Source: Archangium violaceum
GTDB lineage: Bacteria > Myxococcota > Myxococcia > Myxococcales > Myxococcaceae
Direction of reading: 5' to 3'
Length of the DNA stretch: 64,000 nt
Assembly: GCF_016887565.1 (NCBI RefSeq)
Contig: NZ_CP069396.1
Location: forward strand, 7,794,001-7,858,000
Position numbers and translations under genes: made by a program. The notes under the pieces are model-generated. The model was not told where the DNA came from. It was given only the letters and a program-made list of their open reading frames with translations, and searched no databases. Of this stretch, positions 1 to 64,000 are shown in pieces (position 1 is the first letter of the stretch; the number at the start of each line of letters is the position of its first letter).

Positions 1-1052
1 CGCCCCGGAACATCGTGGGAGAGCTGATCGAGCGGGTGCGCGAAGCGGCGGGCACGCGGCGCCTCCTGCTCATCGGGGAGAACGAGCCGCAAGACGTGAA
101 GCTGGTGAAGCCGCCCGCGAGGGGAGGGTATGGAGCGGATGCCCTCTGGGTGGACGACTTCCACCACTCGGCGAAGGTGGCGACGACGGGCCGCTCCGAG
201 GCCTACCTGATGGACTACTGCGGCACCGCGCAGGAGCTGCTGTCGTGCGTGCTGCGCAACTCGCTGTACCAGGGGCAGTACTACCAGTGGCAGAAGAAGC
301 CCCGGGGCTCGCCGCTGCTGCACACCGAGGCCAGGCACGCCGTCTTCTTCCTGCAGAACCACGATCAGATCGCCAATGCGCTGAAGGGCGAGCGGCTGCA
401 GCAACAGGCGGGACAGGCGCGGGCACGGGCGCTGACGACCTTCTTCCTGCTGCTGCCCCAGACGCCCATGCTCTTCATGGGGCAGGAGTTCTTCTCCTCC
501 TCGCCCTTCCTCTACTTCGTGGACCACCACGCGGAGCTGCAGGAGCTGGTGCGCAAGGGGCGCAACGACTTCCTCTCCCAGTTCCCGAGCGCCCGCCGGG
601 CCCTGGAGAAGGAGGGATACCGGGTCCCCTTCGGCGAGGAGGCCTTCCGCCTGTCCAAGCTGGACTGGGCCGAGCGCGAACGGAACACGCAGGCACTGGC
701 ACTGCACAAGGATCTGCTGAAGCTGCGGCGGGAGGATCCGGTGTTCGCGAGGCAGGATCTGAAGCAGCTCGCGGGGGCGGTGCTGTCGCCCCATGCGCTG
801 GTGCTGCGCTATTTCGGGAGCGAGCAGGAGGGCGACCGCCTGGTCCTGCTCAACCTCGGGACGGAGCTGGAACTGGCCCCGTGCCCCGAACCGCTGTTGG
901 CGCCACCCGCGGGAAATAAGTGGAACCTCCTCCTGGCTTCTGAGCAGGTCCGCTACGGCGGAATGGGAGCTCCGGAGTTCATGGACGGAGCGCGCATGCG
1001 AGTGGCCGGGCAGACGGCACTCGTGCTCGTGAGCGAGGAGACGAAGACGTGA
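1..1052 (+). CDS. treZ: Malto-oligosyltrehalose trehalohydrolase, C-terminal part (5' end outside window)
   Basis: The enzyme hydrolyses maltooligosyl-trehalose to free trehalose in the TreY/TreZ pathway. The reading frame is open from the left edge (first full codon at base 3), so the N-terminus and much of the GH13 barrel lie upstream; the first in-frame GTG at 15 is not a credible start. Seen: an ALWVDDFHH segment, the family-typical [10 protein letters not shown] barrel motif, the PMLFMGQE segment, then a small C-terminal beta domain. The motifs fit TreZ better than glycogen branching enzyme (GlgB). The stop overlaps the next start by 4 bases (GTGA), so the two genes are translationally coupled. 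The rest of the operon upstream cannot be seen. Confidence 0.88.
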
Positions 1053-3085
1053 CCCCTGGAACTGAGTGCCCCTCCCTGCCCCGGATCGCCTTCGAGTGGC
1101 CCACGGGAACGGACTGGTCGGAGATCATCACCCGCGAGTGGCTCGTGACCAACGGCCGGGGTGGGTACGCCTCGAGCACGGTGGCACGGTGCAATACGCG
1201 GCGCTACCACGGGCTGTTCATCCCCGGCGTGGAGAAGCGCGGCCGCACGGTGCTGCTGGCGCGACTGTGCGAGCACGCCACGGTGGGCGGCAGGACGTAC
1301 CGGCTGGACGCCGAGGAGAATGCGGACGGGACGCAGGTGTCCGAGTCCGCCAGTCTGCTGCGCGGCTTCCACCTGGACGGGCTGGTGCCGCACTGGACCT
1401 ACCAGGTGGGCGAGACGCGCCTCCAGCGCAAGCTGACGCTGGTGCACGGGGAGAACACGCTCGTCATGGTGTGGGAGCACCTGTCGGGGCCGGAGGTGAC
1501 GCTGCGGCTGCGGCCCTTCCCCGCCACGCGCATGCATGACGACAAGCTGCACCACTCGCCGCTGGAGCCCGTCGTGCAACTGAAGGGCTCGCTCCTGGAG
1601 ATGCGGGCCGATGACAGCGCGCCGCCCATGCGGATGCGCCTCTACCCGCCATGTGCCGCGCCCTTCGTGGGACTCACCGAGAAGAGCGCGCCGCAGTTCT
1701 ACCGGGTGGAGAAGGCACGCGGGTACGACTCGGTGGAGACACTGACGAGCCCGGGCTACTTCGAGTACACCCTGGGGCCGGGCGGGTTCCTGGCGATGGG
1801 CATCACCACGGAGGATCCGGTGGTGCTGGACCGGGATCCGCTGGAGACACTGGCGCTGGAGTACGAGCGCGAGCGGCGACTGCTGGTGCGGGTGCCGGAG
1901 GAGGCCCGGACGGGCGTGCCGGCGCGGCTGCTGCTGGCGGCGGATCAGTTCATCATCGACCCCATGCGCTCGGCGGACGATGCCTGGGCGCGCGCGGTGG
2001 GTCAGGACGCGCGCTCGGTGATCGCCGGCTACCACTGGTTCACGGACTGGGGCCGGGACACGATGATCTCCCTGGAGGGGCTGACGCTGTGCACGGGCCG
2101 GCACCGCACGGCATCGGCCATCCTCCGCACCTTCCAGCACTACGTGCGGGATGGTCTGCTGCCGAACCTCTTCCCCGAGGGTGAGAGCGAGGGCCTGTAC
2201 CACACCGCGGATGCGACGATGTGGTTCTTCCACGCGGTGGAGCGGTACCTCGAGCACACCAAGGACGAGGAGCTGCTGCGGGACCTCTACCCGACGCTGG
2301 CGAAGATCATCGAGCACCACCAGAAGGGAACGCGCCACAACATTGGAGTGGATCCAGCGGATGGCCTGCTGAAGCAGGGCCAGGAGGGCTACCAGCTCAC
2401 CTGGATGGACGCGAAGGTGGACGGCTGGGTGGTGACCCCCCGGCGCGGGAAGGTGGTGGAGATCAACGCGCTGTGGTTCAACGCGCTGCGGCTGATGGTG
2501 GACTGGTCGGAGCGGCTGGGGAAGGACGCGAAGCCGTACGCGGCGGCGGCGGAGCAGGCCTACGTGAACTTCAACCGGCGCTTCTGGAACCCGGAGCAGG
2601 GCTGCCTGTTCGACCTGGTGGACGGCGAGGACGGGAAGAACGATCCGGCGGTGAGGCCCAACCAGGTATTCGCCATCTCGCTGAGGCACCCGGTGCTGAG
2701 GCGGGACAAGTGGGAGCCGGTGCTGGAGAAGGTGCGCAAGGAGCTGCTGACACCGGTGGGCCTGCGGAGCCTGGCGCCGGGACACCCGGACTACAAGCCG
2801 AAGTACGACGGCGATCTACGGGCGCGGGACGCGGCGTACCACCAGGGAACGGTGTGGGGCTGGCTGATCGGCCACTACGTGGACGCGACGCTGAAGGTGA
2901 ACGCGGACAAGGGAGCGGCGCGGGCACTGCTCAAGGGGCTCGAGGAGCACCTGGAGCACGCGGGCCTGGGGCAGATCAGCGAGATCTTCGACGCCACGGA
3001 GCCATACCGGCCGCGCGGGTGCATCGCGCAGGCCTGGAGTGTGGCGGAGGCGCTCCGAGTCTTCCTCAAGACCGGAGTGCACTGA
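1049..3085 (+). CDS. Glycogen debranching enzyme / amylo-alpha-1,6-glucosidase
   Basis: A 678-residue protein of the bacterial glycogen-debranching family. An N-terminal beta-sandwich domain (about 20-260) is followed by an (alpha/alpha)6 barrel (about 310-670). The catalytic-domain signature [10 protein letters not shown] lies near residues 328-337, TADATMWFF follows, and [10 protein letters not shown] lies near 449-458, typical of amylo-1,6-glucosidases that remove alpha-1,6 stubs from glycogen. The protein has no signal peptide, so it is cytosolic. The GTG start overlaps the treZ stop. Next to treZ it fits a glycogen-to-trehalose mobilisation operon. A palindromic repeat lies about 50 bases after the stop and may serve as a 3' end signal. 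Confidence 0.9.
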
Positions 3086-3132
3086 ACAAGAGGGGCCCCA
3101 TCTCCCCCCACCCTCCCCTTTCCCCACCCCAC

Positions 3133-3167
3133 CCCTCTCCCCCTGGGAGAGGGACAGGGTGAGGGTA
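3133..3167. repeat. REP-like palindrome, copy 1
   Basis: CCCTCTCCC (3133-3141) and GGGAGAGGG (3145-3153) form a perfect 9-bp stem with a 3-base loop, followed by an AGGGTGAGGGTA tail. The same unit recurs at 18475-18508 (same orientation) and 50053-50087 (opposite orientation). It sits between the debranching-enzyme stop and the end of the next, convergent gene, so it could also terminate transcription. Confidence 0.75.
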
Positions 3168-3192
3168 TCGGGAGGAATCAGGTTGCCCGCTC

Positions 3193-3633
3193 TCAGCCCG
3201 CGTGCTTCTCGATGAGCTTGCCGACGCGAGGAACAGCGGCCTCGACGTTCTTCTTGGCGGTGCCGCGGAGCTTCTCGTAGGTGCCCTTCACGAGGCCGCT
3301 CTGAGCGCGCTTGACCTTGCCGTCGGTGATGGTGAGGAGGGCATCGGCGACGCGCCCGGAGTTGGACGAGAAGTAGGAGGAGACCGGCTTGCCGGCCGTC
3401 CTGGCCTCCTGGAAGAGCGGGTCGAGCGCCGCGGCGAAATCAGGGAGCAGGTCGATGACGGCGTGACGGATGAAGCCGGGCTTGATGCCCTTCACGGCGC
3501 CATAACCCGCCTTGATGGCGAGACCGGAGATGCCGCTCTTGTCGGCGACCTCGGCGTCGATGAGCGAGCAGCAGTCGTCGACGACCGCCGTCTTCCTGGT
3601 CTCGTTGGTCAGTGTCTCGGTGAGTGACGCCAT
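3193..3633 (-). CDS. DUF6918-like protein
   Basis: 146 residues starting MASLTETLTNET. The sequence resembles the DUF6918 family as I recall it: an IDAEVADKSGISG segment near 25-38, SNSGRVADALL in the middle and a C-terminal RVGKLIEK. The function of the family is not known. The protein is soluble, helical, with no signal peptide. I chose ATG at 3633, which has AAAGG 10 bases upstream; in-frame ATGs at 3642 and 3651 are possible, while the longer frame back to 3804 has no family-like sequence. It converges with the debranching enzyme. The family assignment is from memory of the pattern. Confidence 0.7.
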   Translation of the reverse strand: MASLTETLTNETRKTAVVDDCCSLIDAEVADKSGISGLAIKAGYGAVKGIKPGFIRHAVIDLLPDFAAALDPLFQEARTAGKPVSSYFSSNSGRVADALLTITDGKVKRAQSGLVKGTYEKLRGTAKKNVEAAVPRVGKLIEKHAG

Positions 3634-3772
3634 CGAATCCATGCCTTTCATTCGCCGGGAGCAAGGGCCCCGGCAGTGGAAGTCCCATCCGGCCCGGACG
3701 GGCGCATACCACACCCCACGCGCAGCCGCGCCCTCGATGCGGAAGCGGAGCGCGGGAAGTGAACAGGGAACG

Positions 3773-4297
3773 TCAGGGCGGTCCGTTGTAGGTGGGGTCA
3801 TCACCGGGCACGTAGTTCTGGCCCCGGACGTCGTAGGTGCACTCGAGCCGCGAGCCGTCCTCGAAGCGCGCGTCGAACCGGCCCTGGAGGTTGTTGGCGT
3901 CCGCGAGCTCGACGGAGAAGGTGCCGCCCGTCAGGCGCGGCGCGTCGGAGGGCGCCGCCATCTTCCAGAGGGACACCGCGCCTTCCTGGGGCAGCCGTTG
4001 AGCCCACTCCTCCTCGGTCATGACGAGGGGCAGGTCCGTCAGCTCCTGGTCCGCCGGAAGCTTGATTTGCACCGCCAGGTCCAGCGCGCCGTCTCCGTAG
4101 CGGAGATGGAGGAGCGCGCCCCGGACGATCGCCGCCTCCTGCCGGGGCCGGAACGGTGCCGGGCGGATGTCGAGCAGGCTGTCCCCATCGATGCTGCCCC
4201 GGATGGGCGTGGCGCCCACGAAGCCCTCACACTCGCCGCTCGGTCCGCAGCCGGCGAGCAGCGCGGCACAGAGGCAGGAACAGAGGAAGCGAACCAT
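3773..4297 (-). CDS. Hypothetical lipoprotein
   Basis: 174 residues with a short N-terminal signal and lipobox AALLAGC (lipidated Cys17), so it is exported and membrane-anchored. The mature part is acidic and ends in a Tyr/Pro-rich tail; the strand-rich pattern (repeated D/E-rich turns, FSVELADANNLQGRFDARF) suggests an immunoglobulin- or lipocalin-like beta fold, but I do not recognise the family. The start at 4297 is supported by GGAGGG seven bases upstream. It is transcribed divergently from the SDR gene at 4424. Confidence 0.72.
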   Translation of the reverse strand: MVRFLCSCLCAALLAGCGPSGECEGFVGATPIRGSIDGDSLLDIRPAPFRPRQEAAIVRGALLHLRYGDGALDLAVQIKLPADQELTDLPLVMTEEEWAQRLPQEGAVSLWKMAAPSDAPRLTGGTFSVELADANNLQGRFDARFEDGSRLECTYDVRGQNYVPGDDPTYNGPP

Positions 4298-4410
4298 CTG
4301 GACCCTCCAGGCTGGAAGTGGATTCTCCGCCCGCGAGCCTCGCAAGGGAGGCGTTCGAGGCACAAGGAAGCAATTCCACCCCTGTCGTCCCGGATGCAGC
4401 CGGCCCGGGC

Positions 4411-4416
4411 TACAGT
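4411..4416 (+). promoter_or_regulatory. Possible -10 box for the SDR gene
   Basis: TACAGT lies 7 bases before the ATG at 4424. No ribosome-binding site is visible between them, so the transcript may be leaderless. No clear -35 is visible. Confidence 0.35.
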
Positions 4417-4423
4417 GGGGCCC

Positions 4424-5281
4424 ATGAACAACGTGCTGATCACGGGAGTCTCCACGGGAATGGGGCGGGCCGCGGCCGAGTATCTGGTGGCCCGGGGCTA
4501 TCGGGTCTTCGGCAGCGTCCGGCGTGCCGAGGACGCGCGGGCCCTGCGCGAGCGGCTGGGGGACAACTTCACCCCGCTGCTCTTCGACGTCGCCGACGAG
4601 GCGGCCGTGAAGGCGGGGCTCGCCCAGGTGACCGAGGCGCTGGCCGGCGCGGGGCTCGATGCGCTGGTCAACAACGCTGGCATGGCCGTGTCGGGGCCGC
4701 TCATGTACCTGTCGGCGGAGGATCTCCGGCGGCAGTTCGACGTGAACGTGTTCGGGCTGATGAACGTGACGCGGGCGGCCCTGCCCCTGCTCGGCGCGCG
4801 CGAGGGGCACACCCATCCTCCGGGGCGCATCCTGAATATCAGCTCGGTCGGAGGGCGGCTGGCGTTCCCGTTCCTCGGGGCCTACACCTCCAGCAAGCAT
4901 GCGCTCGAGGCCCTGTCGGACACGCTGCGGCGGGAGCTGCGCATCTGGGGCATCGACGTCATCGTCCTCCAGCCGGGCTCGGTGCGGACGGAGATCTGGG
5001 ACAAGGCCGAGGCGCAGGACCTCTCGCCCTATGCCCGGACCCCGTACGGACCCATCCTCGAGAAGTTCCGCGAGTTCTTCATCGCCCAGGGCCGCAAGGG
5101 GCTGGCACCGGAAGTGATGGCGCGGCTCATCCAGCATGTCATCGAGACGCCCCGGCCCAAGGCACGGTACGCGGCGGTCCCCGACTACGTCTCGGGATGG
5201 GTGCTGCCGCGCCTGATGCCGGACCGGTGGCTGGACGCGCTCGTCGGCAAGCAGCTCGGCCTGGAGCGGCGGCGCCCCTGA
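4424..5281 (+). CDS. SDR family NAD(P)-dependent oxidoreductase
   Basis: 285-residue classical short-chain dehydrogenase/reductase. Cofactor motif TGVSTGMG begins near residue 6, NNAG near 84, catalytic Ser in ISSVGG and the YTSSK (YxxxK) pair near 155-159. The longer C-terminal part with a hydrophobic segment (VSGWVLPRLMP) is typical of SDRs acting on lipophilic alcohols or ketones; the substrate cannot be read from sequence. The frame is open far upstream but the glycine motif fixes the start at 4424. It converges with the KAS III-like gene with an 8-base gap and no strong terminator, so it may belong to the same metabolic group. Confidence 0.88.
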   Translation: MNNVLITGVSTGMGRAAAEYLVARGYRVFGSVRRAEDARALRERLGDNFTPLLFDVADEAAVKAGLAQVTEALAGAGLDALVNNAGMAVSGPLMYLSAEDLRRQFDVNVFGLMNVTRAALPLLGAREGHTHPPGRILNISSVGGRLAFPFLGAYTSSKHALEALSDTLRRELRIWGIDVIVLQPGSVRTEIWDKAEAQDLSPYARTPYGPILEKFREFFIAQGRKGLAPEVMARLIQHVIETPRPKARYAAVPDYVSGWVLPRLMPDRWLDALVGKQLGLERRRP

Positions 5282-5288
5282 GCCCCGC

Positions 5289-6272
5289 TCAGAAGCGGAG
5301 CACGTGGGCCATGGCCGTGAAGCCCGCGCCCATGCCCAGCATCAGCATGCGGTCTCCCCGCTGAAGCCTCCCCTCCTCCATCAGCTCCGCCAGGCAGATG
5401 GGAATCGACGCCGACGAGGTGTTCCCGTACCGGTCGGCGTTGACGGGGTGCTGCTCGGGGGAGAACCCCAGCTCCTTGCGGATCACCTCCAGCATGTCCA
5501 TCTGCGGCTGGTGGGAGATCAACCAGCGCACGTCCTGGATGCCGACACCGGCCTCGGCGAGCGCGCGGTGACACACCTCGATGGGGAGCCGCAGGAACGC
5601 GCTCACGATGCCCCGCTCGTTGGCGTAGAGGATCTTCCCCGGGGGAATGTGAGGGAACTCCGGCATCGGCTCATAGTTGGAGCGGAACACGCTGCGGCAC
5701 TGCTCGGGCATCGTGGCCCGCCCCGTGCCCTCCACGCCCGGCTCCTCGCTCCGCTCCAGCAGCACCGCGCCCGCGCCGTCCCCGAGGATGGCGGCGAACT
5801 TGTGATGCTGACCGTCCGCTCCGAGGTACACGTGCCGGGACTGGACCTCGCTCGACACGATGAGCACCCGCCTGGCGGCACCGCCGCGCAGGTACTGATT
5901 GGCCAGGTCGAGCGCCAGGACGAACCCCGTGCAGGCAATGGCGATATCGAAGGCCACCCCGGGCTTCAGCCCGGCCATGTGGGCGAGGTTGAGGGCGCCT
6001 CCACTCACCTCGCAGGTGGACGACGTCATGATGACCACGTCGATGGAGTCCGGGGCCACGGACGTCTTCTGGAGGAGTTGGCGGATCGCCGCGGCCCCCA
6101 GGGTCAGCGTCGTCTCCTCGGGACCGGCGAACCGCCGCTCGCGGATGCCGGTGGTGCTGCGCTCGAACCACTCCAGCGGGAAGGGAAAGCCGTGGGACTC
6201 CACGAGGTCACGGTTGGTGACGACCTTCTCGGGCAGGTGCCGGGTGGCGGCGATGATGCGCGTATGAGGCAT
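5289..6272 (-). CDS. 3-oxoacyl-ACP synthase III (FabH/KAS III-like)
   Basis: 327 residues, the usual length for KAS III. The thiolase-fold triad is visible: Cys in IACTGF (about residue 112), His in ISHQPQ and Asn in RYGNTSSASIP. Such enzymes condense an acyl-CoA with malonyl-ACP or, in specialised metabolism, transfer or condense acyl groups. The start at 6272 is supported by GGAG six bases upstream. It lies 20 bases downstream of the P450 gene on the same strand, so the two are probably co-transcribed. No fab genes or ACP lie next to it, which argues for a special rather than housekeeping role; this is inference. Confidence 0.88.
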   Translation of the reverse strand: MPHTRIIAATRHLPEKVVTNRDLVESHGFPFPLEWFERSTTGIRERRFAGPEETTLTLGAAAIRQLLQKTSVAPDSIDVVIMTSSTCEVSGGALNLAHMAGLKPGVAFDIAIACTGFVLALDLANQYLRGGAARRVLIVSSEVQSRHVYLGADGQHHKFAAILGDGAGAVLLERSEEPGVEGTGRATMPEQCRSVFRSNYEPMPEFPHIPPGKILYANERGIVSAFLRLPIEVCHRALAEAGVGIQDVRWLISHQPQMDMLEVIRKELGFSPEQHPVNADRYGNTSSASIPICLAELMEEGRLQRGDRMLMLGMGAGFTAMAHVLRF

Positions 6273-6292
6273 GTCGGACTCCGTTCCTCGTC

Positions 6293-7531
6293 TCAGCGGA
6301 AGCGCACCTGGAGCGACTTCAAGGAGCGCACGGACAGGTTCTCGTGCCACTGGGGGGGCCCATCGCTCTCCAGGCGCAGCTCGGACACCCGGCGGCACAG
6401 CTCGCCGAAGACGATCGACGCCTCCAGGTGGGCCAGCGTCGAGCCCGGGCACGTGTGGATCCAATGGCCGAACGCGATGTGCTGGGTGCTGTCGCGGGTG
6501 ATGTCGAAGCGATCCGGGTCGGAGAAGATCGCCGGATCCCGGTTGGCCGCCGAGGACATGAAGAAGATCAGGTCGTTCTTGCGGATGGTGCGGCCACGCA
6601 GGACCAGATCGCCGAGCGCCATCCGCGACAGCCGCTGCACCGGAGCCTCGTAACGGAGGATCTCATCGACGGCACCGCGCATCAGCGAGGGCTTGCCTTG
6701 CAGCAGGGCGAACTGCTCCGGGTGCTTCGCGAGCAGCAGGATGCCATTGCCCAGCAGGTTGCACGTGGTCTCGAAGCCGGCGAAGACCATCAGGATGCAG
6801 GTGGCGATGATCTCGTCGTCCTCGAGCGCCTCCCCCGCCCGCCGGGCGGCGATCAGGCCACTGATCAGATCCTGGCGAGGCTCCCGCTCGCGCTCCCGGA
6901 TGAGGTCGCGCAGGAGCTCGGCGGTCTCCAGGACGCTGCGCATGGCCACGTCGGCGGTGGGGAGATAGGTGGCGGGCGGAGTGCCGAAGAAGTTGACGAT
7001 GTCGATGGCACAGCGCTTGAGCAACCCGATGCTCTCGCGCGGCGCGCCGATGATCTCCGCGATGACGTAGAGCGGCAGCGGCAGGGCCAGATCGGCCATG
7101 ACCTCCATCCCGCCCCGGGTGACGGCCGCGTCCACCAGCTCGCGGGCGATGCGCTCGATCATCGGCCGGAACCCCATGATGATGGGGCGGGTCATCGCCT
7201 TGGTGATGAGCGCGCGGAACCGGTTGTGGTCCGGCCGATCCAGCATGAGCGCCCACATCGAGAGCAGTCGGGTCAACGGCTGGAACTTGGGCCGGTGCTG
7301 CTCCGGGAACTGCAACAGGCGCGGGCTGATGCGATCGGCGGAGATGGAGGAATGGGCCAGGCCCGTGAGCACATCGTCATGGCGGGTGATCACCCAGGCC
7401 CGGATCTGCTCGCTGAAGTGGACCGGCTCCTGCGCACGCAGCCGGTGCAGCACGGGATACGGATCCTGCCGGAAGTCGGGTGACAGGAGGTCGTACTCAT
7501 ACTCGGGCGACCAGCGCTTCAGCGGCAGCAT
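6293..7531 (-). CDS. Cytochrome P450
   Basis: 412-residue soluble bacterial P450. I-helix motif AGFETT, K-helix ExxR in EILRYEAP, and the Cys-ligand loop FGHWIHTCPGSTLAH. The loop departs from the usual FGxGxHxCxG: the second glycine is Trp, while the His, the heme Cys and the following Gly are kept. GGAAGGG 7 bases before ATG 7531 supports this start over an upstream in-frame ATG at 7582. It needs an external ferredoxin and reductase, neither of which is nearby. Co-oriented with the KAS III-like gene, it may oxidise the product of that enzyme. Confidence 0.9.
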   Translation of the reverse strand: MLPLKRWSPEYEYDLLSPDFRQDPYPVLHRLRAQEPVHFSEQIRAWVITRHDDVLTGLAHSSISADRISPRLLQFPEQHRPKFQPLTRLLSMWALMLDRPDHNRFRALITKAMTRPIIMGFRPMIERIARELVDAAVTRGGMEVMADLALPLPLYVIAEIIGAPRESIGLLKRCAIDIVNFFGTPPATYLPTADVAMRSVLETAELLRDLIREREREPRQDLISGLIAARRAGEALEDDEIIATCILMVFAGFETTCNLLGNGILLLAKHPEQFALLQGKPSLMRGAVDEILRYEAPVQRLSRMALGDLVLRGRTIRKNDLIFFMSSAANRDPAIFSDPDRFDITRDSTQHIAFGHWIHTCPGSTLAHLEASIVFGELCRRVSELRLESDGPPQWHENLSVRSLKSLQVRFR

Positions 7532-7860
7532 GGGAGTCCCTTCCGGCTTGCGGCCAACTCCGTTCGAGAGGAGGAAAACCATTTTAACCGGAAGGATTTT
7601 TCTTTCTGAGAGGTCAGGGATTTCATGACCCAGCTCCTCATGCTCTGTCTACTTCATAACGTGATGACTCGAACGCAGAGGTTGAAAAATTCCAGTGAGA
7701 CAGGCAACCCAGGTCCGTAAGTCCCCCTCATCTAGAAGACCCTGACGGAGCGGCTCCGGGCACTCAGCCCCTCCGCGCTCCTGGGCCTCGGACATGAAAA
7801 CCCGAAAAATCCGGCATCTGGCTCTTTCCGCACACCGGAACTCCACAAGGAGAAGAGTCG
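7532..7860. other. Intergenic control region between P450 and CBM3/GH16-like genes
   Basis: About 330 bases between divergent genes. It contains a stretch poorer in G+C than its surroundings (about 7575-7690, with runs such as GGATTTTTCTTTC) that probably holds promoters for both sides. An AAGGAG ribosome-binding site for the plus-strand gene is at its right end. I see no credible gene in it. Confidence 0.5.
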
Positions 7861-9246
7861 ATGCAGAGCATGAGAAATGAGCAGGCGCGCCAGGGCACTC
7901 GCGGAATGCTTTTCGCCGCCGTGATGTCGGTGGTGGTGCCCTCGGGCGCGAGCCTGGCCGGGACGACGGACTTCACTGTCCAATACCAGAACTACAATGC
8001 CGCTGGCCCGAGCGACAACATCATCGAGGCCGGGGTGAAGCTTCGTAACAACACCGCGGCTTCCATCCCGCTGAGCAATATCGTTGTCCGGTATTGGCTC
8101 ACGAAGAACGGCGCCACGACGGTGTCCCCCGTGTGCTGGTGGTGGAACCCGGCCTGCGGCGCGCTCGTCCTGAAGACCGGGAGCGTGTCCGCCACGGGAG
8201 CCGATCAGTACGTGGAGATTGGCTTCACCAGCAGCGCCGGAAGCCTGGCGCCGGGGGCCTCGACCCAGCCAATCGATCTTGGCATCACATTCGGCGGCGC
8301 CAGCGTCGACGAGACGGATGACTATTCCTACGCCAACCAGCTCTCCTTCGCCGACTGGAGCCGGATCACCGTGCACGACGTGGGCTCCACGCCCCTGGGA
8401 GGGCTGCGGGGCGGGACGCTCCCTGGAAGCGGCGGCGGCGGCGGAAACCCGGTGTCGGCCGAGTTCTTCGATGACTTCAGCTACACGGGGACCAGCGATT
8501 CCAACTTCACGAGCTGGTGGTCCATCCGGACCAACGCGGGGAAGCCGGGAGTCGACGGCGCGCAATGGCTGGCATCCAACGTGTCCATGGTCACGGATCC
8601 CTCCTCCTCCACCAACAAGCTGATGCGGCTCCGGGCGAGCACGAGCGGCTCCGGAGCGAGCACCTCGCACGTCGAGGTCATCTCCCGCTCCAAGAAGTTC
8701 CAGTTCGGGACCTACGCCACCCGGATGAAGTTCAACGACATCCCGCTGTCCGGCTCGCGCTTCTTCGCCGACAAGCCCATCGAGACCTTCTTCACCATCA
8801 CCAACTACATCGACAACGATCCGAACTACTCGGAGCAGGACTTCGAGTACATGCCCAACGGCGGCTGGGGACAGGGCAACACCAGCACCATGTGGATGAC
8901 GTCGTGGGAGACCACGACCGTGAGGACGTCGAACTCGCGCGCGGCGAGCCATGACGGCTGGCACACGCTCGTCCTCCAGGTCTCCAGCACGGGCATCAGC
9001 TACTACATCGATGGCGTGCTGTGGGTGTCGCACGCGGCCATGTACGCCCCGGAGACGACCCAGTACCTCGACTTCCAGCTCTGGTTCGACGAGCTCGACA
9101 CCACCCAGGGCAGCACGCGGACCTATTACGAGGACGCGGACTGGGTCTACTTCGCCAAGGACGCGATCCTGACGCCCAACGAGGTCGCCACGAAGGTGGC
9201 CGGCTTCCGCTCCTCCTCCGTCACCCGCAGGGACACGGTTCCCTGA
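7861..9246 (+). CDS. Secreted protein with CBM3 and a GH16-like catalytic domain
   Basis: 461 residues. A signal peptide (about 1-34) is followed by a family-3 cellulose-binding-like domain (about 36-178), a Gly-rich linker (about 183-196) and a GH16-like beta-jelly-roll (about 200-435). The GH16 acid cluster is seen as E325-Q-D327-F-E329, i.e. ExDxE as in GH16 members acting on beta-glucans or xyloglucan. The likely role is extracellular polysaccharide degradation with the CBM3 anchoring to cellulose; the exact substrate is not readable. AAGGAG lies 8 bases before the ATG. A strong hairpin follows the stop. Confidence 0.78.
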   Translation: MQSMRNEQARQGTRGMLFAAVMSVVVPSGASLAGTTDFTVQYQNYNAAGPSDNIIEAGVKLRNNTAASIPLSNIVVRYWLTKNGATTVSPVCWWWNPACGALVLKTGSVSATGADQYVEIGFTSSAGSLAPGASTQPIDLGITFGGASVDETDDYSYANQLSFADWSRITVHDVGSTPLGGLRGGTLPGSGGGGGNPVSAEFFDDFSYTGTSDSNFTSWWSIRTNAGKPGVDGAQWLASNVSMVTDPSSSTNKLMRLRASTSGSGASTSHVEVISRSKKFQFGTYATRMKFNDIPLSGSRFFADKPIETFFTITNYIDNDPNYSEQDFEYMPNGGWGQGNTSTMWMTSWETTTVRTSNSRAASHDGWHTLVLQVSSTGISYYIDGVLWVSHAAMYAPETTQYLDFQLWFDELDTTQGSTRTYYEDADWVYFAKDAILTPNEVATKVAGFRSSSVTRRDTVP

Positions 9247-9251
9247 GCCCA

Positions 9252-9279
9252 GGGCCCCGGAGGTGCTCCTCCGGGGCCT
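9252..9279. terminator. Bidirectional terminator hairpin
   Basis: GGCCCCGGAGG (9253-9263), a 4-base loop and CCTCCGGGGCC (9268-9278) form a perfect 11-bp stem between convergent genes. There is no T-run. Confidence 0.75.
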
Positions 9280-9293
9280 GAAGGCGGCTCACC

Positions 9294-11894
9294 TCAAGGC
9301 AGGGTCACCGCCTGCTCGAGCGCCTGTTGGATCTGCGGAAGCGCGTAGGGCTTGGGCAGCACCACCACGCCCTCCAGGGGCTGCTCTCCCCTGGGGAGCG
9401 CCACGTGCCCATGGCCCGAGGCGAGGATGATCTTCATCCCGTTCTTCCTGCCCACCACTTCCCGTGCCAGATCCACGCCCGACGAGCCCGGCAGCGACAC
9501 GTCCGTGAACAACACGTCGAAGTTGCTGGCCGCCATGGCTCCCTTGGCCTCCTCGGCGCTGGTGACCGCGAGCACCTCGTGACCCAGCAGATCCATCAGC
9601 TCGCACGCCGAGGAGCGCACGTCCTCGTCATCCTCCACCAGCAGCACGCGCAGCCGGCGCGACGCGGCGGGCACGGGGGCGCGCTCGGTCGTGGTGGGCG
9701 TGGTGGGCGTGGACGCCGCGCGGGGGGGTCCGCGGACCGCCAGCCGCTGCTGGCGGTTGTCGAGCAACTGCCGCAGCTTGCGGGCCAGGTCCTCCCGGCT
9801 GTAGGGCTTGCTCAGCAGCTGCACCCCCGCATCGAGCCGTCCGCCATGCACGATGGCGTTCTCCGTGTAGCCCGAGGTGAAGAGCACCTCGATGTCCGGG
9901 ATGAGCGTCCGGGCCTGTTTGGCGAGCTCGGGGCTGCGCACCGGACCGGGCATCACCACGTCGGTGAACAACATGTCGATGGGGACACCACTCTGGAGGA
10001 TCACCAGCGCGCTCTGCGCGTCCACGGCCTTGAGCACGCGGTAGCCCAGCTCGGTCACCATCTCCACCACCGTGGCACGCACCTCGGCGTCGTCCTCCAC
10101 CACCAGGATGGTCTCCGTGCCACCCATGATGGGGCCGGTGACGACCTTGGCGTCCGCCGACTCGGCCTCCAGGGCGCGGGGCAGGTAGAGCTTGATGGTC
10201 GTGCCGTGCCCCACCTCGCTGTAGAGCTTGATATGGCCGCCGCTCTGCTTGACGAAGCCGTACACCATGCTCAGGCCCAGACCCGTGCCGCGGCCCTCGG
10301 GCTTGGTGGTGAAGAACGGCTCGAAGGCGCGCTCCATCACCTCTGGCGTCATGCCAGTGCCGGTGTCCGACACGGCCACCAGCACGTACTGGCCGGGCAG
10401 GACCTCGGGGTGCGCCCGGCAGTAGCGGTCATCCAACATGGCATTGCTGACCTCGATCGTCAGCTTGCCATTGTTGTCCATGGCGTCACGGGCGTTGATG
10501 GCCAGGTTGAGGATGACATTCTCGAGCTGGTTGGGGTCGATGGCCGTGTTCCACAGCCCCCCGGCGGTGACGGTCTCCAGCTGGACGTCCTCGCCCAGCG
10601 TGCGGCGCAGCAGCTCGTCCATGCCGCGCACCAGCCGGCTCAGGTTGACGACGAGCGGCTGGAGCGGCTGGCGGCGCGCGAAGGAGAGCAGCTGGGAGGC
10701 GAGCTTGGCGCCGCGGTCCACGGCGCGGGCCGCGGTCTGCACGCGAGTCATGGCGCGCTCGTTGCCCTCCACCTCGCGCTGCAGGAGCTGCAGGTTGCCG
10801 GCGATGACCTGGAGCAGGTTGTTGAAGTCGTGCGCCACGCCGCCGGTGAGCTTGCCCACCGCCTCCATCTTCTGGGACTGGTGGAGCAGTGCCTCGGTCT
10901 TGCGCCGCTCGGCCTCGCTCTCCTCGAGCGCGCGGGTACGCTCGCGGACCAGCTCCTCCAGGTGCTGCTGGTAGTGGAGCACCTGCGCCTCGGCGCGCGC
11001 CTTCTCGGTGACGTCCTGGCCGTAGACGAGGATGGCCTGGACGGGCCCTCCCTGCACGCGGACGGGCCGGTAGTCGAAGTCCACGACCATGTCCTCGACC
11101 GGACCGTCCACCTTCTTGCGGATGGCGACCTTGAAGCCCCGCATGCTGACCGACTCACCCTGGTAGAACACCCGCCCGAGCATGTCGAAGATGGCCTTGT
11201 TGCCCTCGAGCTCCGGGCGCGACTTGATCAACGACATGCCGATGACGTTCCGGTGGCCGAGGAACGGCAGGTAGTTGTCGTTGACCATCTCCCAGACGTA
11301 TTCGGGACCCCGCAGGATGCCCACGGCCCCGGGGAACAGCTCGAGCAACTGGCGGAGGTAACGGCGCTCGTCATCCAGCGCCTTGTTGTTCTCCTGCACC
11401 GTCCACACCTGGCCCAGCAGGGTGGCGAGCTGATCCGGGGAGAAGCCCTCCCGCCGGTCCTCTCGCGCCCACTTCGCGGTTTCCGTGGAGCGCAGGTCCG
11501 TCACATCCACGGCGTGCTGGAGGATGAAGGCCACGTTGCCCGAGGAATCGAGCAGGGGCTTGTGGGAGAAGCTCCAGAAGCGCTCCTCGAGCACCGGCCC
11601 CTCCCGAGTGGAGCGCATGACGGGCTGGGCCAGCATCGGGACGAGGTCCGGCAGCCGCCGGGAGAGCACCCGCTCGAGCGACTCCCGGAACCGGCGCGGG
11701 CCATCGTCGCCCGGACCCTGAGCCACCTGGGGGAGCACCTCGAAGACGTTGCGGCCGACGACCGCATCGAGCCGCAGCGAGGTGGCCTCCAGGTAGGCCT
11801 GGTTGGCCGTGACGTACTTCAGCTCCCGATCCAGCACCATGAGGGGCGCGGGAGCGGCGTCGAAGAGCTTCTGGGAATCGATAGAGTCGAACAT
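9294..11894 (-). CDS. Soluble hybrid sensor histidine kinase (PAS-PAS-HisKA-HATPase-REC-REC)
   Basis: 866 residues with no membrane segment, so a cytosolic sensor. Order: PAS (about 5-135), second PAS (about 180-300), coiled coil (about 300-345), HisKA with phospho-acceptor His355 in GGVAHDFNN, HATPase with N box around N467, G1 DTGTGM (510-515) and G2 GRGTGLG, then two receiver domains: the first with D601/D602, phospho-acceptor D645 and K696, the second with D755/D756, D798 and K848. All key residues are kept in both receivers. The long frame extends to 12116, but the PAS domain begins at ATG 11894; no clear ribosome-binding site is seen there. It lies between two polysaccharide-hydrolase genes; regulation of them is only a guess. 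Confidence 0.88.
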   Translation of the reverse strand: MFDSIDSQKLFDAAPAPLMVLDRELKYVTANQAYLEATSLRLDAVVGRNVFEVLPQVAQGPGDDGPRRFRESLERVLSRRLPDLVPMLAQPVMRSTREGPVLEERFWSFSHKPLLDSSGNVAFILQHAVDVTDLRSTETAKWAREDRREGFSPDQLATLLGQVWTVQENNKALDDERRYLRQLLELFPGAVGILRGPEYVWEMVNDNYLPFLGHRNVIGMSLIKSRPELEGNKAIFDMLGRVFYQGESVSMRGFKVAIRKKVDGPVEDMVVDFDYRPVRVQGGPVQAILVYGQDVTEKARAEAQVLHYQQHLEELVRERTRALEESEAERRKTEALLHQSQKMEAVGKLTGGVAHDFNNLLQVIAGNLQLLQREVEGNERAMTRVQTAARAVDRGAKLASQLLSFARRQPLQPLVVNLSRLVRGMDELLRRTLGEDVQLETVTAGGLWNTAIDPNQLENVILNLAINARDAMDNNGKLTIEVSNAMLDDRYCRAHPEVLPGQYVLVAVSDTGTGMTPEVMERAFEPFFTTKPEGRGTGLGLSMVYGFVKQSGGHIKLYSEVGHGTTIKLYLPRALEAESADAKVVTGPIMGGTETILVVEDDAEVRATVVEMVTELGYRVLKAVDAQSALVILQSGVPIDMLFTDVVMPGPVRSPELAKQARTLIPDIEVLFTSGYTENAIVHGGRLDAGVQLLSKPYSREDLARKLRQLLDNRQQRLAVRGPPRAASTPTTPTTTERAPVPAASRRLRVLLVEDDEDVRSSACELMDLLGHEVLAVTSAEEAKGAMAASNFDVLFTDVSLPGSSGVDLAREVVGRKNGMKIILASGHGHVALPRGEQPLEGVVVLPKPYALPQIQQALEQAVTLP

Positions 11895-12313
11895 GGCGAA
11901 CAGTGGGATGGTACCCCTCGGCTCCCTTGTCTGGTGGCGGAACGGCGTGCCTGGCGGCCCCCCAGGATACCGTCTTCGCGCAAACGAAGAACCAGAGAAG
12001 AATTCAACCCGGCGCGATTCCCTGGGACCCGGTGCGCACACGAAGCGGCCAGGCGTGCGGACACCTCCATCCCGTCCTCCCGACCGGGCCCCGAGCAACC
12101 GGGCGAGCCCACCCAACCAGCACCGGGAATACCATTTACATATTTAACGTCTTTTACTGGTTTGTTGATTCTTTCCGGTTGATGAGGGCTGTGCTACGGA
12201 GGGGCGCGCTGCGAGCAGCAGTCGTGCCGTTGTTTCATCGCGGCCTCGTTCCCGCTGTCCCTTCTCAATTCCAGACACGGTGTGGTGAGGCCCTCGAGCC
12301 AAGGAGCAGTCCC
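11895..12313. other. Divergent control region with an AT-rich core
   Basis: About 420 bases between the divergent hybrid kinase and GH71/99-like genes. A distinctly AT-rich block (about 12128-12180, containing TTTACATATTTAACG and TTGATT) is the likely promoter core. AAGGAG at 12301-12306 is the ribosome-binding site for the downstream gene. No gene is credible here. Confidence 0.5.
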
Positions 12314-14026
12314 ATGACGCATCGTCGTTTCATGAACGAGGGAGCGGGTGTGTTCGCCGCGCTCATGCTGGCGGGCTGTGGTTCGGCCTCATCCGATACC
12401 GGGAGCGTGGTCCGTGAGGGAGCCGCGGAGCCGACCGCCACCGTCACCGCGCCCGTGGCGGTGAGCAAGACTTTCACCAAGAAGATCTACGTCCACCTCA
12501 TGCCCTGGTTCGAGAGCAATACCTCCTCGGGCAATGGCTCCTGGGGTGTCCACTGGACCATGGCCAACAAGAACCCCAACGTGGTCGACTCCACGGGCAG
12601 GAGGCAGATCGCTTCCTACTACTACCCGTTGATCGGGCCCTACGCGTCGGGCGACCAGGACGTGATCGAGTACCAGCTGCTGCTCATGAAGTACGCGGGC
12701 GTGGATGGCGTGCTCATCGACTGGCCCGGCACGCTCAATTGCGTGGACTACCCCAAGAACAAGCAGAACGCCGAGGCCCTCATCAACAAGACGGCCGCGG
12801 TGGGTCTGGATTTCGCCATCGTCTACGAGGACCACAACCTGACGCTGGCGCCCACCTACGGCTGCTCCGTTCCCGACAAGTACGCCGCGGCCCGCAATGA
12901 CATGATCTACATGCGGGACAACTACTTCTCCCGTGGCAACTACATCAAGATCAACAACGCCCCCCTGCTGCTGGACTTCGGTCCGCAGACGTTCAAGTCA
13001 CCGAGCGATTGGAGCAACATCTTCTCGCCGCTGTCGACCAAACCGACCTTCCTGACGCTCTGGTACCAGAACGGGGATGCGGGCGCCAACGCGCAGGGCG
13101 AGTACCCGTGGATCTACTCGGACTTCACGACCGGATTGCAGAACTTCTACAACAACCGTCCGCTGAACGTGAAGTTCGGCGTGGCCTACCCTGGCTTCAA
13201 CACCTTCTACACGGCGGGTGGATGGGGCGGCCCGACCTGGGGCCTGCCCTACAATGGGACCGGCACCTTTGGCCAGACGCTGGACATGGCCAAGAACAGC
13301 GGCGTGAACTGGATCCAGCTCGCCACCTGGAACGACTACGGCGAAGGCACGATGCTCGAGCCGACGCGCGAGTTCGGTTATGGCTTCCTGACCACCCTGC
13401 AGCAGAAGCTCGGCGTGCCCTATGGGCAGAGCCAGCTGGAGCTCATCGCCAAATTCCATGAGCAGCGCAAGCAGTACGCGGGCAACGCGTCCAAGCAGGC
13501 TCAGCTCAACGAAGCCTTCAACTACTTCGTGGCCCTGCAGCCGGACAAGGCGGCGACCATTCTCGGAGGAGGCACCACGCCGCCGCCCAATCCCACGGTC
13601 ACCAACGCGGGATTCGAGTCCGGCATGACGGGTTGGAACACCTGGTCACCCAATGGCACCGCCGGGGCCGCGTTCACCGAGACCTATAACGGGGGCTACA
13701 ACAGCACCTATCACCTGACGCACTACAGCCCGGGGGCCTTCGAGACGTGGACCTACCAGCAGGCCTACAACATCCCCAACGGCAACTACCGGGTGCGCGC
13801 CTGGGTCCGCAAGGGAGGGGACTTCGGCTTCTCCCGGCTCCAGGCCAAGACGTGCGCCGAGTGCACTCCGGCGGCCACGAACCTCGGCACGTACAGTGCC
13901 TGGACTCAACTGGAGACGCCGACCATCTCCGTGACCGGGAACTACCTGGAGTTCGGCCTCCACACCCAGGCCACGAGCGGCAGCAGCTTCGTCCACCTGG
14001 ACGACGTGCAGCTCATCCGCCAGTAG
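12314..14026 (+). CDS. Lipoprotein glycoside hydrolase, GH71/GH99-like, with C-terminal carbohydrate-binding domain
   Basis: 570 residues. Lipobox LMLAGC gives lipidated Cys22. The catalytic region (about 55-385) resembles the GH71/GH99-like fold: KKIYVHLMPWFE at the first strand, GVDGVLIDWPG near 129-139, VYEDHN near 170, and the characteristic ATWNDYGEGTMLEPT near 337-351. GH71 enzymes are alpha-1,3-glucanases and GH99 enzymes endo-mannosidases; the choice cannot be made here. After a Pro-rich linker (about 418-427) a jelly-roll domain (about 428-570, starting TNAGFESG and ending VHLDDVQL) looks like a CBM4/9-type carbohydrate-binding module. AAGGAG is well placed before ATG 12314. Confidence 0.82.
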   Translation: MTHRRFMNEGAGVFAALMLAGCGSASSDTGSVVREGAAEPTATVTAPVAVSKTFTKKIYVHLMPWFESNTSSGNGSWGVHWTMANKNPNVVDSTGRRQIASYYYPLIGPYASGDQDVIEYQLLLMKYAGVDGVLIDWPGTLNCVDYPKNKQNAEALINKTAAVGLDFAIVYEDHNLTLAPTYGCSVPDKYAAARNDMIYMRDNYFSRGNYIKINNAPLLLDFGPQTFKSPSDWSNIFSPLSTKPTFLTLWYQNGDAGANAQGEYPWIYSDFTTGLQNFYNNRPLNVKFGVAYPGFNTFYTAGGWGGPTWGLPYNGTGTFGQTLDMAKNSGVNWIQLATWNDYGEGTMLEPTREFGYGFLTTLQQKLGVPYGQSQLELIAKFHEQRKQYAGNASKQAQLNEAFNYFVALQPDKAATILGGGTTPPPNPTVTNAGFESGMTGWNTWSPNGTAGAAFTETYNGGYNSTYHLTHYSPGAFETWTYQQAYNIPNGNYRVRAWVRKGGDFGFSRLQAKTCAECTPAATNLGTYSAWTQLETPTISVTGNYLEFGLHTQATSGSSFVHLDDVQLIRQ

Positions 14027-14044
14027 TCCCCGAGCCTACCCGCT

Positions 14045-14075
14045 GACCCGCTCGCGCCACCGGGCCGAGCGGGTC
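14045..14075. terminator. Bidirectional terminator hairpin
   Basis: GACCCGCTCG (14045-14054) pairs perfectly with CGAGCGGGTC (14066-14075) across an 11-base loop, between two convergent genes. Confidence 0.7.
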
Positions 14076-14093
14076 CTCCTTCAACGAGCTCGA

Positions 14094-14813
14094 CTACCGG
14101 TCCTCGCGAGGCGTCGGCTCAGCCGCGTACGGCCAGGGCTGGGTCTTGTCGTACTGGACGCTCGTCCAATAGACGCGCAGCGCCGCCGTGTCATTGTAAT
14201 ACACGCGCGTCTCGATGAGGTCGAAGCAGGGATCGTAGAGGGCCAACCCGAAGTAGCACAGCTTGCCGCTCCCCATCTGGCAGTCCTTCATCTGGTCTCG
14301 ACGGATGTTCGTCCGGGAGTACACCCTGCCGCCCACCCCGCCCGCCACGTCGATGGTGGCAACGACGTCCGAGCCCGTCGCGGCATTGTCGATGTCCATC
14401 GCGAAGACGGCGGTGTGCCTGCCAACGCCATAACTCCTGTCATACGGGCCGTACCACATGTGCCCGGCCACCTCGCTGCTGATGTTGACCGCCCACGTGT
14501 CCTCGCAGCCCCAGTCGTGACAATTCCCAGCCTCCCAATACCCGACGGAGTGCCCGATCCGGCCGTCGAGCGGATAGTAGAACTGCGGCTCTATCTGGCC
14601 CAGGAGGCACATGGGAACGCTCGCGCTACGGCTCTGCTCCCCTCCGGGGAGGGTGGAGGGCAGCATGATGATCTCCGACGGATCCGGCATCGGGGAGACA
14701 ACCGCTGGCGCATTCCCCGCCGGGGCCTCGCCGGCCTCTCCTCCACACCCGAACACGGCCGTGGACACGCACAGGACCGCGAACCTCATCTTCCAGGACT
14801 TCGTTACCCTCAT
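14094..14813 (-). CDS. Hypothetical lipoprotein
   Basis: 239 residues with a signal sequence ending in VFGC (lipobox-like, Cys23), so probably an outer-surface or periplasmic lipoprotein. The mature part has a Pro-rich spacer and then a Cys-rich, aromatic-rich beta domain (segments FYYPLDGRIGHSVGYWEAG, VAGHMWYGPY, FAMDIDNAATGSDV), a style common in carbohydrate-binding or lectin-like jelly rolls. I do not recognise the family. GAGGAG six bases before ATG 14813 supports the start. Its neighbour on the other side of the terminator is a polysaccharide hydrolase. Confidence 0.75.
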   Translation of the reverse strand: MRVTKSWKMRFAVLCVSTAVFGCGGEAGEAPAGNAPAVVSPMPDPSEIIMLPSTLPGGEQSRSASVPMCLLGQIEPQFYYPLDGRIGHSVGYWEAGNCHDWGCEDTWAVNISSEVAGHMWYGPYDRSYGVGRHTAVFAMDIDNAATGSDVVATIDVAGGVGGRVYSRTNIRRDQMKDCQMGSGKLCYFGLALYDPCFDLIETRVYYNDTAALRVYWTSVQYDKTQPWPYAAEPTPREDR

Positions 14814-15163
14814 GACGCACTCCTCACGGTGAAGAACAGAACGGCGGAAGGCGGCTCTTTAATGATTCATCGCAAAGACTGTCAAGCATTCCAGACCGAT
14901 GCGACGAATCACGCGAAGTGTGACAAGGAATGGATTCTGGCGTCACACGACTGGCCACGGATCCAATGTCTTGCTCAGAGGGGAGAGGCTCCCAGTGGAG
15001 TCGTGGGTCATGCCCCTGCGGCGGTAGAGCACATCGGCGCGCCTCCGCCCTGACACCGGCTGGCGCGTTTGTTAGGGTGCCGCCGGTTCTTCCCCCTGGT
15101 CCGGAACCGTCCCGGCGCAACCCGTCCGGGCCGGTTCCGGGCCGAAGCCGAGACGCTCTCCAG
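14814..15163. other. Divergent intergenic region
   Basis: About 350 bases between the lipoprotein and rarA. The left part (about 14850-14945, TTTAATGATTCATCGC and neighbours) is relatively AT-rich and probably carries promoters. I see no coding sequence with credible codon use. Confidence 0.4.
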
Positions 15164-16498
15164 ATGACCGCAGGACCCGACCTGTTCGCCGCTTCCGTCG
15201 ATGTGAACCGCTTCGCGCCGCTCGCCGAGCGGATGCGCCCGCGCACCCCCGATGAGTTCATCGGGCAGTCCCACCTGCTCGGCCCTGGCGCTCCCCTGCG
15301 CCAGCTCATCGAGCGCAAGGCGCTCGTCTCCTCCCTGTTCTGGGGACCTCCGGGCGTGGGGAAGACCACGCTCGCGCGCATGCTGGCGGCGGGTGTCGAC
15401 GCGGAGTTCGTCATCCTCTCGGCGGTCTCCGATGGCATCCCCCGCATCCGGGAGGTGGTGGCCGAGGCCGAGCGCCTGCGCAACCAGTACCACCGGCGGA
15501 CCGTCGTCTTCGTGGATGAGATCCACCGCTGGGCGAAGAACGTCCAGGAGCAGGCCCTGCCCCATGTCGAGAGCGGGCTGTTGCTCCTCCTGGGGGCGAC
15601 GACCGAGAACGTCAGCTTCGAGGTGAGGCCCGCCCTCATCAGCAGGTGCCGCGTCTTCCAGCTCCGCGAGCTCACCCCCGCGGACATCCGGACCGCGCTC
15701 TCGCGTGCGCTCACCGATGAGAAGCGGGGGCTCGGCGCCAGGCGGCTGACGGCGGGCGACGAGGCGCTCACCGTGCTGGCGGAGGGCAGCGGGGGCGACG
15801 TGCGCAAGGCGCTGGGGGCGCTGGAGCTCGCGGCGCAGCTCACCGCGGATGGCGGGGAGCTCACGCGGGAGATCGCCGTCCAGGCGACCGGCACGCGCCT
15901 GTCGCGGCACGACAAGGATGGGGATCAGCACTTCGACCTGCTGAGCGCCCTCCAGAAGTCGTGCAGGGGCTCCAACGCCCAGGGGGCCATCTTCTGGGCG
16001 GCGCGGCTGCTCCAGGCGGGGGATGACGTGGCGCTGTGGCGCCGGCTCAAGGTGATCGCCGTGGAGGACGTGGGGCTGGCGATGCCCGAGGCCATCAACA
16101 TCGTGCGCGCGTGCGAGGAGAGCTTCTACTCCGTGGGCATGCCGGAGGGGCGCATCTTCGTCGCCCATGCCACCCTCACCCTGGCCACGGCGAAGAAGAG
16201 CAACCGGGCCTATCAGGCCATGGATGCCGCGCTGGCGGCCGTGGAGGCGCACCCCAACGCGGCCCCACCGCTCCACCTCCGCAACGCCCCCACGGAGCTC
16301 ATGAAGGAGCTGGGGCACAAACAGGGCTATCAGCCGCCGTGGAACCACAAGGACCACTACGCACCCGGTCAGACGTACCTGCCCGAGCCGCTGGAGCGCT
16401 CCATCTTCTACCGGCCCAGCAAGGAGGGCCACGAGGCGGAGATCCACGAGCGGATGAGCCACTGGTGGCGTGAGGACAAGGCATCCCGGGGGGAGTGA
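15164..16498 (+). CDS. rarA: Replication-associated recombination protein A (AAA+ ATPase)
   Basis: 444 residues, the normal size for RarA/MgsA. Walker A GPPGVGKTT near residues 63-71, Walker B FVDEIHRW near 117-124 (family usually HRF), the sensor segment GATTENVSFE, and a C-terminal RarA-type domain ending HYAPGQTYLPEPL and FYRPSKEG. The protein acts at stalled replication forks with the clamp loader and SSB. The ATG at 15164 begins the conserved N-terminus (DLFAASVDVNRFAPLAERMRP); no obvious ribosome-binding site precedes it. It is a single gene. Confidence 0.92.
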   Translation: MTAGPDLFAASVDVNRFAPLAERMRPRTPDEFIGQSHLLGPGAPLRQLIERKALVSSLFWGPPGVGKTTLARMLAAGVDAEFVILSAVSDGIPRIREVVAEAERLRNQYHRRTVVFVDEIHRWAKNVQEQALPHVESGLLLLLGATTENVSFEVRPALISRCRVFQLRELTPADIRTALSRALTDEKRGLGARRLTAGDEALTVLAEGSGGDVRKALGALELAAQLTADGGELTREIAVQATGTRLSRHDKDGDQHFDLLSALQKSCRGSNAQGAIFWAARLLQAGDDVALWRRLKVIAVEDVGLAMPEAINIVRACEESFYSVGMPEGRIFVAHATLTLATAKKSNRAYQAMDAALAAVEAHPNAAPPLHLRNAPTELMKELGHKQGYQPPWNHKDHYAPGQTYLPEPLERSIFYRPSKEGHEAEIHERMSHWWREDKASRGE

Positions 16499-16638
16499 CC
16501 GCCTGCTCTTCTTCCTGGCTCTCCAAGGGAGTTTGAGGTTGAAGGTCGAGCGGCACCGTGGACGGTGCAACGACTTGCGCAGCAACCCCGCCCACTCCAG
16601 CCTCCGGGCGCGCTGACGCTTCCGGCACATGGCCCGAG

Positions 16639-16693
16639 CTGCCCCATCTGAAGCTGGTGCCTCCTCCTCGCCCGGGGCCGCCGCCGCGGAGAG
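16639..16693 (+). repeat. 55-bp dispersed repeat, copy A
   Basis: A 55-base segment (GCTGCCCCATCTGAAGCTGG onward) matches 23101-23155 with two mismatches by my reading, in the same orientation. Flanks do not match. It lies in the 273-base gap between rarA and the nitroreductase, in which I see no gene. Confidence 0.7.
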
Positions 16694-16771
16694 CCCGCCC
16701 TCGCGCTCCTACCCCGAGCCCCGGGAGAAGCTGACACCGTCTCAGGAGAGCCGTCGGCTTCCGCGCGGCGC

Positions 16772-17377
16772 TCAAACAATCGTGCAGACTTCCTCGAAAG
16801 ACAGGCGCGGTCCCCGCGGGTAGAGCTTCGAACTGTCACCATACCCGATCGTGCAGATGAAGTTCGATTTGAGGTTCGTGCCCGCGAAGAAGACCTTGTC
16901 CACCTCCGCATTGTAAAAGCCTGACATGGGGCAGACATCCAAGCCAAGCGCGCGGGCCGCGAAAATCAAGTAGGCTCCCTGGAGGGAGCTGTTGCGAAAG
17001 GCCGTGTCGTAGCTGAACCTGGGATCATTGACAAAGAAAGGCCTCGCATCATAGCTCGGAAAGAGCCGGGGCAGGTCTTCGTAGAATTTCTCATTGTAGG
17101 CAATAATTGCCGTCACGGGGGCCGATTTCACCTGCTCGATGTTGGACCCCATCAAGGCTGGATAGAGCCTGGCCTTCTCCGATTCACTCCGCACGAACAC
17201 GATCCTCGCCGGTGCGGAGTTCACCGACGTGGGTCCCCACTTCATCAGCTCGTAGAGTTCCCGCAGGGTCTGCTCCGAGACGGGCTTGTTCTGCCAGAAA
17301 TGATGGGTGCGGGCTTCGGTAAAGAGCTGCTGGATGGATTCCTTCGCAATGGTCCTGGTCATCGGGGTCTCGTTCAT
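16772..17377 (-). CDS. Nitroreductase-family protein (RutE/HadB-like)
   Basis: 201 residues, matching the malonic-semialdehyde reductase RutE/HadB subgroup of the FMN nitroreductase family. Seen: ARTHHFWQNKPVSEQTLRELYELMKWGPTS in several blocks near 22-51, typical of the N-terminal FMN-binding helix, NSSLQGAYLIFAARALGLD near 129-147, and the C-terminal IGYGDSSKLYPRGPRL. It probably reduces a small aldehyde or electrophile using NAD(P)H and FMN. ATG 17377 has GGGGG six bases upstream; ATG 17362 is an alternative. It is divergent from a LysR regulator that probably controls it. Confidence 0.87.
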   Translation of the reverse strand: MNETPMTRTIAKESIQQLFTEARTHHFWQNKPVSEQTLRELYELMKWGPTSVNSAPARIVFVRSESEKARLYPALMGSNIEQVKSAPVTAIIAYNEKFYEDLPRLFPSYDARPFFVNDPRFSYDTAFRNSSLQGAYLIFAARALGLDVCPMSGFYNAEVDKVFFAGTNLKSNFICTIGYGDSSKLYPRGPRLSFEEVCTIV

Positions 17378-17426
17378 TTGATACCCCCATTCTTGGCCCG
17401 ACAGACCACATTGAGAAGAGCGAAGA

Positions 17427-17447
17427 ATCCCAATATATCTTCCGGAT
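17427..17447. promoter_or_regulatory. Inverted repeat, candidate LysR-type operator
   Basis: ATCC-N13-GGAT inverted repeat, with an AT-rich centre (CAATATATCT), in the 79-base gap between nitroreductase and LysR genes. The usual T-N11-A spacing is not exact. LysR proteins normally bind such divergent gaps. Confidence 0.35.
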
Positions 17448-17456
17448 AGGCGAAAG

Positions 17457-18365
17457 ATGAATCCGGACTTGAATGCAGCGATGATCTTCGTGAACGTGGT
17501 GAGGGCGGGAAGCTTCAGCAAGGCCGCTCGGAGCCTCGGTCTCTCCGTCTCCACCGTGAGTGACCGGGTGGTTGGCCTGGAAAAGGCCCTGGGGGTGAGC
17601 CTCCTGACCCGAACCACCCGGAAGTTGAAACCGACGGACGAGGGGGCCGCCTTTTTCAAGGAATCCGAAGCCGCGCTCCAGACCCTGCTGGGTGCCTTCG
17701 AAGGAGCCACGGCGGCCCGGCAGCACCCCACCGGTACCTTGAGGATCACCGCGCCCGCGGATTTTCCGCCCTCGGAGATATCCGCTGCCGTCATCGAGTT
17801 TCGGGAGAAGTATCCTCAGGTCAAGGTGGAGACCCACATCAGCAATCGCTACGTAGACCTCATCACCGAGGGATTCGATATCGCCATCCGGGGAGGGCAC
17901 CTGGAGGATTCCGGCCTGCGCTCCAAGCGCCTCGGGGTGGGAAACCTGGTCGTGGTGGCGAGCTCTCGCTATCTCCAGGGAGCCTCGGCCATTCAGCACC
18001 CACGAGACCTCACGGCTCATCCGTGCATCGGCTTTGTGAGCAAAGAGGGAAACAAGGGCAACATGCTGTGGCACCTTCGCTCGGCGAGCGGAGAGGCCGT
18101 CCGGTTGAAGCCTGATTTCGTGGTCTCGTCTACGTCCTTCACCTGGATCCTGAGCCTCGTGAGGCGCGGGGCGGGATTGGCCCTGGTGCCCCAATCGCTG
18201 CTGAAGGAAGACTTCGCCAGGAAGAGGCTCGTCCGGGTACTTCCGGATTGGGCCACGGAGTATGCGCCGGTGCACCTTGTCTACCCTCCTCAACGCTTTT
18301 CTTCGCCCAAGGTGAGGGAAATGATCCCCATCCTGGAGAGGCACTTGCGCGAACTGTTTGCGTAG
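17457..18365 (+). CDS. LysR-family transcriptional regulator
   Basis: 302 residues. N-terminal winged helix-turn-helix (about 3-62: FVNVVRAGSFSKAARSLGLSVSTVSDRV in the recognition region) and a C-terminal periplasmic-binding-protein-like effector domain (about 90-295). Of the LysR subgroup that often regulates a divergent oxidoreductase; here the nitroreductase gene starts 79 bases away on the other strand. The effector is unknown. The start ATG 17457 is preceded by AGGCGAAAG. Confidence 0.92.
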   Translation: MNPDLNAAMIFVNVVRAGSFSKAARSLGLSVSTVSDRVVGLEKALGVSLLTRTTRKLKPTDEGAAFFKESEAALQTLLGAFEGATAARQHPTGTLRITAPADFPPSEISAAVIEFREKYPQVKVETHISNRYVDLITEGFDIAIRGGHLEDSGLRSKRLGVGNLVVVASSRYLQGASAIQHPRDLTAHPCIGFVSKEGNKGNMLWHLRSASGEAVRLKPDFVVSSTSFTWILSLVRRGAGLALVPQSLLKEDFARKRLVRVLPDWATEYAPVHLVYPPQRFSSPKVREMIPILERHLRELFA

Positions 18366-18722
18366 AGCCGCTCGGCCGCCCTGCTGAAGAGCCGCGCCGT
18401 TACATGGCCTTCTATCCCGCCTATACGCGACGGGGTGAGGGTATCGAGGATCGCGAGTTGAACCCGTGTATGCCCCCTCTCCCTCTGGGAGAGGGCTGGG
18501 GTGAGGGTCTACCGTCATCCACTCTTTGAATACACGGTGGATGAAGGTGCTGAAGCTGCTGCGGGTGGTGCCGGCACCATGCCCAGGCCCACCACGCTCA
18601 TCAACCGTCCGCGGCGCGAGCCGGGGCCGGACGTGGCGGACGTTGGATTTCAGCCTGGCGTCGAGGGGGCGGATGGAACCCCGGCCTTCGTGTTCGGGAG
18701 GTGGCCATGAAGGCCGCATCGA
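18366..18722. other. Intergenic stretch without an intact gene
   Basis: Holds the second REP-like palindrome and a partial repeat tail (GGGGTGAGGGTATCGAGGA at about 18432). The rest, up to the kelch remnant, shows no credible coding sequence on either strand. Confidence 0.5.
18475..18508. repeat. REP-like palindrome, copy 2
   Basis: CCCTCTCCC (18475-18483), TCT loop, GGGAGAGGG (18487-18495), then CTGGGGTGAGGGT. Same unit as at 3133 and 50053. It lies about 110 bases past the LysR stop. Confidence 0.75.
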
Positions 18723-18851
18723 CCCGCGGCCCGGGAGGGGCACACGGCGGTGGTGCTGCCCACGGGTGAGGTGCTGATGGCGGGCGGCTCCTCGGCGAGT
18801 ACCACGCTCTCCTCGGCCGAGCTGTATGACCCGGCCACCAACACATTGTAG
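18723..18851 (+). pseudogene. Kelch-repeat protein remnant
   Basis: This short frame translates to a single kelch blade: GHTAVVLPTGEVLMAGG, then LSSAELYDPATNTL and a stop. It matches the repeat of the large kelch lipoproteins common in myxobacteria, but no start, signal peptide or further blades remain; a stop lies a few codons upstream at 18708. It is a decayed 3' fragment. A second kelch remnant lies at 23654-23964 on the other strand. Confidence 0.65.
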
Positions 18852-19127
18852 TCCCAAGGTGAAGGTGGACAAGCACAAGCTTCCTCTCTCCTAGACTGCG
18901 AGTTTGCAATCCTGCAGTCACGGCCGAGACGAGTCCCCGGACGACCACGGCAATGCTGGACCGGGACTGACGGCAGGCAGACTCCTCCGGATGCGCAGTC
19001 AAGAATCCCGGACGCACGCGATAACGGTGGTTCGAGCCCCGGGCGTATGAGGAGCCCGGAGCGGCGAGGAAAGCCTCACGCCGACACCGCCGGTGCCATC
19101 CGCACCGGTCACCTCCGGAGAACCGCC

Positions 19128-20558
19128 ATGGACCGCCGTCCTTCCATCAACCCCTACCTCATGGGCAACTTCGCGCCCATTCGCTCCGAGGATGATTTCA
19201 CCCTGCAGGTCAGGGGCGAGCTTCCTGCCGGGATACGCGGCACGCTCTACCGCATCGGTCCCAATCCGCAGTTCGAGCCGCGTGACCCTCACCACCACTG
19301 GTTCGCCGGCGACGGAATGGTTCATGCCTTCCACTTCGAGGGCGGCACCGTGACCTACCGGAACCGGTACGTGCGGACTCCGAAATGGGAGTGGGAGCAC
19401 GCCGCTGGACGCTCGCTGTTCGCGGGCTTCAATACGGCGCTCAATGATCCGCTTGCGCAGGGGCGGGACGCGGGGGTCGCGAATACCAACATCCTCCACC
19501 ACGCCGGCCGGCTGCTGGCTCTGAACGAGTCCTCTCCTCCCTTTGAAGTCGCCCACGGGAGCCTGGAGCCTTGTGGCTATGTTTCCGGCCCTGGAGGACG
19601 CGTCACCGCGCATCCCAAGGTCGACCCCCGGACCGGGGAATTGGTCTGGTTCGCCTACGACGTCGGTGAAGCGCCGTTGAGTGCCACGGTCCGCTATGGG
19701 GTGACGGATGCCAGGGGCAGGGTCATCCGACGGGACGACTTCCAGGCGCCCTACTGCTCCATGATGCATGACTTCCTGGTGACCGAGCACTACGTCCTGT
19801 TCCCGGTCCTGCCGCTGACCGGAAGCGTGGAGCGGGCCGCGCGGGGCCTTCCGGCCATTGCCTGGGAACCCTCGCGCGCCGCCTATGTCGGCGTGATGCG
19901 CCGGGATGCCGACGTGTCGACGCTGCGCTGGTTCAACACCGAGGCGTGCCACGTCTTCCATCCAATGAACGCCTGGGAAGCGGACGGCAGGCTCTTCGCG
20001 GATGTCTTCCGTTATGACGCGGCTCCGATGTTCCCCCTGGCCGATGGCACTGCCGGCCCCCATGGAATGGCCCGCCTCTGGCGCTGGACCTTCGACCTGT
20101 CGGGCGCTTCGGACACCATTCGACAGGAGCCCATCGACGACCTGGAGGGTGAGTTTCCACGCTTCGATGAGCGCCGGACGGGCCTGCCCTACCGCCACGG
20201 CTGGTATGGCGCGGACCTCCACGGTGAGAACACCTGCGAGCCATTGCGCCTCAACGCCCTTGTCCACCTGGACGTGAAGACGGGCCAGCGGCAGGTGTAT
20301 GCTCTCCCTCGCGGAGACCTCGTCTCGGAGCCCGTGTTCATCCCTCGCTCCGCCACTGCCGCGGAGGGAGACGGGTGGCTCACCGCGGTGGTGTGGCGGG
20401 CCGCGGAGAATCGCAGCGACCTGCTGGTCTTCGAAGCGCTGGACATCGGCCACGGCCCCATCGCGACCGCGGCCGTGCCACGGCGTGTCCCCTTCGGGTT
20501 CCATGGAAACTGGGTGGTGGACGCTTCCGCGCCACGCCCTGGTGCCCAGGAGGCTTGA
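19128..20558 (+). CDS. Carotenoid oxygenase family protein
   Basis: 476 residues of the carotenoid cleavage dioxygenase/RPE65 seven-bladed propeller family. The four iron-ligand histidines are visible: TAHPKVD (about 162), SMMHDF (about 214), CHVFHP (about 274-277) and FHGNW near the C-terminus (about 459). The N-terminal block LPAGIRGTLYRIGPNPQF and HHHWFAGDGMVHAF is diagnostic. The enzyme probably cleaves a carotenoid, apocarotenoid or stilbene-type substrate with O2; which cannot be told. GGAG precedes ATG 19128 by 8 bases. An AraC-type regulator follows 40 bases downstream on the same strand. Confidence 0.93.
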   Translation: MDRRPSINPYLMGNFAPIRSEDDFTLQVRGELPAGIRGTLYRIGPNPQFEPRDPHHHWFAGDGMVHAFHFEGGTVTYRNRYVRTPKWEWEHAAGRSLFAGFNTALNDPLAQGRDAGVANTNILHHAGRLLALNESSPPFEVAHGSLEPCGYVSGPGGRVTAHPKVDPRTGELVWFAYDVGEAPLSATVRYGVTDARGRVIRRDDFQAPYCSMMHDFLVTEHYVLFPVLPLTGSVERAARGLPAIAWEPSRAAYVGVMRRDADVSTLRWFNTEACHVFHPMNAWEADGRLFADVFRYDAAPMFPLADGTAGPHGMARLWRWTFDLSGASDTIRQEPIDDLEGEFPRFDERRTGLPYRHGWYGADLHGENTCEPLRLNALVHLDVKTGQRQVYALPRGDLVSEPVFIPRSATAAEGDGWLTAVVWRAAENRSDLLVFEALDIGHGPIATAAVPRRVPFGFHGNWVVDASAPRPGAQEA

Positions 20559-20598
20559 CGGGACGCCGGGGGTCGCGCAGAAAGAGGCCCGGTACCCC

Positions 20599-21594
20599 TT
20601 GACGACGCCCCCACTACCCATTGCCCGCTTCTCGACGGAGGCACTGCCCGAGGCGGAGCGCTTCGGGGCGTGGCACGACGCCATGTCGGCGCTGTACGAG
20701 GTCTCTTCCTCCACGGACGCGGCCCGGGGCCGGTTCCGTGCCAGGGCCACCTGCATCCAGCTCGGACCGATGATTCTGGGCACCATGCGCGCGGATGCGC
20801 TGGCGTATGAGCGCTCGCCCGCAAGAATCCGCTCGGACTCGCTCGACCATTTCATCCTGGGATTGGCCGACGGGGAGGTGCTGATCCAGGACCTGGGTCA
20901 GCCGCTGTCCCTGCCGATGGGGCCCCTGTCGGGCGCCTGCATTGTCCTGCCCCGGAGCATGATGGCCCAGGTGCTGCCCGCGACCGAGACGCTGCATGGT
21001 GCCCGGCTGACGGGCGGAATGGCGCGGTTGCTCCTGGAGCACACGCAGTCCCTGATTCGTGCCGCGCCTGCGCTGACGGCCAGCCAGGCGCCGCAACTGG
21101 CCCGCGCTACCCAGCAGGTCATCGCGGCGTGTCTGATGCCGACACGGGCGACCCTCGGTGGAGTCCGGCCACACCTCCAGGCCACGGCGCTGGTGCGCGC
21201 ACGGCGCTTCATCGAGCTGAACCTGACGGAGCCGGACCTCTCGTCGGCGCGAATCAGCGCGGCCGTGGGAGTCTCGCGCTCGGTCCTCTACGAGCTCTTC
21301 GCGCCATTCCAGGGGGTCGCACGATACATCCTGGGGCGTCGCCTCGAGCGCATCCACTCCGCCCTGGCGGACTCCGGTGAGCACCGCCGTATCGCGGACG
21401 TCGCATCGGAATTCGGGTTGATGAACGAGGCCCACTTCAGCCGGGTCTTCCGGAAGCGATTCGGCTATGCGCCAAGGGAGATTCGCGGCACGGGGTTGGG
21501 AAGGCCGGTGCAGCCCCGTGCTCGGGGCGCAGACGCCGAGACCAGGTCTCAGCGCCTGGAGTTCCCGATGTGGGTCGAGCAGCTGCGTGAGTAG
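20599..21594 (+). CDS. AraC-family transcriptional regulator
   Basis: About 331 residues. The N-terminal half (ARFSTEALPEAERFGAWHDAMSALYEV) is the AraC-like ligand-binding domain, and the C-terminal half has two helix-turn-helix units, the second around RRIADVASEFGLMNEAHFSRVFRKRFGYAPRE. The frame is open well upstream into the preceding gene. I place the start at TTG 20599, after AAAGAGG at about 20581; an in-frame GTG near 20539 is the alternative. The position just behind the carotenoid oxygenase suggests a two-gene unit and possible autoregulation. Confidence 0.85.
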   Translation: MTTPPLPIARFSTEALPEAERFGAWHDAMSALYEVSSSTDAARGRFRARATCIQLGPMILGTMRADALAYERSPARIRSDSLDHFILGLADGEVLIQDLGQPLSLPMGPLSGACIVLPRSMMAQVLPATETLHGARLTGGMARLLLEHTQSLIRAAPALTASQAPQLARATQQVIAACLMPTRATLGGVRPHLQATALVRARRFIELNLTEPDLSSARISAAVGVSRSVLYELFAPFQGVARYILGRRLERIHSALADSGEHRRIADVASEFGLMNEAHFSRVFRKRFGYAPREIRGTGLGRPVQPRARGADAETRSQRLEFPMWVEQLRE

Positions 21595-21684
21595 ACGACG
21601 TCCCGGCGCTCACCACTCCGGCACCTTGTCGGCACCAACAACCGACTACGTCTCCGTCATGGTGTCATGGGCCATATCGAATTT

Positions 21685-22821
21685 TCATCCACCCCCGTCA
21701 CCGATCTTCCCGAGGGCCAGACTCGCCTCCGAGCGAACCTGTTCAATCTCGCTCTTCTCCAAGTGGCGAAGCACGAGGACAGCACGCTTCCGCAATTCGC
21801 CGTTCCTCGTCTCCCTGGCGAGGACTCCGAGTCCATGCGGGACGAAAGCTCTCGCCGGCAGGGACGCGACTCCCGCCAGCTTCACGAGTGCATCCAGCGC
21901 GGCTCGGTCGCCATAGCGGCCTCCAAGGAGCTCTCCGATGACGAATGCCCCCATCGGATTGAAGCCCTTGTCGAAGTGGGCAACCAGCAATGGCCGGAGC
22001 GTCTCTCGCTGACTCGACGAGAGGAGATTCCAACTGTCTCCAACCTCTTTCACGAACTGCCAGGTGTCCTCGTGCATCCAGAATGCCGGATCAGCAAGAA
22101 GTGACGTGTATCGCTCGAACGCGTCTTCAGGGAATTTGTCGTACCGACACAGCCCGAGTTCGAGCTCTATCAAAAGGCTGAACAGCTTGCCTCCGGACCC
22201 AGCATGAACTTCTGCCCGAATAGCATCGAGCACATCCGCCGGTTCGCGCCCGATCGGTATGCCGTCAGGGGGCTGTGAGTTTCCTCGCTTGATCCATTCG
22301 ATTGCCCTGGACGCCTCATCGCCCACGGAGCCCAGCCATCCTTCAACGGGCGTCTGGTCCCTGAGCATTCCTTGAAGCACTGGGACGATCGGCAGATATT
22401 TGGTCGAGCCAAGCGCATTGACGGCGCAGTATCGGACCTCGGGCGAATCGTCTTTCAAGGCCTCCTGAAGAGCATCGACGGCGGCTTTGAACTCCTTGGA
22501 ATCGGTCTCGATCTTTTCGAACAAGTAGGAGATGCACTCCGCGGCCTGACCTCGAACCTTGGGGTGCTCCTTCTGGTCCGAGAGAATCCGGATCATGAGG
22601 TCCCACAAGCTGACGTCGCCATGCCAGGTCAGCGCATAGAGGATACCCTGTCGCACCTCGACATGCTCCTCGCTGGCGAGCAACTCGAGCAGCCTCGCCG
22701 TCGTCGAGCTGTCCGCCGAAAGCAGCTTCGCCGCCTCAACGATGTCCCCGCGGTCCGGTCCTCGGATGTTCCTCAGTGCGGCTTCCCTCTGCTCTTCGGG
22801 CAAGGGCTCTCTCTGACTCAT
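21685..22821 (-). CDS. HEAT-repeat protein
   Basis: 378 residues. The N-terminal 160 residues form alpha-helical HEAT/PBS-lyase-like repeats (EEHVEVRQGILYALTW, HPKVRGQAAECISYLF, SPEVRYCAVNALGS), and another pair of such helices is at the C-terminus (RSEASLALGKIG). The middle is acidic and helical. No catalytic motif; a scaffold or interaction protein is likely. It resembles immunity-like HEAT proteins of accessory regions, but no toxin partner is seen nearby. ATG 22821 has no strong ribosome-binding site. Confidence 0.72.
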   Translation of the reverse strand: MSQREPLPEEQREAALRNIRGPDRGDIVEAAKLLSADSSTTARLLELLASEEHVEVRQGILYALTWHGDVSLWDLMIRILSDQKEHPKVRGQAAECISYLFEKIETDSKEFKAAVDALQEALKDDSPEVRYCAVNALGSTKYLPIVPVLQGMLRDQTPVEGWLGSVGDEASRAIEWIKRGNSQPPDGIPIGREPADVLDAIRAEVHAGSGGKLFSLLIELELGLCRYDKFPEDAFERYTSLLADPAFWMHEDTWQFVKEVGDSWNLLSSSQRETLRPLLVAHFDKGFNPMGAFVIGELLGGRYGDRAALDALVKLAGVASLPARAFVPHGLGVLARETRNGELRKRAVLVLRHLEKSEIEQVRSEASLALGKIGDGGG

Positions 22822-23229
22822 ACGCGTATTCCGATCTTCGCCACCCCATGGGAGTGGACCGTGTACCAGGAGCATAGGCGGCATGGGAGCCCTGTTGCGG
22901 GCGAGGGCCGGGGTAGGTGGTCGTCCAGGAGGGCCGCGCGACACGCATTGGACGGTGCAGGAGGGCCCCGAGGAGGCCCGCCCGTCGCGCTCCAGGCACA
23001 CCCCTCCCCTGCGCAGGCGACCGCTCGCCTTGGGCTCCGCCAGAGAGCGCATCCCTCAGCCGTGCGTCACTCCCACAGCGCCTGCTGCGCTGGCCCCCTG
23101 GCTGCCGCATCTGAAGCTGGTGCCTCCTCCTCGCCCGGGGCCGCCGCTGCGGAGACCAGAAATGGTCGGACTCTCGCCTCCGGAGCAAACACGCCATGGA
23201 CGCAGTCACGGCTGGGGCCTGGAGGCGTG
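22822..23229. other. Non-coding stretch with 55-bp repeat copy B
   Basis: About 400 bases between the HEAT gene and a decayed gene. It contains the 55-bp repeat at 23101-23155. Open frames here have no recognisable protein and look like GC-driven noise. Confidence 0.45.
23101..23155 (+). repeat. 55-bp dispersed repeat, copy B
   Basis: Matches 16639-16693 with two mismatches. It lies 75 bases before a spermidine-synthase-like remnant. Confidence 0.7.
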
Positions 23230-23592
23230 ATGGCGCAGCACATCTTCGGGCCGGACATGGCGACGCTGTAACACGGCATCCACGAGGTGTTCCCGCACGT
23301 GAAGGCGATTCCGTCGTACGGGAACGGGTTGACGGTGATGGCCTCGATGGACCCGCTAGAGCCGCGCCAGCGAGAGCTGTTCATGCAGCGCTATGACGAG
23401 GGCCGTGCGCTGCTGGGAACCATTGGCATCAAGAACGGGCTGATGGGCTTCGAGCGGCTGGTGCTGCTGGGAGACCAGACGCTGAAGGAGCTGTCCTCGC
23501 GCGCGCCGGCGTTCCGCAACAGCGACGACATGCCGGCGCTGGAGTTCCGCCGGCTCCCGGGCCAGTTGGGCCTCTTCTACTCGAACAACTGA
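23230..23592 (+). pseudogene. Spermidine synthase-like C-terminal remnant with internal stop
   Basis: From ATG 23230 the frame reads MAQHIFGPDMATL, then TAA at 23269-23271, and continues in the same frame as HGIHEVFPHVKAIPSYGNG to a stop at 23592. The tail NSDDMPALEFRRLPG is typical of the C-terminus of spermidine synthase-like proteins, including those fused to a transporter domain (usually N-[ST]-D-D-x-P-x-LEF). The SAM-binding core is absent. So it is a truncated gene with an extra nonsense codon. A well-formed hairpin right after the stop shows that the original 3' end is kept. Confidence 0.6.
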
Positions 23593-23593
23593 A

Positions 23594-23619
23594 CCCTCCT
23601 GCGCCCAACCGCAGGAGGG
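23594..23619 (+). terminator. Terminator hairpin
   Basis: CCCTCCTGCG (23594-23603) and CGCAGGAGGG (23610-23619) form a perfect 10-bp stem with a 6-base loop, directly after the spermidine-synthase-like remnant. Confidence 0.65.
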
Positions 23620-23653
23620 AGTCGATGCAGACGAAGTGCTCCCAGGAAGCCTC

Positions 23654-23964
23654 TCAGGGCGAGTAGAGCTCCGCCGAGGAGAGGTAGCTGCCTCCGGTGG
23701 TGTAGCCTCCCGTCACGAGCACTCTCCCCGAGGTCAGCAGGGTGGTGCCCGGAGCCGAGCGTGCCACGGACAGGGGCGCCGTCGAAGACCAGGTGTCGGT
23801 AGCGGGGTCATACTGCCGTTCGACTCGGCCAGGTCGACGACAATGGGTGTCATGTCGGAAGCGGAGATGGTGACCGTGACGCGAGTGACGTCCCTGGCGG
23901 AGAGGGCTTGCTGGACGGCGGCGGCGAAGCTGACGCTACCGGGCGCCTCCAGCGCGCGAGACAC
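23654..23964 (-). pseudogene. Kelch lipoprotein remnant with internal deletion and frame change
   Basis: The 5' part (from about 23964) reads RVTVTISASDMTPIVVDLAESNG, the type of N-terminal domain seen in myxobacterial kelch lipoproteins. Near 23820-23828 the sense switches frame into QYDPATDTW, SVARSAPGTTLL, GRVLVTGGYTTGG and LSSAELYSP, i.e. the last kelch blade, with a stop at 23654. The blades between are gone. The simplest reading is an internal deletion that joined the first domain to the last blade out of frame. The signal peptide is also missing. Confidence 0.6.
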
Positions 23965-24416
23965 GGATCATCGCGTCGGCGCTCACGGGCAGTCCGTGAT
24001 CCATGCGCGTACGGGTGATGTACTCCTCTCCGAGACCAGCGTTCGCCAGCTCGGTCAGCTCCCGCGCGCGTGCGGCGTTGGCCTTCTTGAATATGAAGTT
24101 CGAGGCGATCGAGACGACCATGCACGCCAACCCGGCCCAGACCGCCAACGCGCTGCCCTCGCCTCCCCCGACGCAGAAGAGCACGAGACCGAGCGCGAGC
24201 AGCGTGCTGCGCATCAACGCCGCAGCCACCGACTTCCTGCTGGTGGGGATGGGAACACCCACCCACCCCTCGCTATCGCTGGACCACGACGAAATAGCTC
24301 TCGATGGGAACGAGCGGCACGAGGTTGATGTGGAAGAACTTGGTCGCGACGTGACCCAGCTCCGGCACCACGTCCACCTTCCCGAACAACCACGTGCCTC
24401 TGACGGAAACCCCCAT
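23936..24416 (-). pseudogene. Membrane protein gene split by a frameshift
   Basis: ATG 24416 has an excellent AGGAG six bases upstream and begins MGVSVRGTWLFGKVDVVPEL, then TKFFHINLVPLVPIESYFVVVQR and a stop (TAG). Shifting by one base near 24288, the text continues as SEGWVGVPIPTSRKSVAAAL, two hydrophobic segments and FKKANAARARELTELANAG down to a stop at 23936. Both parts together look like one small two-TM protein of about 160 residues, a pattern I associate with conserved myxobacterial membrane proteins of unknown function. A one-base indel therefore separates the halves; a sequencing error is possible. Confidence 0.6.
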
Positions 24417-24489
24417 TTTTGTCTCCTGTTCGAACGCAATGGGCGAATCCACGCATCGAGGCGCGCCATCACCGCGAGTCCGCGCTCCC

Positions 24490-24495
24490 TACAAT
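24490..24495 (+). promoter_or_regulatory. Possible -10 box
   Basis: TACAAT, close to the sigma-70 consensus, 26 bases before ATG 24522. No good -35 is seen. Confidence 0.35.
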
Positions 24496-24521
24496 ACCCC
24501 TCCGCCAACTACGACAACTTC

Positions 24522-24710
24522 ATGATGGCGCTCGTGCCTCGGATTTCGCTCAAGCTGGCGGGAGTCGTCGTGTTCGTCGCCACGACGGTCTACTATCTGC
24601 TTCCCGAGCATCCAGTCAGGGCCCTTTTCCTGGCAGTGGCTGGCGCGAGCTGCTGCCTCCTGGCCATTTTGCTCTGTAGCCGTGTCCCCCTTCGAGCCCG
24701 GGTCGGGTGA
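24522..24710 (+). CDS. Small hypothetical membrane protein
   Basis: 62 residues (MMALVPRISL...) with two predicted membrane helices (about 10-28 and 32-52) and a basic C-terminal tail. A TACAAT -10-like box lies upstream and a hairpin terminator starts 8 bases after the stop, so the unit has its own ends. No family recognised and no good ribosome-binding site, so it may also be chance. Confidence 0.4.
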   Translation: MMALVPRISLKLAGVVVFVATTVYYLLPEHPVRALFLAVAGASCCLLAILLCSRVPLRARVG

Positions 24711-24717
24711 ACGAAGT

Positions 24718-24744
24718 GGCTCCCGGGACGGTGCCCGGGGAGCC
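24718..24744 (+). terminator. Terminator hairpin
   Basis: GGCTCCCGGG (24718-24727) pairs with CCCGGGGAGCC (24734-24744) with one bulged base and a 6-base loop. Confidence 0.5.
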
Positions 24745-24931
24745 GGGAAGCTTCTTTGACGATACACCGCCCGTCGTCCGTCCGGGGCAACTTCGCCGCT
24801 CGCTGGAGGTTGGCGAGCCTCGGGTCCCGGGAGGATGAGAGAGCTGGGGTGCCGTCGAGCCGGAACAGCACCCGTCTGACCTGCACCGCCAGCAGCCCCG
24901 CCACGTGCACCCGGTACGCGTGCTCCTACGG

Positions 24932-25380
24932 CTACGGCGCCATCAGGTGGAAGCGTTGGCAGATGTTGTCCAACCAGCTCCACTGCGCGATGTCGGTGCC
25001 ATCGGCGAGGCCACAGCTGGCCAGGTCGACGACCTTGCCGCTGTGCCGCGCGACCAACCGCACCGAGCCATCGGCGAGGAAATCGACGCGCCATTGACTC
25101 TGGGTGCCCGAGCACATTGTTCAACCAGGCCCACTGGCGCACGTTGGTGCCGTCGCCGGTGCCACAATCCGCCACATCCAGCACCTTGTTGCTGGTGCGG
25201 TTGACCAGCCGGTAGTAGCCGTCCGCGGAGGGGTCGAGCATCCACTCGGTGGAGGTCGTGCCGCAGGCGTACTGTGCCACGTCGGCCCCGTCCGAGCCGG
25301 AGCTGCCGGTCACTCCCGCGCACAGGCCGCTGCCGCGGTTGACCAGCTGGTACGCCGCACCTCGAACCGCGGTGGTGATG
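24932..25380 (-). pseudogene. Ricin B-type lectin domain remnant with frameshift
   Basis: Reading leftward from about 25380: AYQLVNRGSGLCAGVTG, DVAQYACG, YYRLVNRTSNKVLDV, NVRQWAWLNN, then a one-base frame change near 25118, then QSQWRVDFLADGSVRLVARHSGKVVDL, DIAQWSWLDN and stop at 24932. The QxW motifs of a beta-trefoil lectin are clear in both parts. No signal peptide or catalytic domain remains upstream; the region beyond is occupied by the divergent phosphotransferase gene. It is probably the C-terminal lectin of a lost secreted enzyme. Confidence 0.68.
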
Positions 25381-25613
25381 GGTCCGTGTTCCCCCGATGG
25401 AACGGCCAGCGCGGTGCTGGTCGACACGGGGGAGCCGAAGGTGCGGTGCGTCACCGGTGCTGCGTCTCGAGCCCGTTCACTTCCGGACAAGCGGGTTCGC
25501 GCTCGCTCTGAAGCGGCTTGCGCCTCAATCCCCGCTTGGGGAACGGCCCCAGGCTCGTAGCGCGCGAGGATTGGGGTAGAACGGAGGCCCCCTTCCAGGC
25601 GCCGGAGTCGAAC

Positions 25614-26555
25614 ATGACCGTCGAAGACTGCTTGCCCGCGGACCTCAGAGGACCCACCACCACCGTCACCCGGATCGCCGCGGGGCTCTCGGGTGCTGGC
25701 GTCTACCGCGTCGACGCCGCCGGGCAGTCGTACGTGCTCAAGATCGCCAGCGAGGCCGAGGACGAAGCCGACTGGCACCGCGCGATCCACATCCAGCGGC
25801 TCGCCGCCGACGCGGGCCTCGCACCTCGCATCTTCCACGTCGATGAGACGCGGCGCGCGGTCCTGACCGCCTTCGTCGTCGACCGTTCGTTCGTGGCCTT
25901 CTTCCGCGACCCGCGCACCCATGAAGCCGCGCTCGCCCAGCTTGGCCGCACCGTGCGCCGCATCCACTCGCTCCCCCTCCCCGCCGACATGCGCATGCGC
26001 GAGCCCCGCGAGTTCCTCGTCCAGATCTGGAAGGGCTTCCTGGCCGACTTCGCCCTCCCGGCCTTCACCGTCGGAGCGGTCCAGCGCGTGCTCTCCGAGG
26101 AGCCACCTGCCAGCGAACGCCCCCTGGTCCTCGGCCACAACGACCTCAACCCCTCCAACCTCGTCTACGACGGCGAGTCGATCCTGCTGCTCGACTGGGC
26201 CACCGCCGCGCCAATGGACCCCTTCTACGATCTCGCGGTGCTCTCCGTCTTCCTGCGCATGGACGAAGGCACCTGCCTGCGATTGCTCTCGGCCTACGAC
26301 GACAAGCGGTTCACCGAGCTCCCCAACCGCTTCATCTACACCCGCCGGCTGGCGGCGACACTCGCCGGCACGATGCAACTGTACCTCGCCCGCCAGATGA
26401 AGCACGCGGGAGCCACCGGCGCGGAAACGCCCGACTCCACGCCCTCGCTCGGCGAGTTCTATCAGCGGATGATGTCCGGCGCGCTGAAGCTCGGCACCGC
26501 GGACGGCCAATGGGCGTTCGGTCTCGCGCTGCTGAAGGAGAGCCTCGCGCTGTGA
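25614..26555 (+). CDS. Phosphotransferase (aminoglycoside/choline/thiamine kinase-like)
   Basis: 313 residues of the APH/ChoK kinase-like family. An N-terminal lobe with SGAGVYRVD and the ATP-binding Lys in YVLKIAS is followed by the catalytic loop LGHNDLNPSN (HxDxxxxN; about 172-181) and the metal-binding LLDWATA (Asp). This lineage phosphorylates small alcohols such as choline, thiamine or aminoglycosides; the substrate is not readable. GGAG seven bases before ATG 25614. It converges with the sirtuin gene. Its sequence is intact, unlike the genes to its left. Confidence 0.86.
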   Translation: MTVEDCLPADLRGPTTTVTRIAAGLSGAGVYRVDAAGQSYVLKIASEAEDEADWHRAIHIQRLAADAGLAPRIFHVDETRRAVLTAFVVDRSFVAFFRDPRTHEAALAQLGRTVRRIHSLPLPADMRMREPREFLVQIWKGFLADFALPAFTVGAVQRVLSEEPPASERPLVLGHNDLNPSNLVYDGESILLLDWATAAPMDPFYDLAVLSVFLRMDEGTCLRLLSAYDDKRFTELPNRFIYTRRLAATLAGTMQLYLARQMKHAGATGAETPDSTPSLGEFYQRMMSGALKLGTADGQWAFGLALLKESLAL

Positions 26556-26585
26556 GCGGGCATCCCCTGGAACAACCCCTCAGGG

Positions 26586-27401
26586 TCAGGAGAGGCTCGA
26601 GGCCACGACACGGGGAAGCAGCACCTCCGCCCGCTCCGCCAGGACCTGGATATGCGGGGCCGGCTGGGTCCCAGCGGGGTCGATGCTGAAGACGGGAATG
26701 CGGCGCTTGAGGGCCAGGGCGCTGATGCGAGCTGTCACTCCGACGGAAAACGAGGTTCCGACGAATACAATCAGGCTGCTCTTCCTCGCCTGGTGGAGCA
26801 CCCGCTCGAACTGATACGCCTCGTGCTCCGTGTAGAGCTCGTCGAACCACAAGACGTGCGGGCGAAGCCTGCTGCGGCAGAGAGGACAACGCGGCACGGT
26901 TTCACGGCTCGGGTCGGCGTGGAGCGGCCCGAAATCCACCGACGCCATGGGCACCGTGCCGCTCGGCGGGCCGTTGGCGCAGTTGCGGCGCGTGCACCGC
27001 GCCTGGTCCAGACTGCCGTGCACCTTCACCAGGGCACGGCTGCCCGCCTGCTCATGGAGCGTATCGATATTCTGGGTGACGAGGAGGAACTCGCGCCCGT
27101 GGCGCTCCTGCCAGCGCTCCCACTCGGCGAGGGCCAGGTGCGCCTCGTTCGGTCTGGCTCCGCGAGCCCGCTCGAACCGCTGGAGGTACCACAACCAGGA
27201 CTCCTCTGGAGCCCTCCGGAAGAAGGCAAGAGTGCCCTTCTCCATCACGTCATTCGCCCACACCGCGCCGGGGTCCGTCCCTCGGAACGTGGGCAGGCCG
27301 CTGGCCAGGCTGACGCCCGCCCCCGTGACGACGAGGAGGGCCTCGCCCAGGGGACCACTCACCGCCGCGAGAAATTCCTCTACCCCCTTGGATGTCGACA
27401 C
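26586..27401 (-). CDS. Sir2-family NAD-dependent protein deacylase
   Basis: 271 residues. NAD-binding GAGVS (27-31), a shortened PTFRG loop, TQNID (109-113), catalytic His128 in VHGS, a Zn-binding set C136, C141, C172, C175, and GTSFSV near 216. All sirtuin core residues are present; the insertion between Cys pairs is long. It removes acyl groups from lysines using NAD+. The start is GTG 27401 with AGGGGAG just upstream. It is transcribed away from the trp leader region. Confidence 0.9.
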   Translation of the reverse strand: MSTSKGVEEFLAAVSGPLGEALLVVTGAGVSLASGLPTFRGTDPGAVWANDVMEKGTLAFFRRAPEESWLWYLQRFERARGARPNEAHLALAEWERWQERHGREFLLVTQNIDTLHEQAGSRALVKVHGSLDQARCTRRNCANGPPSGTVPMASVDFGPLHADPSRETVPRCPLCRSRLRPHVLWFDELYTEHEAYQFERVLHQARKSSLIVFVGTSFSVGVTARISALALKRRIPVFSIDPAGTQPAPHIQVLAERAEVLLPRVVASSLS

Positions 27402-27465
27402 GTGCTCCCCTTCTGGTGCCGCGATGTCCGCTGGGGACGAGCCTACCCTGTCACATCCACGCGGG

Positions 27466-27480
27466 ATGGACTCCGTCCAT
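27466..27480. promoter_or_regulatory. Inverted repeat upstream of the trp leader
   Basis: ATGGAC-TCC-GTCCAT, a perfect 6-bp inverted repeat about 65 bases before the leader peptide. A TTGACG at 27508 is a candidate -35 but no convincing -10 follows. Could be an operator; not proven. Confidence 0.3.
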
Positions 27481-27544
27481 TCTCAAAGCCAATCCCGGCG
27501 AAGCCACTTGACGGCGCGTGGCGCCGCATGCAGTGTTCGAAGAC

Positions 27545-27598
27545 ATGAATTCCCGCATCGCAACCGCATCCTTCTTCTGGTGGTGGCGCCTCTCCTGA
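27545..27598 (+). CDS. trp leader peptide
   Basis: A 17-codon frame, MNSRIATASFFWWWRLS, with three consecutive TGG codons (27578-27586). The codons lie 40 bases before a terminator hairpin with a T-run, the standard arrangement of a ribosome-mediated attenuator: low charged tRNA-Trp stalls the ribosome at the Trp codons and prevents the terminator from forming. Only a weak purine stretch (GAAG) lies upstream as ribosome-binding site. Confidence 0.85.
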   Translation: MNSRIATASFFWWWRLS

Positions 27599-28744
<1,146 letters not shown>

Positions 28745-28780
28745 GCGAACACGGCCGCACGGCGCTGGCGGGTCAGGTCC

Positions 28781-28810
28781 ACGGCGGGAAATCCGTCCCA
28801 TCCCCGCCGT
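28781..28810 (+). terminator. Terminator hairpin after trpS
   Basis: ACGGCGGG (28781-28788) pairs with CCCGCCGT (28803-28810) across a 14-base loop. No T-run, so moderate support only. Confidence 0.45.
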
Positions 28811-28882
28811 CAGATCGAAATGCGAAGTTCTCGAAGGCGCCCGCCAGGCCGTGTGGGGGTTGTTTTCAGAGGGGAAAGCCAA

Positions 28883-31800
28883 GTGAATCGGAGCAATACG
28901 CGTGTCATCGCGCTCGCCGCCGCGAGCGTGTGGTCCGGCATCATGGGCTGTGGAGGATCACATTCCCAGGAGCCGGGAATCGATACACCAAAGTCCGTGG
29001 CGCAAGCGCTGAGCGGTAGCCCGGATTTCTTCATCAAGCAGGTGAGCGGGGCATCCATCGCGGCGCCGGGGAACTTGTTCCGCACGAGCATCACTGTGTG
29101 CAACCGGGGCAGCGAGAGCGGTCATCCCGATTCCGTGGACTTCGTCCTGTCCCAGGATGCGCTCATCGTCCCGGGTCAGGATACGGTCATCGGAAGTTTC
29201 TGGCCGAGAGCCTCGCTGGTGCCGGGAGAGTGCGCCACGCAGGAGGCTCGGCTCCCGGCCAGCGTGGCCGAGGGAAACTGGTTCCTGGGTGCGATCGCCG
29301 ATCCCCAGGGCTCGAGCGCGGAGCTCGATGAGGGCAACAACACCCTGGCTGGGGGCCAGGTGGTGGTGGGCTCGAAGCCCGATTTCGTCGTCCAGTCGGT
29401 GAGCGGACCCGCCAGCACCCTCACCGGAAAGACCCTCACGGCGAACGTCACGGTGTGCAACCAGGGCACCGTGGCCGACAGCGCGGTCGTGGGCCTGTTC
29501 CTGTCCTCGGATGCGGTCATCACCGAGGCGGACCTGAGTCTGCGCGGCTCCGCGTTCACGAACACGCTCTACCCGGGACAGTGCATTCCACTGCCCCTCC
29601 GGGGCACGGTGCCCCCGGTCGCCACGGGGGCCTGGTACCTGGGCGCCTCCGTCGATCTGGGCAACATGAAGCAGGAGCTCCTGGAGACCAACAACGGGCG
29701 CGGCACGCTCATGGGGGTGGGCTCCCGACCCGACCTGACCATCACCGCGATCAAGGGAACCCCCCAGAAGGTGGCGCTCGACACGCCCTTCACCGTGGAC
29801 GTCACGGTGTGCAACTCCGGCACCACTTCCTTCTCCAGCACGACTCCGGTGGAGCTGTTCCTCTCCCAGGACGCGCTCCTCTCCAAGGACCAGGACTTCC
29901 TCGTGGGTGCAACCTCCGTGGGCGCGTTGTCCGCCGGGGCCTGCACCACCGTGCCGCTCAAGGGGAATGCAATCATTCCCGAGGCTTCGCGGGGTGAGCT
30001 CCATCTGGGCGCCGTCGTCGACTCCTCCAACACCGTGCTGGAGCTCATCGAGAGCAACAACGCCTTCGTGGCCGGCACCCTGGGGGTGGGCAAGGCGCCG
30101 GACTTCGTCGTCACTCGGGTGAAGGGGCCTGCCTTCGCGAAGATGGGGACCTCCCTCACGGCGTACGTCACGGTGTGCAACCAGGGCACGGCGGAGGGGA
30201 GCACGGAGGTGGACCTCCATCTCTCCAAGGACGCGGCCATCCTCCCGGCGGCACCGGTGACGGGTGACGGAGACCTCTTCCTGGCCCGGGCGGCCACGCA
30301 GCCGTTGACGCCGGAGCAGTGCCAGACGGTCCCGGTGACGGCCCCGGTGTCCCTGCCCTATTCGGAGGGAGATGGGGAGTACCACCTGGGAGCCATCGTC
30401 GATCCACTCAACACCCAGGCCGAGCTCCTCGAGAACAACAACACCCGGGCCGGTGATGGGGTGGGAATCGGTGACGGTCCGGACTTCGTCGTCCAGTCGG
30501 TGAGCGCGCCGTCGAGCATCACGTACGGCCAGGTGTTCTCCGCGACCGTCACTGTCTGCAATCAGGGAAACACGTCGGGCAGCGCGTTCGTGGAGCTGAG
30601 CCTGTTGTCCGAGCCGGATCCCTTCTCCATGAGCTCCTGGGGCACGTACCTGGGCGGCGTGTATGCGGCGTCCCTGGCCGAGGACCAGTGCGCCCCGTTC
30701 ACGTTCTCCGCCCCCGTCTATCTGGGCGAGGGAGCCTGGCACCTCGTGGCCGTCGTGGACTCGTCGAACCAGATGCAGGAGCTCTTCGAGAGCAACAACG
30801 TGCACGTCGAGGGTCTCGTTGGAGTCGGCAGCCGGCCGGACTTCGTCGTCTCGAAGGTGTCAGGGCCCTCGGGTGTGAAGCCGGGCGAGTCCTTCTCGAC
30901 GGCCGTCACCGTTTGCAACCGGGGCACCACGAGCGGCGCGACGAGCGTGTCGCTCCTGTTGTCGTCCGATGCGGACCTCGCCTCGCCGGGCGGCTCGCGG
31001 GTCATCGTGAAGGAGACGGGTGTGGACCCCATGGACCCGGGCGCGTGCACCGAGGTCGAGATGACGGGCAACGCTTCCCTCCCCGAGGGCACGTACTATC
31101 TGGGCGCCATCGCCGACCGGTCCAACTCGGTGACGGAGCTCATCGAGACCAACAACGCCTTCGTGGGCGGGCAGATGGGGCTCGGCAGCCGGCCGGACTT
31201 CATCGTCACGAAGGTGTCCGGGCCGGGCAGCGCGCGGCCGGGGGACTCCTTCAGTGTCTCCGTCACCGTGTGCAACCCGGGCAACCTGGAGGCGAGCACG
31301 GACGTGTCACTCCTGCTCTCCCGGAACGAGGTCCTCTCCGTGCCGGGGACTCCGGACGAGGAGGGGGATGTGTTCGTGGGCAGCGCCCCGGTGGAGCCGC
31401 TCGGGCCCGGTGTGTGCCGTGAGTTGACGGTGGAGGCCAACGTTCCCGCGGCCTTGAACCTCCCGGTGGGCGAGTACCGCCTGGGGGCCGTCATCGACCC
31501 GATGCAGCTCCAGGCCGAGTTCATCGAGAACAACAACGTGTCGGCGGGAATCGTGGTGGGCGTGGGTGATGCGCCGGACTTCGTCGTCACGGCCGTACGG
31601 GGAGACCCGAGCGCGATGCAGAGCCAGAACTTCACGGCGTCCGTCACCGTGTGCAACCAGGGCACGGCCGCGGGTGACGGGGAGGTCATGCTGGTGCTGT
31701 CCTCCGACAAGGACATCTCCATGCCGCAGCCGTACGGAGGCCCGGATCCCTTCGCGGGCTGGATGCCCTTGGGCATGATTCCCGCGGGGCAGTGCGCCAC

Positions 31801-33730
31801 GCGGTCGGTGACGGCCTACGCCAGTAGTTCGTTGACGGATGGAGCCTGGTACCTGGGCGCCATCGTGGATCCGTACAACTCCCAGGTCGAGCTCTTCGAG
31901 CGCAACAACACGCACGCTGGAGACCTGATGGGCATCGGCTTCAAGGCGGACTTCATCGTCACGAAGGTGGCCGGGCCGTCGGGTGTGAAGCAGGGCGAGC
32001 CCTTCACGGTGTCCGCCACCGTCTGCAACCAGGGCACCGCGAGCGGTGCCTCCGAGGTGACGTTCTTCCTCTCGGAGGACGAGGTCATCGCCTCTTCCGA
32101 CCTCTCGCTCACGAGCGTGTCCGCGGGCTCGCTGACGCCGGGAACGTGCACCACGGTGTCGGCACGGACCAGCACCCCGCTGTCCGGAGTGGCCCGGACC
32201 CTGGGCGCCATCGTCATGCCTGGCATCCCCCACGAGGAGCTCATCGAGAGCAACAACTCGCGCTTGGGTGAGCGGATCGGGTTCGGCGACGCGCCGGACT
32301 TCATCGTCACGCGCGTGACGGGGCCGTCGATCGTGAAGCCGGGAGAGCCCTTCACGGCTTCCGCCACGGTGTGCAACCAGGGCACCGTGAGCGGCTCCAC
32401 GGACGTGCAGGTGTTCCTCTCCTCGGGGGAGCAGCTCCAGCCGCTCGGCCTCGCGCCGGTGGGGCTGCTGGGCGTGGGGCAGTGCACCACGGTGTCCGTG
32501 CAGCTCACGGGAGCTCCCGAGGGGGAGTGGCACCTGGGCGCCATCGCGGATCCGCTCCACACCCAGGGCGAGCTCGTCCCGGGCAACAACACGCACGTGG
32601 GGGGAGTGCTGGGCGTGGGTGAGAAGCCGGACCTGGTCATCCGGGAGGTGACGGCGCCGACGAGCGTGTGGCCGGGCAACTTCTTCACCGTGTCCGCCAC
32701 CGTGTGCAACCAGGGCACTCAGAGGGGGACCTCGAACGTGGAGATCGTGTTGTCGCCCGACGAGGTCGCCTCGCCGGAGGGGTCGACGGGCTCGATCCTC
32801 GGCAGGGTGTTCCCGCCCGACCTGGCGCCGGGGCAGTGCACCACGGAGGTGCTGACCAGCGCCTTCTCGCCCAACCTCCAGGGCGCGTACCGCCTGGGAG
32901 CCGTGGTGGATCCGTCCAACCACCTGCCCGAGCTCCTCGAGTCCAACAACACGGCCATGTCCGGCCTGATGGGCTTCGGTACCTCGGAGGACTTCGTCGT
33001 CAAGGAGGTGTCGGGCCCGGCGGCTGCCCGTCCGGGAGCGCCGTTCCTCGTGTCCGCCACGGTGTGCAACCAGGGCAGGCTGACGCGTTACACGGATGTC
33101 GTCTTCGTGCTGTCGGCCGACGAGAACATCTCGCTCCCGTCGGAGGCATCGTCCCAGCAGGGAGGCGATGTGCTCCTGGGCCGCCACTTCATTCCGGGCT
33201 TCGTGGAGGTGGACCAGTGCGTCTCCGTGTCCATGGAGGTCAGCACTTCGCTCGAGGGCTCGTGGTACCTGGGCGCCATCGTCAACCCGGACGACCTCCA
33301 GTGGGAGATCATCGGGAGCAACAACACGCGCGTGGGCGAGCGGATGGGGCTGGGCAACCTGCCAGACTTCATCATCCAGGAGGTGTCGGGGCCGGCGAGC
33401 GTCGGGTCCGTGGATTCCTTCACGGCCTCCGCCACGGTGTGCAACCAGGGCACCGCGAGCGGCTCCACGGACGTGCGCTTCCTGCTGTCCCGGGACGAGG
33501 AGATCATCCCGCCAGGCACGCCGCTCGCCGAGTGGGACGTGGAGCTCGGGAGTACGAGCGGCGGCACGCTGGCCCCGGGGCAGTGCGGCACGGTGCGGGT
33601 GTCCGTCCCGACTCCCGGCGTTCCCCAGGGTGCGTATCACCTGGGGGCCGTGGCCGTACCGGTCAACGGTCAGCAGGAGCTGCTCGGGCACAACAACACG
33701 CGCGCCAGTGGCCCGATGGGCATCGGCTAA
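28883..33730 (+). CDS. Giant CARDB-repeat lipoprotein
   Basis: 1615 residues. GTG 28883 (after AGAGGGG) begins a signal sequence with lipobox SGIMGC, so it is an exported lipoprotein. The rest is 13 tandem CARDB-type beta-sandwich repeats of about 115-125 residues, each starting like RPDFVVxxVSGP, with VTVCNQGT in strand 3, a Cys in the PGxC(T)TV strand, and ending YxLGAIVD, E-L-x-E-x-NN. The Cys pair per repeat suggests a disulfide in each unit. CARDB domains mediate cell adhesion or polymer binding at the surface. The frame stops at 33730 inside what should be the fourteenth repeat; see the next entry. An upstream in-frame ATG at 28820 is unlikely. Confidence 0.85.
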   Translation: MNRSNTRVIALAAASVWSGIMGCGGSHSQEPGIDTPKSVAQALSGSPDFFIKQVSGASIAAPGNLFRTSITVCNRGSESGHPDSVDFVLSQDALIVPGQDTVIGSFWPRASLVPGECATQEARLPASVAEGNWFLGAIADPQGSSAELDEGNNTLAGGQVVVGSKPDFVVQSVSGPASTLTGKTLTANVTVCNQGTVADSAVVGLFLSSDAVITEADLSLRGSAFTNTLYPGQCIPLPLRGTVPPVATGAWYLGASVDLGNMKQELLETNNGRGTLMGVGSRPDLTITAIKGTPQKVALDTPFTVDVTVCNSGTTSFSSTTPVELFLSQDALLSKDQDFLVGATSVGALSAGACTTVPLKGNAIIPEASRGELHLGAVVDSSNTVLELIESNNAFVAGTLGVGKAPDFVVTRVKGPAFAKMGTSLTAYVTVCNQGTAEGSTEVDLHLSKDAAILPAAPVTGDGDLFLARAATQPLTPEQCQTVPVTAPVSLPYSEGDGEYHLGAIVDPLNTQAELLENNNTRAGDGVGIGDGPDFVVQSVSAPSSITYGQVFSATVTVCNQGNTSGSAFVELSLLSEPDPFSMSSWGTYLGGVYAASLAEDQCAPFTFSAPVYLGEGAWHLVAVVDSSNQMQELFESNNVHVEGLVGVGSRPDFVVSKVSGPSGVKPGESFSTAVTVCNRGTTSGATSVSLLLSSDADLASPGGSRVIVKETGVDPMDPGACTEVEMTGNASLPEGTYYLGAIADRSNSVTELIETNNAFVGGQMGLGSRPDFIVTKVSGPGSARPGDSFSVSVTVCNPGNLEASTDVSLLLSRNEVLSVPGTPDEEGDVFVGSAPVEPLGPGVCRELTVEANVPAALNLPVGEYRLGAVIDPMQLQAEFIENNNVSAGIVVGVGDAPDFVVTAVRGDPSAMQSQNFTASVTVCNQGTAAGDGEVMLVLSSDKDISMPQPYGGPDPFAGWMPLGMIPAGQCATRSVTAYASSSLTDGAWYLGAIVDPYNSQVELFERNNTHAGDLMGIGFKADFIVTKVAGPSGVKQGEPFTVSATVCNQGTASGASEVTFFLSEDEVIASSDLSLTSVSAGSLTPGTCTTVSARTSTPLSGVARTLGAIVMPGIPHEELIESNNSRLGERIGFGDAPDFIVTRVTGPSIVKPGEPFTASATVCNQGTVSGSTDVQVFLSSGEQLQPLGLAPVGLLGVGQCTTVSVQLTGAPEGEWHLGAIADPLHTQGELVPGNNTHVGGVLGVGEKPDLVIREVTAPTSVWPGNFFTVSATVCNQGTQRGTSNVEIVLSPDEVASPEGSTGSILGRVFPPDLAPGQCTTEVLTSAFSPNLQGAYRLGAVVDPSNHLPELLESNNTAMSGLMGFGTSEDFVVKEVSGPAAARPGAPFLVSATVCNQGRLTRYTDVVFVLSADENISLPSEASSQQGGDVLLGRHFIPGFVEVDQCVSVSMEVSTSLEGSWYLGAIVNPDDLQWEIIGSNNTRVGERMGLGNLPDFIIQEVSGPASVGSVDSFTASATVCNQGTASGSTDVRFLLSRDEEIIPPGTPLAEWDVELGSTSGGTLAPGQCGTVRVSVPTPGVPQGAYHLGAVAVPVNGQQELLGHNNTRASGPMGIG

Positions 33731-33956
33731 CCTGCCGGACTTCCACATCACGGCGGTGATGGGGCCGGCGAGCCGTGAGCCGGGTTGGGTCCTCGACGCC
33801 TCCGCCACGGTGTGCAACCAGTGCACCGTGAGTGGTTCCACGGACGTGTCCTTCTTCCTCTCCGCGGATGCTGTCATCACCGCGCCGGGGTCACAGGGAG
33901 GAGACACCATCGGGCAGCGGATCGCGGGACGAGGCGCAGGAGCCTTCACGGTGTAG
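33729..33956 (+). pseudogene. Frameshifted continuation of the CARDB lipoprotein
   Basis: At 33725-33731 the text GGC-T-AAC has one extra T compared with the usual G-N-L-P-D-F junction (GGC AAC CTG CCG GAC), which creates the TAA stop. In the shifted frame the next repeat is intact at first: NLPDFHITAVMGPAS, ATVCNQCTVSGSTDVSFFLS, up to TAG at 33956. It then lacks the end of the repeat. So the original protein had at least 14 repeats and its C-terminus has eroded, or the T is a sequencing error. Confidence 0.7.
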
Positions 33957-34188
33957 CGAGGATGCGATGACACATCGAGAACAGCAATTGCCCTGTGGAC
34001 GGAACAACAGGCTCAATAGTCTCCAGTCTTCTCCACGCCCACCTTTGGAGTTGGCCTGCATGTCGGCAGGAAGCGCGTGGCTCGTCTGAACCGGAGCTGG
34101 TCGAGCGGACCTTCGACGCCGACGGACCAACAGTCCTCCCATCCTTCTTATCCGCACACAGCAGAGCATTTGCCAAGCTGGGGAAAGA

Positions 34189-34359
34189 ATGACCACCGTC
34201 TTCATTTCCTACTCTCGCAAGGATACCGGTGTGTTGGCGTGCAGGAAGAAGCCTTCCAGGAAGGAGCACCGAGGCTGCTTGCTGGGAGGGAGCAGGACAT
34301 CCAGCTCCAGCCAGCGCAGTCGCTGCTGCACGCGCAGCAGGTTATTAAACGACTTCTAG
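34189..34359 (+). pseudogene. TIR-domain stub
   Basis: ATG 34189, preceded by GGGGAAAGA, starts MTTVFISYSRKDTG, the classic first strand and BB-loop start of a TIR domain (VFISYSRKD). From residue 15 on the sequence no longer resembles TIR and becomes Cys/Ser/Arg-rich, stopping at 34359. The remaining TIR strands and the catalytic Glu are missing. It is a 5' fragment of a TIR gene, cut by a deletion or replaced. Confidence 0.55.
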
Positions 34360-34418
34360 CCCGCCGAGTGGTACGACGAAAACCGACCCTCAAAGCGCGG
34401 CCTGCGTAGGAGAATCGT

Positions 34419-34754
34419 ATGAGTCTTCTGGTACTATGTGAGTTCAGAGCACGGACCGACGGGGAGGCAGAGTTCCTGCGGGTGGCGCGGGCATTGGCAT
34501 CCGCCGCCGCGACCGAGCCGGGAACGTTGCGCTACCAGTGGTTCGTCACGCAGAGGCCCGGTCATTATTCGATAATTGAGGAGTACGTCGACGCTGACGC
34601 GGCCGAAACGCATAACAACCATGTGGATTCACTGCTCCGCGAACTCTTCGCGGTGGCTGATCTGGTGTCGGTGTCATTCTACGGGGAGCTCAACCAGTAC
34701 TTGCGCGAGTGGATTTCCGGCCGCGAGGGAATCGCAGTCAATTTGCCGTTGTGA
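34419..34754 (+). CDS. Antibiotic biosynthesis monooxygenase (ABM)-domain protein
   Basis: 111 residues, a single ferredoxin-like alpha/beta barrel of the ABM/YgiN type. Typical blocks are present: LVLCEFRARTDGEAEFL, EPGTLRYQWF near 38-47, IIEEYVDADAAETH and HVDSLL, then a C-terminal strand VSVSFYGEL. Members oxidise quinols or act on reactive small molecules without cofactor, or are heme or stress related; the function here is unknown. GGAG precedes the ATG by 7 bases. It is intact and lies between a TIR stub and a tRNA-like fragment. Confidence 0.8.
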   Translation: MSLLVLCEFRARTDGEAEFLRVARALASAAATEPGTLRYQWFVTQRPGHYSIIEEYVDADAAETHNNHVDSLLRELFAVADLVSVSFYGELNQYLREWISGREGIAVNLPL

Positions 34755-34822
34755 CGTCGCCCGAGCGGCCTCAAACGTGCGGAACGGGCTGGAACAGGAC
34801 GGGACGAGACGGGACGCCCGGC

Positions 34823-34852
34823 GCGGGTTCGATTCCCGCTGCCTCCCGGCCA
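34823..34852 (+). other. tRNA/tmRNA 3'-end-like fragment (possible att remnant)
   Basis: GCGGG-TTCGATT-CCCGC (34823-34839) is a perfect T-arm (5-bp stem, 7-base loop), followed by TGCCTCC and, two bases late, CCA. It resembles the 3' end of ssrA or a tRNA, but no 5' acceptor strand, D-arm or anticodon arm is found upstream, so it is not a functional tRNA. Such 3' ends are usual attachment sites of integrated elements. Confidence 0.35.
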
Positions 34853-34860
34853 GTTGGGGC

Positions 34861-34866
34861 TATGGT
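34861..34866 (+). promoter_or_regulatory. Possible -10 box
   Basis: TATGGT lies 9 bases before ATG 34876, with no clear Shine-Dalgarno between. Fits a leaderless transcript; weak evidence. Confidence 0.25.
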
Positions 34867-34875
34867 GACGGGACG

Positions 34876-35550
34876 ATGAAGCCGTGGAAGGTGATCGATC
34901 GAGCGCCCGCTCCGGGCGGTGGTGAGCTGGTGCTGCACCAGCGCGGCGAGGAGTTCGCCATCCGCGCGAACGGCCGCGAGCTCATGTCCAGCCGCCAGCA
35001 TGGCTCCGAGGAGAAGATGGCCGAGGTGGCCTGCACGGGCCTCGCCGGGAAGCGGCCCCGCGTGCTCGTGGGCGGTCTGGGGCTCGGCTACACGGTCCGG
35101 GCCGCGCTGGACCGGCTTCCTCCGTCAGCCGAGGTGGTGGTCTCGGAGCTGGTGCCCGCGGTCGTCGAGTGGAACCGGGGCGTCCTCGCGCCCCTGGCCG
35201 GACGGCCGCTCGAGGACCCTCGCGTGAAGGTGGAGGCACGGGACGTGGGAGAGCTGCTCCGCGAGGCCGAGGGCCACTATGACGCCGTGCTACTGGACGT
35301 GGACAACGGCCCCGAGGCCCTCACCCAGGAAGCCAACCGCTGGCTCTACGGCGAGCGTGGGCTGAGCGCCATCCGGCGTGCGCTGAAGCCTCGCGGCCTG
35401 GTGGTGGTGTGGTCCGCCTCGTCGGACCAGGCCTTCGCCAACCGGCTGAAGCGGGCGGGATTCGACACCGAGGTGGTGGAGACACCCGCCCGCTCCAAGG
35501 GCGGCGGGCCCCTGCACACGCTGTTCATCGGGCGCGTCCGGGCCTCGTAG
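34876..35550 (+). CDS. Spermidine synthase-like SAM-dependent methyltransferase
   Basis: 224 residues of the spermidine synthase-like Rossmann superfamily. An N-terminal beta domain includes ELVLHQRGEEFAIRANGRELMSSRQHGSEE, followed by the SAM-type glycine motif VLVGGLGLGYTVRAA near 71-85 and VLLDVDNGPEAL near 142-153 (Asp in the nucleoside-binding strand). It lacks the full polyamine-binding region and is shorter than true SpeE (about 280), so aminopropyl transfer is unlikely; a small methyltransferase is more probable. The frame is open upstream but the family N-terminus starts at ATG 34876. Confidence 0.78.
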   Translation: MKPWKVIDRAPAPGGGELVLHQRGEEFAIRANGRELMSSRQHGSEEKMAEVACTGLAGKRPRVLVGGLGLGYTVRAALDRLPPSAEVVVSELVPAVVEWNRGVLAPLAGRPLEDPRVKVEARDVGELLREAEGHYDAVLLDVDNGPEALTQEANRWLYGERGLSAIRRALKPRGLVVVWSASSDQAFANRLKRAGFDTEVVETPARSKGGGPLHTLFIGRVRAS

Positions 35551-35661
35551 GCTCCAGGCCTGGCGACCGGGCGGCCCTCAGCCGGATGTGGATGAAAAAC
35601 GCGGTTGGACCCGTTCCCTCGCGTCCCTCACACGCGCACGAGTCCCTCCGCTTTTCATTCC

Positions 35662-37107
35662 ATGTCGCAGCCCTCCACACCCGAACTCCTCACGCCCGCC
35701 GCCTCCCCTTCCATCGAAGAGGGCAAGGGCTGGCTCCCCGTGCTGTGGGATGCCCTGCGCGGCGCCAGGCATGACCTCACCGCCGGCTCCGTGGATCGCG
35801 CCTTCCTGCTGCTCTCGGTGCCCATGGTGCTGGAGATGGTGATGGAGTCCATCTTCGCCCTGGTGGACGTCTTCTTCGTCTCGCGGCTGGGCGCGGAGGC
35901 CGTGGCCACCGTCGGCATGACGGAGTCCATGCTCACCTTCGTCCAGACGCTGCCCATGGGCCTGTCCATCGGCGCCACGGCCCTGGTGGCCCGGCGCATC
36001 GGGGAGAAGGATCCGGAGCGCGCGGCGAGCGCGGCCATGCAGTCCCTGTGGCTCGGACTGTTGCTGGCGCTGCCCGTGGCGGTGGGAGGCATCCTGTTCG
36101 CGCGCCCGCTGCTCTCGGCCCTGGGCGCCTCGCCCTGGGTGGTGGAGCACGGCGCTTCCTACACACGGGTGATGTTGGGCAGCACCCTCGTCCTCACCCT
36201 GCTGTTCCTCATCAGCGCCATCCTCCGCGGCGCCGGGGACGCGGCCACCTCCATGCGCGCGCTGTGGCTGGCCAACGGCCTCAACATCGTGCTCGCCCCC
36301 GGCCTCATCTTCGGCCTGGGCCCCCTGCCCGAGCTGGGCGTGCTCGGCGCGGCGGTGGCCACCACCTTCGGGCGCTCCGTGGGCGTGCTCTACCAGCTCC
36401 ACGGGCTGATGCGCGGCAGTGGCCGGCTCGTCATCCGGCGCCGCCACCTGCGGCTGGAGCCCGCTACCCTGCTCGCCTTGCTGCGGCTGTCGGGCAGCGC
36501 CCTCGTCCAGTCCCTGCTGATCATGTCCAGCTGGCTGGTGCTGATGCGCCTCGTCTCCAGCTTCGGCAGCGCGGCGATGGCCGGCTACACCATCGCCATG
36601 CGCATCCTCCTCTTCGCCCAGCAGCCCTCGTGGGGCATGAGCCACGCCGCGGGCACCCTGGTGGGCCAGAGTCTGGGGGCCAGGGATCCGGAGCGGGCCG
36701 AGCGGGCGGCCTGGCGGGCCAGCTTCCACACGCTGCTCCTGCTTGGTGCGATGGCGCTCGGCTTCCTGGTGTTCGCCGAGCCCCTCGTGCGAGCCTTCAC
36801 CTCGGAGGCCGAGGTGGTCCTGCATGCCACGCGCTGCCTGCGAATCGTGAGCTGCAGCATGGTCTTCTACGCCTTTGGGACGGTTCTCCCGCATGCCTTC
36901 AATGGCGCGGGGGATACCACCACGCCCACCGTCATCAACCTGCTCTGCTCCTGGATGCTGCAACTGCCCCTGGCGTACCTGCTCTCCAGGACCATGGGGC
37001 TCGGCCCCTCCGGCGTGTTCCTGGCCATCGCCCTCGGCTATTGCGCGCTCGGCACGCTGAGCGCCGTCTTCTTCCGGCGCGGACGGTGGAAGGCTCGCAT
37101 CCTCTAG
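35662..37107 (+). CDS. MATE-family efflux transporter
   Basis: 481 residues with about 12 hydrophobic segments; the two MatE halves are visible (SVPMVLEMVMESIFALVDVFFVSRLG near 50-75 and the second half from about 265 with SGSALVQSLLIMSSWLVL). MATE proteins export drugs or metabolites in exchange for Na+ or H+. It contains the typical GAGDTTTPT loop near 414-422. ATG 35662 (MSQPST) is chosen over an upstream TTG at 35605 that lacks a ribosome-binding site. A strong terminator follows. It precedes the inositol/YcaO operon but is separated from it by that terminator. Confidence 0.9.
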   Translation: MSQPSTPELLTPAASPSIEEGKGWLPVLWDALRGARHDLTAGSVDRAFLLLSVPMVLEMVMESIFALVDVFFVSRLGAEAVATVGMTESMLTFVQTLPMGLSIGATALVARRIGEKDPERAASAAMQSLWLGLLLALPVAVGGILFARPLLSALGASPWVVEHGASYTRVMLGSTLVLTLLFLISAILRGAGDAATSMRALWLANGLNIVLAPGLIFGLGPLPELGVLGAAVATTFGRSVGVLYQLHGLMRGSGRLVIRRRHLRLEPATLLALLRLSGSALVQSLLIMSSWLVLMRLVSSFGSAAMAGYTIAMRILLFAQQPSWGMSHAAGTLVGQSLGARDPERAERAAWRASFHTLLLLGAMALGFLVFAEPLVRAFTSEAEVVLHATRCLRIVSCSMVFYAFGTVLPHAFNGAGDTTTPTVINLLCSWMLQLPLAYLLSRTMGLGPSGVFLAIALGYCALGTLSAVFFRRGRWKARIL

Positions 37108-37132
37108 CCCATCCAATCCCTCTCAACTCCCG

Positions 37133-37172
37133 GAGCCCGGCGCGAAACATGTTCGCGCCGGGCTCTTTTTTT
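37133..37172 (+). terminator. Strong intrinsic terminator
   Basis: A perfect 14-bp stem (37133-37146 with 37152-37165), a 5-base loop and a run of seven T. It ends the MATE gene and isolates the operon that follows. Confidence 0.92.
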
Positions 37173-37383
37173 CATCCGCGGACGCATGACCTGCCCTTCG
37201 GGACATTCAGGTTTCCCCGACTTGAAGGACTTCTGTCCCGTGATGACTCATTACGTGGGCTCGTGAGGGACCCGCTTCGGAATCATCCGACGAGCACGTC
37301 CCCCACCTCGAAACGAGGAGCCTCGGTTCCTCCGGGGGAGCACGAGCCCGACACGTGGTGAAACTCAAGGGGAGTTGTCTGAC

Positions 37384-38604
37384 ATGTACGGGGATCGTCT
37401 GGGGATCGCGGTCGTGGGGATGGGTGGGGCCGTGGCGACCACCGCCATCGCGGGGATGGAGCTGCTCAAGCGGGGCGTGGTGGACACCACGGGCCTGCCG
37501 CTGGCCGGGGTGAAGGGCGCGGGCCTGGTGGACTACGGGGCACTCACCTTCGGGGGCTGGGATTTGTACGATGATGATCTGGCCAAGGCGGCGCGCACTC
37601 ATGGCGTGCTGACCGAGAGCCAGCTCCAGGCAGTGGAACCCGTGCTGTCGAAGATGCGCCCCTGGCCCGCGGTGTCCAACAGGAACTTCTGTCGCAACGT
37701 GGTGGGCTCATCCAACAAGAAGATGAGCAGCCTGCGCGCCCAGGTGGAGGCCATCCACCAGGATCTGGAGCGCTTCCAACGCGAGCAGCAGGTGGATCGG
37801 CTGGTGATGATCAACTGCGCCTCGACCGAGCGTCCGGTGAACACGGCCCTGCCCCAGTTCGCCACGCCAGAGGCCTTCGAGGCGGCGATCGACGCGAATG
37901 ACCCGGAGATCAGCCCGGCCATGCTCTACGCCTACGCCGCCATCTCGCGAGGCCTCCCCTTCGCCAACTTCACGCCGAGCGTCGCCGCGGACGTGCCGGC
38001 GCTCCTGGAGCTCGCCCGGCGCAACGGCGCGCCCGTGGCGGGCAAGGATGGAAAGACGGGCCAGACGCTGCTCAAGACGGTGCTCGCCCCGGCCTTGAGG
38101 GATCGCGCGCTGTACGTGTCCGGCTGGTACTCCACCAACATCCTGGGCAACCGCGACGGCGAGGCCCTCAACGACCCGGCCTCGAAGGCCTCGAAGCTCG
38201 ACACCAAGGGTGCCGTGCTGGACAGCATCCTCGGCTACAAGGTCCAGGATCACATCGTTCAAATCCAGTACTACCGGCCGCGCGGCGACAACAAGGAGGC
38301 CTGGGACAACATCGATGTCCTCGGCTTCCTCGGCCAGCCCATGCAGCTCAAGGTCAACTTCCTGTGCAAGGACTCCATCCTGGCCGCGCCGCTGGTGGTG
38401 GAGCTGGCGCGCACGCTGGACCTGGCCAAACGGCGCGGCGAGGGCGGAGTCATCGAGTCCCTGGGCTGCTTCTTCAAGGCGCCCATGACGCCGGACGGCC
38501 GCACGCCCGAGCACGCCATGCCCGAGCAGCAGCGGCGCCTCATGAAGTGGCTGTCCGCCGGGAGTGCGCGGCCCACCGTCGGCAACGAGCTCCTGCGGGG
38601 TTAG
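37384..38604 (+). CDS. ino1: Inositol-3-phosphate synthase (MIPS)
   Basis: 406 residues. The enzyme isomerises glucose 6-phosphate to 1D-myo-inositol 3-phosphate with NAD. Rossmann motif VVGMGGAVATT near 10-20, the long middle insertion, YSTNILGNRDGEAL near 249-262, KVNFLCKDSILAAPLVVELA and GCFFKAPM follow, all family hallmarks. It is the first gene of a dense operon (next gene starts 4 bases later). AAGGGGAG is nine bases upstream of ATG 37384. With a GT4 and a PIG-L protein downstream it probably supplies an inositol scaffold to the pathway rather than phospholipids; that is inference. Confidence 0.9.
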   Translation: MYGDRLGIAVVGMGGAVATTAIAGMELLKRGVVDTTGLPLAGVKGAGLVDYGALTFGGWDLYDDDLAKAARTHGVLTESQLQAVEPVLSKMRPWPAVSNRNFCRNVVGSSNKKMSSLRAQVEAIHQDLERFQREQQVDRLVMINCASTERPVNTALPQFATPEAFEAAIDANDPEISPAMLYAYAAISRGLPFANFTPSVAADVPALLELARRNGAPVAGKDGKTGQTLLKTVLAPALRDRALYVSGWYSTNILGNRDGEALNDPASKASKLDTKGAVLDSILGYKVQDHIVQIQYYRPRGDNKEAWDNIDVLGFLGQPMQLKVNFLCKDSILAAPLVVELARTLDLAKRRGEGGVIESLGCFFKAPMTPDGRTPEHAMPEQQRRLMKWLSAGSARPTVGNELLRG

Positions 38605-38607
38605 CCC

Positions 38608-39540
38608 ATGACCGCCTCCGTCTCGGACACGGCCCCGGTCCCGGACCGCCTGGCCACGCTGCGCCCGCTGCTGGGGGAGCTGATGGACCTCAAGCGGGTC
38701 CGCACCGCCGACCACCTGGAGGGTCTGGCGGCACGAGGGTTCCGGCGGGCCTGGGCGGCGCTCGTCGCGGGCGTGGAGCCGGAGGCGCTGGCGCTGCGCG
38801 AGACGGCGCTCGCCCTGGTCTCGGTGCGGCTCGGAGGCATCGACGCCGAGGTGCTGCACCGGGCCGGCCTGCCACCTCCCCGCGCGTTGGAGCTCCTCCA
38901 CCGCGCGCTGGATGCGGCCGCCGGTCCCCTGGAACCGGGCCTCCGGGAGCGGCTGCACGCCGCGCTCGCGGAGCCGCTCGGCACCGAGGGCACCGCACCC
39001 CCTCCCTTCGTGGAGCGGCTGGTGCGCCAGCCACGCGCCGGGGCCACGCTCCCCGGCCGTCCCCGCATCCTCCTGGAGCCCGCGGAGAGCCACGCGGACC
39101 ACTGCTACGCCGTCGCCATCGCGGCGGTGCTCGTGGCTCCCCTCTTCGGTGCCCGCCCCGCCCTGCCCTTCGTGGCCGGGTTGAGCCACCACCTCTTCAA
39201 CGTGGTGCTGCCGGACGCGGGCTACGCCGGAGACGTGCTGCTGGGTGATGCGGTGGGACCCATGGTGGAGCGGCTCACCGAGGAGGTGCTGGCCACGCTG
39301 CCAACAGGACCGGTCGATCGCATCCGGGAGGCCCGGCGCGTGCTGCCACGCACCGACACGCCGGAGGCCCGCGCCTTCCACGCCGCCGACGTGCTGGACC
39401 GGGTGTTGGAGATGGACTTCCACGCCCGCGCCGCCGGCTTCACCCTCCGCCATGCGTTGGAGGACCTGGAGCTGGTCCACGACGGGCCCATGCAGTCCTA
39501 CGAGAACGCGGTGCTGGTCGCGGCGGGCATCCAGCCCTGA
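38608..39540 (+). CDS. HD-like protein of the inositol/YcaO operon
   Basis: 310 residues. The N-terminal half is helical and Ala/Leu-rich without motifs. The C-terminal half carries a His/Asp pattern like an HD phosphohydrolase: SHADHC (H162, H165), GLSHHLFN (H194, H195) and FHAADVLDR (H258, D261). The usual HD pair is HH here, so metal binding and catalysis are not certain. Dephosphorylation of inositol phosphate would fit next to MIPS; an oxygenase role like MIOX, also an HD fold, cannot be excluded. The start is 4 bases after the MIPS stop, so it is co-transcribed. Confidence 0.6.
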   Translation: MTASVSDTAPVPDRLATLRPLLGELMDLKRVRTADHLEGLAARGFRRAWAALVAGVEPEALALRETALALVSVRLGGIDAEVLHRAGLPPPRALELLHRALDAAAGPLEPGLRERLHAALAEPLGTEGTAPPPFVERLVRQPRAGATLPGRPRILLEPAESHADHCYAVAIAAVLVAPLFGARPALPFVAGLSHHLFNVVLPDAGYAGDVLLGDAVGPMVERLTEEVLATLPTGPVDRIREARRVLPRTDTPEARAFHAADVLDRVLEMDFHARAAGFTLRHALEDLELVHDGPMQSYENAVLVAAGIQP

Positions 39541-39582
39541 GCGCGGCCCTCCGCGGGCAATGAATCTTCGAGAGGTGTGCTC

Positions 39583-40620
39583 ATGGAACGTTCGTTCCAG
39601 CGCTCACGGCGGCTCGGATGGGCCATCGTGGGCTGTGGCTGGGTGGCCCGGGACTATGTGGCCCCCGCCCTGTTGCAGGCGGGCAATGCCCGGCTGGTGG
39701 CCCTGTGCGATCCGGATTCCGAGTCGCTGGCGCGCATGCCCGGTGATGGAGCGGTCCGGTACACGCGGTTGGACGACGTGCTGGCCCACCCGGAGGTGGA
39801 GGCCGTCTACGTGGCCACGCCCAACCACGTGCATGCGCCGGTGACGGTCGCCTGCGCCGCGGCCGGCAGGCATGTGCTGTGCGAGAAGCCCATGGCCATC
39901 CGCCCCGAGGAGGGCGCCCGCATGGTGGAGGCGTGCCGGCGCGCGGGCCTCCAGTACGCCACCGCCTTCGACCAGCGCCACCACGCCGCCCACCGGAAGC
40001 TGCGCACCCTGGTGCGCGAGGGCGTGCTCGGCACCGTCACCCAGGCGCGCATCCACTACGCCTGCTGGCTGCCTCGCGACTGGGCGCCGCGCAACTGGCG
40101 CATCGATCCGCACCAGGCGGGGGGCGGCGCGATGATCGACCTGGCGCCTCATGGAATCGATCTGCTGGAGGTGCTGCTGGAGGACGAGTGGACGTCCCTC
40201 ACCGCCCTGATGCAGCGGCGCGTCCACGACTACCCGGTGGATGACGGCGCCATCCTCATGGGCAGGTTCCGCAGCGGCACCCTGGGCGTGCTCCAGGTGG
40301 CCTACAACTGCCCTGACAACTACCCGCGCCGCACCCTGGAGCTGATCGGCACCCGGGCCCGCGCGCTGGCCCGCAACACGATGGGCCAGACTCCTGGCGG
40401 CACACTGACGCTCACGGATGCGGCCACCGGCGTGGAGACCGTGGTGCCCATCTCCCCGGAGGAGGACCGGAGCCCCTTCCTCCACCAGGTGGAGGCCTTC
40501 TCCGCCTGCGTGCTGGAGGGCCGCCCCTCCCCCTTCGCGCCCGAGCGGGACGTGCGCCTGCTCACCCTGCTGAGCCAGGCGTGCGAGCCCCGCTCCTGGG
40601 AGGACGCGCCATGCCGTTGA
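39583..40620 (+). CDS. Gfo/Idh/MocA-family oxidoreductase
   Basis: 345 residues. N-terminal NAD(P)-binding Rossmann motif AIVGCGWVA near 14-22, the family mark CEKPMAI near 102-108 (the EKP lysine binds substrate and cofactor), and DLAPHGIDLL near 185-195 with the catalytic His. The family includes inositol 2-dehydrogenase (IolG) and scyllo-inositol and sugar dehydrogenases. Next to MIPS and an IolE-like protein, oxidation of an inositol hydroxyl to a keto-inositol is plausible. GAGAGG precedes ATG 39583 by seven bases. The stop overlaps the next start by 10 bases. Confidence 0.85.
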   Translation: MERSFQRSRRLGWAIVGCGWVARDYVAPALLQAGNARLVALCDPDSESLARMPGDGAVRYTRLDDVLAHPEVEAVYVATPNHVHAPVTVACAAAGRHVLCEKPMAIRPEEGARMVEACRRAGLQYATAFDQRHHAAHRKLRTLVREGVLGTVTQARIHYACWLPRDWAPRNWRIDPHQAGGGAMIDLAPHGIDLLEVLLEDEWTSLTALMQRRVHDYPVDDGAILMGRFRSGTLGVLQVAYNCPDNYPRRTLELIGTRARALARNTMGQTPGGTLTLTDAATGVETVVPISPEEDRSPFLHQVEAFSACVLEGRPSPFAPERDVRLLTLLSQACEPRSWEDAPCR

Positions 40621-41444
40621 GCCGCTATGCCTGCTGCAACTGCGGCTCCTGGCAGCCGTGGTTCGTCCACGAGCGCCCTCCGCACTGCCCCATCTGCATG
40701 GACGTGCGCAACGCCCTGCCCCGGGACGGCTGGGAGTTCCGCTCCGCCGCCCAGGTGTCGGAATCGTTGGAGACCTCCTGGTACGAGGCGCTGCCAGGAG
40801 TGCTCGGCTTCCACTGCACCCCGAGCTTCGGACTGGGCGGCACCGGCTGGCTGCTGCGGCGGCCCGAGGGCAACGTGGCCTTCGAGGGCGCCCCCTGGTA
40901 CTCGCGGCGGGCGCTGGAGCACCTCGCCTCGCTGGGGGGCATCCAGGTGCTGTCCGCCTCGCACCCGCACGGCTTCGGCGCGCTGTGGCAGTTGCAGGAG
41001 CGGTTCGATCCGCTGCTCGTGCTCCACCGCGACGCGGTGCCCTACACCAAGGCCTTCCAGGTGCGCTGGCCCGTGGACGACGAGCACGAGCTGGCCCCCG
41101 GGCTCACGCTGCACTGCGTGGGCGGACACTACGAGGGCCAGTGCGTGCTGTACGACGCGCGCACGCGCTCGCTCTTCTGCGGAGACGTCCTCAAGGTGGA
41201 GCTGGACGCCCGGGGCCGGCCCGCGGCGCTCTCGAGTCACAAGGGCTTCCACGCCGCCATCCCCCTGAGCCACGGCGAGCTGCGCCGCTACCGGGCGGTG
41301 CTCGAGCGGCTTCCCTTCGAGAACGTCTTCACCCCCTTCGAGTCCGCCCGCGGCGTCACCCGCGCCCACGCGCTGGCGCTGTTCGATCGATTGCTCGCCG
41401 GAATGCCGCATACCCGGCCCATTTCCATGGAGGAACTGACATGA
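40611..41444 (+). CDS. Zinc-ribbon plus metallo-beta-lactamase-fold protein
   Basis: 277 residues. The first 30 residues hold CCNC (C8, C9, C11) and CPIC (C26, C29), a rubredoxin- or zinc-ribbon-like site. The rest fits an MBL-fold hydrolase, but the first metal motif is altered: HPHGFG (H118, H120) instead of HxHxDH, while GGHYEG (H173), LFCGD (D192) and KGFH (H214) look kept. So one metal site is likely lost or changed. Role unknown; possibly a hydrolase, lyase or sulfur/oxygen chemistry partner of the YcaO protein. Overlaps both neighbours (10 and 4 bases). Confidence 0.72.
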   Translation: MPLSRYACCNCGSWQPWFVHERPPHCPICMDVRNALPRDGWEFRSAAQVSESLETSWYEALPGVLGFHCTPSFGLGGTGWLLRRPEGNVAFEGAPWYSRRALEHLASLGGIQVLSASHPHGFGALWQLQERFDPLLVLHRDAVPYTKAFQVRWPVDDEHELAPGLTLHCVGGHYEGQCVLYDARTRSLFCGDVLKVELDARGRPAALSSHKGFHAAIPLSHGELRRYRAVLERLPFENVFTPFESARGVTRAHALALFDRLLAGMPHTRPISMEELT

Positions 41445-42916
41445 GCCTGAGAGCCGCACGAGACGCCTATGCCCGGGCCATGCCGCCCGGAGAGCTGCTG
41501 TTGTTCCGGGACGATGCCATCGATCGCGTCGGCATCCCGGTGGTGGCCTCCAGCCTGCGCATGGTGGGTGGGCCGTGGATCACCTCCCACGGTTACGGCG
41601 CCACCGAGGAGGAGGGCATGGTCAGCGCCATCGGCGAGCTGGCCGAGGAGGTCTTCGCCGAGCGGGCCATGACCACCCTCCCCCGCTTCCACGGCAGCTA
41701 CACCGAGATGGTGCGCGCGCGCGGAAGGTCCGGTGTCGCGGATCCGCTCACGCTGAGCCTGCCGGCCGGCAGCCCCTATCACCCGGACATGCTGCTCACC
41801 TGGGTGGAGATGCGGCGGCTGTCCACCGGCGAGCCCGTGCTCGTACCGGAAGAGTACGTCGCCATCCATCCCAGCCAGCTCCACGGCCGCTCGCCGCTCA
41901 TCCTCCCCATCACCAACGGCCAGGGCGCGGGGCTCACCCGCCATCAGGCCCTGGCGCACGCCCTGCTGGAGCTGCTCCAGCGCGATGGCAATGGCCTGTG
42001 CTTCCGCGCCATGGATCAGGGCGTCGTGCTCGACCTGGAGGGGGCGAAGCTGTCTCCCGACGTCCAGGCCCTGCTGGAGCGCTACCGCCAGCTCGGCATC
42101 GAGGTGATTCCCAAGCTGGCCACCACCGAGTTCGGCCTGGTGAACCTGTACGTGGTGGCGAGGGACCCCGACGTGGGCGATCAGCCCCTGATGGTGACGG
42201 CCTGCGGCGAGGCGGCCGATCCGGATCGGGAACGGGCCCTGCGCAAGGCCTTGCTGGAGTACGCCGGCTCGCGAGCACGCAAGGCCTTCATGCACGGGCC
42301 GCTGGAGCACGTGGCCCGCGTCGCCCCACCCGGCTACCTGGAGCGGTTCCTCCCCCAGGTGAACGTGGACCGGGAGGAGGAACGGGCCCTGTACGGCATG
42401 GTGGAGTGGGCCCGCATGTCCGCGGACGCGCTGCGCGCGCTGACGGCCCGCACGGTCGCGTGCAACCGCAAGGTGCGCTTCACCGACCTCCCCCGCGTCC
42501 AGGTCTCCGAGGAGCCGGCGATCCGCTGCCAGCTGGTGGTGGATCAACTGCGCTCCGCCGGCTTCGACATCCTCGTGGCCGACATGTCTCCGCCGGACCA
42601 CTCCATCCACGTGGTCAAGGTGCTCGTGCCGGGACTCGAGGTGGAGACGATGACCTACTCCCGCATCGGTGAGCGGAACGTGGCCCGGCTGCTCGCACAC
42701 GAGGAGCCCCTGGTCGGGCTCGGCACACCGCCGGAGGGTGCCCGGCCCGTGCGCCTGACGCCCGCCGCCGAGGAGCGGCTGGGAGGACCGGCCTGGTTCA
42801 ACGTCCGCCTGGCCGAGCAGCGCGTGGGCCGCCTCTACTCGCTCTACCGCGAGCCGGGCCGCCACAGCGTGCAGCAGGTGCTGCGCGGCCGTCGTTTCGG
42901 AGGAGGTCTGTCATGA
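41441..42916 (+). CDS. YcaO-domain protein
   Basis: 491 residues. YcaO proteins use ATP to activate amide carbonyls, giving azolines, thioamides, amidines or macrocycles. Seen: the first ATP/Mg motif GATEEEGMVSAIGELAEE (53-70), typical A-x-x-E-A-x-x-S-A-x-x-E spacing, and NGQGAGLTRHQALAHALLELLQRD (159-182) with the Glu/Arg/Asp set. It is a stand-alone YcaO without a fused E1-like domain, and no precursor-peptide gene lies in the operon: all genes overlap or are a few bases apart. It may therefore work on a small-molecule substrate. GGAGG is 8 bases before the ATG, which overlaps the previous stop (ATGA). Confidence 0.82.
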   Translation: MSLRAARDAYARAMPPGELLLFRDDAIDRVGIPVVASSLRMVGGPWITSHGYGATEEEGMVSAIGELAEEVFAERAMTTLPRFHGSYTEMVRARGRSGVADPLTLSLPAGSPYHPDMLLTWVEMRRLSTGEPVLVPEEYVAIHPSQLHGRSPLILPITNGQGAGLTRHQALAHALLELLQRDGNGLCFRAMDQGVVLDLEGAKLSPDVQALLERYRQLGIEVIPKLATTEFGLVNLYVVARDPDVGDQPLMVTACGEAADPDRERALRKALLEYAGSRARKAFMHGPLEHVARVAPPGYLERFLPQVNVDREEERALYGMVEWARMSADALRALTARTVACNRKVRFTDLPRVQVSEEPAIRCQLVVDQLRSAGFDILVADMSPPDHSIHVVKVLVPGLEVETMTYSRIGERNVARLLAHEEPLVGLGTPPEGARPVRLTPAAEERLGGPAWFNVRLAEQRVGRLYSLYREPGRHSVQQVLRGRRFGGGLS

Positions 42917-43779
42917 GCCTGCGTTTCGCCTACAACACCAACGGCGTCGCCAACCACCGCTTCCAGGACGCGCTGCGGCTCATCGCCGACAGCGGCTACG
43001 ACGGCGTCGCCCTCACGCTGGATCATCACCACTTCGATCCCTTCGCCCCCCGGCTGGGGCACCGCTCCGAGATGCTGGCGGGCCTGCTAGAGCGGCTCGG
43101 CCTGGGACTGGTGGTGGAGACGGGCGCGCGCTTCCTGCTGGAGCCACGGGCCAAGCACGAGCCCACGCTGATCAGCCCGGAGCCCGAGGGCCGCGAGCGG
43201 CGGCTCGACTTCCTCCGGAGGGCGGTGGACATCTGCGCCACCTGCCGGGGCGAGGCGGTGTCCTTCTGGGCCGGAGTGCCCCGGCCCGGTGTGGACACGG
43301 AGGCGGCCTGGGGCTGGCTCGTGGACGGCGTGGCCCGGCTGTCCGACTACGCGGCGTCGCGCGGCGTGGTGGCCGCGGTGGAGCCGGAGCCGGGCATGCG
43401 GGTGGAGACGGTGGACGAGTGGCGCCGCCTCCAGGAGGAGGTGGCACGGCTCGGCGCGGCCCCCATCCGGCTGGCGCTGGACGTGGGACACCTGCTGGTG
43501 ACGCAGGAGCGGGTGCCCGCGGACGCGGTGCGCGAGCTGGCGCCGGTGCTGGGCACGGTGGCGCTGGAGGACATGAAGCGCGGCGTGCACGAGCACCTGC
43601 CCTTCGGCGAGGGGGACCTGGACGTGTCCTCGGTGCTCCGGGCCCTGGTGGAGATCCGCTTCGACCGGCTGGTGTGCGTCGAGTTGTCGCGCGACTCGCA
43701 CCGCGCGCACAGCATGGTTCCCCAGGCTCGCGAGTGGTTGCGCGCCCACATGCCCTCGGGCGCGGAGGTGGCGGCATGA
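42913..43779 (+). CDS. Sugar phosphate isomerase/epimerase-like TIM barrel (IolE/xylose-isomerase family)
   Basis: 288 residues of the AP-endonuclease-2/xylose-isomerase-like family. The metal ligands at the C-terminal ends of strands are recognisable: E157 in AVEPEPG, D190 and H193 in LALDVGHL, H226/H228 with LPFGEGDLD, and E257 in VCVELSR. Family members include inosose dehydratase IolE and isomerase IolI. After MIPS and a MocA-type dehydrogenase, isomerisation or dehydration of a keto-inositol is a reasonable hypothesis. ATGA overlap with the YcaO gene and with the glycosyltransferase shows tight coupling. Confidence 0.83.
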   Translation: MSLRFAYNTNGVANHRFQDALRLIADSGYDGVALTLDHHHFDPFAPRLGHRSEMLAGLLERLGLGLVVETGARFLLEPRAKHEPTLISPEPEGRERRLDFLRRAVDICATCRGEAVSFWAGVPRPGVDTEAAWGWLVDGVARLSDYAASRGVVAAVEPEPGMRVETVDEWRRLQEEVARLGAAPIRLALDVGHLLVTQERVPADAVRELAPVLGTVALEDMKRGVHEHLPFGEGDLDVSSVLRALVEIRFDRLVCVELSRDSHRAHSMVPQAREWLRAHMPSGAEVAA

Positions 43780-45062
43780 GCGGCAAGAACTCGCTGCGGG
43801 TCTGCTTCATCTCCCGGCGCTTCTTCCCGGCCATCTCGGGCATGAGCGTCTACGCCCTCAACCTGGTGCGGGAGCTGGCGGACCGTGGTCACGACGTGAC
43901 GATGGTCAGCCAGTACCGCAATGACCGGGCGGGGGTCTCGGTGTACGGCGGCGGGCCTCCGCCCCCCGTGCCCGGTGTCACGGTGCTGGGCCGCGAGTCC
44001 CTGGGCGAGCAGCGCGTCGGCGACGGCCTGCCGGCCAGCTTCGAGCAGGACGTCGAGGACATGGTGGCGACCGTGGAGCGCGAGCACCGCCGGAAGCCCT
44101 TCGATCTCATCCACGCGCAGTATGGCTACCCATGCGGGCTGGCCGCGCTGGAGGCGAGCCGACGGCTCGGGCTGCCCAACGTGGTGTCCATCCAGGGCGG
44201 TGACGGCCACTGGGTGGGCACCTGCTGCGGGACACACAAGCAGGCCATGCTGGCGGTGCTGGGCCACGCCGGGGCGCTGCTGATCGGCAGCCGCTCCTTC
44301 GCCGAGGAGGTGCGGGGCCACCACGGGACACCCCTGGAGCGCTTCACCCTCGTGCCCGGCGCCACCGACACGCGCCGCTTCCACCCGCGTGACGAGCCCT
44401 CACTGGGCGCGATGCGGAATCCGCCGGTGCTGCTCTACCACGGCCGCGTGGACGCGCGGAAAGGCGTGATGGAGCTGCTGGACGCGATGCGGATGCTGAC
44501 GCGCAACGGCCGCGAGCTGAAGCTGGTGGTGTCCGGCATCGGCCCGGACCTGAACGCCGTGCGCAACCGGGTGACGGAGCTGGGTCTGGGTGACCGCATC
44601 GAGCTCACCGGCCATGCCTCCTACGAGGACGCGCCCGCCGTGTACCGGCGTGGAGACCTGTTCATCTCGCCCACGTACTCGGAGGGCTTCTCCAACACGA
44701 TCCTCGAGGCCATGGCCACCGGCCTGCCCATCGTCTCCACTCGGGCGGTGGGCGTGGTGGACTGCCTGGAGGACGGCCGAAACGCACTGCTGGTCCCTCC
44801 CCGGGACGCCCGCGCCCTGGCCGATGCCATCGCCCGGATGCTGGACGATCCGGAGCTGCGCCGCCGCCTCGCGCGCACGGCCCTCGCCGAGGTGCGGGAG
44901 CTGTACTCGTGGCAGGCGGTGGGCCGGCGCATCCAGCAGGTCTACGGCCAGCTCACCGGCACCGGTCCGGACACGGGCTGGACACACCTGTACGACCCGG
45001 CCACCACCGTGGACACCGCCGATCCCTCCTGCCGCTTCCGGAGCGCACCGCACCTGCTATGA
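43776..45062 (+). CDS. GT4-family glycosyltransferase
   Basis: 428 residues, two-Rossmann GT-B fold. N-terminal acceptor domain begins LRVCFISRRFFPAISGM; the C-terminal donor domain contains LLYHGRVDARKGVMELLDAM, and the GT4 E-x7-E motif EGFSNTILEAMA near 303-314, followed by GLPIVSTRAVG. The group includes MshA (UDP-GlcNAc plus inositol phosphate) and BshA (UDP-GlcNAc plus malate). With MIPS upstream and a PIG-L deacetylase immediately downstream, transfer of GlcNAc to an inositol-derived acceptor is the best guess; donor and acceptor are not proven. Confidence 0.87.
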   Translation: MSGKNSLRVCFISRRFFPAISGMSVYALNLVRELADRGHDVTMVSQYRNDRAGVSVYGGGPPPPVPGVTVLGRESLGEQRVGDGLPASFEQDVEDMVATVEREHRRKPFDLIHAQYGYPCGLAALEASRRLGLPNVVSIQGGDGHWVGTCCGTHKQAMLAVLGHAGALLIGSRSFAEEVRGHHGTPLERFTLVPGATDTRRFHPRDEPSLGAMRNPPVLLYHGRVDARKGVMELLDAMRMLTRNGRELKLVVSGIGPDLNAVRNRVTELGLGDRIELTGHASYEDAPAVYRRGDLFISPTYSEGFSNTILEAMATGLPIVSTRAVGVVDCLEDGRNALLVPPRDARALADAIARMLDDPELRRRLARTALAEVRELYSWQAVGRRIQQVYGQLTGTGPDTGWTHLYDPATTVDTADPSCRFRSAPHLL

Positions 45063-45856
45063 GCACCGCCCTCTTCCTCTCACCCCACCTGGACGACGTC
45101 GCCTTCTCCTGCGGTGGCACCCTGGCCCGGTTGAAGGCTCGAGGGTGGACGGTGGCCCTCGTCACCGTCTTCACCCGCTCGATGCCGCACCCGTCGGGCT
45201 TCGCGCTCGCCTGTCAGACGGACAAGGGCCTCCGGCCCGAGGTGGACTACATGGCGATGCGCCGCGAGGAGGATCGCGACTTCGCGGAGCTGATGGAGGT
45301 GGATGTACTGGTGTGGACCAACCTGCCGGAGGCACCGCACCGCGGCTATGACAGCGCGGCGGCCCTCTTCACCCCGCCACGCGAGGACGATCGCATCGGC
45401 GCGGTGGTGGTGGAACGGCTCGCACCGGTGCTGGCCGAGCTGCGACCGGACCTCGTGCTGGCTCCGCAGGCGCTGGGCAGCCATGTGGACCACGTGCAGG
45501 TGGTGCGGCTGATGCCGTCATTGGGAGCGTGGGACTCCCGCACCTTGTGGTACCGCGACACGCCCTACGCCGTGCGCCAGCCCGGAGCCCGGCCCGATCC
45601 AGCGCTGCCCGCGGACCTGCGCCCCCTGGTGGTGGACGTGTCGGCCGAGTTGCCGCGCAAGGTGACCGGATGCACCTGCTACCGGACCCAGGTTGGCTTC
45701 CAGTTCGGTGGAGCCCAGGCCGTGGGCCTCACGCTGACAGCCTTCCACCAGCGCGAGGCGGCGGCCCATGGACGTACCGGCCATGCCGAGGTGTTCCTCG
45801 CGGGAGCCGGTCTCGCTCCGGACCTGCGGGAGGCACTCACGGACGAGCCTCCTTGA
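45059..45856 (+). CDS. PIG-L/LmbE-family N-acetylglucosaminyl deacetylase
   Basis: 265 residues. Zn-binding motif PHLDDVAFSCGG (P9-H10-x-D12-D13) and the distal ligand in GSHVDHVQV (about 140-148). The family comprises MshB, BshB and PIG-L, which remove acetyl from GlcNAc-linked inositol, malate or GPI precursors. The ATG overlaps the glycosyltransferase stop, a common arrangement for GT/deacetylase pairs. It would give a glucosaminyl-cyclitol. It is the last gene of the operon: the next gene has its own promoter. Confidence 0.88.
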   Translation: MSTALFLSPHLDDVAFSCGGTLARLKARGWTVALVTVFTRSMPHPSGFALACQTDKGLRPEVDYMAMRREEDRDFAELMEVDVLVWTNLPEAPHRGYDSAAALFTPPREDDRIGAVVVERLAPVLAELRPDLVLAPQALGSHVDHVQVVRLMPSLGAWDSRTLWYRDTPYAVRQPGARPDPALPADLRPLVVDVSAELPRKVTGCTCYRTQVGFQFGGAQAVGLTLTAFHQREAAAHGRTGHAEVFLAGAGLAPDLREALTDEPP

Positions 45857-45879
45857 CTGGGAGGTCCCGGGTTCCGTGA

Positions 45880-45909
45880 TTCGACGGCCCGCGCGAGGTC
45901 TCCTACGAT
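45880..45909 (+). promoter_or_regulatory. Promoter for the flavin monooxygenase
   Basis: TTCGAC (45880-45885), an 18-base spacer and TACGAT (45904-45909), 9 bases before ATG 45919. No ribosome-binding site, so the mRNA is probably leaderless. Confidence 0.5.
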
Positions 45910-45918
45910 CCACCCCGT

Positions 45919-47328
45919 ATGAGCACTTCGAATGCCCTTCCCTCCACTCGCGCCGGTACACACGCCATCGTCTATGGCGGCAGCATGGCCGGACTGATGA
46001 CCGCGGGCCTGCTGTCCCGCCACTTCGATCGCATCACCCTGGTGGAGCGCGACCGCTTCCAGAACGGGCCGATGCCGCGCAAGGGCGTCCCCCAGGCGCA
46101 GCACGTCCATGGCCTGCTCACACGGGGAATGGACATCCTCGCCGGCATCTTCCCGGGCATCCGGGAGGACATCGAGGCCACTGGAGCCGAGTTCCTGGAC
46201 GTGATCGAGACCACCGCCTCGTTCGGGTCCGGCACCTGGCGCCCACGGTTTCGCAGTGACGTGAAGGCCGCCTCCATGAGCCGGTTGCTGCTCGAGTGGG
46301 TGGTCCGTCAGCGTCTCCAGGCCCTTCCCAACGTGCGCATCCTCGATGGCCGGGAGGCGGTGGGCTTGAAGACGAACGGGGAGCGGACGCACGTCACGGG
46401 ACTCCAGATCCAGGCGCCAGGCGGCGGGCAGGAGGAGACGCTCGAGGCCGAGCTGGTGGTGGACTCCAGCGGCCGTGGCTCGCGCACGCCCCAGTGGCTG
46501 GAGGCGCTGGGTTACCCTCGCGTGGAGGAGACGCGCATCCACGTGGACGTGGGCTACGCCAGCCGCCTCTACCGCCAGCCGCGGGGTTTCGACCCAGGGT
46601 GGCGGAGCCTGGCGATCGCGCCCAGGCTGCCGAAGGAAAGGCGGATCGGCATCATCCAGGAGATCGAAGATGACCGCTGGCTGGCGCTGGTGGGGGGCTG
46701 GCTGGGAGATGCCGTCTCGACGGCGGACGACGCCGCGTTCCTCGAGTTCGCTCGCGGCCTGCCCCAACCGCACCTGTACGAGGCCATCAAGAACGCCGAG
46801 CCGCTCGGACCCATCCACCTCTACCGCTTCTCGCACCACCAGCGCCGCCACTACGAGCGCATGCCCCGCTTCCCCGAGGGGCTCGCGGTGGTGGGGGATG
46901 CCTTCTGCTCGTTCAACCCCATCTACGGCCAGGGCATGAGCACGGGCGCGATGCAGGCCGAGGCGCTGGGCGGGTGTCTGCGCCAGGGCGTGCGCGGGGC
47001 CTCCAATCGCTACCGCCGGCGTGCGGGTGAGATCCTCGCGGGGCCCTGGGCCCTCGCGACGGCTGGCGATCTGGCCTTCCCCGAGGTGGAGGGCAAGCGT
47101 CCGCCGGGGTTCGACTTGATGCGCTGGTACGGCAACCGGTTCCAGCAGCTCGCGGGCTACGACGAGGAGACGATGAAGACCTTCGTGCAGGTGCAGCACA
47201 TGATCGAGTCACCCGCCGCCATGTTCTCCCCTCGCATGGTCCTCAAGGTACTCACCGTCGATCCCGACAAGGCCACCCGGAACCCGGGGCCGCGGCCGCT
47301 CTCCATCTCCACTCAACGGGTGGCCTGA
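45919..47328 (+). CDS. FAD-dependent monooxygenase/oxidoreductase
   Basis: 469 residues. The N-terminal dinucleotide motif AIVYGGSMAGLMTAGLLSRHF starts near 15 (GxGxxG appears as GGSMAG), followed by VERDRF for the ribose. The second FAD motif VVGDAFCSFNPIYGQGMS lies near 320-337 (GD-x(6)-P). It belongs to the group of 2-polyprenyl-6-methoxyphenol-hydroxylase-like and tryptophan-halogenase-like flavoproteins. Whether it hydroxylates or reduces an alkene is not readable. It is separated from the inositol/YcaO operon by 62 bases and has its own promoter, so its link to that pathway is possible but unproven. Confidence 0.85.
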   Translation: MSTSNALPSTRAGTHAIVYGGSMAGLMTAGLLSRHFDRITLVERDRFQNGPMPRKGVPQAQHVHGLLTRGMDILAGIFPGIREDIEATGAEFLDVIETTASFGSGTWRPRFRSDVKAASMSRLLLEWVVRQRLQALPNVRILDGREAVGLKTNGERTHVTGLQIQAPGGGQEETLEAELVVDSSGRGSRTPQWLEALGYPRVEETRIHVDVGYASRLYRQPRGFDPGWRSLAIAPRLPKERRIGIIQEIEDDRWLALVGGWLGDAVSTADDAAFLEFARGLPQPHLYEAIKNAEPLGPIHLYRFSHHQRRHYERMPRFPEGLAVVGDAFCSFNPIYGQGMSTGAMQAEALGGCLRQGVRGASNRYRRRAGEILAGPWALATAGDLAFPEVEGKRPPGFDLMRWYGNRFQQLAGYDEETMKTFVQVQHMIESPAAMFSPRMVLKVLTVDPDKATRNPGPRPLSISTQRVA

Positions 47329-47340
47329 GCGAGCCCCCCG

Positions 47341-47366
47341 CGTGAGGGGAGCGCCATCCCCTCACG
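47341..47366. terminator. Bidirectional terminator hairpin
   Basis: CGTGAGGGGA (47341-47350) pairs perfectly with TCCCCTCACG (47357-47366), loop of six. The right arm includes the stop codon of the convergent DUF2378 gene. Confidence 0.72.
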
Positions 47367-47943
47367 ACCAGGAGATGTCGTACTCCACCCGGTCGATGGA
47401 CAGAGGCCGCGCCTGGGCCCGCCCCTGGAGCTTGAGCACCCGGAGCGCGCCGACGAGGACCCCCTCATGGTAGGCCGGGGGCACCATGTCGCCCGTGGTG
47501 GACAGGACACCCGATTTCGCTCCGGTGCGGAGGTACTCGCGACGCCCGTACGTCACCGCGCCGCTGTAGCCCAGTTGCACCACCGAGAAGAACTTGTGCG
47601 GATCCCCCCGGGCGATGACGCCGAAGACGAAGCGGCCCGGGCCGGAGTCGTAGCGCGCCACGCCGTGCTCCCCACACGCCCGGAAGACGGCCTCCGGGAA
47701 GCCGAACACTCCTTCCATCACGTCCCCCGCCGCGTAGAGCAGATGGAGGAAGTCCTGCACCGGGTACATGCGCAGCTCTCCGTGCTCCCGTATGAACCCT
47801 CCGGCTCGCAGCCTCTCCAACCCCCCCTCCCCCGCCCGCTGCTGGACGAGGTCGAAGACGGTCTGGAAGAAGAGCCCGAGAACGGAATCCCCTCGCTGGG
47901 CCACGACGAGCCGTGCCGCGAGATCGGCCTTGTCCGACGGCAT
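47362..47943 (-). CDS. DUF2378/TIGR02265 family protein
   Basis: 193 residues. Myxobacterial paralogous family; the typical run is seen: SVLGLFFQTVFDLVQQ near 29-44, the helical middle, VYPVQDFLHLLY-like block near 80, then FRACGEHGVARYDSGPGRFVFGV, a beta region and SGVLSTTGD. The fold is thought to resemble HNOB/V4R-type sensor domains, but the function is unknown. GGGGGAG precedes ATG 47943 by five bases; 27 bases separate it from the amidase upstream on the same strand. Confidence 0.82.
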   Translation of the reverse strand: MPSDKADLAARLVVAQRGDSVLGLFFQTVFDLVQQRAGEGGLERLRAGGFIREHGELRMYPVQDFLHLLYAAGDVMEGVFGFPEAVFRACGEHGVARYDSGPGRFVFGVIARGDPHKFFSVVQLGYSGAVTYGRREYLRTGAKSGVLSTTGDMVPPAYHEGVLVGALRVLKLQGRAQARPLSIDRVEYDISWS

Positions 47944-47969
47944 GAAGCACTCCCCCGTGTCCTTCCAGT

Positions 47970-49466
47970 CTAACGGCTCCCCGCCGAAACCAGGGGCGTC
48001 CGCCCCGCCCACGGCCGGGCCTGCTCCAGTTGCGCCGCGAGCCGGAACAGCGTGGCCTCGTCTCCGAAGCGTCCGGCGAACTGCACCCCGATGGGCAGCC
48101 CGGCCGCGTTCCAGTACAGCGGCACCGACATGGCCGGCTGCCCCGTCTGGTTGAAGAGCTGTGTGTTGGGCGTCCGCTCCAGGCTGTTGGCCGCGAGCTC
48201 GTCCAGCATCCGCAGGAAGGCGGGCTTCACCGGCACCCTGCGCAGCACCGCCAGCGCCGCGAGTTCCGTGGGCTTGAGTGCCAGCTCGCCGATGCGCACC
48301 GGCGGATACGCGAGCGTCGCGTCCAGGAAGAGATCGTACCGCTCGAAGAAGGCCGCGACCTTCCGGCTCGCGCGGTGGGTGGCGCTGCGCGAGCGCTGCA
48401 GATCGGCCGCCGTGAGGATGTTACCGAGCTGCGAGAGCGCCCAGGTCGACGGCTCGAAGTCACTGGCGTCGAGCGGCTTGCGCGTCAGGTGGGAGATCTC
48501 CTCCAGCTCCACCGCCACGTTGGCCGCGACGTTCACCAGGTACGCGCGCACCAGCTCCCCCCAGTCGAGCCGGGGTGCGTCCTCGACCACCTCGTGGCCG
48601 AGATCCTCGCACAGCTTCGCCGCATCCTTCACCGCCGCCACGCAGTCCGGGTGCACGTGCTTGCCGAAGAGCGAGCCCGTGGAGAACGCGATGCGCAGGC
48701 GTCCCGGTGGAGCCCCCACCTCCTGGAGGAAGGGCCTCGCCGGCGGAGGCGCCGCGTAGGGCGCTCCCGGATCCGCGCCGTGCGTCGCATCGAGCATCGC
48801 CGCGCTGTCCCGCACGCTCCGCGTCAGCACGTGCTGCTGGACGTAGCCGCCCCACGACTCGCCGATGATCGGCCCCAGCGGGTTGCGGGCCCGCGTCGGC
48901 TTGAGCCCGAAGAGGCCACACGCGGACGCGGGAATCCGGATGGAACCCCCTCCGTCACCCGCATGCGCCATGGGCACCACCCTCGTCGCCACACACGCCG
49001 CCGAGCCTCCGCTCGAGCCTCCCGTCGAGTGCTCCGGATTCCACGGGTTGCGCGTCGGCCCTCGCAGCGCCGGCTCGGTCGTCCCGAGGATCCCCAGCTC
49101 GGGCGTGTTCGTCTTCGCCACGAGGATGACGCCCGCACGCCGGAACCGCGCGATCAGCTCCGAGTCATGGTCCGGGACGAAGTTCACCAGCGCCTTGCAC
49201 GAGCCCGTGAAGGGCACCCCCGCCACGTAGCCATCCAGGTCCTTCACCACGAAGGGCACTCCCGTGAATGGTCCCTCTGGGAGCGGTCCCGCCGCCGTCT
49301 TGCGCGCCTGGTCGTACATCCGGTGGACCACCGCGTTGAGCTTCGGGTTCACCTCCTCGATGCGTGAGATCGTCTCCTCCACCAGCTCGCTCGGGTGCAG
49401 CTCCTTCTTGCGCACCCGCTCGGCGAGTGCGGTGGCGTCGAGCGCGTCGTATCCCTGGATGGCCAT
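47970..49466 (-). CDS. Amidase (amidase-signature family)
   Basis: 498 residues. Ser-cisSer-Lys triad: Lys in VVKDLDG, the GGSSGGSAA signature (about 150-160) with cis-Ser and nucleophile Ser, and the preceding HST. It resembles GatA-type and nylon-oligomer or fatty-acid amide hydrolases, but stands alone without gatB/gatC, so it is probably a general amidase hydrolysing small amides. ATG 49466 begins [23 protein letters not shown] lies 11 bases upstream. The frame extends upstream to 49532 without homology. Confidence 0.88.
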
Positions 49467-49569
49467 GCGTGTGCGGTCTCCTCCGCCCGAGTCTGGCACG
49501 GGTGGGCTCCCGCGCCAGCGAGATCTCCTCACCTCGCGGATCCGACTCCACCGGTCAGGCCCCCTGCTC

Positions 49570-49575
49570 TACCAT
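49570..49575 (+). promoter_or_regulatory. Possible -10 box for the EVE gene
   Basis: TACCAT, 8 bases before ATG 49584; no ribosome-binding site. Fits a leaderless transcript. Confidence 0.3.
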
Positions 49576-49583
49576 GCGCCCCC

Positions 49584-50021
49584 ATGGCGAAACCCCAGTA
49601 CTGGCTGATCAAGAGCGAGCCCTCCGTCTACCCGTATTCCCAGTTGGAGAAGGACGGCCGCACCGGGTGGACCGGCGTGCGCAGCTTCGAGGCTCGCAAC
49701 AACCTCCGGGCCATGAAGCCCGGCGACCTGTGTCTCTTCTACCACTCCAACGAGGGCAAGGCCGTCGTCGGCGTGGCCCGTGTCCTCACCGACCCCGGTC
49801 CCGACCCCACCGCCCCGGACGAGGACTGGGCCTCCGTCGACGTGGGACCCGTGGTCGCCGTCCAGGAGCCGGTCACGCTCTCCACCATCAAGTCCACCCG
49901 CGAGCTGAAGGACTTTCCCCTCATTACCCGCAGCCGCTTGAGCGTCGCCTCCGTGTCCTCGGAGCACTTCAAGCGTGTTCTCGAGATGGGCGGGACCAGG
50001 ATTCCCAGAGCCGCCCGCTGA
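49584..50021 (+). CDS. EVE-domain protein
   Basis: 145 residues, a single EVE domain of the PUA-like superfamily. Seen: YWLIKSEPSVYPYSQLEKDG near 6-25, WTGVRSFEARNNLRAMKPGD, LCLFYHSNEGKAVVGVARV and the C-terminal DFPLITRSRLSV. EVE domains recognise modified bases in DNA or RNA, and in bacteria are often linked to restriction of modified DNA or to tRNA modification. Stand-alone copies like this are common housekeeping genes. No restriction partner is seen. ATG 49584 starts the domain directly. Confidence 0.9.
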   Translation: MAKPQYWLIKSEPSVYPYSQLEKDGRTGWTGVRSFEARNNLRAMKPGDLCLFYHSNEGKAVVGVARVLTDPGPDPTAPDEDWASVDVGPVVAVQEPVTLSTIKSTRELKDFPLITRSRLSVASVSSEHFKRVLEMGGTRIPRAAR

Positions 50022-50052
50022 GGGCGCTCGGGTTGGAAGCCGGGGGGCTCCA

Positions 50053-50087
50053 TACCCTCACCCCGGCCCTCTCCCAGAGGGAGAGGG
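50053..50087. repeat. REP-like palindrome, copy 3 (inverted)
   Basis: TACCCTCACCCCGGC, then CCCTCTCCC (50067-50075), AGA loop, GGGAGAGGG (50079-50087). Opposite orientation to copies 1 and 2, between convergent EVE and coiled-coil genes. Confidence 0.75.
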
Positions 50088-50115
50088 TCGAAACCTTTTT
50101 CTGGGGTCGGGATCT

Positions 50116-50727
50116 TCAGGCGTTCGCCGGATGCAACTTCTGCTGCAACAGGTTCGCCCGGTTTCGTGCTGACAGCAGTTGTTGCCGCAGTGACTCCGCG
50201 TCTCTCGAGATGTCCGCGAAGTCCTGCGCCGCCGCGTCGCTCGCCAGCGACTCCGCGCTCTCCGCTACCTGCGTCATCCGATCGTTCATCGTCTGCAGCG
50301 AGGAGATGATCTCCTCCGCCTTCATCTGCTGCCCCTGCTGCGTCTGGCTCGCGATCCCCTGCATGTGCCCGCTCAGCGCCGCCGCCTCCTGCCCCAACGC
50401 CGCGAAGCGCTCCATCAGCGACTGGTACACCTTCGTCCGCTCCTGCAGCTCCAACGCCCGGCTGTTCACCTCCGCCGCCAGCGCCTGCTGCCGATCCCTC
50501 CACTGGTTCAGCACCCCCAGCAGCGAGCGCATGTGCGCCACCATCCGCTCGTCGCAGTCCGCCACCGAGTTGAGCAGCTTCCCCATCTTCTCCAGGTTCT
50601 TCTGCGACCGGAGCGGCCCGGTTCTCACCTCTTCCGCCAGGGTCTCGAACTTGCGCAGCTCCTCCTCGATGGCCATCGCCGCGGCGACCAGCTCGGACGA
50701 CTCGGCGGACTGCGGACGCTTGCTCAT
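50116..50727 (-). CDS. Coiled-coil hypothetical protein
   Basis: 203 residues, almost entirely helical with heptad-like Leu/Ala/Gln spacing; long coiled coil from about 10 to 195. No signal, membrane segment or catalytic motif. Gln/Ala-rich C-terminal half. I do not recognise a family; it could be a structural or assembly protein. No strong ribosome-binding site near ATG 50727. It is co-directional with the permease gene upstream, 73 bases away. Confidence 0.7.
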   Translation of the reverse strand: MSKRPQSAESSELVAAAMAIEEELRKFETLAEEVRTGPLRSQKNLEKMGKLLNSVADCDERMVAHMRSLLGVLNQWRDRQQALAAEVNSRALELQERTKVYQSLMERFAALGQEAAALSGHMQGIASQTQQGQQMKAEEIISSLQTMNDRMTQVAESAESLASDAAAQDFADISRDAESLRQQLLSARNRANLLQQKLHPANA

Positions 50728-50800
50728 ATGGATGCGGCTCCGATTCGGAAGGGGGCTCTCTCCGACTTCCTAACGCGTTCCTAGCAGATCGCCCCCGGAC

Positions 50801-52261
50801 TCATTCCCCTGAACTTGCCCCGATGACGGGAGACGGAGCGAGCAATGTCACCTTCGGTCCCACGAAGGTATGCCGCTGGAATGCCACCCAGTAGACAGTC
50901 AGCAGGGCCAGCGCCCCGGCGAACGTGTACCCGGCCAGCTCGTTGGGCGGCAGCACGAAGAGCACCATCACCACCGCGCACCAGCCCAGCGCCACCACGT
51001 TCACCAGCGTGGAGTAGCGTCCCAGGTCCCACGGCCCCTGGTGAGACCACGTCCCGTTCTTCCTCGCGCGCAGGCCCACCCACACCGGCAGTGCGTAGGA
51101 GGCATACAGGGCCAGCGTGCTCAGCGCCACCATGGCCGCGTACGCCCCGCTCCAGATGGCCACCACGAACGCCGCCGCCACCGACACCCAGATGGCCACG
51201 TGCGGGCTCCGGAAGCGCGGCGACACGCTCGCCAGGTGCGTCGAGCCCGGCAGCCCCCCGTCCCGCGCGAACGCGAAGAGCATGCGCGAGTTCGAGGTCA
51301 CCGAGGACAGTCCGCAGAACCACATGGCCCCAATCGCGATCCACACCAGCGCCCCACCGAGCGCCGGTCCCAGGGACTCACGCAGCACGTGCAGGAAGGG
51401 GTTGGGCGCCGCCGCCGCCGCCGGCAGATCTCCAATCGCCAGCGTCACCCCCACCAGCAGCGCGTAGCCCACCACCGCGCTCACCGCCACCGACAGGAAG
51501 ATGCCCCAGGGCGCGTTGCGCGTCGGATCCATCGTCTCCTCGGAGACGTGGGCGCTCGCGTCGTAGCCCGTGAACGTCCACTGCGCCTGCAACAGGCCGA
51601 TGAGGAAGCCGTACGTGTAGACGCTGCTCTCCGTGGTGAAGCGCGTGAGCAGGAAGCCCGGCTCCTGCTTGGGCGCGAAGGCCACCAGCGCTCCAATCAC
51701 CACCGCCACCCCCGCCACGTGGTACCAGGCCGACACGTTGTTGAGCAGCGCCACCGCGCGCACGCCCACGTGGTTGAGGATGGCGTGCGACAGCAGGATG
51801 ACCGCGTACAGCGACAGCACGTGGAGCCGCGACTCCCTCGGCCACCCCAACATGTCCGCCACGAACTCCGCCAGGCCGTAGTCGATGCCCGCGGTGATCG
51901 CGAACTGGCCGATGGTGTTCAGCCACGCCGTGAAGAAGCCCACCCGCGGGCCTCCCAGCATGGCCGACCAGTGGTAGAGCGCCCCCGCCGTCGGGAACGA
52001 GGAGGCCAGCTGCGCCAGACTCGCCGCCACCGTCAGCGTCATCACCGCCACCAACGGCCAGCCCACCCCCATGACGAATGGCCCGCCGAAGCGCAGGCCA
52101 TGGCCATAGAGCGTCACCGCTCCCGTGAGAATGGAGATGATGGAGAAGGAGACGGCGAAGTTGGAGAAGCCGCCCATGTCACGCAGCAACTGCTGCGCGT
52201 ATCCCAGCCGTTGCAGCTGGGCCGCATCCGCATCCAGTTGGTCCTTCTTGTCCGCGTCCAT
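50801..52261 (-). CDS. APC-superfamily amino-acid permease
   Basis: 486 residues with about 12 membrane helices. N-terminal block DMGGFSNFAVSFSIISILTGAVTLYG with FGGP matches the amino acid/choline/GABA permease group (bacterial and yeast BAT1/UGA4-type). Further typical blocks are SFPTAGALYHWSAMLGGPR and TGYDASAHVSEET. It imports an amino acid or amine by H+ symport; the substrate is not determinable. A CATAGT hexamer six bases before the ATG 52261 could be a -10 box of a leaderless transcript. Confidence 0.88.
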   Translation of the reverse strand: MDADKKDQLDADAAQLQRLGYAQQLLRDMGGFSNFAVSFSIISILTGAVTLYGHGLRFGGPFVMGVGWPLVAVMTLTVAASLAQLASSFPTAGALYHWSAMLGGPRVGFFTAWLNTIGQFAITAGIDYGLAEFVADMLGWPRESRLHVLSLYAVILLSHAILNHVGVRAVALLNNVSAWYHVAGVAVVIGALVAFAPKQEPGFLLTRFTTESSVYTYGFLIGLLQAQWTFTGYDASAHVSEETMDPTRNAPWGIFLSVAVSAVVGYALLVGVTLAIGDLPAAAAAPNPFLHVLRESLGPALGGALVWIAIGAMWFCGLSSVTSNSRMLFAFARDGGLPGSTHLASVSPRFRSPHVAIWVSVAAAFVVAIWSGAYAAMVALSTLALYASYALPVWVGLRARKNGTWSHQGPWDLGRYSTLVNVVALGWCAVVMVLFVLPPNELAGYTFAGALALLTVYWVAFQRHTFVGPKVTLLAPSPVIGASSGE

Positions 52262-52324
52262 GCCCTCACTATGGCCCTTCTGGCTGGCGGGAGGCGAGGG
52301 ACCCGGGTGCGGAGTGTGGGACCG

Positions 52325-52909
52325 TCAGCGCTTGCCGTCCTGCCCCTGGCGCTCCTGGGCGGGGGCGGGAGGCGCCATCATCCGCCGCTCGATGCGGAGC
52401 TGCCTCGGGTAGGCCCCTCCCATCACCATGGGCATCTCCGCCTCCAGCTTCTGCCAGTAGTCGGGGCCCAGCGTCTTCTTGATCGCCACCATCAGGCCCA
52501 CCCGGTTCTGCCTCACCGCCGTCTCCGCTCGGCCCACCTTCTCCACCAGCTCCTTCACCGTGCCCTCGTTGGGGCTCGTCTGGCGCAGCTCGCGCTCCAG
52601 GTTGAGCTGGGACCGCTTGAGATCCGCCTCCAGGCCGATCAGCACGTCATTGGCCTCGAACGTCAGATCCTGAACCTTCTGCATCAGGTTCTGCGGCAGG
52701 CCGATCTTCGCCGCCACCTCCGCCGGAATCCCGAAGGACGGAGGCGCCAGCGGGGCTACGGGCGGCAGGGGGGGCAGCGGAGGCAGGGGCGCCACCGCCG
52801 ACGCTCCACCGTGCACGAAGACGCGCACGTCCTGCTTCTCCTGCTTGTCCTCGGCGAGCGCGGGCACGGCGGTGAGGACCACGAGGGCGCACATCAGCTT
52901 CTTCATCAT
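52325..52909 (-). CDS. Periplasmic Spy/CpxP-like protein
   Basis: 194 residues. Signal peptide (about 1-19, cleaved after ALA), a Pro-rich stretch (PLPPLPPLPPV) near 42-55, then a helical domain (about 60-165) with LTFEANDVLIGLEADLKRSQLNLERELRQ that looks like the heavy-metal/Spy/CpxP LTxxQ-type helical family. Such proteins act as periplasmic chaperones or metal sensors. It is third in a sigma/anti-sigma operon, so it is the likely target or sensor of that stress system. AAAGGAG is well placed before ATG 52909. Confidence 0.68.
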   Translation of the reverse strand: MMKKLMCALVVLTAVPALAEDKQEKQDVRVFVHGGASAVAPLPPLPPLPPVAPLAPPSFGIPAEVAAKIGLPQNLMQKVQDLTFEANDVLIGLEADLKRSQLNLERELRQTSPNEGTVKELVEKVGRAETAVRQNRVGLMVAIKKTLGPDYWQKLEAEMPMVMGGAYPRQLRIERRMMAPPAPAQERQGQDGKR

Positions 52910-52935
52910 GGTACGGCTCCTTTCATCACTTCGGT

Positions 52936-53511
52936 TCACTGGGACCGCGAGACATGGAAGGCCGCGAGGGCCGTCTGGAAGGGCTCGCCATCGAGCGCCG
53001 TGGCGTCCGGCGGACGCACCCAGACCGCGAGCGTCCCGAACGGCTGGTACATCGCGTCCTCGACGCTCGGGTTGGTGCGCGTGTAGCCGTGCACCTGGTC
53101 GAACAGCACCCCGAGGGAGAGGACCTCGCCCCGCCCGGCCGGCGCGGTCCGCACGGGTTGCTCGACCCGCAGGGAGCCCTCGAGCGGGCCGCCCACCACA
53201 GGCTCGCCCTCGCCGGACACCGGCGTCACCGCCCGGGGTGAGACGAGCAGCACCAGCAGGGCCACGGCGGCGGTGGCGGCGGCACTGGCCACCCCGCGGC
53301 GGAAGTGCTGGCGGCGGCGCACCTCGCCGAGGATGGCCTCGCGCGGGAGGGGGGCCGGGGCCGGCGGCTCGGGCAGGCGGAGCGAGGCGGCGGACGCGTG
53401 GAGGCCGGCGAGGGCCCGGCATCCGGCGCACTGCTCCAGATGGGCCTGGAAGCCCGGTGGCCGGGGCAGACTCTCGTCCAGGAGGGCCGCGGTGACGTCC
53501 TGGCAGCTCAT
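52936..53511 (-). CDS. Anti-sigma factor with HC-type zinc finger
   Basis: 191 residues. N-terminal zinc-binding motif H24-LEQCAGC30 (H-x3-C-x2-C), typical of ZAS anti-sigma domains, a membrane helix at about 75-92 (AAATAAVALLVLLVS), then a periplasmic domain of about 95 residues. It should hold the upstream ECF sigma factor inactive until a periplasmic signal arrives. It overlaps the sigma gene by 4 bases, the usual arrangement, and is 26 bases before the Spy-like gene. Confidence 0.82.
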   Translation of the reverse strand: MSCQDVTAALLDESLPRPPGFQAHLEQCAGCRALAGLHASAASLRLPEPPAPAPLPREAILGEVRRRQHFRRGVASAAATAAVALLVLLVSPRAVTPVSGEGEPVVGGPLEGSLRVEQPVRTAPAGRGEVLSLGVLFDQVHGYTRTNPSVEDAMYQPFGTLAVWVRPPDATALDGEPFQTALAAFHVSRSQ

Positions 53512-54041
53512 GGGGTGTCTCCTTGGAGGGCGTCAGCGGCCTTGAGCTTCTGGAGCGCCCGGTAGAGATGGATGCGGACGGTGCCGCGGGCGAGGTTCAT
53601 GGCGTCGGCGATGGCATCGAGCTCGAGCCCCTCCAGGTAGCGGAGGGAGAAGGCCGTGGCCTGCTGGGCTGGGAGCGTCCGCAGGGCCCGGCCAAAGGCC
53701 CGCCACCGCTCGACCCCGGCGAAGCACTCCTCCGGCGAGGGTCGCGGGGCCGGGCCCAGGTCCAACACCTCCCGGACGACATTCCACACCCGGCGCCGGC
53801 GCAGCAGGCCCATGGCCCGCGAGACGAGGATGCGCCGCAGCCAGGCGGGACCGGCCCCGGCGTCTCGCAGGGTGTGACGCTTCTCGTAGGCATCCGCCAG
53901 GGTGGCCTGGACGAGGTCCCTCGCCTCCTCCCCGTCCCAGATGAGGCGCCGCGCCAGGCGCAGCAGGGCGGCCTGCTCACGCTCCACGAGCGCGTCGAAG
54001 TCGAGGGGGGTGACCCTCGCTCCCAGCGGCGTCTCGTCCAT
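53508..54041 (-). CDS. ECF RNA polymerase sigma factor
   Basis: 177 residues. Sigma2 region near 18-85 (LVEREQAALLRLARRLIWDGEEARDLVQATLADAYEK) and sigma4 region near 115-170 with the helix-turn-helix LEGLELDAIADAMNLARGTVRIHLYRAL. It directs RNA polymerase to a small stress regulon, probably including its own operon. ATG 54041 has GAAGGG nine bases upstream; the longer frame to 54197 adds no homology. It is divergent from a GNAT gene across an AT-rich gap of 130 bases, which should hold its promoter. Confidence 0.88.
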   Translation of the reverse strand: MDETPLGARVTPLDFDALVEREQAALLRLARRLIWDGEEARDLVQATLADAYEKRHTLRDAGAGPAWLRRILVSRAMGLLRRRRVWNVVREVLDLGPAPRPSPEECFAGVERWRAFGRALRTLPAQQATAFSLRYLEGLELDAIADAMNLARGTVRIHLYRALQKLKAADALQGDTP

Positions 54042-54171
54042 GATGGCGGTGCCCTTCAAGGTTGGACCTCGTTGCCCGGTTTCCACAGGAGAGGACGCAC
54101 GAGCCCCGCTGGCGGCATACACGTGAATTATTTCCCCTATTTTTCCGCCCCTCCGGAAGAATCCCAGCCCC

Positions 54172-54615
54172 ATGCCCCCGTACGAGATCCGCCCCATCTC
54201 CGCGGCCGAGACCCGCCACCTTCGCCACGTCGTGCTCCGCCCCCACCAGCGCCCCGAGGAGCTGGTCTACCCGGGGGACGATGCCCCGGACACGGTGCAC
54301 CTGGGACTGTACGTGGAGGGGAAACAGCTCGGCGTGGCCTCGCTCTACCGCGAGCCCCAGCCCGGCTCGAAGTCCCCCACCGAGTGGCGCCTGCGAGGCA
54401 TGGCGGTGCTCGCTCACGAACAGGGCCGGGGCAACGGCGCCGCCCTGCTCCAGGCCTGCATCGATCACGCGGCGCGTCATGGTGGCACCCGGCTGTGGTG
54501 CAACGCGCGCACGACGGCCGCGGGCTTCTACCGGCGGCTGGGCTTCAGCGTGGAGGGTGGGGAGTTCGAGCTGGCTGGCATTGGCCCGCACTACCTGATG
54601 TGGCGGGCCCTCTGA
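54172..54615 (+). CDS. GNAT-family N-acetyltransferase
   Basis: 147 residues, one GNAT domain. The acetyl-CoA binding loop is seen as EWRLRGMAVLAHEQGRGNGAALL (near 65-87, with Q/RxxGxG/A), and the C-terminal LWCNARTTAAGFYRRLGFSVEGGEFEL is typical. It probably acetylates a small amine or a peptide N-terminus. It has a poor ribosome-binding site. It converges with the TPR gene with only one base between the stops. Confidence 0.85.
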   Translation: MPPYEIRPISAAETRHLRHVVLRPHQRPEELVYPGDDAPDTVHLGLYVEGKQLGVASLYREPQPGSKSPTEWRLRGMAVLAHEQGRGNGAALLQACIDHAARHGGTRLWCNARTTAAGFYRRLGFSVEGGEFELAGIGPHYLMWRAL

Positions 54616-54616
54616 G

Positions 54617-55204
54617 TCAGCTGGCGATGCTGCGCAGCAGCCGGCCCGCCAGCTGGGTGTACTGATCGCGCTTCTCGGTGTCCCCGAGGTGCGCCCAGAC
54701 ATCCGCCAGGGCCTTGGCCGCCTCCGCCAGCCCCGGGTGCAGCTCCAGCGCCAGCTCCAGCACGTGCCGCGCGTGGCGGTAGCGCGCCTTGCCCGTCAGC
54801 CCGATGCCCCGGGTGCGGTGCTTGCCCGACTCCGTCAGGAGCGCCTCGCCCAGGTTGGCGATCTCCACCGCCGTGGCCTCGCGCCAGGCCTGCTCGGTGT
54901 TGAGTTGCAGGGCCTCCTCCAGCAGGCCCCTGGCCGCCTCCGGCTCGTCCAGCTCGAGCTGGCAGAGGGCCGCGTTGCGGTAGTGCTCGGCCGTCTCTGG
55001 ATCCAGATCGATGGCGCGCTCGAAGCACTTCAGCGCCTCGCGCGGGCGCCCCAGGCTCACCAGGGAGGAGCCCTTGGCGCTCAGCGCCAGCACATCACTG
55101 GGGTCCTGCTCCAGAAGGCGGTCGAAGACCTGGATCGCGGCCTGATGGTTGCCGGACATCGAGTGGCTCACGCCCTCGTTGAATGCCGCTAGCAGATTGG
55201 ACAT
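54617..55204 (-). CDS. TPR-repeat protein
   Basis: 195 residues. At least three tetratricopeptide repeats: SGNHQAAIQVFDRLLEQDPSDVLALSAKGS near 17-47, RPREALKCFERAIDLDPETAEHYRNAA near 53-80, EAARGLLEEALQLN after it; the C-terminal third is helical with further degenerate repeats (HARHVLELALELHPG). A protein-protein interaction module without enzymatic motif. GGGAAGGGGG precedes ATG 55204. The gene order gives no clue to its partner. Confidence 0.85.
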   Translation of the reverse strand: MSNLLAAFNEGVSHSMSGNHQAAIQVFDRLLEQDPSDVLALSAKGSSLVSLGRPREALKCFERAIDLDPETAEHYRNAALCQLELDEPEAARGLLEEALQLNTEQAWREATAVEIANLGEALLTESGKHRTRGIGLTGKARYRHARHVLELALELHPGLAEAAKALADVWAHLGDTEKRDQYTQLAGRLLRSIAS

Positions 55205-55309
55205 ATGCCCCCTTCCCGCCGGCTCCGATGCCGGCCCGTGCAAACCGGCACATTCTATCGCCGGAGGCGACAGCCTGACAGGGCGGGGGGCCCTTCGCGC
55301 AACGGAAAC

Positions 55310-57403
55310 CTAGAAGCGCAGGCCCACCTGGAACCCGGGCCACATCTCCAGCTCGCCCCGGGCTTCACCGGACATGAAGCTCACCTTCTGCATCGGTGCC
55401 CCATCGAGCGAGATGGCGGTGTTGAACGAGGGGCCGGCGATCACCGCGAAGCGCGGCGCTATCTGGAAACCCCCCAGCAGCCGGAGCTGGGCCAGCAGGA
55501 GGTTGCTGTTCGCGGTCCTGCCCACGAAGACGGAGCGACCCACCGCGTCAAGGTCGATGAACCAGCGGTCGAACGACACGTGTCCACCCAGGCCCAGGCC
55601 CATCGACCAGCGCGCCTCGCCTCCCACCAGGGTGCCATAGCCGCCCGTGAACACCGTGTAGAAGGACTTGCTGCCCAGCTTGATCGCCAGGTCGAGGGGG
55701 TGCAAGTCGCTGCCGGTCACCTCGACGTGGAACTGGCCATTGCCCGCCACGCTGATCAACCCGAAGGGGACACCCTCCATGTCGCCCGACACGTTGACCA
55801 GCCCGAGCTGCAGGCCCCTCATGCGGCGGGCGATGTTGAGGAGGCCCACCTGCGCGCCCGATACGTCCCCGCCCACGTTGACGAGGGAGAGCTGCGCGCC
55901 CTCGGCCATGGCCGCCCAGTTCACGGCCACCGACCCCTGGATGCCGCGCATCCGGCCCTGGACGAGATTGACACCCGCCGAGGCCTGCACGCCCGTGACA
56001 TCGCCCCTGGCGTGATTGAAGGCCACCGAGGCCTGCCCGCCGGCGATGCTCCCCGAGGCCCAGTTCGCTCCCACGGAGGACTGCAGTCCGCGGACATCCG
56101 CCCCGGACACGTTGGCCAACACCGAGAGCTGCGCGCCCGCCACCTCGTCCGTCGCCCAGTGGCCGAGGAGCGCCAACGCCACGCCCCTCAGCCGCGCCGA
56201 GCTGCCCACGAGCAGGGAGAGCGACAGGTTGTTGTCCACCGGGCCCTCGAGCACGGAGTTCGTCTGCAGCAGCGGGACCAGGCCCACGTTGAAGAACCGG
56301 CTCGAGTGCTCCCGCGCCGGGGCGCCCATCGCCATCGCGCCACCCCCGCGCGACACGGTCAGCTCGCCCGCCATCGGGGAGAAGTCACTCTCGCCCAGCG
56401 AGGTGCGCCGGCCCTCCGCGAGCGCGAAGGAGGCCCGGGAGCCCCCTCCCTGCCGCTCGCGCGTCACCGTGTACTGGCCCGGTGGGAGGGCCAGCTCGGT
56501 GGGACGTCCCGCCCGCTTCTCCAGCTCCATCACCAGGTTGCCCGGCGCGTCACGCACGTAGAGCCGGCCATCGAGCGGACCCGCCAGGACGAGGCCCGCC
56601 GTGTTCGTGCGCAGCTCGGTCATCACCAGGTCGCCCGAACCGGCCAGGTCGATGTCGTACGCCGGATGCTGCGCGCCGGCCCGCGTCTTCTCCGTGCGCG
56701 CGAGCGTCTCGTTGAAGGCGAACTGGTACGCCTCGTTGAGCGTCACCCGCCCGTCCCCGCTCAGGTCCGCCGCGCCGCGCAGGCCCGACACCAGGTTGTG
56801 CGTGAAGTACGAGCCGCCGATGCGATCCGACTCCTGGGACACCTCGTCCTCGGAGGAGGAGGTGAGGATGGCGTGCCCCCGCACGGACGAGGACGCGTCC
56901 ACCAGGAAGGCTGGCCGCCGCACCCCACCCTTCTGCCGCGCCATCGCTCCGGACGCGCACGAGTCCAGGATGGCGATGCGCACGTCCGACGTCAGCGCGT
57001 TCAAGGCCTGGCGCAGCTCCCGGTACGAGAGGCGGTCCTGCTTCAGCATCAGGCCCTCCTCGTCCGAGTGCCCCGAGTAATAGAGGAGCGCCTCGGTGCG
57101 CCCGCCGGAGGACTTCGCCGCGTCGATCATCCGCCGCAGGCGGTTCATCCCGTCCTCCAGCGCCGCGCGGTCCGCGTCCAGCACCAGGATGCGATCTCCC
57201 GGCAGCACCCCGCCGAGCTCGCCGAGCACCTGGCTCACGGCCTTCGCGTCGGAGACGGCGTAGCGCAGGCGCACGCGGCTGGGGCCCCCGTCGTTGACGC
57301 CCACCAACAGCGCGAAGCGCCGCACCGGCGGCGGGCCCTCGTCCGGAGAGGCCGCGGCCAGGAGGGGAAGGAGCAGAAGGGAGACGAAGAGCGCTCGCTT
57401 CAC
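55310..57403 (-). CDS. Exported caspase-family protein with EF-hand and beta-repeat C-terminus
   Basis: 697 residues. Signal peptide (about 1-19). Caspase-like p20 domain (about 28-205) with the catalytic dyad kept: His112 in YYSGHSDEEG and Cys149 in LDSCASGAM. A Ca-binding-like loop DLSGDGRVTLNEA (213-225, EF-hand/dockerin type) follows, then a small beta domain (about 260-365), and from about 390 a series of short repeats (GVQASAGVNL, GIQGSVAVNW, GAQLSLVNVG, GLQLGLVNVSG) that look like beta-helix or beta-barrel strands ending in an amphipathic FQVGLRF, as in outer-membrane proteins. Overlaps the upstream gene by 4 bases (ATGA). Confidence 0.85.
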   Translation of the reverse strand: MKRALFVSLLLLPLLAAASPDEGPPPVRRFALLVGVNDGGPSRVRLRYAVSDAKAVSQVLGELGGVLPGDRILVLDADRAALEDGMNRLRRMIDAAKSSGGRTEALLYYSGHSDEEGLMLKQDRLSYRELRQALNALTSDVRIAILDSCASGAMARQKGGVRRPAFLVDASSSVRGHAILTSSSEDEVSQESDRIGGSYFTHNLVSGLRGAADLSGDGRVTLNEAYQFAFNETLARTEKTRAGAQHPAYDIDLAGSGDLVMTELRTNTAGLVLAGPLDGRLYVRDAPGNLVMELEKRAGRPTELALPPGQYTVTRERQGGGSRASFALAEGRRTSLGESDFSPMAGELTVSRGGGAMAMGAPAREHSSRFFNVGLVPLLQTNSVLEGPVDNNLSLSLLVGSSARLRGVALALLGHWATDEVAGAQLSVLANVSGADVRGLQSSVGANWASGSIAGGQASVAFNHARGDVTGVQASAGVNLVQGRMRGIQGSVAVNWAAMAEGAQLSLVNVGGDVSGAQVGLLNIARRMRGLQLGLVNVSGDMEGVPFGLISVAGNGQFHVEVTGSDLHPLDLAIKLGSKSFYTVFTGGYGTLVGGEARWSMGLGLGGHVSFDRWFIDLDAVGRSVFVGRTANSNLLLAQLRLLGGFQIAPRFAVIAGPSFNTAISLDGAPMQKVSFMSGEARGELEMWPGFQVGLRF

Positions 57404-58206
57404 GGGGACTTCTCCAGGGTAAGGGACGACTGCGAGAGCGATTCCGGCAGGGGCAGCGGCGCGTGGCGGGCCGCCTCGGAGGAGCGGGCCAGCTGGCGCG
57501 CCGCGTCCATCAGCGCGTTCAGATCGAAAGGCGCGGTGCTGGTGACGAAGAAGAAGCGCTCGAAGAGGGGCGCGTCGTCCAGCTCATAGGCGCTCGACAG
57601 CGACACCGTTCCCCCCGCGAGCGCCAGCGAACCGGTGAGCGACTCCGGGTAGTGCAACGTGACGGAGCCCCGGCCATCGACGGACAGCACCGCGCCGTAG
57701 GGCCGGCCCGCGGACACGTAGCTGAGCTGCAGCACGTCCCCCGGCCGCGCCCGGGCCGCGTCCGCGAGCGGCTCGGGCTCGCGCCGCGTCTGGCGATGGA
57801 TGAGCAGCTTCGGCTCCAACCCCTTGGTGCGCGTCGTCTCGAGCAGCGCCACCTGCTCCGGCCGGGTCTCCTCGGGCAGCTCGCTCCGGGAGAAGAACAT
57901 CATCAGCGCGAGCCCCGCGGCCACGGGTGCTCCCAGTGCAACGGCCGGCAGCCACCCCCGGGAGCTGGAGGAGGCCCCCACCGAGCGCGAGGCCTCCCGC
58001 ACCCGGCGGCGACGAGCCACCTCGGCGACGACCTGGGACGGTGGGAGTTTCGCCAGCGTGGCCCCATCATCCGCCTCCAGCTTCGCGAGGCGCTCGAGTC
58101 CTCCAGGCTCCGTGGCCAGGCGCGCGCGGGCGGCGGCCAGCTCGTCAGGAGGCAGTTCCCCCAGGGCGATACGCTCCAGCAACCAATCGGGCGTGTGGTG
58201 GGACAT
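57400..58206 (-). CDS. Membrane protein linking ECF sigma and caspase (anti-sigma/DUF4384-like)
   Basis: 268 residues. The N-terminal 60 residues (LLERIALGELPPDELAAARARL) look like an anti-sigma-type cytosolic segment without a clear zinc motif. A single membrane helix is near 85-105. The periplasmic part (about 130-268) has PGDVLQLSYVSAGRPYGAVLSVDGRGSVTLHYP, the DUF4384-like beta pattern often next to caspase proteins in myxobacteria. It is coupled to the caspase gene by ATGA overlap and lies one base after the sigma stop, so it is probably the anti-sigma partner or a sensor. Confidence 0.7.
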   Translation of the reverse strand: MSHHTPDWLLERIALGELPPDELAAARARLATEPGGLERLAKLEADDGATLAKLPPSQVVAEVARRRRVREASRSVGASSSSRGWLPAVALGAPVAAGLALMMFFSRSELPEETRPEQVALLETTRTKGLEPKLLIHRQTRREPEPLADAARARPGDVLQLSYVSAGRPYGAVLSVDGRGSVTLHYPESLTGSLALAGGTVSLSSAYELDDAPLFERFFFVTSTAPFDLNALMDAARQLARSSEAARHAPLPLPESLSQSSLTLEKSP

Positions 58207-58207
58207 G

Positions 58208-58723
58208 TCAGGCGGCCTCCAGTTGCTGCAGGTGGGAGCGCAAGGTGCGCAGGCGCTTGCGGACGCCGGAGACGGAGAGTCCCACCTCCTTCGCCACGTC
58301 CTCGTACGTCATTCCATCCACCAGGTGCAGCACGGCGATGGTGCGCGTGGACACCTGCTCCCGTCCGAAGAGCCGGTCCAGCACCGCCAGGGCTCCCGTA
58401 CGCGCCTCCAGGTCCTCCATCGACGCGATGCGCACCAGCAACTCCTCGTCCGTGTCCGCCGGGCGCCGACGCTCCGAGCGCATCCGGTTGAGGCACACGT
58501 TCGTCGCCATCCGGTGCAGCAGGCTCGACGGAGCCGTCTGCATCAGCGCCTCCTGATGGTCGAGCAACTGGACGAAGACATCGTGCATGGCATCCACGGC
58601 CCTCTCCTCATCGCGCAGGAGGAAGCGGCAGCGCCGGAGCACCATCGGTCCATACCGGCGGTAGCAGGCTTCCACATCAATGGCCAACGATCGCTTCCTC
58701 CGTCCTCGCGCGAACCTGAACAC
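58208..58723 (-). CDS. ECF-type RNA polymerase sigma factor
   Basis: 171 residues. Sigma2 region near 18-85 (VEACYRRYGPMVLRRCRFLL, DAMHDVFVQLLDH) and sigma4 region near 115-165 (LHLVDGMTYEDVAKEVGLSVSGVRKRLRTLRSHL). First gene of a three-gene operon: sigma, membrane protein, caspase. It likely controls its own operon. The start ATG 58723 lies downstream of a short gap of about 90 bases to the next gene on the same strand. Confidence 0.88.
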   Translation of the reverse strand: MFRFARGRRKRSLAIDVEACYRRYGPMVLRRCRFLLRDEERAVDAMHDVFVQLLDHQEALMQTAPSSLLHRMATNVCLNRMRSERRRPADTDEELLVRIASMEDLEARTGALAVLDRLFGREQVSTRTIAVLHLVDGMTYEDVAKEVGLSVSGVRKRLRTLRSHLQQLEAA

Positions 58724-58814
58724 CGGAGCGCGCGCGAACTGTTACCGCGCACGTGATACCGCCGTGCAATGGGATGGGATGGAGCTGTAAGTAGCCGGAA
58801 TCGCTCCTGTCAGC

Positions 58815-59609
58815 TCAGGCTCCGGCCTCCAGGAGGGCCGAAAAACCCACGATGAAATCCGGGTAGCGGGGCCGCCACCCCAGCGCCTTCAGCCGGGCAT
58901 TGGAGATGGCCCGATCCCCGCGGAGTGACTCGTGGAGTGAAGTCAGGGGCACTGCCGGTGGGAGTGGCAGCCCGAGCCGCGCGCACAGCCACTGGCTCGT
59001 CTCCGCCTGCGTCGCCGGCCGATCGTCCGCCACGCAGTACATGCCTCCCGGCTCACCCCGCTCCAGCACCACCCGGAGGGCCTCCACCAGGTCATCCACG
59101 TGCACCCGGGAGATGCGGCCGCCTCCACTCTCGGGGATGCGGAGCGTGCCCGAGCGGATGCGCTCATGCAGGCCCCGGCCGGGACCGTAGATGCCCGCGA
59201 TGCGCAGGCTGATGCCGCCGAGCCGCCGGTAGTGGGCCTCCGCGTCGATGCGGCCCCGGGCACGCGTGGAAGTGGTGTCGAGGGGGGTGGACTCGTCCAC
59301 GTGTCCCCGCGCATCACCGTAGACCCCCGTGGAGGAGAGGTAGACGAGACGGGCGGGTCCGACGCGCGCCAGGGACTCGGACAGGGAGGCATCGAGCCCG
59401 GCCTCCGGCGGGATGGAGCTCACGACGTGGGCCCCCTTCGCGGACGCCACGGCTTCGTCCAGGGACGGGAGTTGGACTCCCGCTCGGGACAATTCCTCGC
59501 GGCGCTTCTCGTCCCGGGTCACCGCCAGCACCGGGCGCCCGCTCCGTGCCTCCACGAGTGCCAGCCGCGTCAACGTGTAGCCACATCCGAGCAGGATGAG
59601 AGGAACCAT
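58815..59609 (-). CDS. NAD(P)-dependent epimerase/dehydratase-like protein (YeeZ-type)
   Basis: 264 residues of the extended/atypical SDR group. N-terminal dinucleotide motif LLGCGYTLTRLALVEA near 5-20, LVYLSSTGVYGD near 88-99, and the C-terminal RVHVDDLVEALRVVLERGEPGGMYCVADD, typical of NAD-dependent epimerase/dehydratases. The catalytic YxxxK is not clear. It probably acts on a nucleotide sugar or small ketone. It is co-directional with the sigma/caspase operon but separated by 91 bases. Confidence 0.82.
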   Translation of the reverse strand: MVPLILLGCGYTLTRLALVEARSGRPVLAVTRDEKRREELSRAGVQLPSLDEAVASAKGAHVVSSIPPEAGLDASLSESLARVGPARLVYLSSTGVYGDARGHVDESTPLDTTSTRARGRIDAEAHYRRLGGISLRIAGIYGPGRGLHERIRSGTLRIPESGGGRISRVHVDDLVEALRVVLERGEPGGMYCVADDRPATQAETSQWLCARLGLPLPPAVPLTSLHESLRGDRAISNARLKALGWRPRYPDFIVGFSALLEAGA

Positions 59610-59784
59610 GCCTCCGAGCTTATCGGACCGGCACGGATATCGGGTCCAGGTGAACGACTCACACGGAGATTGAAATGACTCTCATGAATTGAGACTTCTT
59701 GTGTCATAAACCGGATGGCCCAAGACGTGAACGACCCCGCCGTCAACGACTGGCTTCACGGCGACATGGCAGCCTTTTGACGTG

Positions 59785-61116
59785 ATGACGGCGGATCACG
59801 CCACGCTCCAGGCACAACTCCGAGTGAAGAGGCGAAGCTGCTTCGTCTCAGCGGCGCTGATCCTCGGAATCTTCCTGGTGCACAGGTTCCTGCTGCCCGG
59901 CGACCTCGATTCGCGGCTGGTGCTGGTGCAGCTCGCCTGGAGTACGAGCTTCGTGCTGCTCGGCCTGGGAGTGGGGGTGCTGCCCGGGTGGTTCCCGGGG
60001 TTGGCGGCCGGGTTGGTGTGCCTGGCATCGGTGACGGCGATCATCCACTTCACCGGCGGACCCGCGAGCCCCTACCTCGCACTGCTCGTCGCCGTTCCCC
60101 TCCTCCTGGCGATGTTCACCCCGGACTCCCGGCTGCCCATGCTGCTGACCCTCGGAGCGACGGTATGCGCGGTGGCGGTGTTGGACGTGCTGGCCGGAGT
60201 GCCCACCCGCGTCCTCGTGCCACGGGCGGTCACCTTCGCCCTCGTCGGGATGATCGGCGCCTTCGGGAGCAAGACCTACCGGCGGCTGCGCGAGGCGGAG
60301 CGGGTGGCACAGGAGGAGCGACTCGCGGCCCTGGAGCAACTGGCGAAGAGCGAGCGCCTCCGGCTTCACGCCGAGCGCGAGCGCGCGGAGGTGGATCGGC
60401 TGGTGATGGTGGGCCAGCTGGCCGCCGGAGTGGCCCACGAGGTGAACAACCCGCTGGCCTTCGTGAGGGCCAACCTGAGCTACCTCAAGGAGGAGCTGCG
60501 GCGTGAGGACTCGCCGCCGGACCCGGCGGAGCTCGGCGAGGTGCTGACCGAGACGGAGCAGGGCCTGCTGCGCATCCAGCAGATCGTCACGGATCTCCGG
60601 CGCTTCTCGCGCGAGGGAAGCGAGCACGAGCGGGTGGAGCTGGGCTCACCGAAGGAGGCCATGGAGGAGGCACGCCGGCTGGCCTCGGTGCGCCTGCGCG
60701 GCCTGGGCGAGGTGGTGTTGGACGCGGACCCGGAGCTGCCCCGGGTGGGCCTGGGGCAGCGCCACCTGGTGCAGGTGCTGTTGAACCTGCTGCTGAACGC
60801 GGCGGACGCGGTGGAGTCGGCGAGCCCGCCCCGCCCGGCCCGTGTCGTGGTGAGGGCCCGGCGGGTAGCGGGCGGAGTGCGGTTGGAGGTGGAGGACAAC
60901 GGCCCGGGGATTCCTCCAGAGGTGCTGCCGCGCCTCTTCGAGCCCTTCTTCACCACCAAACCGCCGGGCAAGGGCACCGGGTTGGGACTCGCCCTGTGCC
61001 GCGGCTACGTCACCCAGGCCGGAGGGACGCTCCACGTGGAGAACCGGACCGAGGGCGGCGCCCGCTTCGTCCTCTTGCTGCAAGAGGCAACAGAAGTCAC
61101 CGTCTCGGCGGCCTGA
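59785..61116 (+). CDS. Membrane-bound sensor histidine kinase
   Basis: 443 residues. Five or six membrane helices in the first 165 residues form the sensor; a helical linker (about 165-210), HisKA with the phospho-acceptor in GVAHEVNNPL (about 219-228), and HATPase with N box LLNLLLNAADAV, G1 DNGPGIP and G2 GKGTGLGL follow. No response regulator is next to it, so it is an orphan kinase, common in myxobacteria. ATG 59785 or the GTG three bases earlier may start it; no ribosome-binding site is seen. A helicase gene follows on the same strand. Confidence 0.87.
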   Translation: MTADHATLQAQLRVKRRSCFVSAALILGIFLVHRFLLPGDLDSRLVLVQLAWSTSFVLLGLGVGVLPGWFPGLAAGLVCLASVTAIIHFTGGPASPYLALLVAVPLLLAMFTPDSRLPMLLTLGATVCAVAVLDVLAGVPTRVLVPRAVTFALVGMIGAFGSKTYRRLREAERVAQEERLAALEQLAKSERLRLHAERERAEVDRLVMVGQLAAGVAHEVNNPLAFVRANLSYLKEELRREDSPPDPAELGEVLTETEQGLLRIQQIVTDLRRFSREGSEHERVELGSPKEAMEEARRLASVRLRGLGEVVLDADPELPRVGLGQRHLVQVLLNLLLNAADAVESASPPRPARVVVRARRVAGGVRLEVEDNGPGIPPEVLPRLFEPFFTTKPPGKGTGLGLALCRGYVTQAGGTLHVENRTEGGARFVLLLQEATEVTVSAA

Positions 61117-61143
61117 GTGCTCGTCTGGACGGCGGACGCGGTG

Positions 61144-61149
61144 GTACAA
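61144..61149 (+). promoter_or_regulatory. Possible -10 box for the helicase
   Basis: TACAAG, 12 bases before GTG 61162. No Shine-Dalgarno. Weak evidence for a leaderless helicase transcript. Confidence 0.3.
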
Positions 61150-61161
61150 GCCCGTTCCAAC

Positions 61162-62901
61162 GTGACCACTCCCAAGACCGAGAAGACCGAGACCCCCGCC
61201 ACCTTCGAGCAATTGGGCCTCCTCCCCGCCCTCGTCGAGGCGCTCAGCGCTCTCGGCTACGAAGAGCCCACCCCCATTCAGCGGGCCTCCCTGCCCCCGC
61301 TGCTCGCCGGGAAGGATCTGCTCGGCATCGCCGCCACCGGCACCGGCAAGACGGCCGCCTTCGCCCTGCCCCTCCTCCAGCGCCTCGAGCCCGGCAAGCG
61401 CGAGCCCTTCTCTACCTCCGCGCTCGTCCTCGTCCCCACCCGCGAGCTCGCCATGCAGGTGGCCGAGGCCATCCACCGCTACGGCCAGAAGCTCGGCGTG
61501 AGCGTGCTCCCCATCTACGGCGGCCAGCCCATGGGACAGCAGCTGCGCGTGCTCAAGCGCGGCGTGGACGTCGTCGTCGCCACCCCGGGCCGCGCGCTCG
61601 ACCACCTCAAGCGCCAGTCGCTCCTGCTCGACTCCGTGCGCACCGTGGTGCTCGACGAGGCCGACGAGATGCTCGACATGGGCTTCGCCGAGGACCTGGA
61701 GGCCCTCCTGGAGGCCACCCCCGAGGAGCGGCAGACGGCCCTCTTCTCCGCCACCCTGCCCCCGCGCATCGCCTCCATCGCCGAGCGCCACCTGAGCGAG
61801 CCCGTCCACGTGCGCATCGCCAAGGAGAAGGTGGCCCCCGGCACCGGGCCCCGCGTGCGCCAGACGGCCTACATCGTCCCGCGCGCCTTCAAGGCCGCCA
61901 CGCTCGGGCGCGTGCTGGACGTGGAGGCCCCTACCGCCGCCATCGTCTTCTGCCGCACCCGCACCGAGGTGGATGAGCTCACCGTGTCCCTCAACGGCCG
62001 GGGCTGGCGCGCCCAGGCCCTCCACGGCGGCATGGACCAAGCCCAGCGCGACCGCGTCCTCAAGCAGTTCAAGGCGCATGCGGTGGATCTGCTCGTCGCC
62101 ACTGACGTGGCCGCGCGCGGGCTGGACATCGAGAAGCTGACCCACGTCGTCAACTACGACGTGCCCAATGCCCCCGAGGCCTATGTCCACCGCATCGGCC
62201 GCACCGGCCGCGCCGGGCGCGAGGGCGTGGCCATCACGCTCGCCGAGCCCCGCGAGCACCGCCTGCTGCGCAACATCGAGAAGCTCACGGGCCAGAAGAT
62301 CGAAGTGGCCACCGTGCCCACCGTGGCGGACCTGCGCGCCCGCCGGCTCGAGCTCGTCCGCGCCTCCCTGCGCGAGGCCCTCGTGGCCGGCGAGCTCGAC
62401 TCCTACCGCTCCGTGGTGGAGAGCCTCGCCTCCGAGTTCGATCTGGTGGATGTGGCCGCCGCCTCGGTGAAGCTGCTCCATGACGCGCAGGTGGAGGGCC
62501 ACGAGCAGGAGGAAGAGGAGGAGATCCCCACGCTGCCTCCTCCCACGGCGAGGCCCTCGCATCCGGGCAAGAATGCCCGGGCGGCCGCTCGCCAGGGGCC
62601 CGGGGGGCCGGGTGCGAAGGAGCCCCGAGGCGTCAAACGCCGCGCGGGTCCGGCGCAGGACTTCGATATGACCCGGCTGTTCATCGGTGCCGGCCGGGGC
62701 ACGGGACTCCGTCCCGGGGACCTGGTGGGTGCCATCACGGGCGAGGCGGGCGTGGAGGGCAAGCGGCTCGGTGCCATCGAGATCGGCGACAACTACTCGC
62801 TCGTCGAGGTGCCCGAGTCCGAAGCCGAGCAGATCATCACGGCGCTGCGCCAGACCACCCTCCGGGGTAAGAAGGTGCAGGTACGCCGGGACCGGGGCTG
62901 A
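61162..62901 (+). CDS. DEAD-box RNA helicase with DbpA-type C-terminal domain
   Basis: 579 residues from GTG 61162; an in-frame GTG at 61117 would add 15 residues without homology. All helicase motifs are present: Q motif FEQLG and PTPIQ, I ATGTGKT, Ia PTRELA, II DEAD (DEADEM), III SAT, V RGLD, VI HRIGRTGRAG. An acidic linker (EEEEEEIP) and a basic Gly/Lys tail are followed by a C-terminal DbpA-like RNA-binding domain (about 500-579, FIGAGRGTGLRPGDLVGAITGEAG). It likely remodels rRNA or mRNA, perhaps in ribosome assembly or cold stress. Confidence 0.92.
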   Translation: MTTPKTEKTETPATFEQLGLLPALVEALSALGYEEPTPIQRASLPPLLAGKDLLGIAATGTGKTAAFALPLLQRLEPGKREPFSTSALVLVPTRELAMQVAEAIHRYGQKLGVSVLPIYGGQPMGQQLRVLKRGVDVVVATPGRALDHLKRQSLLLDSVRTVVLDEADEMLDMGFAEDLEALLEATPEERQTALFSATLPPRIASIAERHLSEPVHVRIAKEKVAPGTGPRVRQTAYIVPRAFKAATLGRVLDVEAPTAAIVFCRTRTEVDELTVSLNGRGWRAQALHGGMDQAQRDRVLKQFKAHAVDLLVATDVAARGLDIEKLTHVVNYDVPNAPEAYVHRIGRTGRAGREGVAITLAEPREHRLLRNIEKLTGQKIEVATVPTVADLRARRLELVRASLREALVAGELDSYRSVVESLASEFDLVDVAAASVKLLHDAQVEGHEQEEEEEIPTLPPPTARPSHPGKNARAAARQGPGGPGAKEPRGVKRRAGPAQDFDMTRLFIGAGRGTGLRPGDLVGAITGEAGVEGKRLGAIEIGDNYSLVEVPESEAEQIITALRQTTLRGKKVQVRRDRG

Positions 62902-62940
62902 GCCCCGGTGCGACTTCGCGGCCCGCTGTCCAAGGCGGGC
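62891..62940 (+). terminator. Tandem terminator hairpins
   Basis: ACCGGGGC/GCCCCGGT (62891-62909) folds around the helicase stop codon TGA in the loop, followed by GCCCGC/GCGGGC (62921-62940). No T-run. Confidence 0.55.
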
Positions 62941-62955
62941 CACGGGAGGAACATC

Positions 62956-64000
62956 ATGGGTCGACTCACCTCGCTTCTCTTGCTCCTGCTTCTCGTTGGA
63001 AGTGGGTGCAAGCCACGAGCGACAGAGGCCGCCGTTCGGCTGAAGGTCTCCTACAACTTCAAGGTTGGTTGCATCACCGTGCTCGCCCGGGATGCGAACG
63101 GTCAGGGCCAAGAGACGAGTGAGTTCACGGATCTCGCTCGTGAGTCTTCGGAGGTGGTGCTCGCCGTCTTCCGCAAGGAGGACTGGAGCCACACGCTGGA
63201 GATCACCACGACCGCCCACGAGCTGACTTGTGACGGAGCCGAGGTGGCCCAGGAAGTACGTATCGTGGAGCTCGACAAGAAGGGTGACATCAAGGAGTCC
63301 GAAGTCACCCTGACGGCCCACGATACCGATGAAGATGGGTACATGGCCGAGGGCACGGACTGCGACGACAATGACAAGAACAGTCGACCCGGGCTCAATG
63401 AGGCATGCGATGGCCGGGACAACGACTGCGACGGAAACATTGATCAGGGCCTGCCCACGAGGCCCTGGTACCCCGACCGGGATGACGATGGCTTCGGCGA
63501 CCGAGATGCCACGGCGCTGATGAGCTGCGCCGAGCCCGCGAACACGGGCAACACCCGCTACGTGCAGAACAACACGGACTGCGGGGACTCGGATGCGGAG
63601 ATCTACCCGCGCCCTGGCCTCTCCGAGGCACTGTGCGACGAAGTGGACAATGACTGCGACGGCGAGAAGGACGACGGTTTCGCCAAGGGCGCCGCTTGCA
63701 GCAATCCCTGTCCCGGTGGGAAGTACGTCTGCAATGCCAGCCACAACGGGGTGAGTTGCGTCGAATCCCCGGCCCCGGCCCTCTATTACCCGGACGTGGA
63801 TGGCGATGGCGCGGGTAACGAGAACATCACTCCGTCAAATGTGTGCCCAAACGAGACAGCACCCACGGGCTTCGTCGCCAACAAGAACGACTGCGACGAT
63901 CTGGACAAGCACAACCTACGCGGCAAGGCCGAGGTGTGCGACGACCGGGACAACAACTGCGACACGCAACGGGACGAGGGCGACATCTGCGGGGGCAAGG
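62956..64000 (+). CDS. MopE-type metal-binding-repeat lipoprotein (3' end outside window)
   Basis: At least 348 codons, open at the right edge. ATG 62956 has GGGAGGA five bases upstream. Leu-rich signal with lipobox VGSGC (Cys19). After a domain of about 95 residues come repeated Asp/Cys-rich units: DTDEDGYMAEGTDCDDND, NEACDGRDNDCDGNIDQG, and again CGDSDAEIYPRPGLSEALCDEVDNDCDGEKDD, the putative metal-binding (MopE) motif. Such proteins bind copper or calcium at the cell surface. There is no sign of frame disruption in what is seen. Confidence 0.82.
   Translation, partial: MGRLTSLLLLLLLVGSGCKPRATEAAVRLKVSYNFKVGCITVLARDANGQGQETSEFTDLARESSEVVLAVFRKEDWSHTLEITTTAHELTCDGAEVAQEVRIVELDKKGDIKESEVTLTAHDTDEDGYMAEGTDCDDNDKNSRPGLNEACDGRDNDCDGNIDQGLPTRPWYPDRDDDGFGDRDATALMSCAEPANTGNTRYVQNNTDCGDSDAEIYPRPGLSEALCDEVDNDCDGEKDDGFAKGAACSNPCPGGKYVCNASHNGVSCVESPAPALYYPDVDGDGAGNENITPSNVCPNETAPTGFVANKNDCDDLDKHNLRGKAEVCDDRDNNCDTQRDEGDICGGK

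Follow-up and report, generated by a model that had tools for sequence, protein, structure and literature searches.

A Conserved Eight-Gene Operon of Archangium violaceum Putatively Involved in the Biosynthesis of a Glucosaminyl-Cyclitol

Related Systems

Several described pathways share part of their enzyme set with the locus studied here. The mycothiol pathway (MshA/MshB, Ino1) combines Ins-P synthesis with a GT4 glycosyltransferase and a PIG-L deacetylase, and the same pair of GT4 and PIG-L enzymes occurs in the bacillithiol pathway (BshA/BshB1/BshC). MIPS-type ebo clusters comprise an inositol-3-phosphate synthase (MIPS) and a TIM-barrel protein of the family encountered here, encoded by genes that adjoin or are one gene apart. 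The YcaO enzymes that serve RiPP synthesis and the thioamidation of McrA in methanogens have the YcaO domain and its conserved motifs in common with one protein of the locus, and MJ1094 is a stand-alone YcaO as well. By analogy only, the pathway of mycosporine-like amino acids also proceeds from a cyclitol over O-methylation to an ATP-dependent amine addition. We analyzed a 64,000-nucleotide stretch of the Archangium violaceum chromosome (the window), in which eight open reading frames at 37384-45856 are all present and intact, with most active-site motifs kept (Table 1). No description of this gene set was found in the open-access literature, to which the search was confined.

Gene Content of the Operon

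From MIPS to PIG-L, consecutive genes are spaced by +3, +36, -10, -4, -4, -4 and -4 bp. A preliminary description of the locus had mentioned at least three ATGA junctions, of which four are counted, and distances of 4-42 bases, which is roughly right. Since the MATE gene upstream ends in a strong terminator, the operon probably begins behind it and the MATE gene is probably a transcript of its own. This syntenic MATE gene and the family of gene 2 had both been passed over before.

Table 1. Features of the operon and its upstream region (positions in the window).
Feature	Coordinates	Strand	Evidence
MATE-family exporter	35605..37107	+	PF01554 223.8 bits, NCBIfam matE 273
Intrinsic terminator of MATE gene	37132..37166	+	15-bp stem, T run, fold about -32 kcal/mol
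Gene 1, MIPS (inositol-3-phosphate synthase)	37384..38604	+	PF07994/PF01658, 225 and 114 bits
Gene 2, HD-superfamily protein	38608..39540	+	HD_3 profile match
Gene 3, Gfo/Idh/MocA NAD(P)-dependent dehydrogenase	39577..40620	+	GFO_IDH_MocA 93-102 bits
Gene 4, divergent metallo-beta-lactamase-fold (MBL) protein	40611..41444	+	PF00753 22.7 bits, borderline
Gene 5, YcaO ATP-dependent enzyme	41441..42916	+	PF02624 197 bits
Gene 6, xylose-isomerase-like TIM barrel (sugar-phosphate isomerase type)	42913..43779	+	PF01261 (AP_endonuc_2) 129 bits
Gene 7, GT4 glycosyltransferase	43776..45062	+	Glycos_transf_1 131 bits
Gene 8, PIG-L / LmbE-type zinc N-deacetylase	45059..45856	+	PF02585 66 bits

Gene 1 encodes a true MIPS, as had been proposed. 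Its best solved relative is 7nwr (294 bits), and alignment with the A. fulgidus enzyme reveals equivalents of N255, D261, K274, K278, K306, D332 and K367, the Asn/Asp/Lys set that we take to be catalytic. Most Myxococcaceae carry another, distinct MIPS that is 45-49% identical. The cluster type (at least 75% identity) is only present in genomes with the YcaO gene, most of which hold the second MIPS too. Judged by these comparisons, the operon MIPS is a dedicated paralogue.

The TIM-barrel protein had been labelled IolE-like, which is imprecise: it scores 16.8 bits against an IolE cut-off of 290, and the IolG equivalog of myo-inositol catabolism (iol) is not reached either (113.1 of 355 bits). 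Its kin is the MIPS-linked ebo-type family. It is 49-53% identical to MIPS-linked Streptomyces proteins, its invariant residues are E157, D190, H193 and E257, and the nearest relatives outside the cluster adjoin MIPS in ebo-type clusters of Streptomyces, Gemmatirosa and Natronococcus. Genome context in several phyla speaks for the link between MIPS and the TIM barrel. Identity to the counterparts in MIPS-type ebo clusters amounts to 34-41% for MIPS and 31-53% for the TIM barrel. Nonetheless, blastp gives no homologue of EboA, TatD (EboB), the UbiA prenyltransferase (EboC), EboE or EboF among the operon proteins, and YcaO, GT4 and PIG-L, which are all part of the operon, are missing from the ebo stretches examined. 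An assignment of gene 2 to EboA was dropped for want of a blastp match.

Gene 2 probably encodes a divergent member of the HD superfamily, with the HD_3 profile matched by all 12 relatives (best E-value 1.2e-6). The HD dyad reads His-His (HH) in 12 out of 12; H162, H165, H194, H195, D264 and H272 are invariant. The PDB match, 2cqz, is weak, and no fold claims were drawn from the AlphaFold model (five sequences, pLDDT 46.5). The protein is a candidate phosphatase (or metal oxygenase). The MocA-type enzyme, in which CEKP and D-x3-H (D188, H192) are invariant, is a candidate cyclitol dehydrogenase. The MBL protein carries an N-terminal Cys4 motif (C8, C11, C26, C29) and invariant H118, H120, H173 and D192. 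Its gene is absent from the Methylobacterium clusters. Relatives with 25-29% identity occur on Pantoea and Cronobacter plasmids, with no cluster around the one examined.

The GT4 and PIG-L proteins had been read as a glycosylation/deacetylation pair, and Pfam supports both families. A structure search with the GT4 model (pLDDT 62.5) puts BshA (Z 26.3) and MshA (26.1) among the best solved neighbors, as anticipated, but tied with sucrose-phosphate synthase (25.8) and HepE (25.6). The donor is probably a UDP-sugar/UDP-GlcNAc. In PIG-L, H10-x-D12-D13 and H142-x2-H145 are invariant, and the relatives include the teicoplanin deacetylase. Both proteins fall below the equivalog cut-offs of the thiol pathways: GT4 scores 95.8 of 462.5 bits for MshA (TIGR03449) and 84.0 of 273.7 for BshA, and PIG-L 20.8 of 224.35 for MshB (TIGR03445) and 43.4 of 182.5 for BshB1. 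In contrast, the same genome encodes BshC, BshB1 and BshA in a complete operon at 9.33 Mb, each above its cut-off (BshA 513.9, BshB1 283.2 and BshC 471.3 bits). As previously noted, the operon has no mycothiol cysteine ligase, and no MshC exceeds its cut-off in the genome: the best match has 298 of the 485.1 bits required, and this model also matches below its cut-off in most control genomes, probably by recognizing cysteinyl-tRNA synthetase.

Conservation and Distribution

Various Myxococcaceae, Corallococcus and Myxococcus among them, share the gene order, in most cases downstream of the MATE exporter; at 43-66% identity it is also found in Roseomonas, Methylobacterium and Hymenobacter. The preliminary description had suggested a search for the same eight-gene order in other genomes; it was found throughout Myxococcaceae and in three genera of two other phyla. 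Such recurrence of the same genes in the same order is far beyond chance. An order shared across Myxococcota, Pseudomonadota and Bacteroidota points to an old pathway that is co-inherited in three phyla, which bears out the single co-inherited pathway envisaged earlier. Correlations among the matrices of pairwise identity, computed for all nine proteins, lie at 0.90-0.99, which is in line with co-inheritance, with shared phylogeny contributing to these values. Outside Myxococcota, only plasmid records were sampled, hence the sampled range is a minimum and the plasmid location of the Roseomonas, Methylobacterium and Hymenobacter clusters is a sampling effect rather than proof of mobility.

Within Myxococcaceae, the distribution is patchy: YcaO is found in 31 of 96 genomes, corresponding to a cluster in about a third, and copies have decayed or been deleted in several genomes. 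This pattern fits a dispensable, specialized product. Almost every Myxococcaceae cluster examined has the MATE gene immediately before the operon. No MATE gene is present in the Roseomonas and Methylobacterium stretches examined, so MATE export is not universal. The strain-variable parts are an optional methyltransferase and YcaO, the most rearranged gene and the duplicated one, with one to three diverging tandem copies. In the g7 genomes, a second operon of HD, methyltransferase and YcaO genes occurs exactly where the main cluster is devoid of the HD gene.

Proposed Pathway and Alternative Products

We consider it slightly more probable than not (roughly 0.55) that the operon produces a specialized, probably exported, non-peptidic glucosaminyl-cyclitol, with both the product and the YcaO substrate deduced from the enzyme families. 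As part of the same explanation, the operon would be a stand-alone biosynthetic unit and the product would be secreted or surface-acting. The dedicated MIPS would cyclise glucose-6-phosphate to myo-inositol-3-phosphate, a step well supported by residues and family, after which the HD protein may take off the phosphate. A hydroxyl of the ring could then be oxidised by the MocA dehydrogenase, and the ketone so formed be isomerised or dehydrated by the TIM barrel to yield a modified cyclitol that may be enolic. GT4 would next attach GlcNAc and PIG-L would free its amine, in analogy to the MshA/B and BshA/B pairs. In an ATP-dependent step, YcaO may activate a C=O of this small molecule, in an amide or a vinylogous acid, which a nucleophile (nitrogen, oxygen or sulfur) would then attack; the MBL protein would assist where present. 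This tailoring would proceed without TfuA, an E1-like partner or a cis precursor peptide. O- or N-methylation may follow in some strains, and in Myxococcaceae the MATE protein would export the product. YcaO copy number and the methyltransferase would be the variable steps behind product diversity. More tentatively, and with odds that we put below even, YcaO may join a carbonyl of the inositol-derived ring to an amine, or to another nucleophile, at the expense of ATP; the small molecules built in this way would form a new class, perhaps one that absorbs UV, in at least three phyla. It counts against a cyclitol substrate that the YcaO enzymes in the literature examined act almost only on peptides, and a peptide precursor may be encoded elsewhere in the genome.

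A pseudo-aminoglycoside-type antibiotic or signal, exported by MATE and carrying an amidine, oxazoline or thioamide made by YcaO on the aminosugar, would agree with the aminosugar-cyclitol gene set, the exporter and tailoring that differs from strain to strain. We regard it as unlikely, as the conserved set contains neither an aminotransferase nor a recognizable resistance gene and MATE is not shared by the Roseomonas and Methylobacterium stretches examined.

Somewhat more doubtful still is a UV absorber, for which a 1,2- or 1,3-diketone would arise from inositol through MocA and the TIM barrel, an enol ether through the methyltransferase and an enaminone or imine chromophore through YcaO. In this version, YcaO stands in for the mycosporine ATP-grasp ligase and joins an amine, possibly the glucosamine freed by PIG-L. 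The chemistry suits each enzyme class, and YcaO would act as the only ATP-dependent condensing enzyme. The operon differs from the mycosporine pathway in having MIPS rather than a sedoheptulose cyclase, and YcaO rather than an ATP-grasp ligase. The hosts include phyllosphere Methylobacterium, a genus with one UVA absorber that is reportedly highly polar and whose structure is unknown. Two lineages have DNA-repair genes beside the cluster: in both Methylobacterium, PIG-L is followed by a UDG-superfamily gene, and two spore-photoproduct-lyase genes flank the Roseomonas cluster. For UVA-absorbing compounds in Methylobacterium, PMC8561711 and PMC12573535 refer to Yoshida 2017. On the other hand, the flanking repair genes may be due to chance, soil myxobacteria need not fit, no strain is tied to a measured absorber and the literature search yielded no direct support.

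A YcaO-modified peptide (RiPP) or a protein-modification system, with the sugar genes as glycosylation steps, is improbable. MJ1094 is the nearest solved relative of the operon YcaO, and the SagD-type and McrA-thioamidation models do match it; however, their scores (123 and 117 bits) are far below the cut-offs. No TfuA or E1-like partner is found at the operon; the TfuA genes of the genome lie at 3.50, 3.77 and 12.24 Mb compared to 7.83 Mb for the operon. Since the genes overlap or are at most 36 bp apart, there is no room for a hidden precursor peptide between them, and the MATE-MIPS gap contains no conserved ORF. Unlike in RiPP or McrA systems, all YcaO partners are small-molecule enzymes, neighbors acting on sugars and cyclitols. 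The RiPP/TOMM identity was therefore dropped, with neither a cis precursor nor a TfuA or E1-like partner.

Equally improbable is a cell-envelope glycolipid or glycan, for which GT4 and PIG-L would work on membrane-bound inositol or glycan. Envelope enzymes abound in the GT4 family (PimA, WaaG and PglA are among the matches), and an MdoH-like GT2 follows PIG-L in Roseomonas. Nonetheless, the conserved set lacks a lipid transferase, flippase and polymerase, and a glycolipid would not require free inositol to be processed by a dehydrogenase and an isomerase.

Finally, a low-molecular-weight thiol or cofactor for redox buffering, in which YcaO or an outside ligase joins GlcN-cyclitol to cysteine or a sulfur donor, is very improbable and was dropped: although GT4, PIG-L and MIPS mirror MshA/MshB plus Ins-P supply and BshA and MshA are among the top neighbors of the GT4 model, the genome already has its bacillithiol operon elsewhere, all Msh and Bsh cut-offs are failed (as is that of Ino1), no ligase such as MshC is recognized, the dehydrogenase, isomerase and YcaO are extra to mycothiol synthesis, and the cluster is patchy, decaying and next to an exporter. 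Of the glucosaminyl-cyclitol or thiol-like cofactor first suggested, the cyclitol-glycoside half thus survives and the thiol half is unsupported.

Biological Significance

If the glucosaminyl-cyclitol reading is true, the operon would represent an undescribed biosynthesis conserved in Myxococcota, Pseudomonadota and Bacteroidota. Should a sugar-cyclitol be the substrate of YcaO, the range of this ATP-dependent enzyme family would extend beyond the peptides and proteins known so far. As a small, self-contained gene set, the operon also offers a context for testing what the ebo-type pair of MIPS and TIM barrel makes.

Architecture and Conservation of the Operon

All eight operon ORFs are intact, with spacings of +3, +36, -10, -4, -4, -4 and -4 bases and an ATGA overlap at four junctions, which bears out the single operon proposed in the preliminary description. 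As the upstream MATE exporter gene ends at its 3' side in a terminator, the operon most likely starts just behind it (Table). Six of the eight genes are clearly named by Pfam and the MBL match is borderline; gene 2 by itself scores under the HD_3 gathering score, and HD_3 is matched by each of the 12 relatives that were scanned, with a best E of 1.2e-6. An FAD-dependent oxidoreductase gene 62 bp past PIG-L, found in the same position in the near relative G004 only, is probably outside the conserved pathway. A large lipoprotein-like protein is encoded more than 21 kb from the operon here, and its homologue adjoins the cluster in genomes of the Myxococcaceae group g7 (L031, L032, L034, L036).

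Coordinates of the operon, its neighbours and the related loci
Feature	Sequence	Position	Strand	Remark
Lipoprotein-like large protein	window	12332-14026		
MATE exporter gene	window	35605-37107		
MATE gene terminator	window	37132-37166		15-bp stem
Operon start (most likely)	window	between 37167 and 37383		
Eight-gene operon	window	37384-45856		
GT4 gene	window	43776-45062		
FAD-dependent oxidoreductase	window	45919-47328		
BshC-BshB1-BshA (bacillithiol), complete	L088 (G000:C1:9329001-9341000)	4216-7807	-	NCBIfam scores
TfuA genes	G000:C1	3499157, 3773849, 12243247		
UDG-superfamily gene, Methylobacterium	L070	16376-16942		
UDG-superfamily gene, Methylobacterium	L071	16552-17181		
Two spore-photoproduct-lyase family genes, Roseomonas	L069	17798-19919		

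YcaO relatives (60-94% identity) occur in 31 of the 96 Myxococcaceae genomes, including every one of the about 26 that carry a MIPS of the cluster type (at least 75% identity). Most of the latter have a second MIPS (45-49% identity); the cluster MIPS is the only one in the A. violaceum genome. The loci examined follow the order MATE-MIPS-HD-(methyltransferase)-MocA-MBL-YcaO(1 to 3)-TIM-GT4-PIG-L, flanked by genes that vary from genus to genus, and the named records with the cluster are Corallococcus and Myxococcus species. Among 195 Myxococcota genomes, no MBL relative was found outside Myxococcaceae at E 1e-10.

The pathway looks dispensable and diversifying, given the YcaO duplications, the additional operon of some genomes and the decayed clusters. 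Several strains carry YcaO in tandem copies, as many as three, which belong to separate clades. HD is missing from the cluster in all four g7 genomes that have it, and the same four carry a second operon, HD-methyltransferase-YcaO, elsewhere (L033, L035, L099, L100), which apparently complements the main cluster in trans. Three genomes of group g6 retain only MIPS-YcaO-TIM or HD-YcaO at a site that holds the complete cluster in a fourth; HD and MBL are truncated in one relative (G056), and only MocA-(MBL)-YcaO remains in two Corallococcus genomes.

A search of a plasmid collection for other phyla yielded four further clusters in the same gene order (43-66% identity), in Roseomonas haemaphysalidis, Methylobacterium bullatum, M. 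aquaticum and Hymenobacter volaticus. Those of Methylobacterium, based on our own ORF calls, lack MBL; that of Hymenobacter has no methyltransferase, and both the MocA gene and the GT4 match there are broken across two frames. Pairwise identity matrices of nine proteins correlate at 0.90-0.99, partly due to shared host ancestry. The Roseomonas YcaO, from a cluster with MBL, is closer to myxobacterial YcaOs than to that of Methylobacterium, while the other Roseomonas proteins are closer to Methylobacterium; this grouping by MBL presence suggests that MBL and YcaO work together. The base of the YcaO tree is uncertain owing to long branches. Both Methylobacterium clusters have a UDG-superfamily gene immediately after PIG-L, with a 4-base overlap in M. 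aquaticum, and the Roseomonas spore-photoproduct-lyase family genes lie just past the cluster, close to plasmid repA/repB.

Enzyme Features

In MIPS, whose best solved relative is 7nwr, the residues that align with the catalytic positions of the A. fulgidus enzyme are conserved. Among solved structures, the Gfo/Idh enzyme MocA is nearest to 1,5-anhydrofructose reductase. Assignment of the TIM barrel to IolE was ruled out by score. Its relatives adjoin MIPS or sit one gene off in ebo-type clusters, at 44-53% identity in Streptomyces and Gemmatirosa and at 31% in the archaeon Natronococcus, tying it to a product of MIPS. The literature gives no identity for the molecule that ebo clusters make (PMC5133447, PMC6282210). 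MIPS and this isomerase family occur together in MIPS-type ebo clusters of Actinomycetota, Gemmatimonadota and haloarchaea (L073, L074, L075, L091, L092, L093, L094), all in records listed as plasmids.

GT4 retains the usual motifs, and its model is tied between BshA, MshA, sucrose-phosphate synthase and HepE as nearest structures. Its C-terminus, CRFR-x-x-PHL(L), is nearly invariant across phyla, and the optional methyltransferase has a comparable terminal motif, LP-x-RW. The zinc motif is intact in PIG-L, whose closest relatives are teicoplanin-type deacetylases. The MBL protein retains H118, H120, H173 and D192 but has an incomplete HxHxDH motif, and it has four N-terminal cysteines; H162, H165, H194, H195, D264 and H272 are invariant in gene 2, with HH in place of the expected HD. 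YcaO is nearest to MJ1094; neither the SagD nor the McrA-thioamidation model gives it a score above cut-off.

Proposed Pathway and Alternatives

A RiPP product is probably not the right reading: the search, covering the operon and the MATE-MIPS gap, found no room for a precursor peptide between the genes and no gap frame conserved between strains, and the three TfuA genes, which probably mark thioamide RiPP loci, are millions of bases away. The thiol-like cofactor also put forward in the preliminary description is not supported, since a full bsh operon (471, 283 and 514 bits for BshC, BshB1 and BshA, each above the NCBIfam cut-off) lies at 9.33 Mb, the GT4 and PIG-L encoded here stay far under the Msh and Bsh cut-offs, unlike the genome's own BshA and BshB1, and no MshC match reaches its cut-off in this genome.

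The glycosyl-cyclitol logic of that description holds up, and the observed gene content, order, co-inheritance and residue conservation can be read as a route to a non-peptidic glucosaminyl-cyclitol. MIPS would cyclise its substrate to Ins-3-P, which would then be dephosphorylated, and the ring oxidised and isomerised; GlcNAc would be transferred and deacetylated. YcaO may perform an ATP-dependent tailoring step, with optional methylation and, in Myxococcaceae, export. A candidate UV-absorbing version of the product is attractive in view of the chemistry, the DNA-repair neighbours in Methylobacterium (UDG-family) and Roseomonas (spore-photoproduct-lyase), and the citation of Methylobacterium as containing UVA-absorbing compounds (Yoshida 2017, as cited in PMC8561711 and PMC12573535). 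The pathway is real, unusual and widely conserved.
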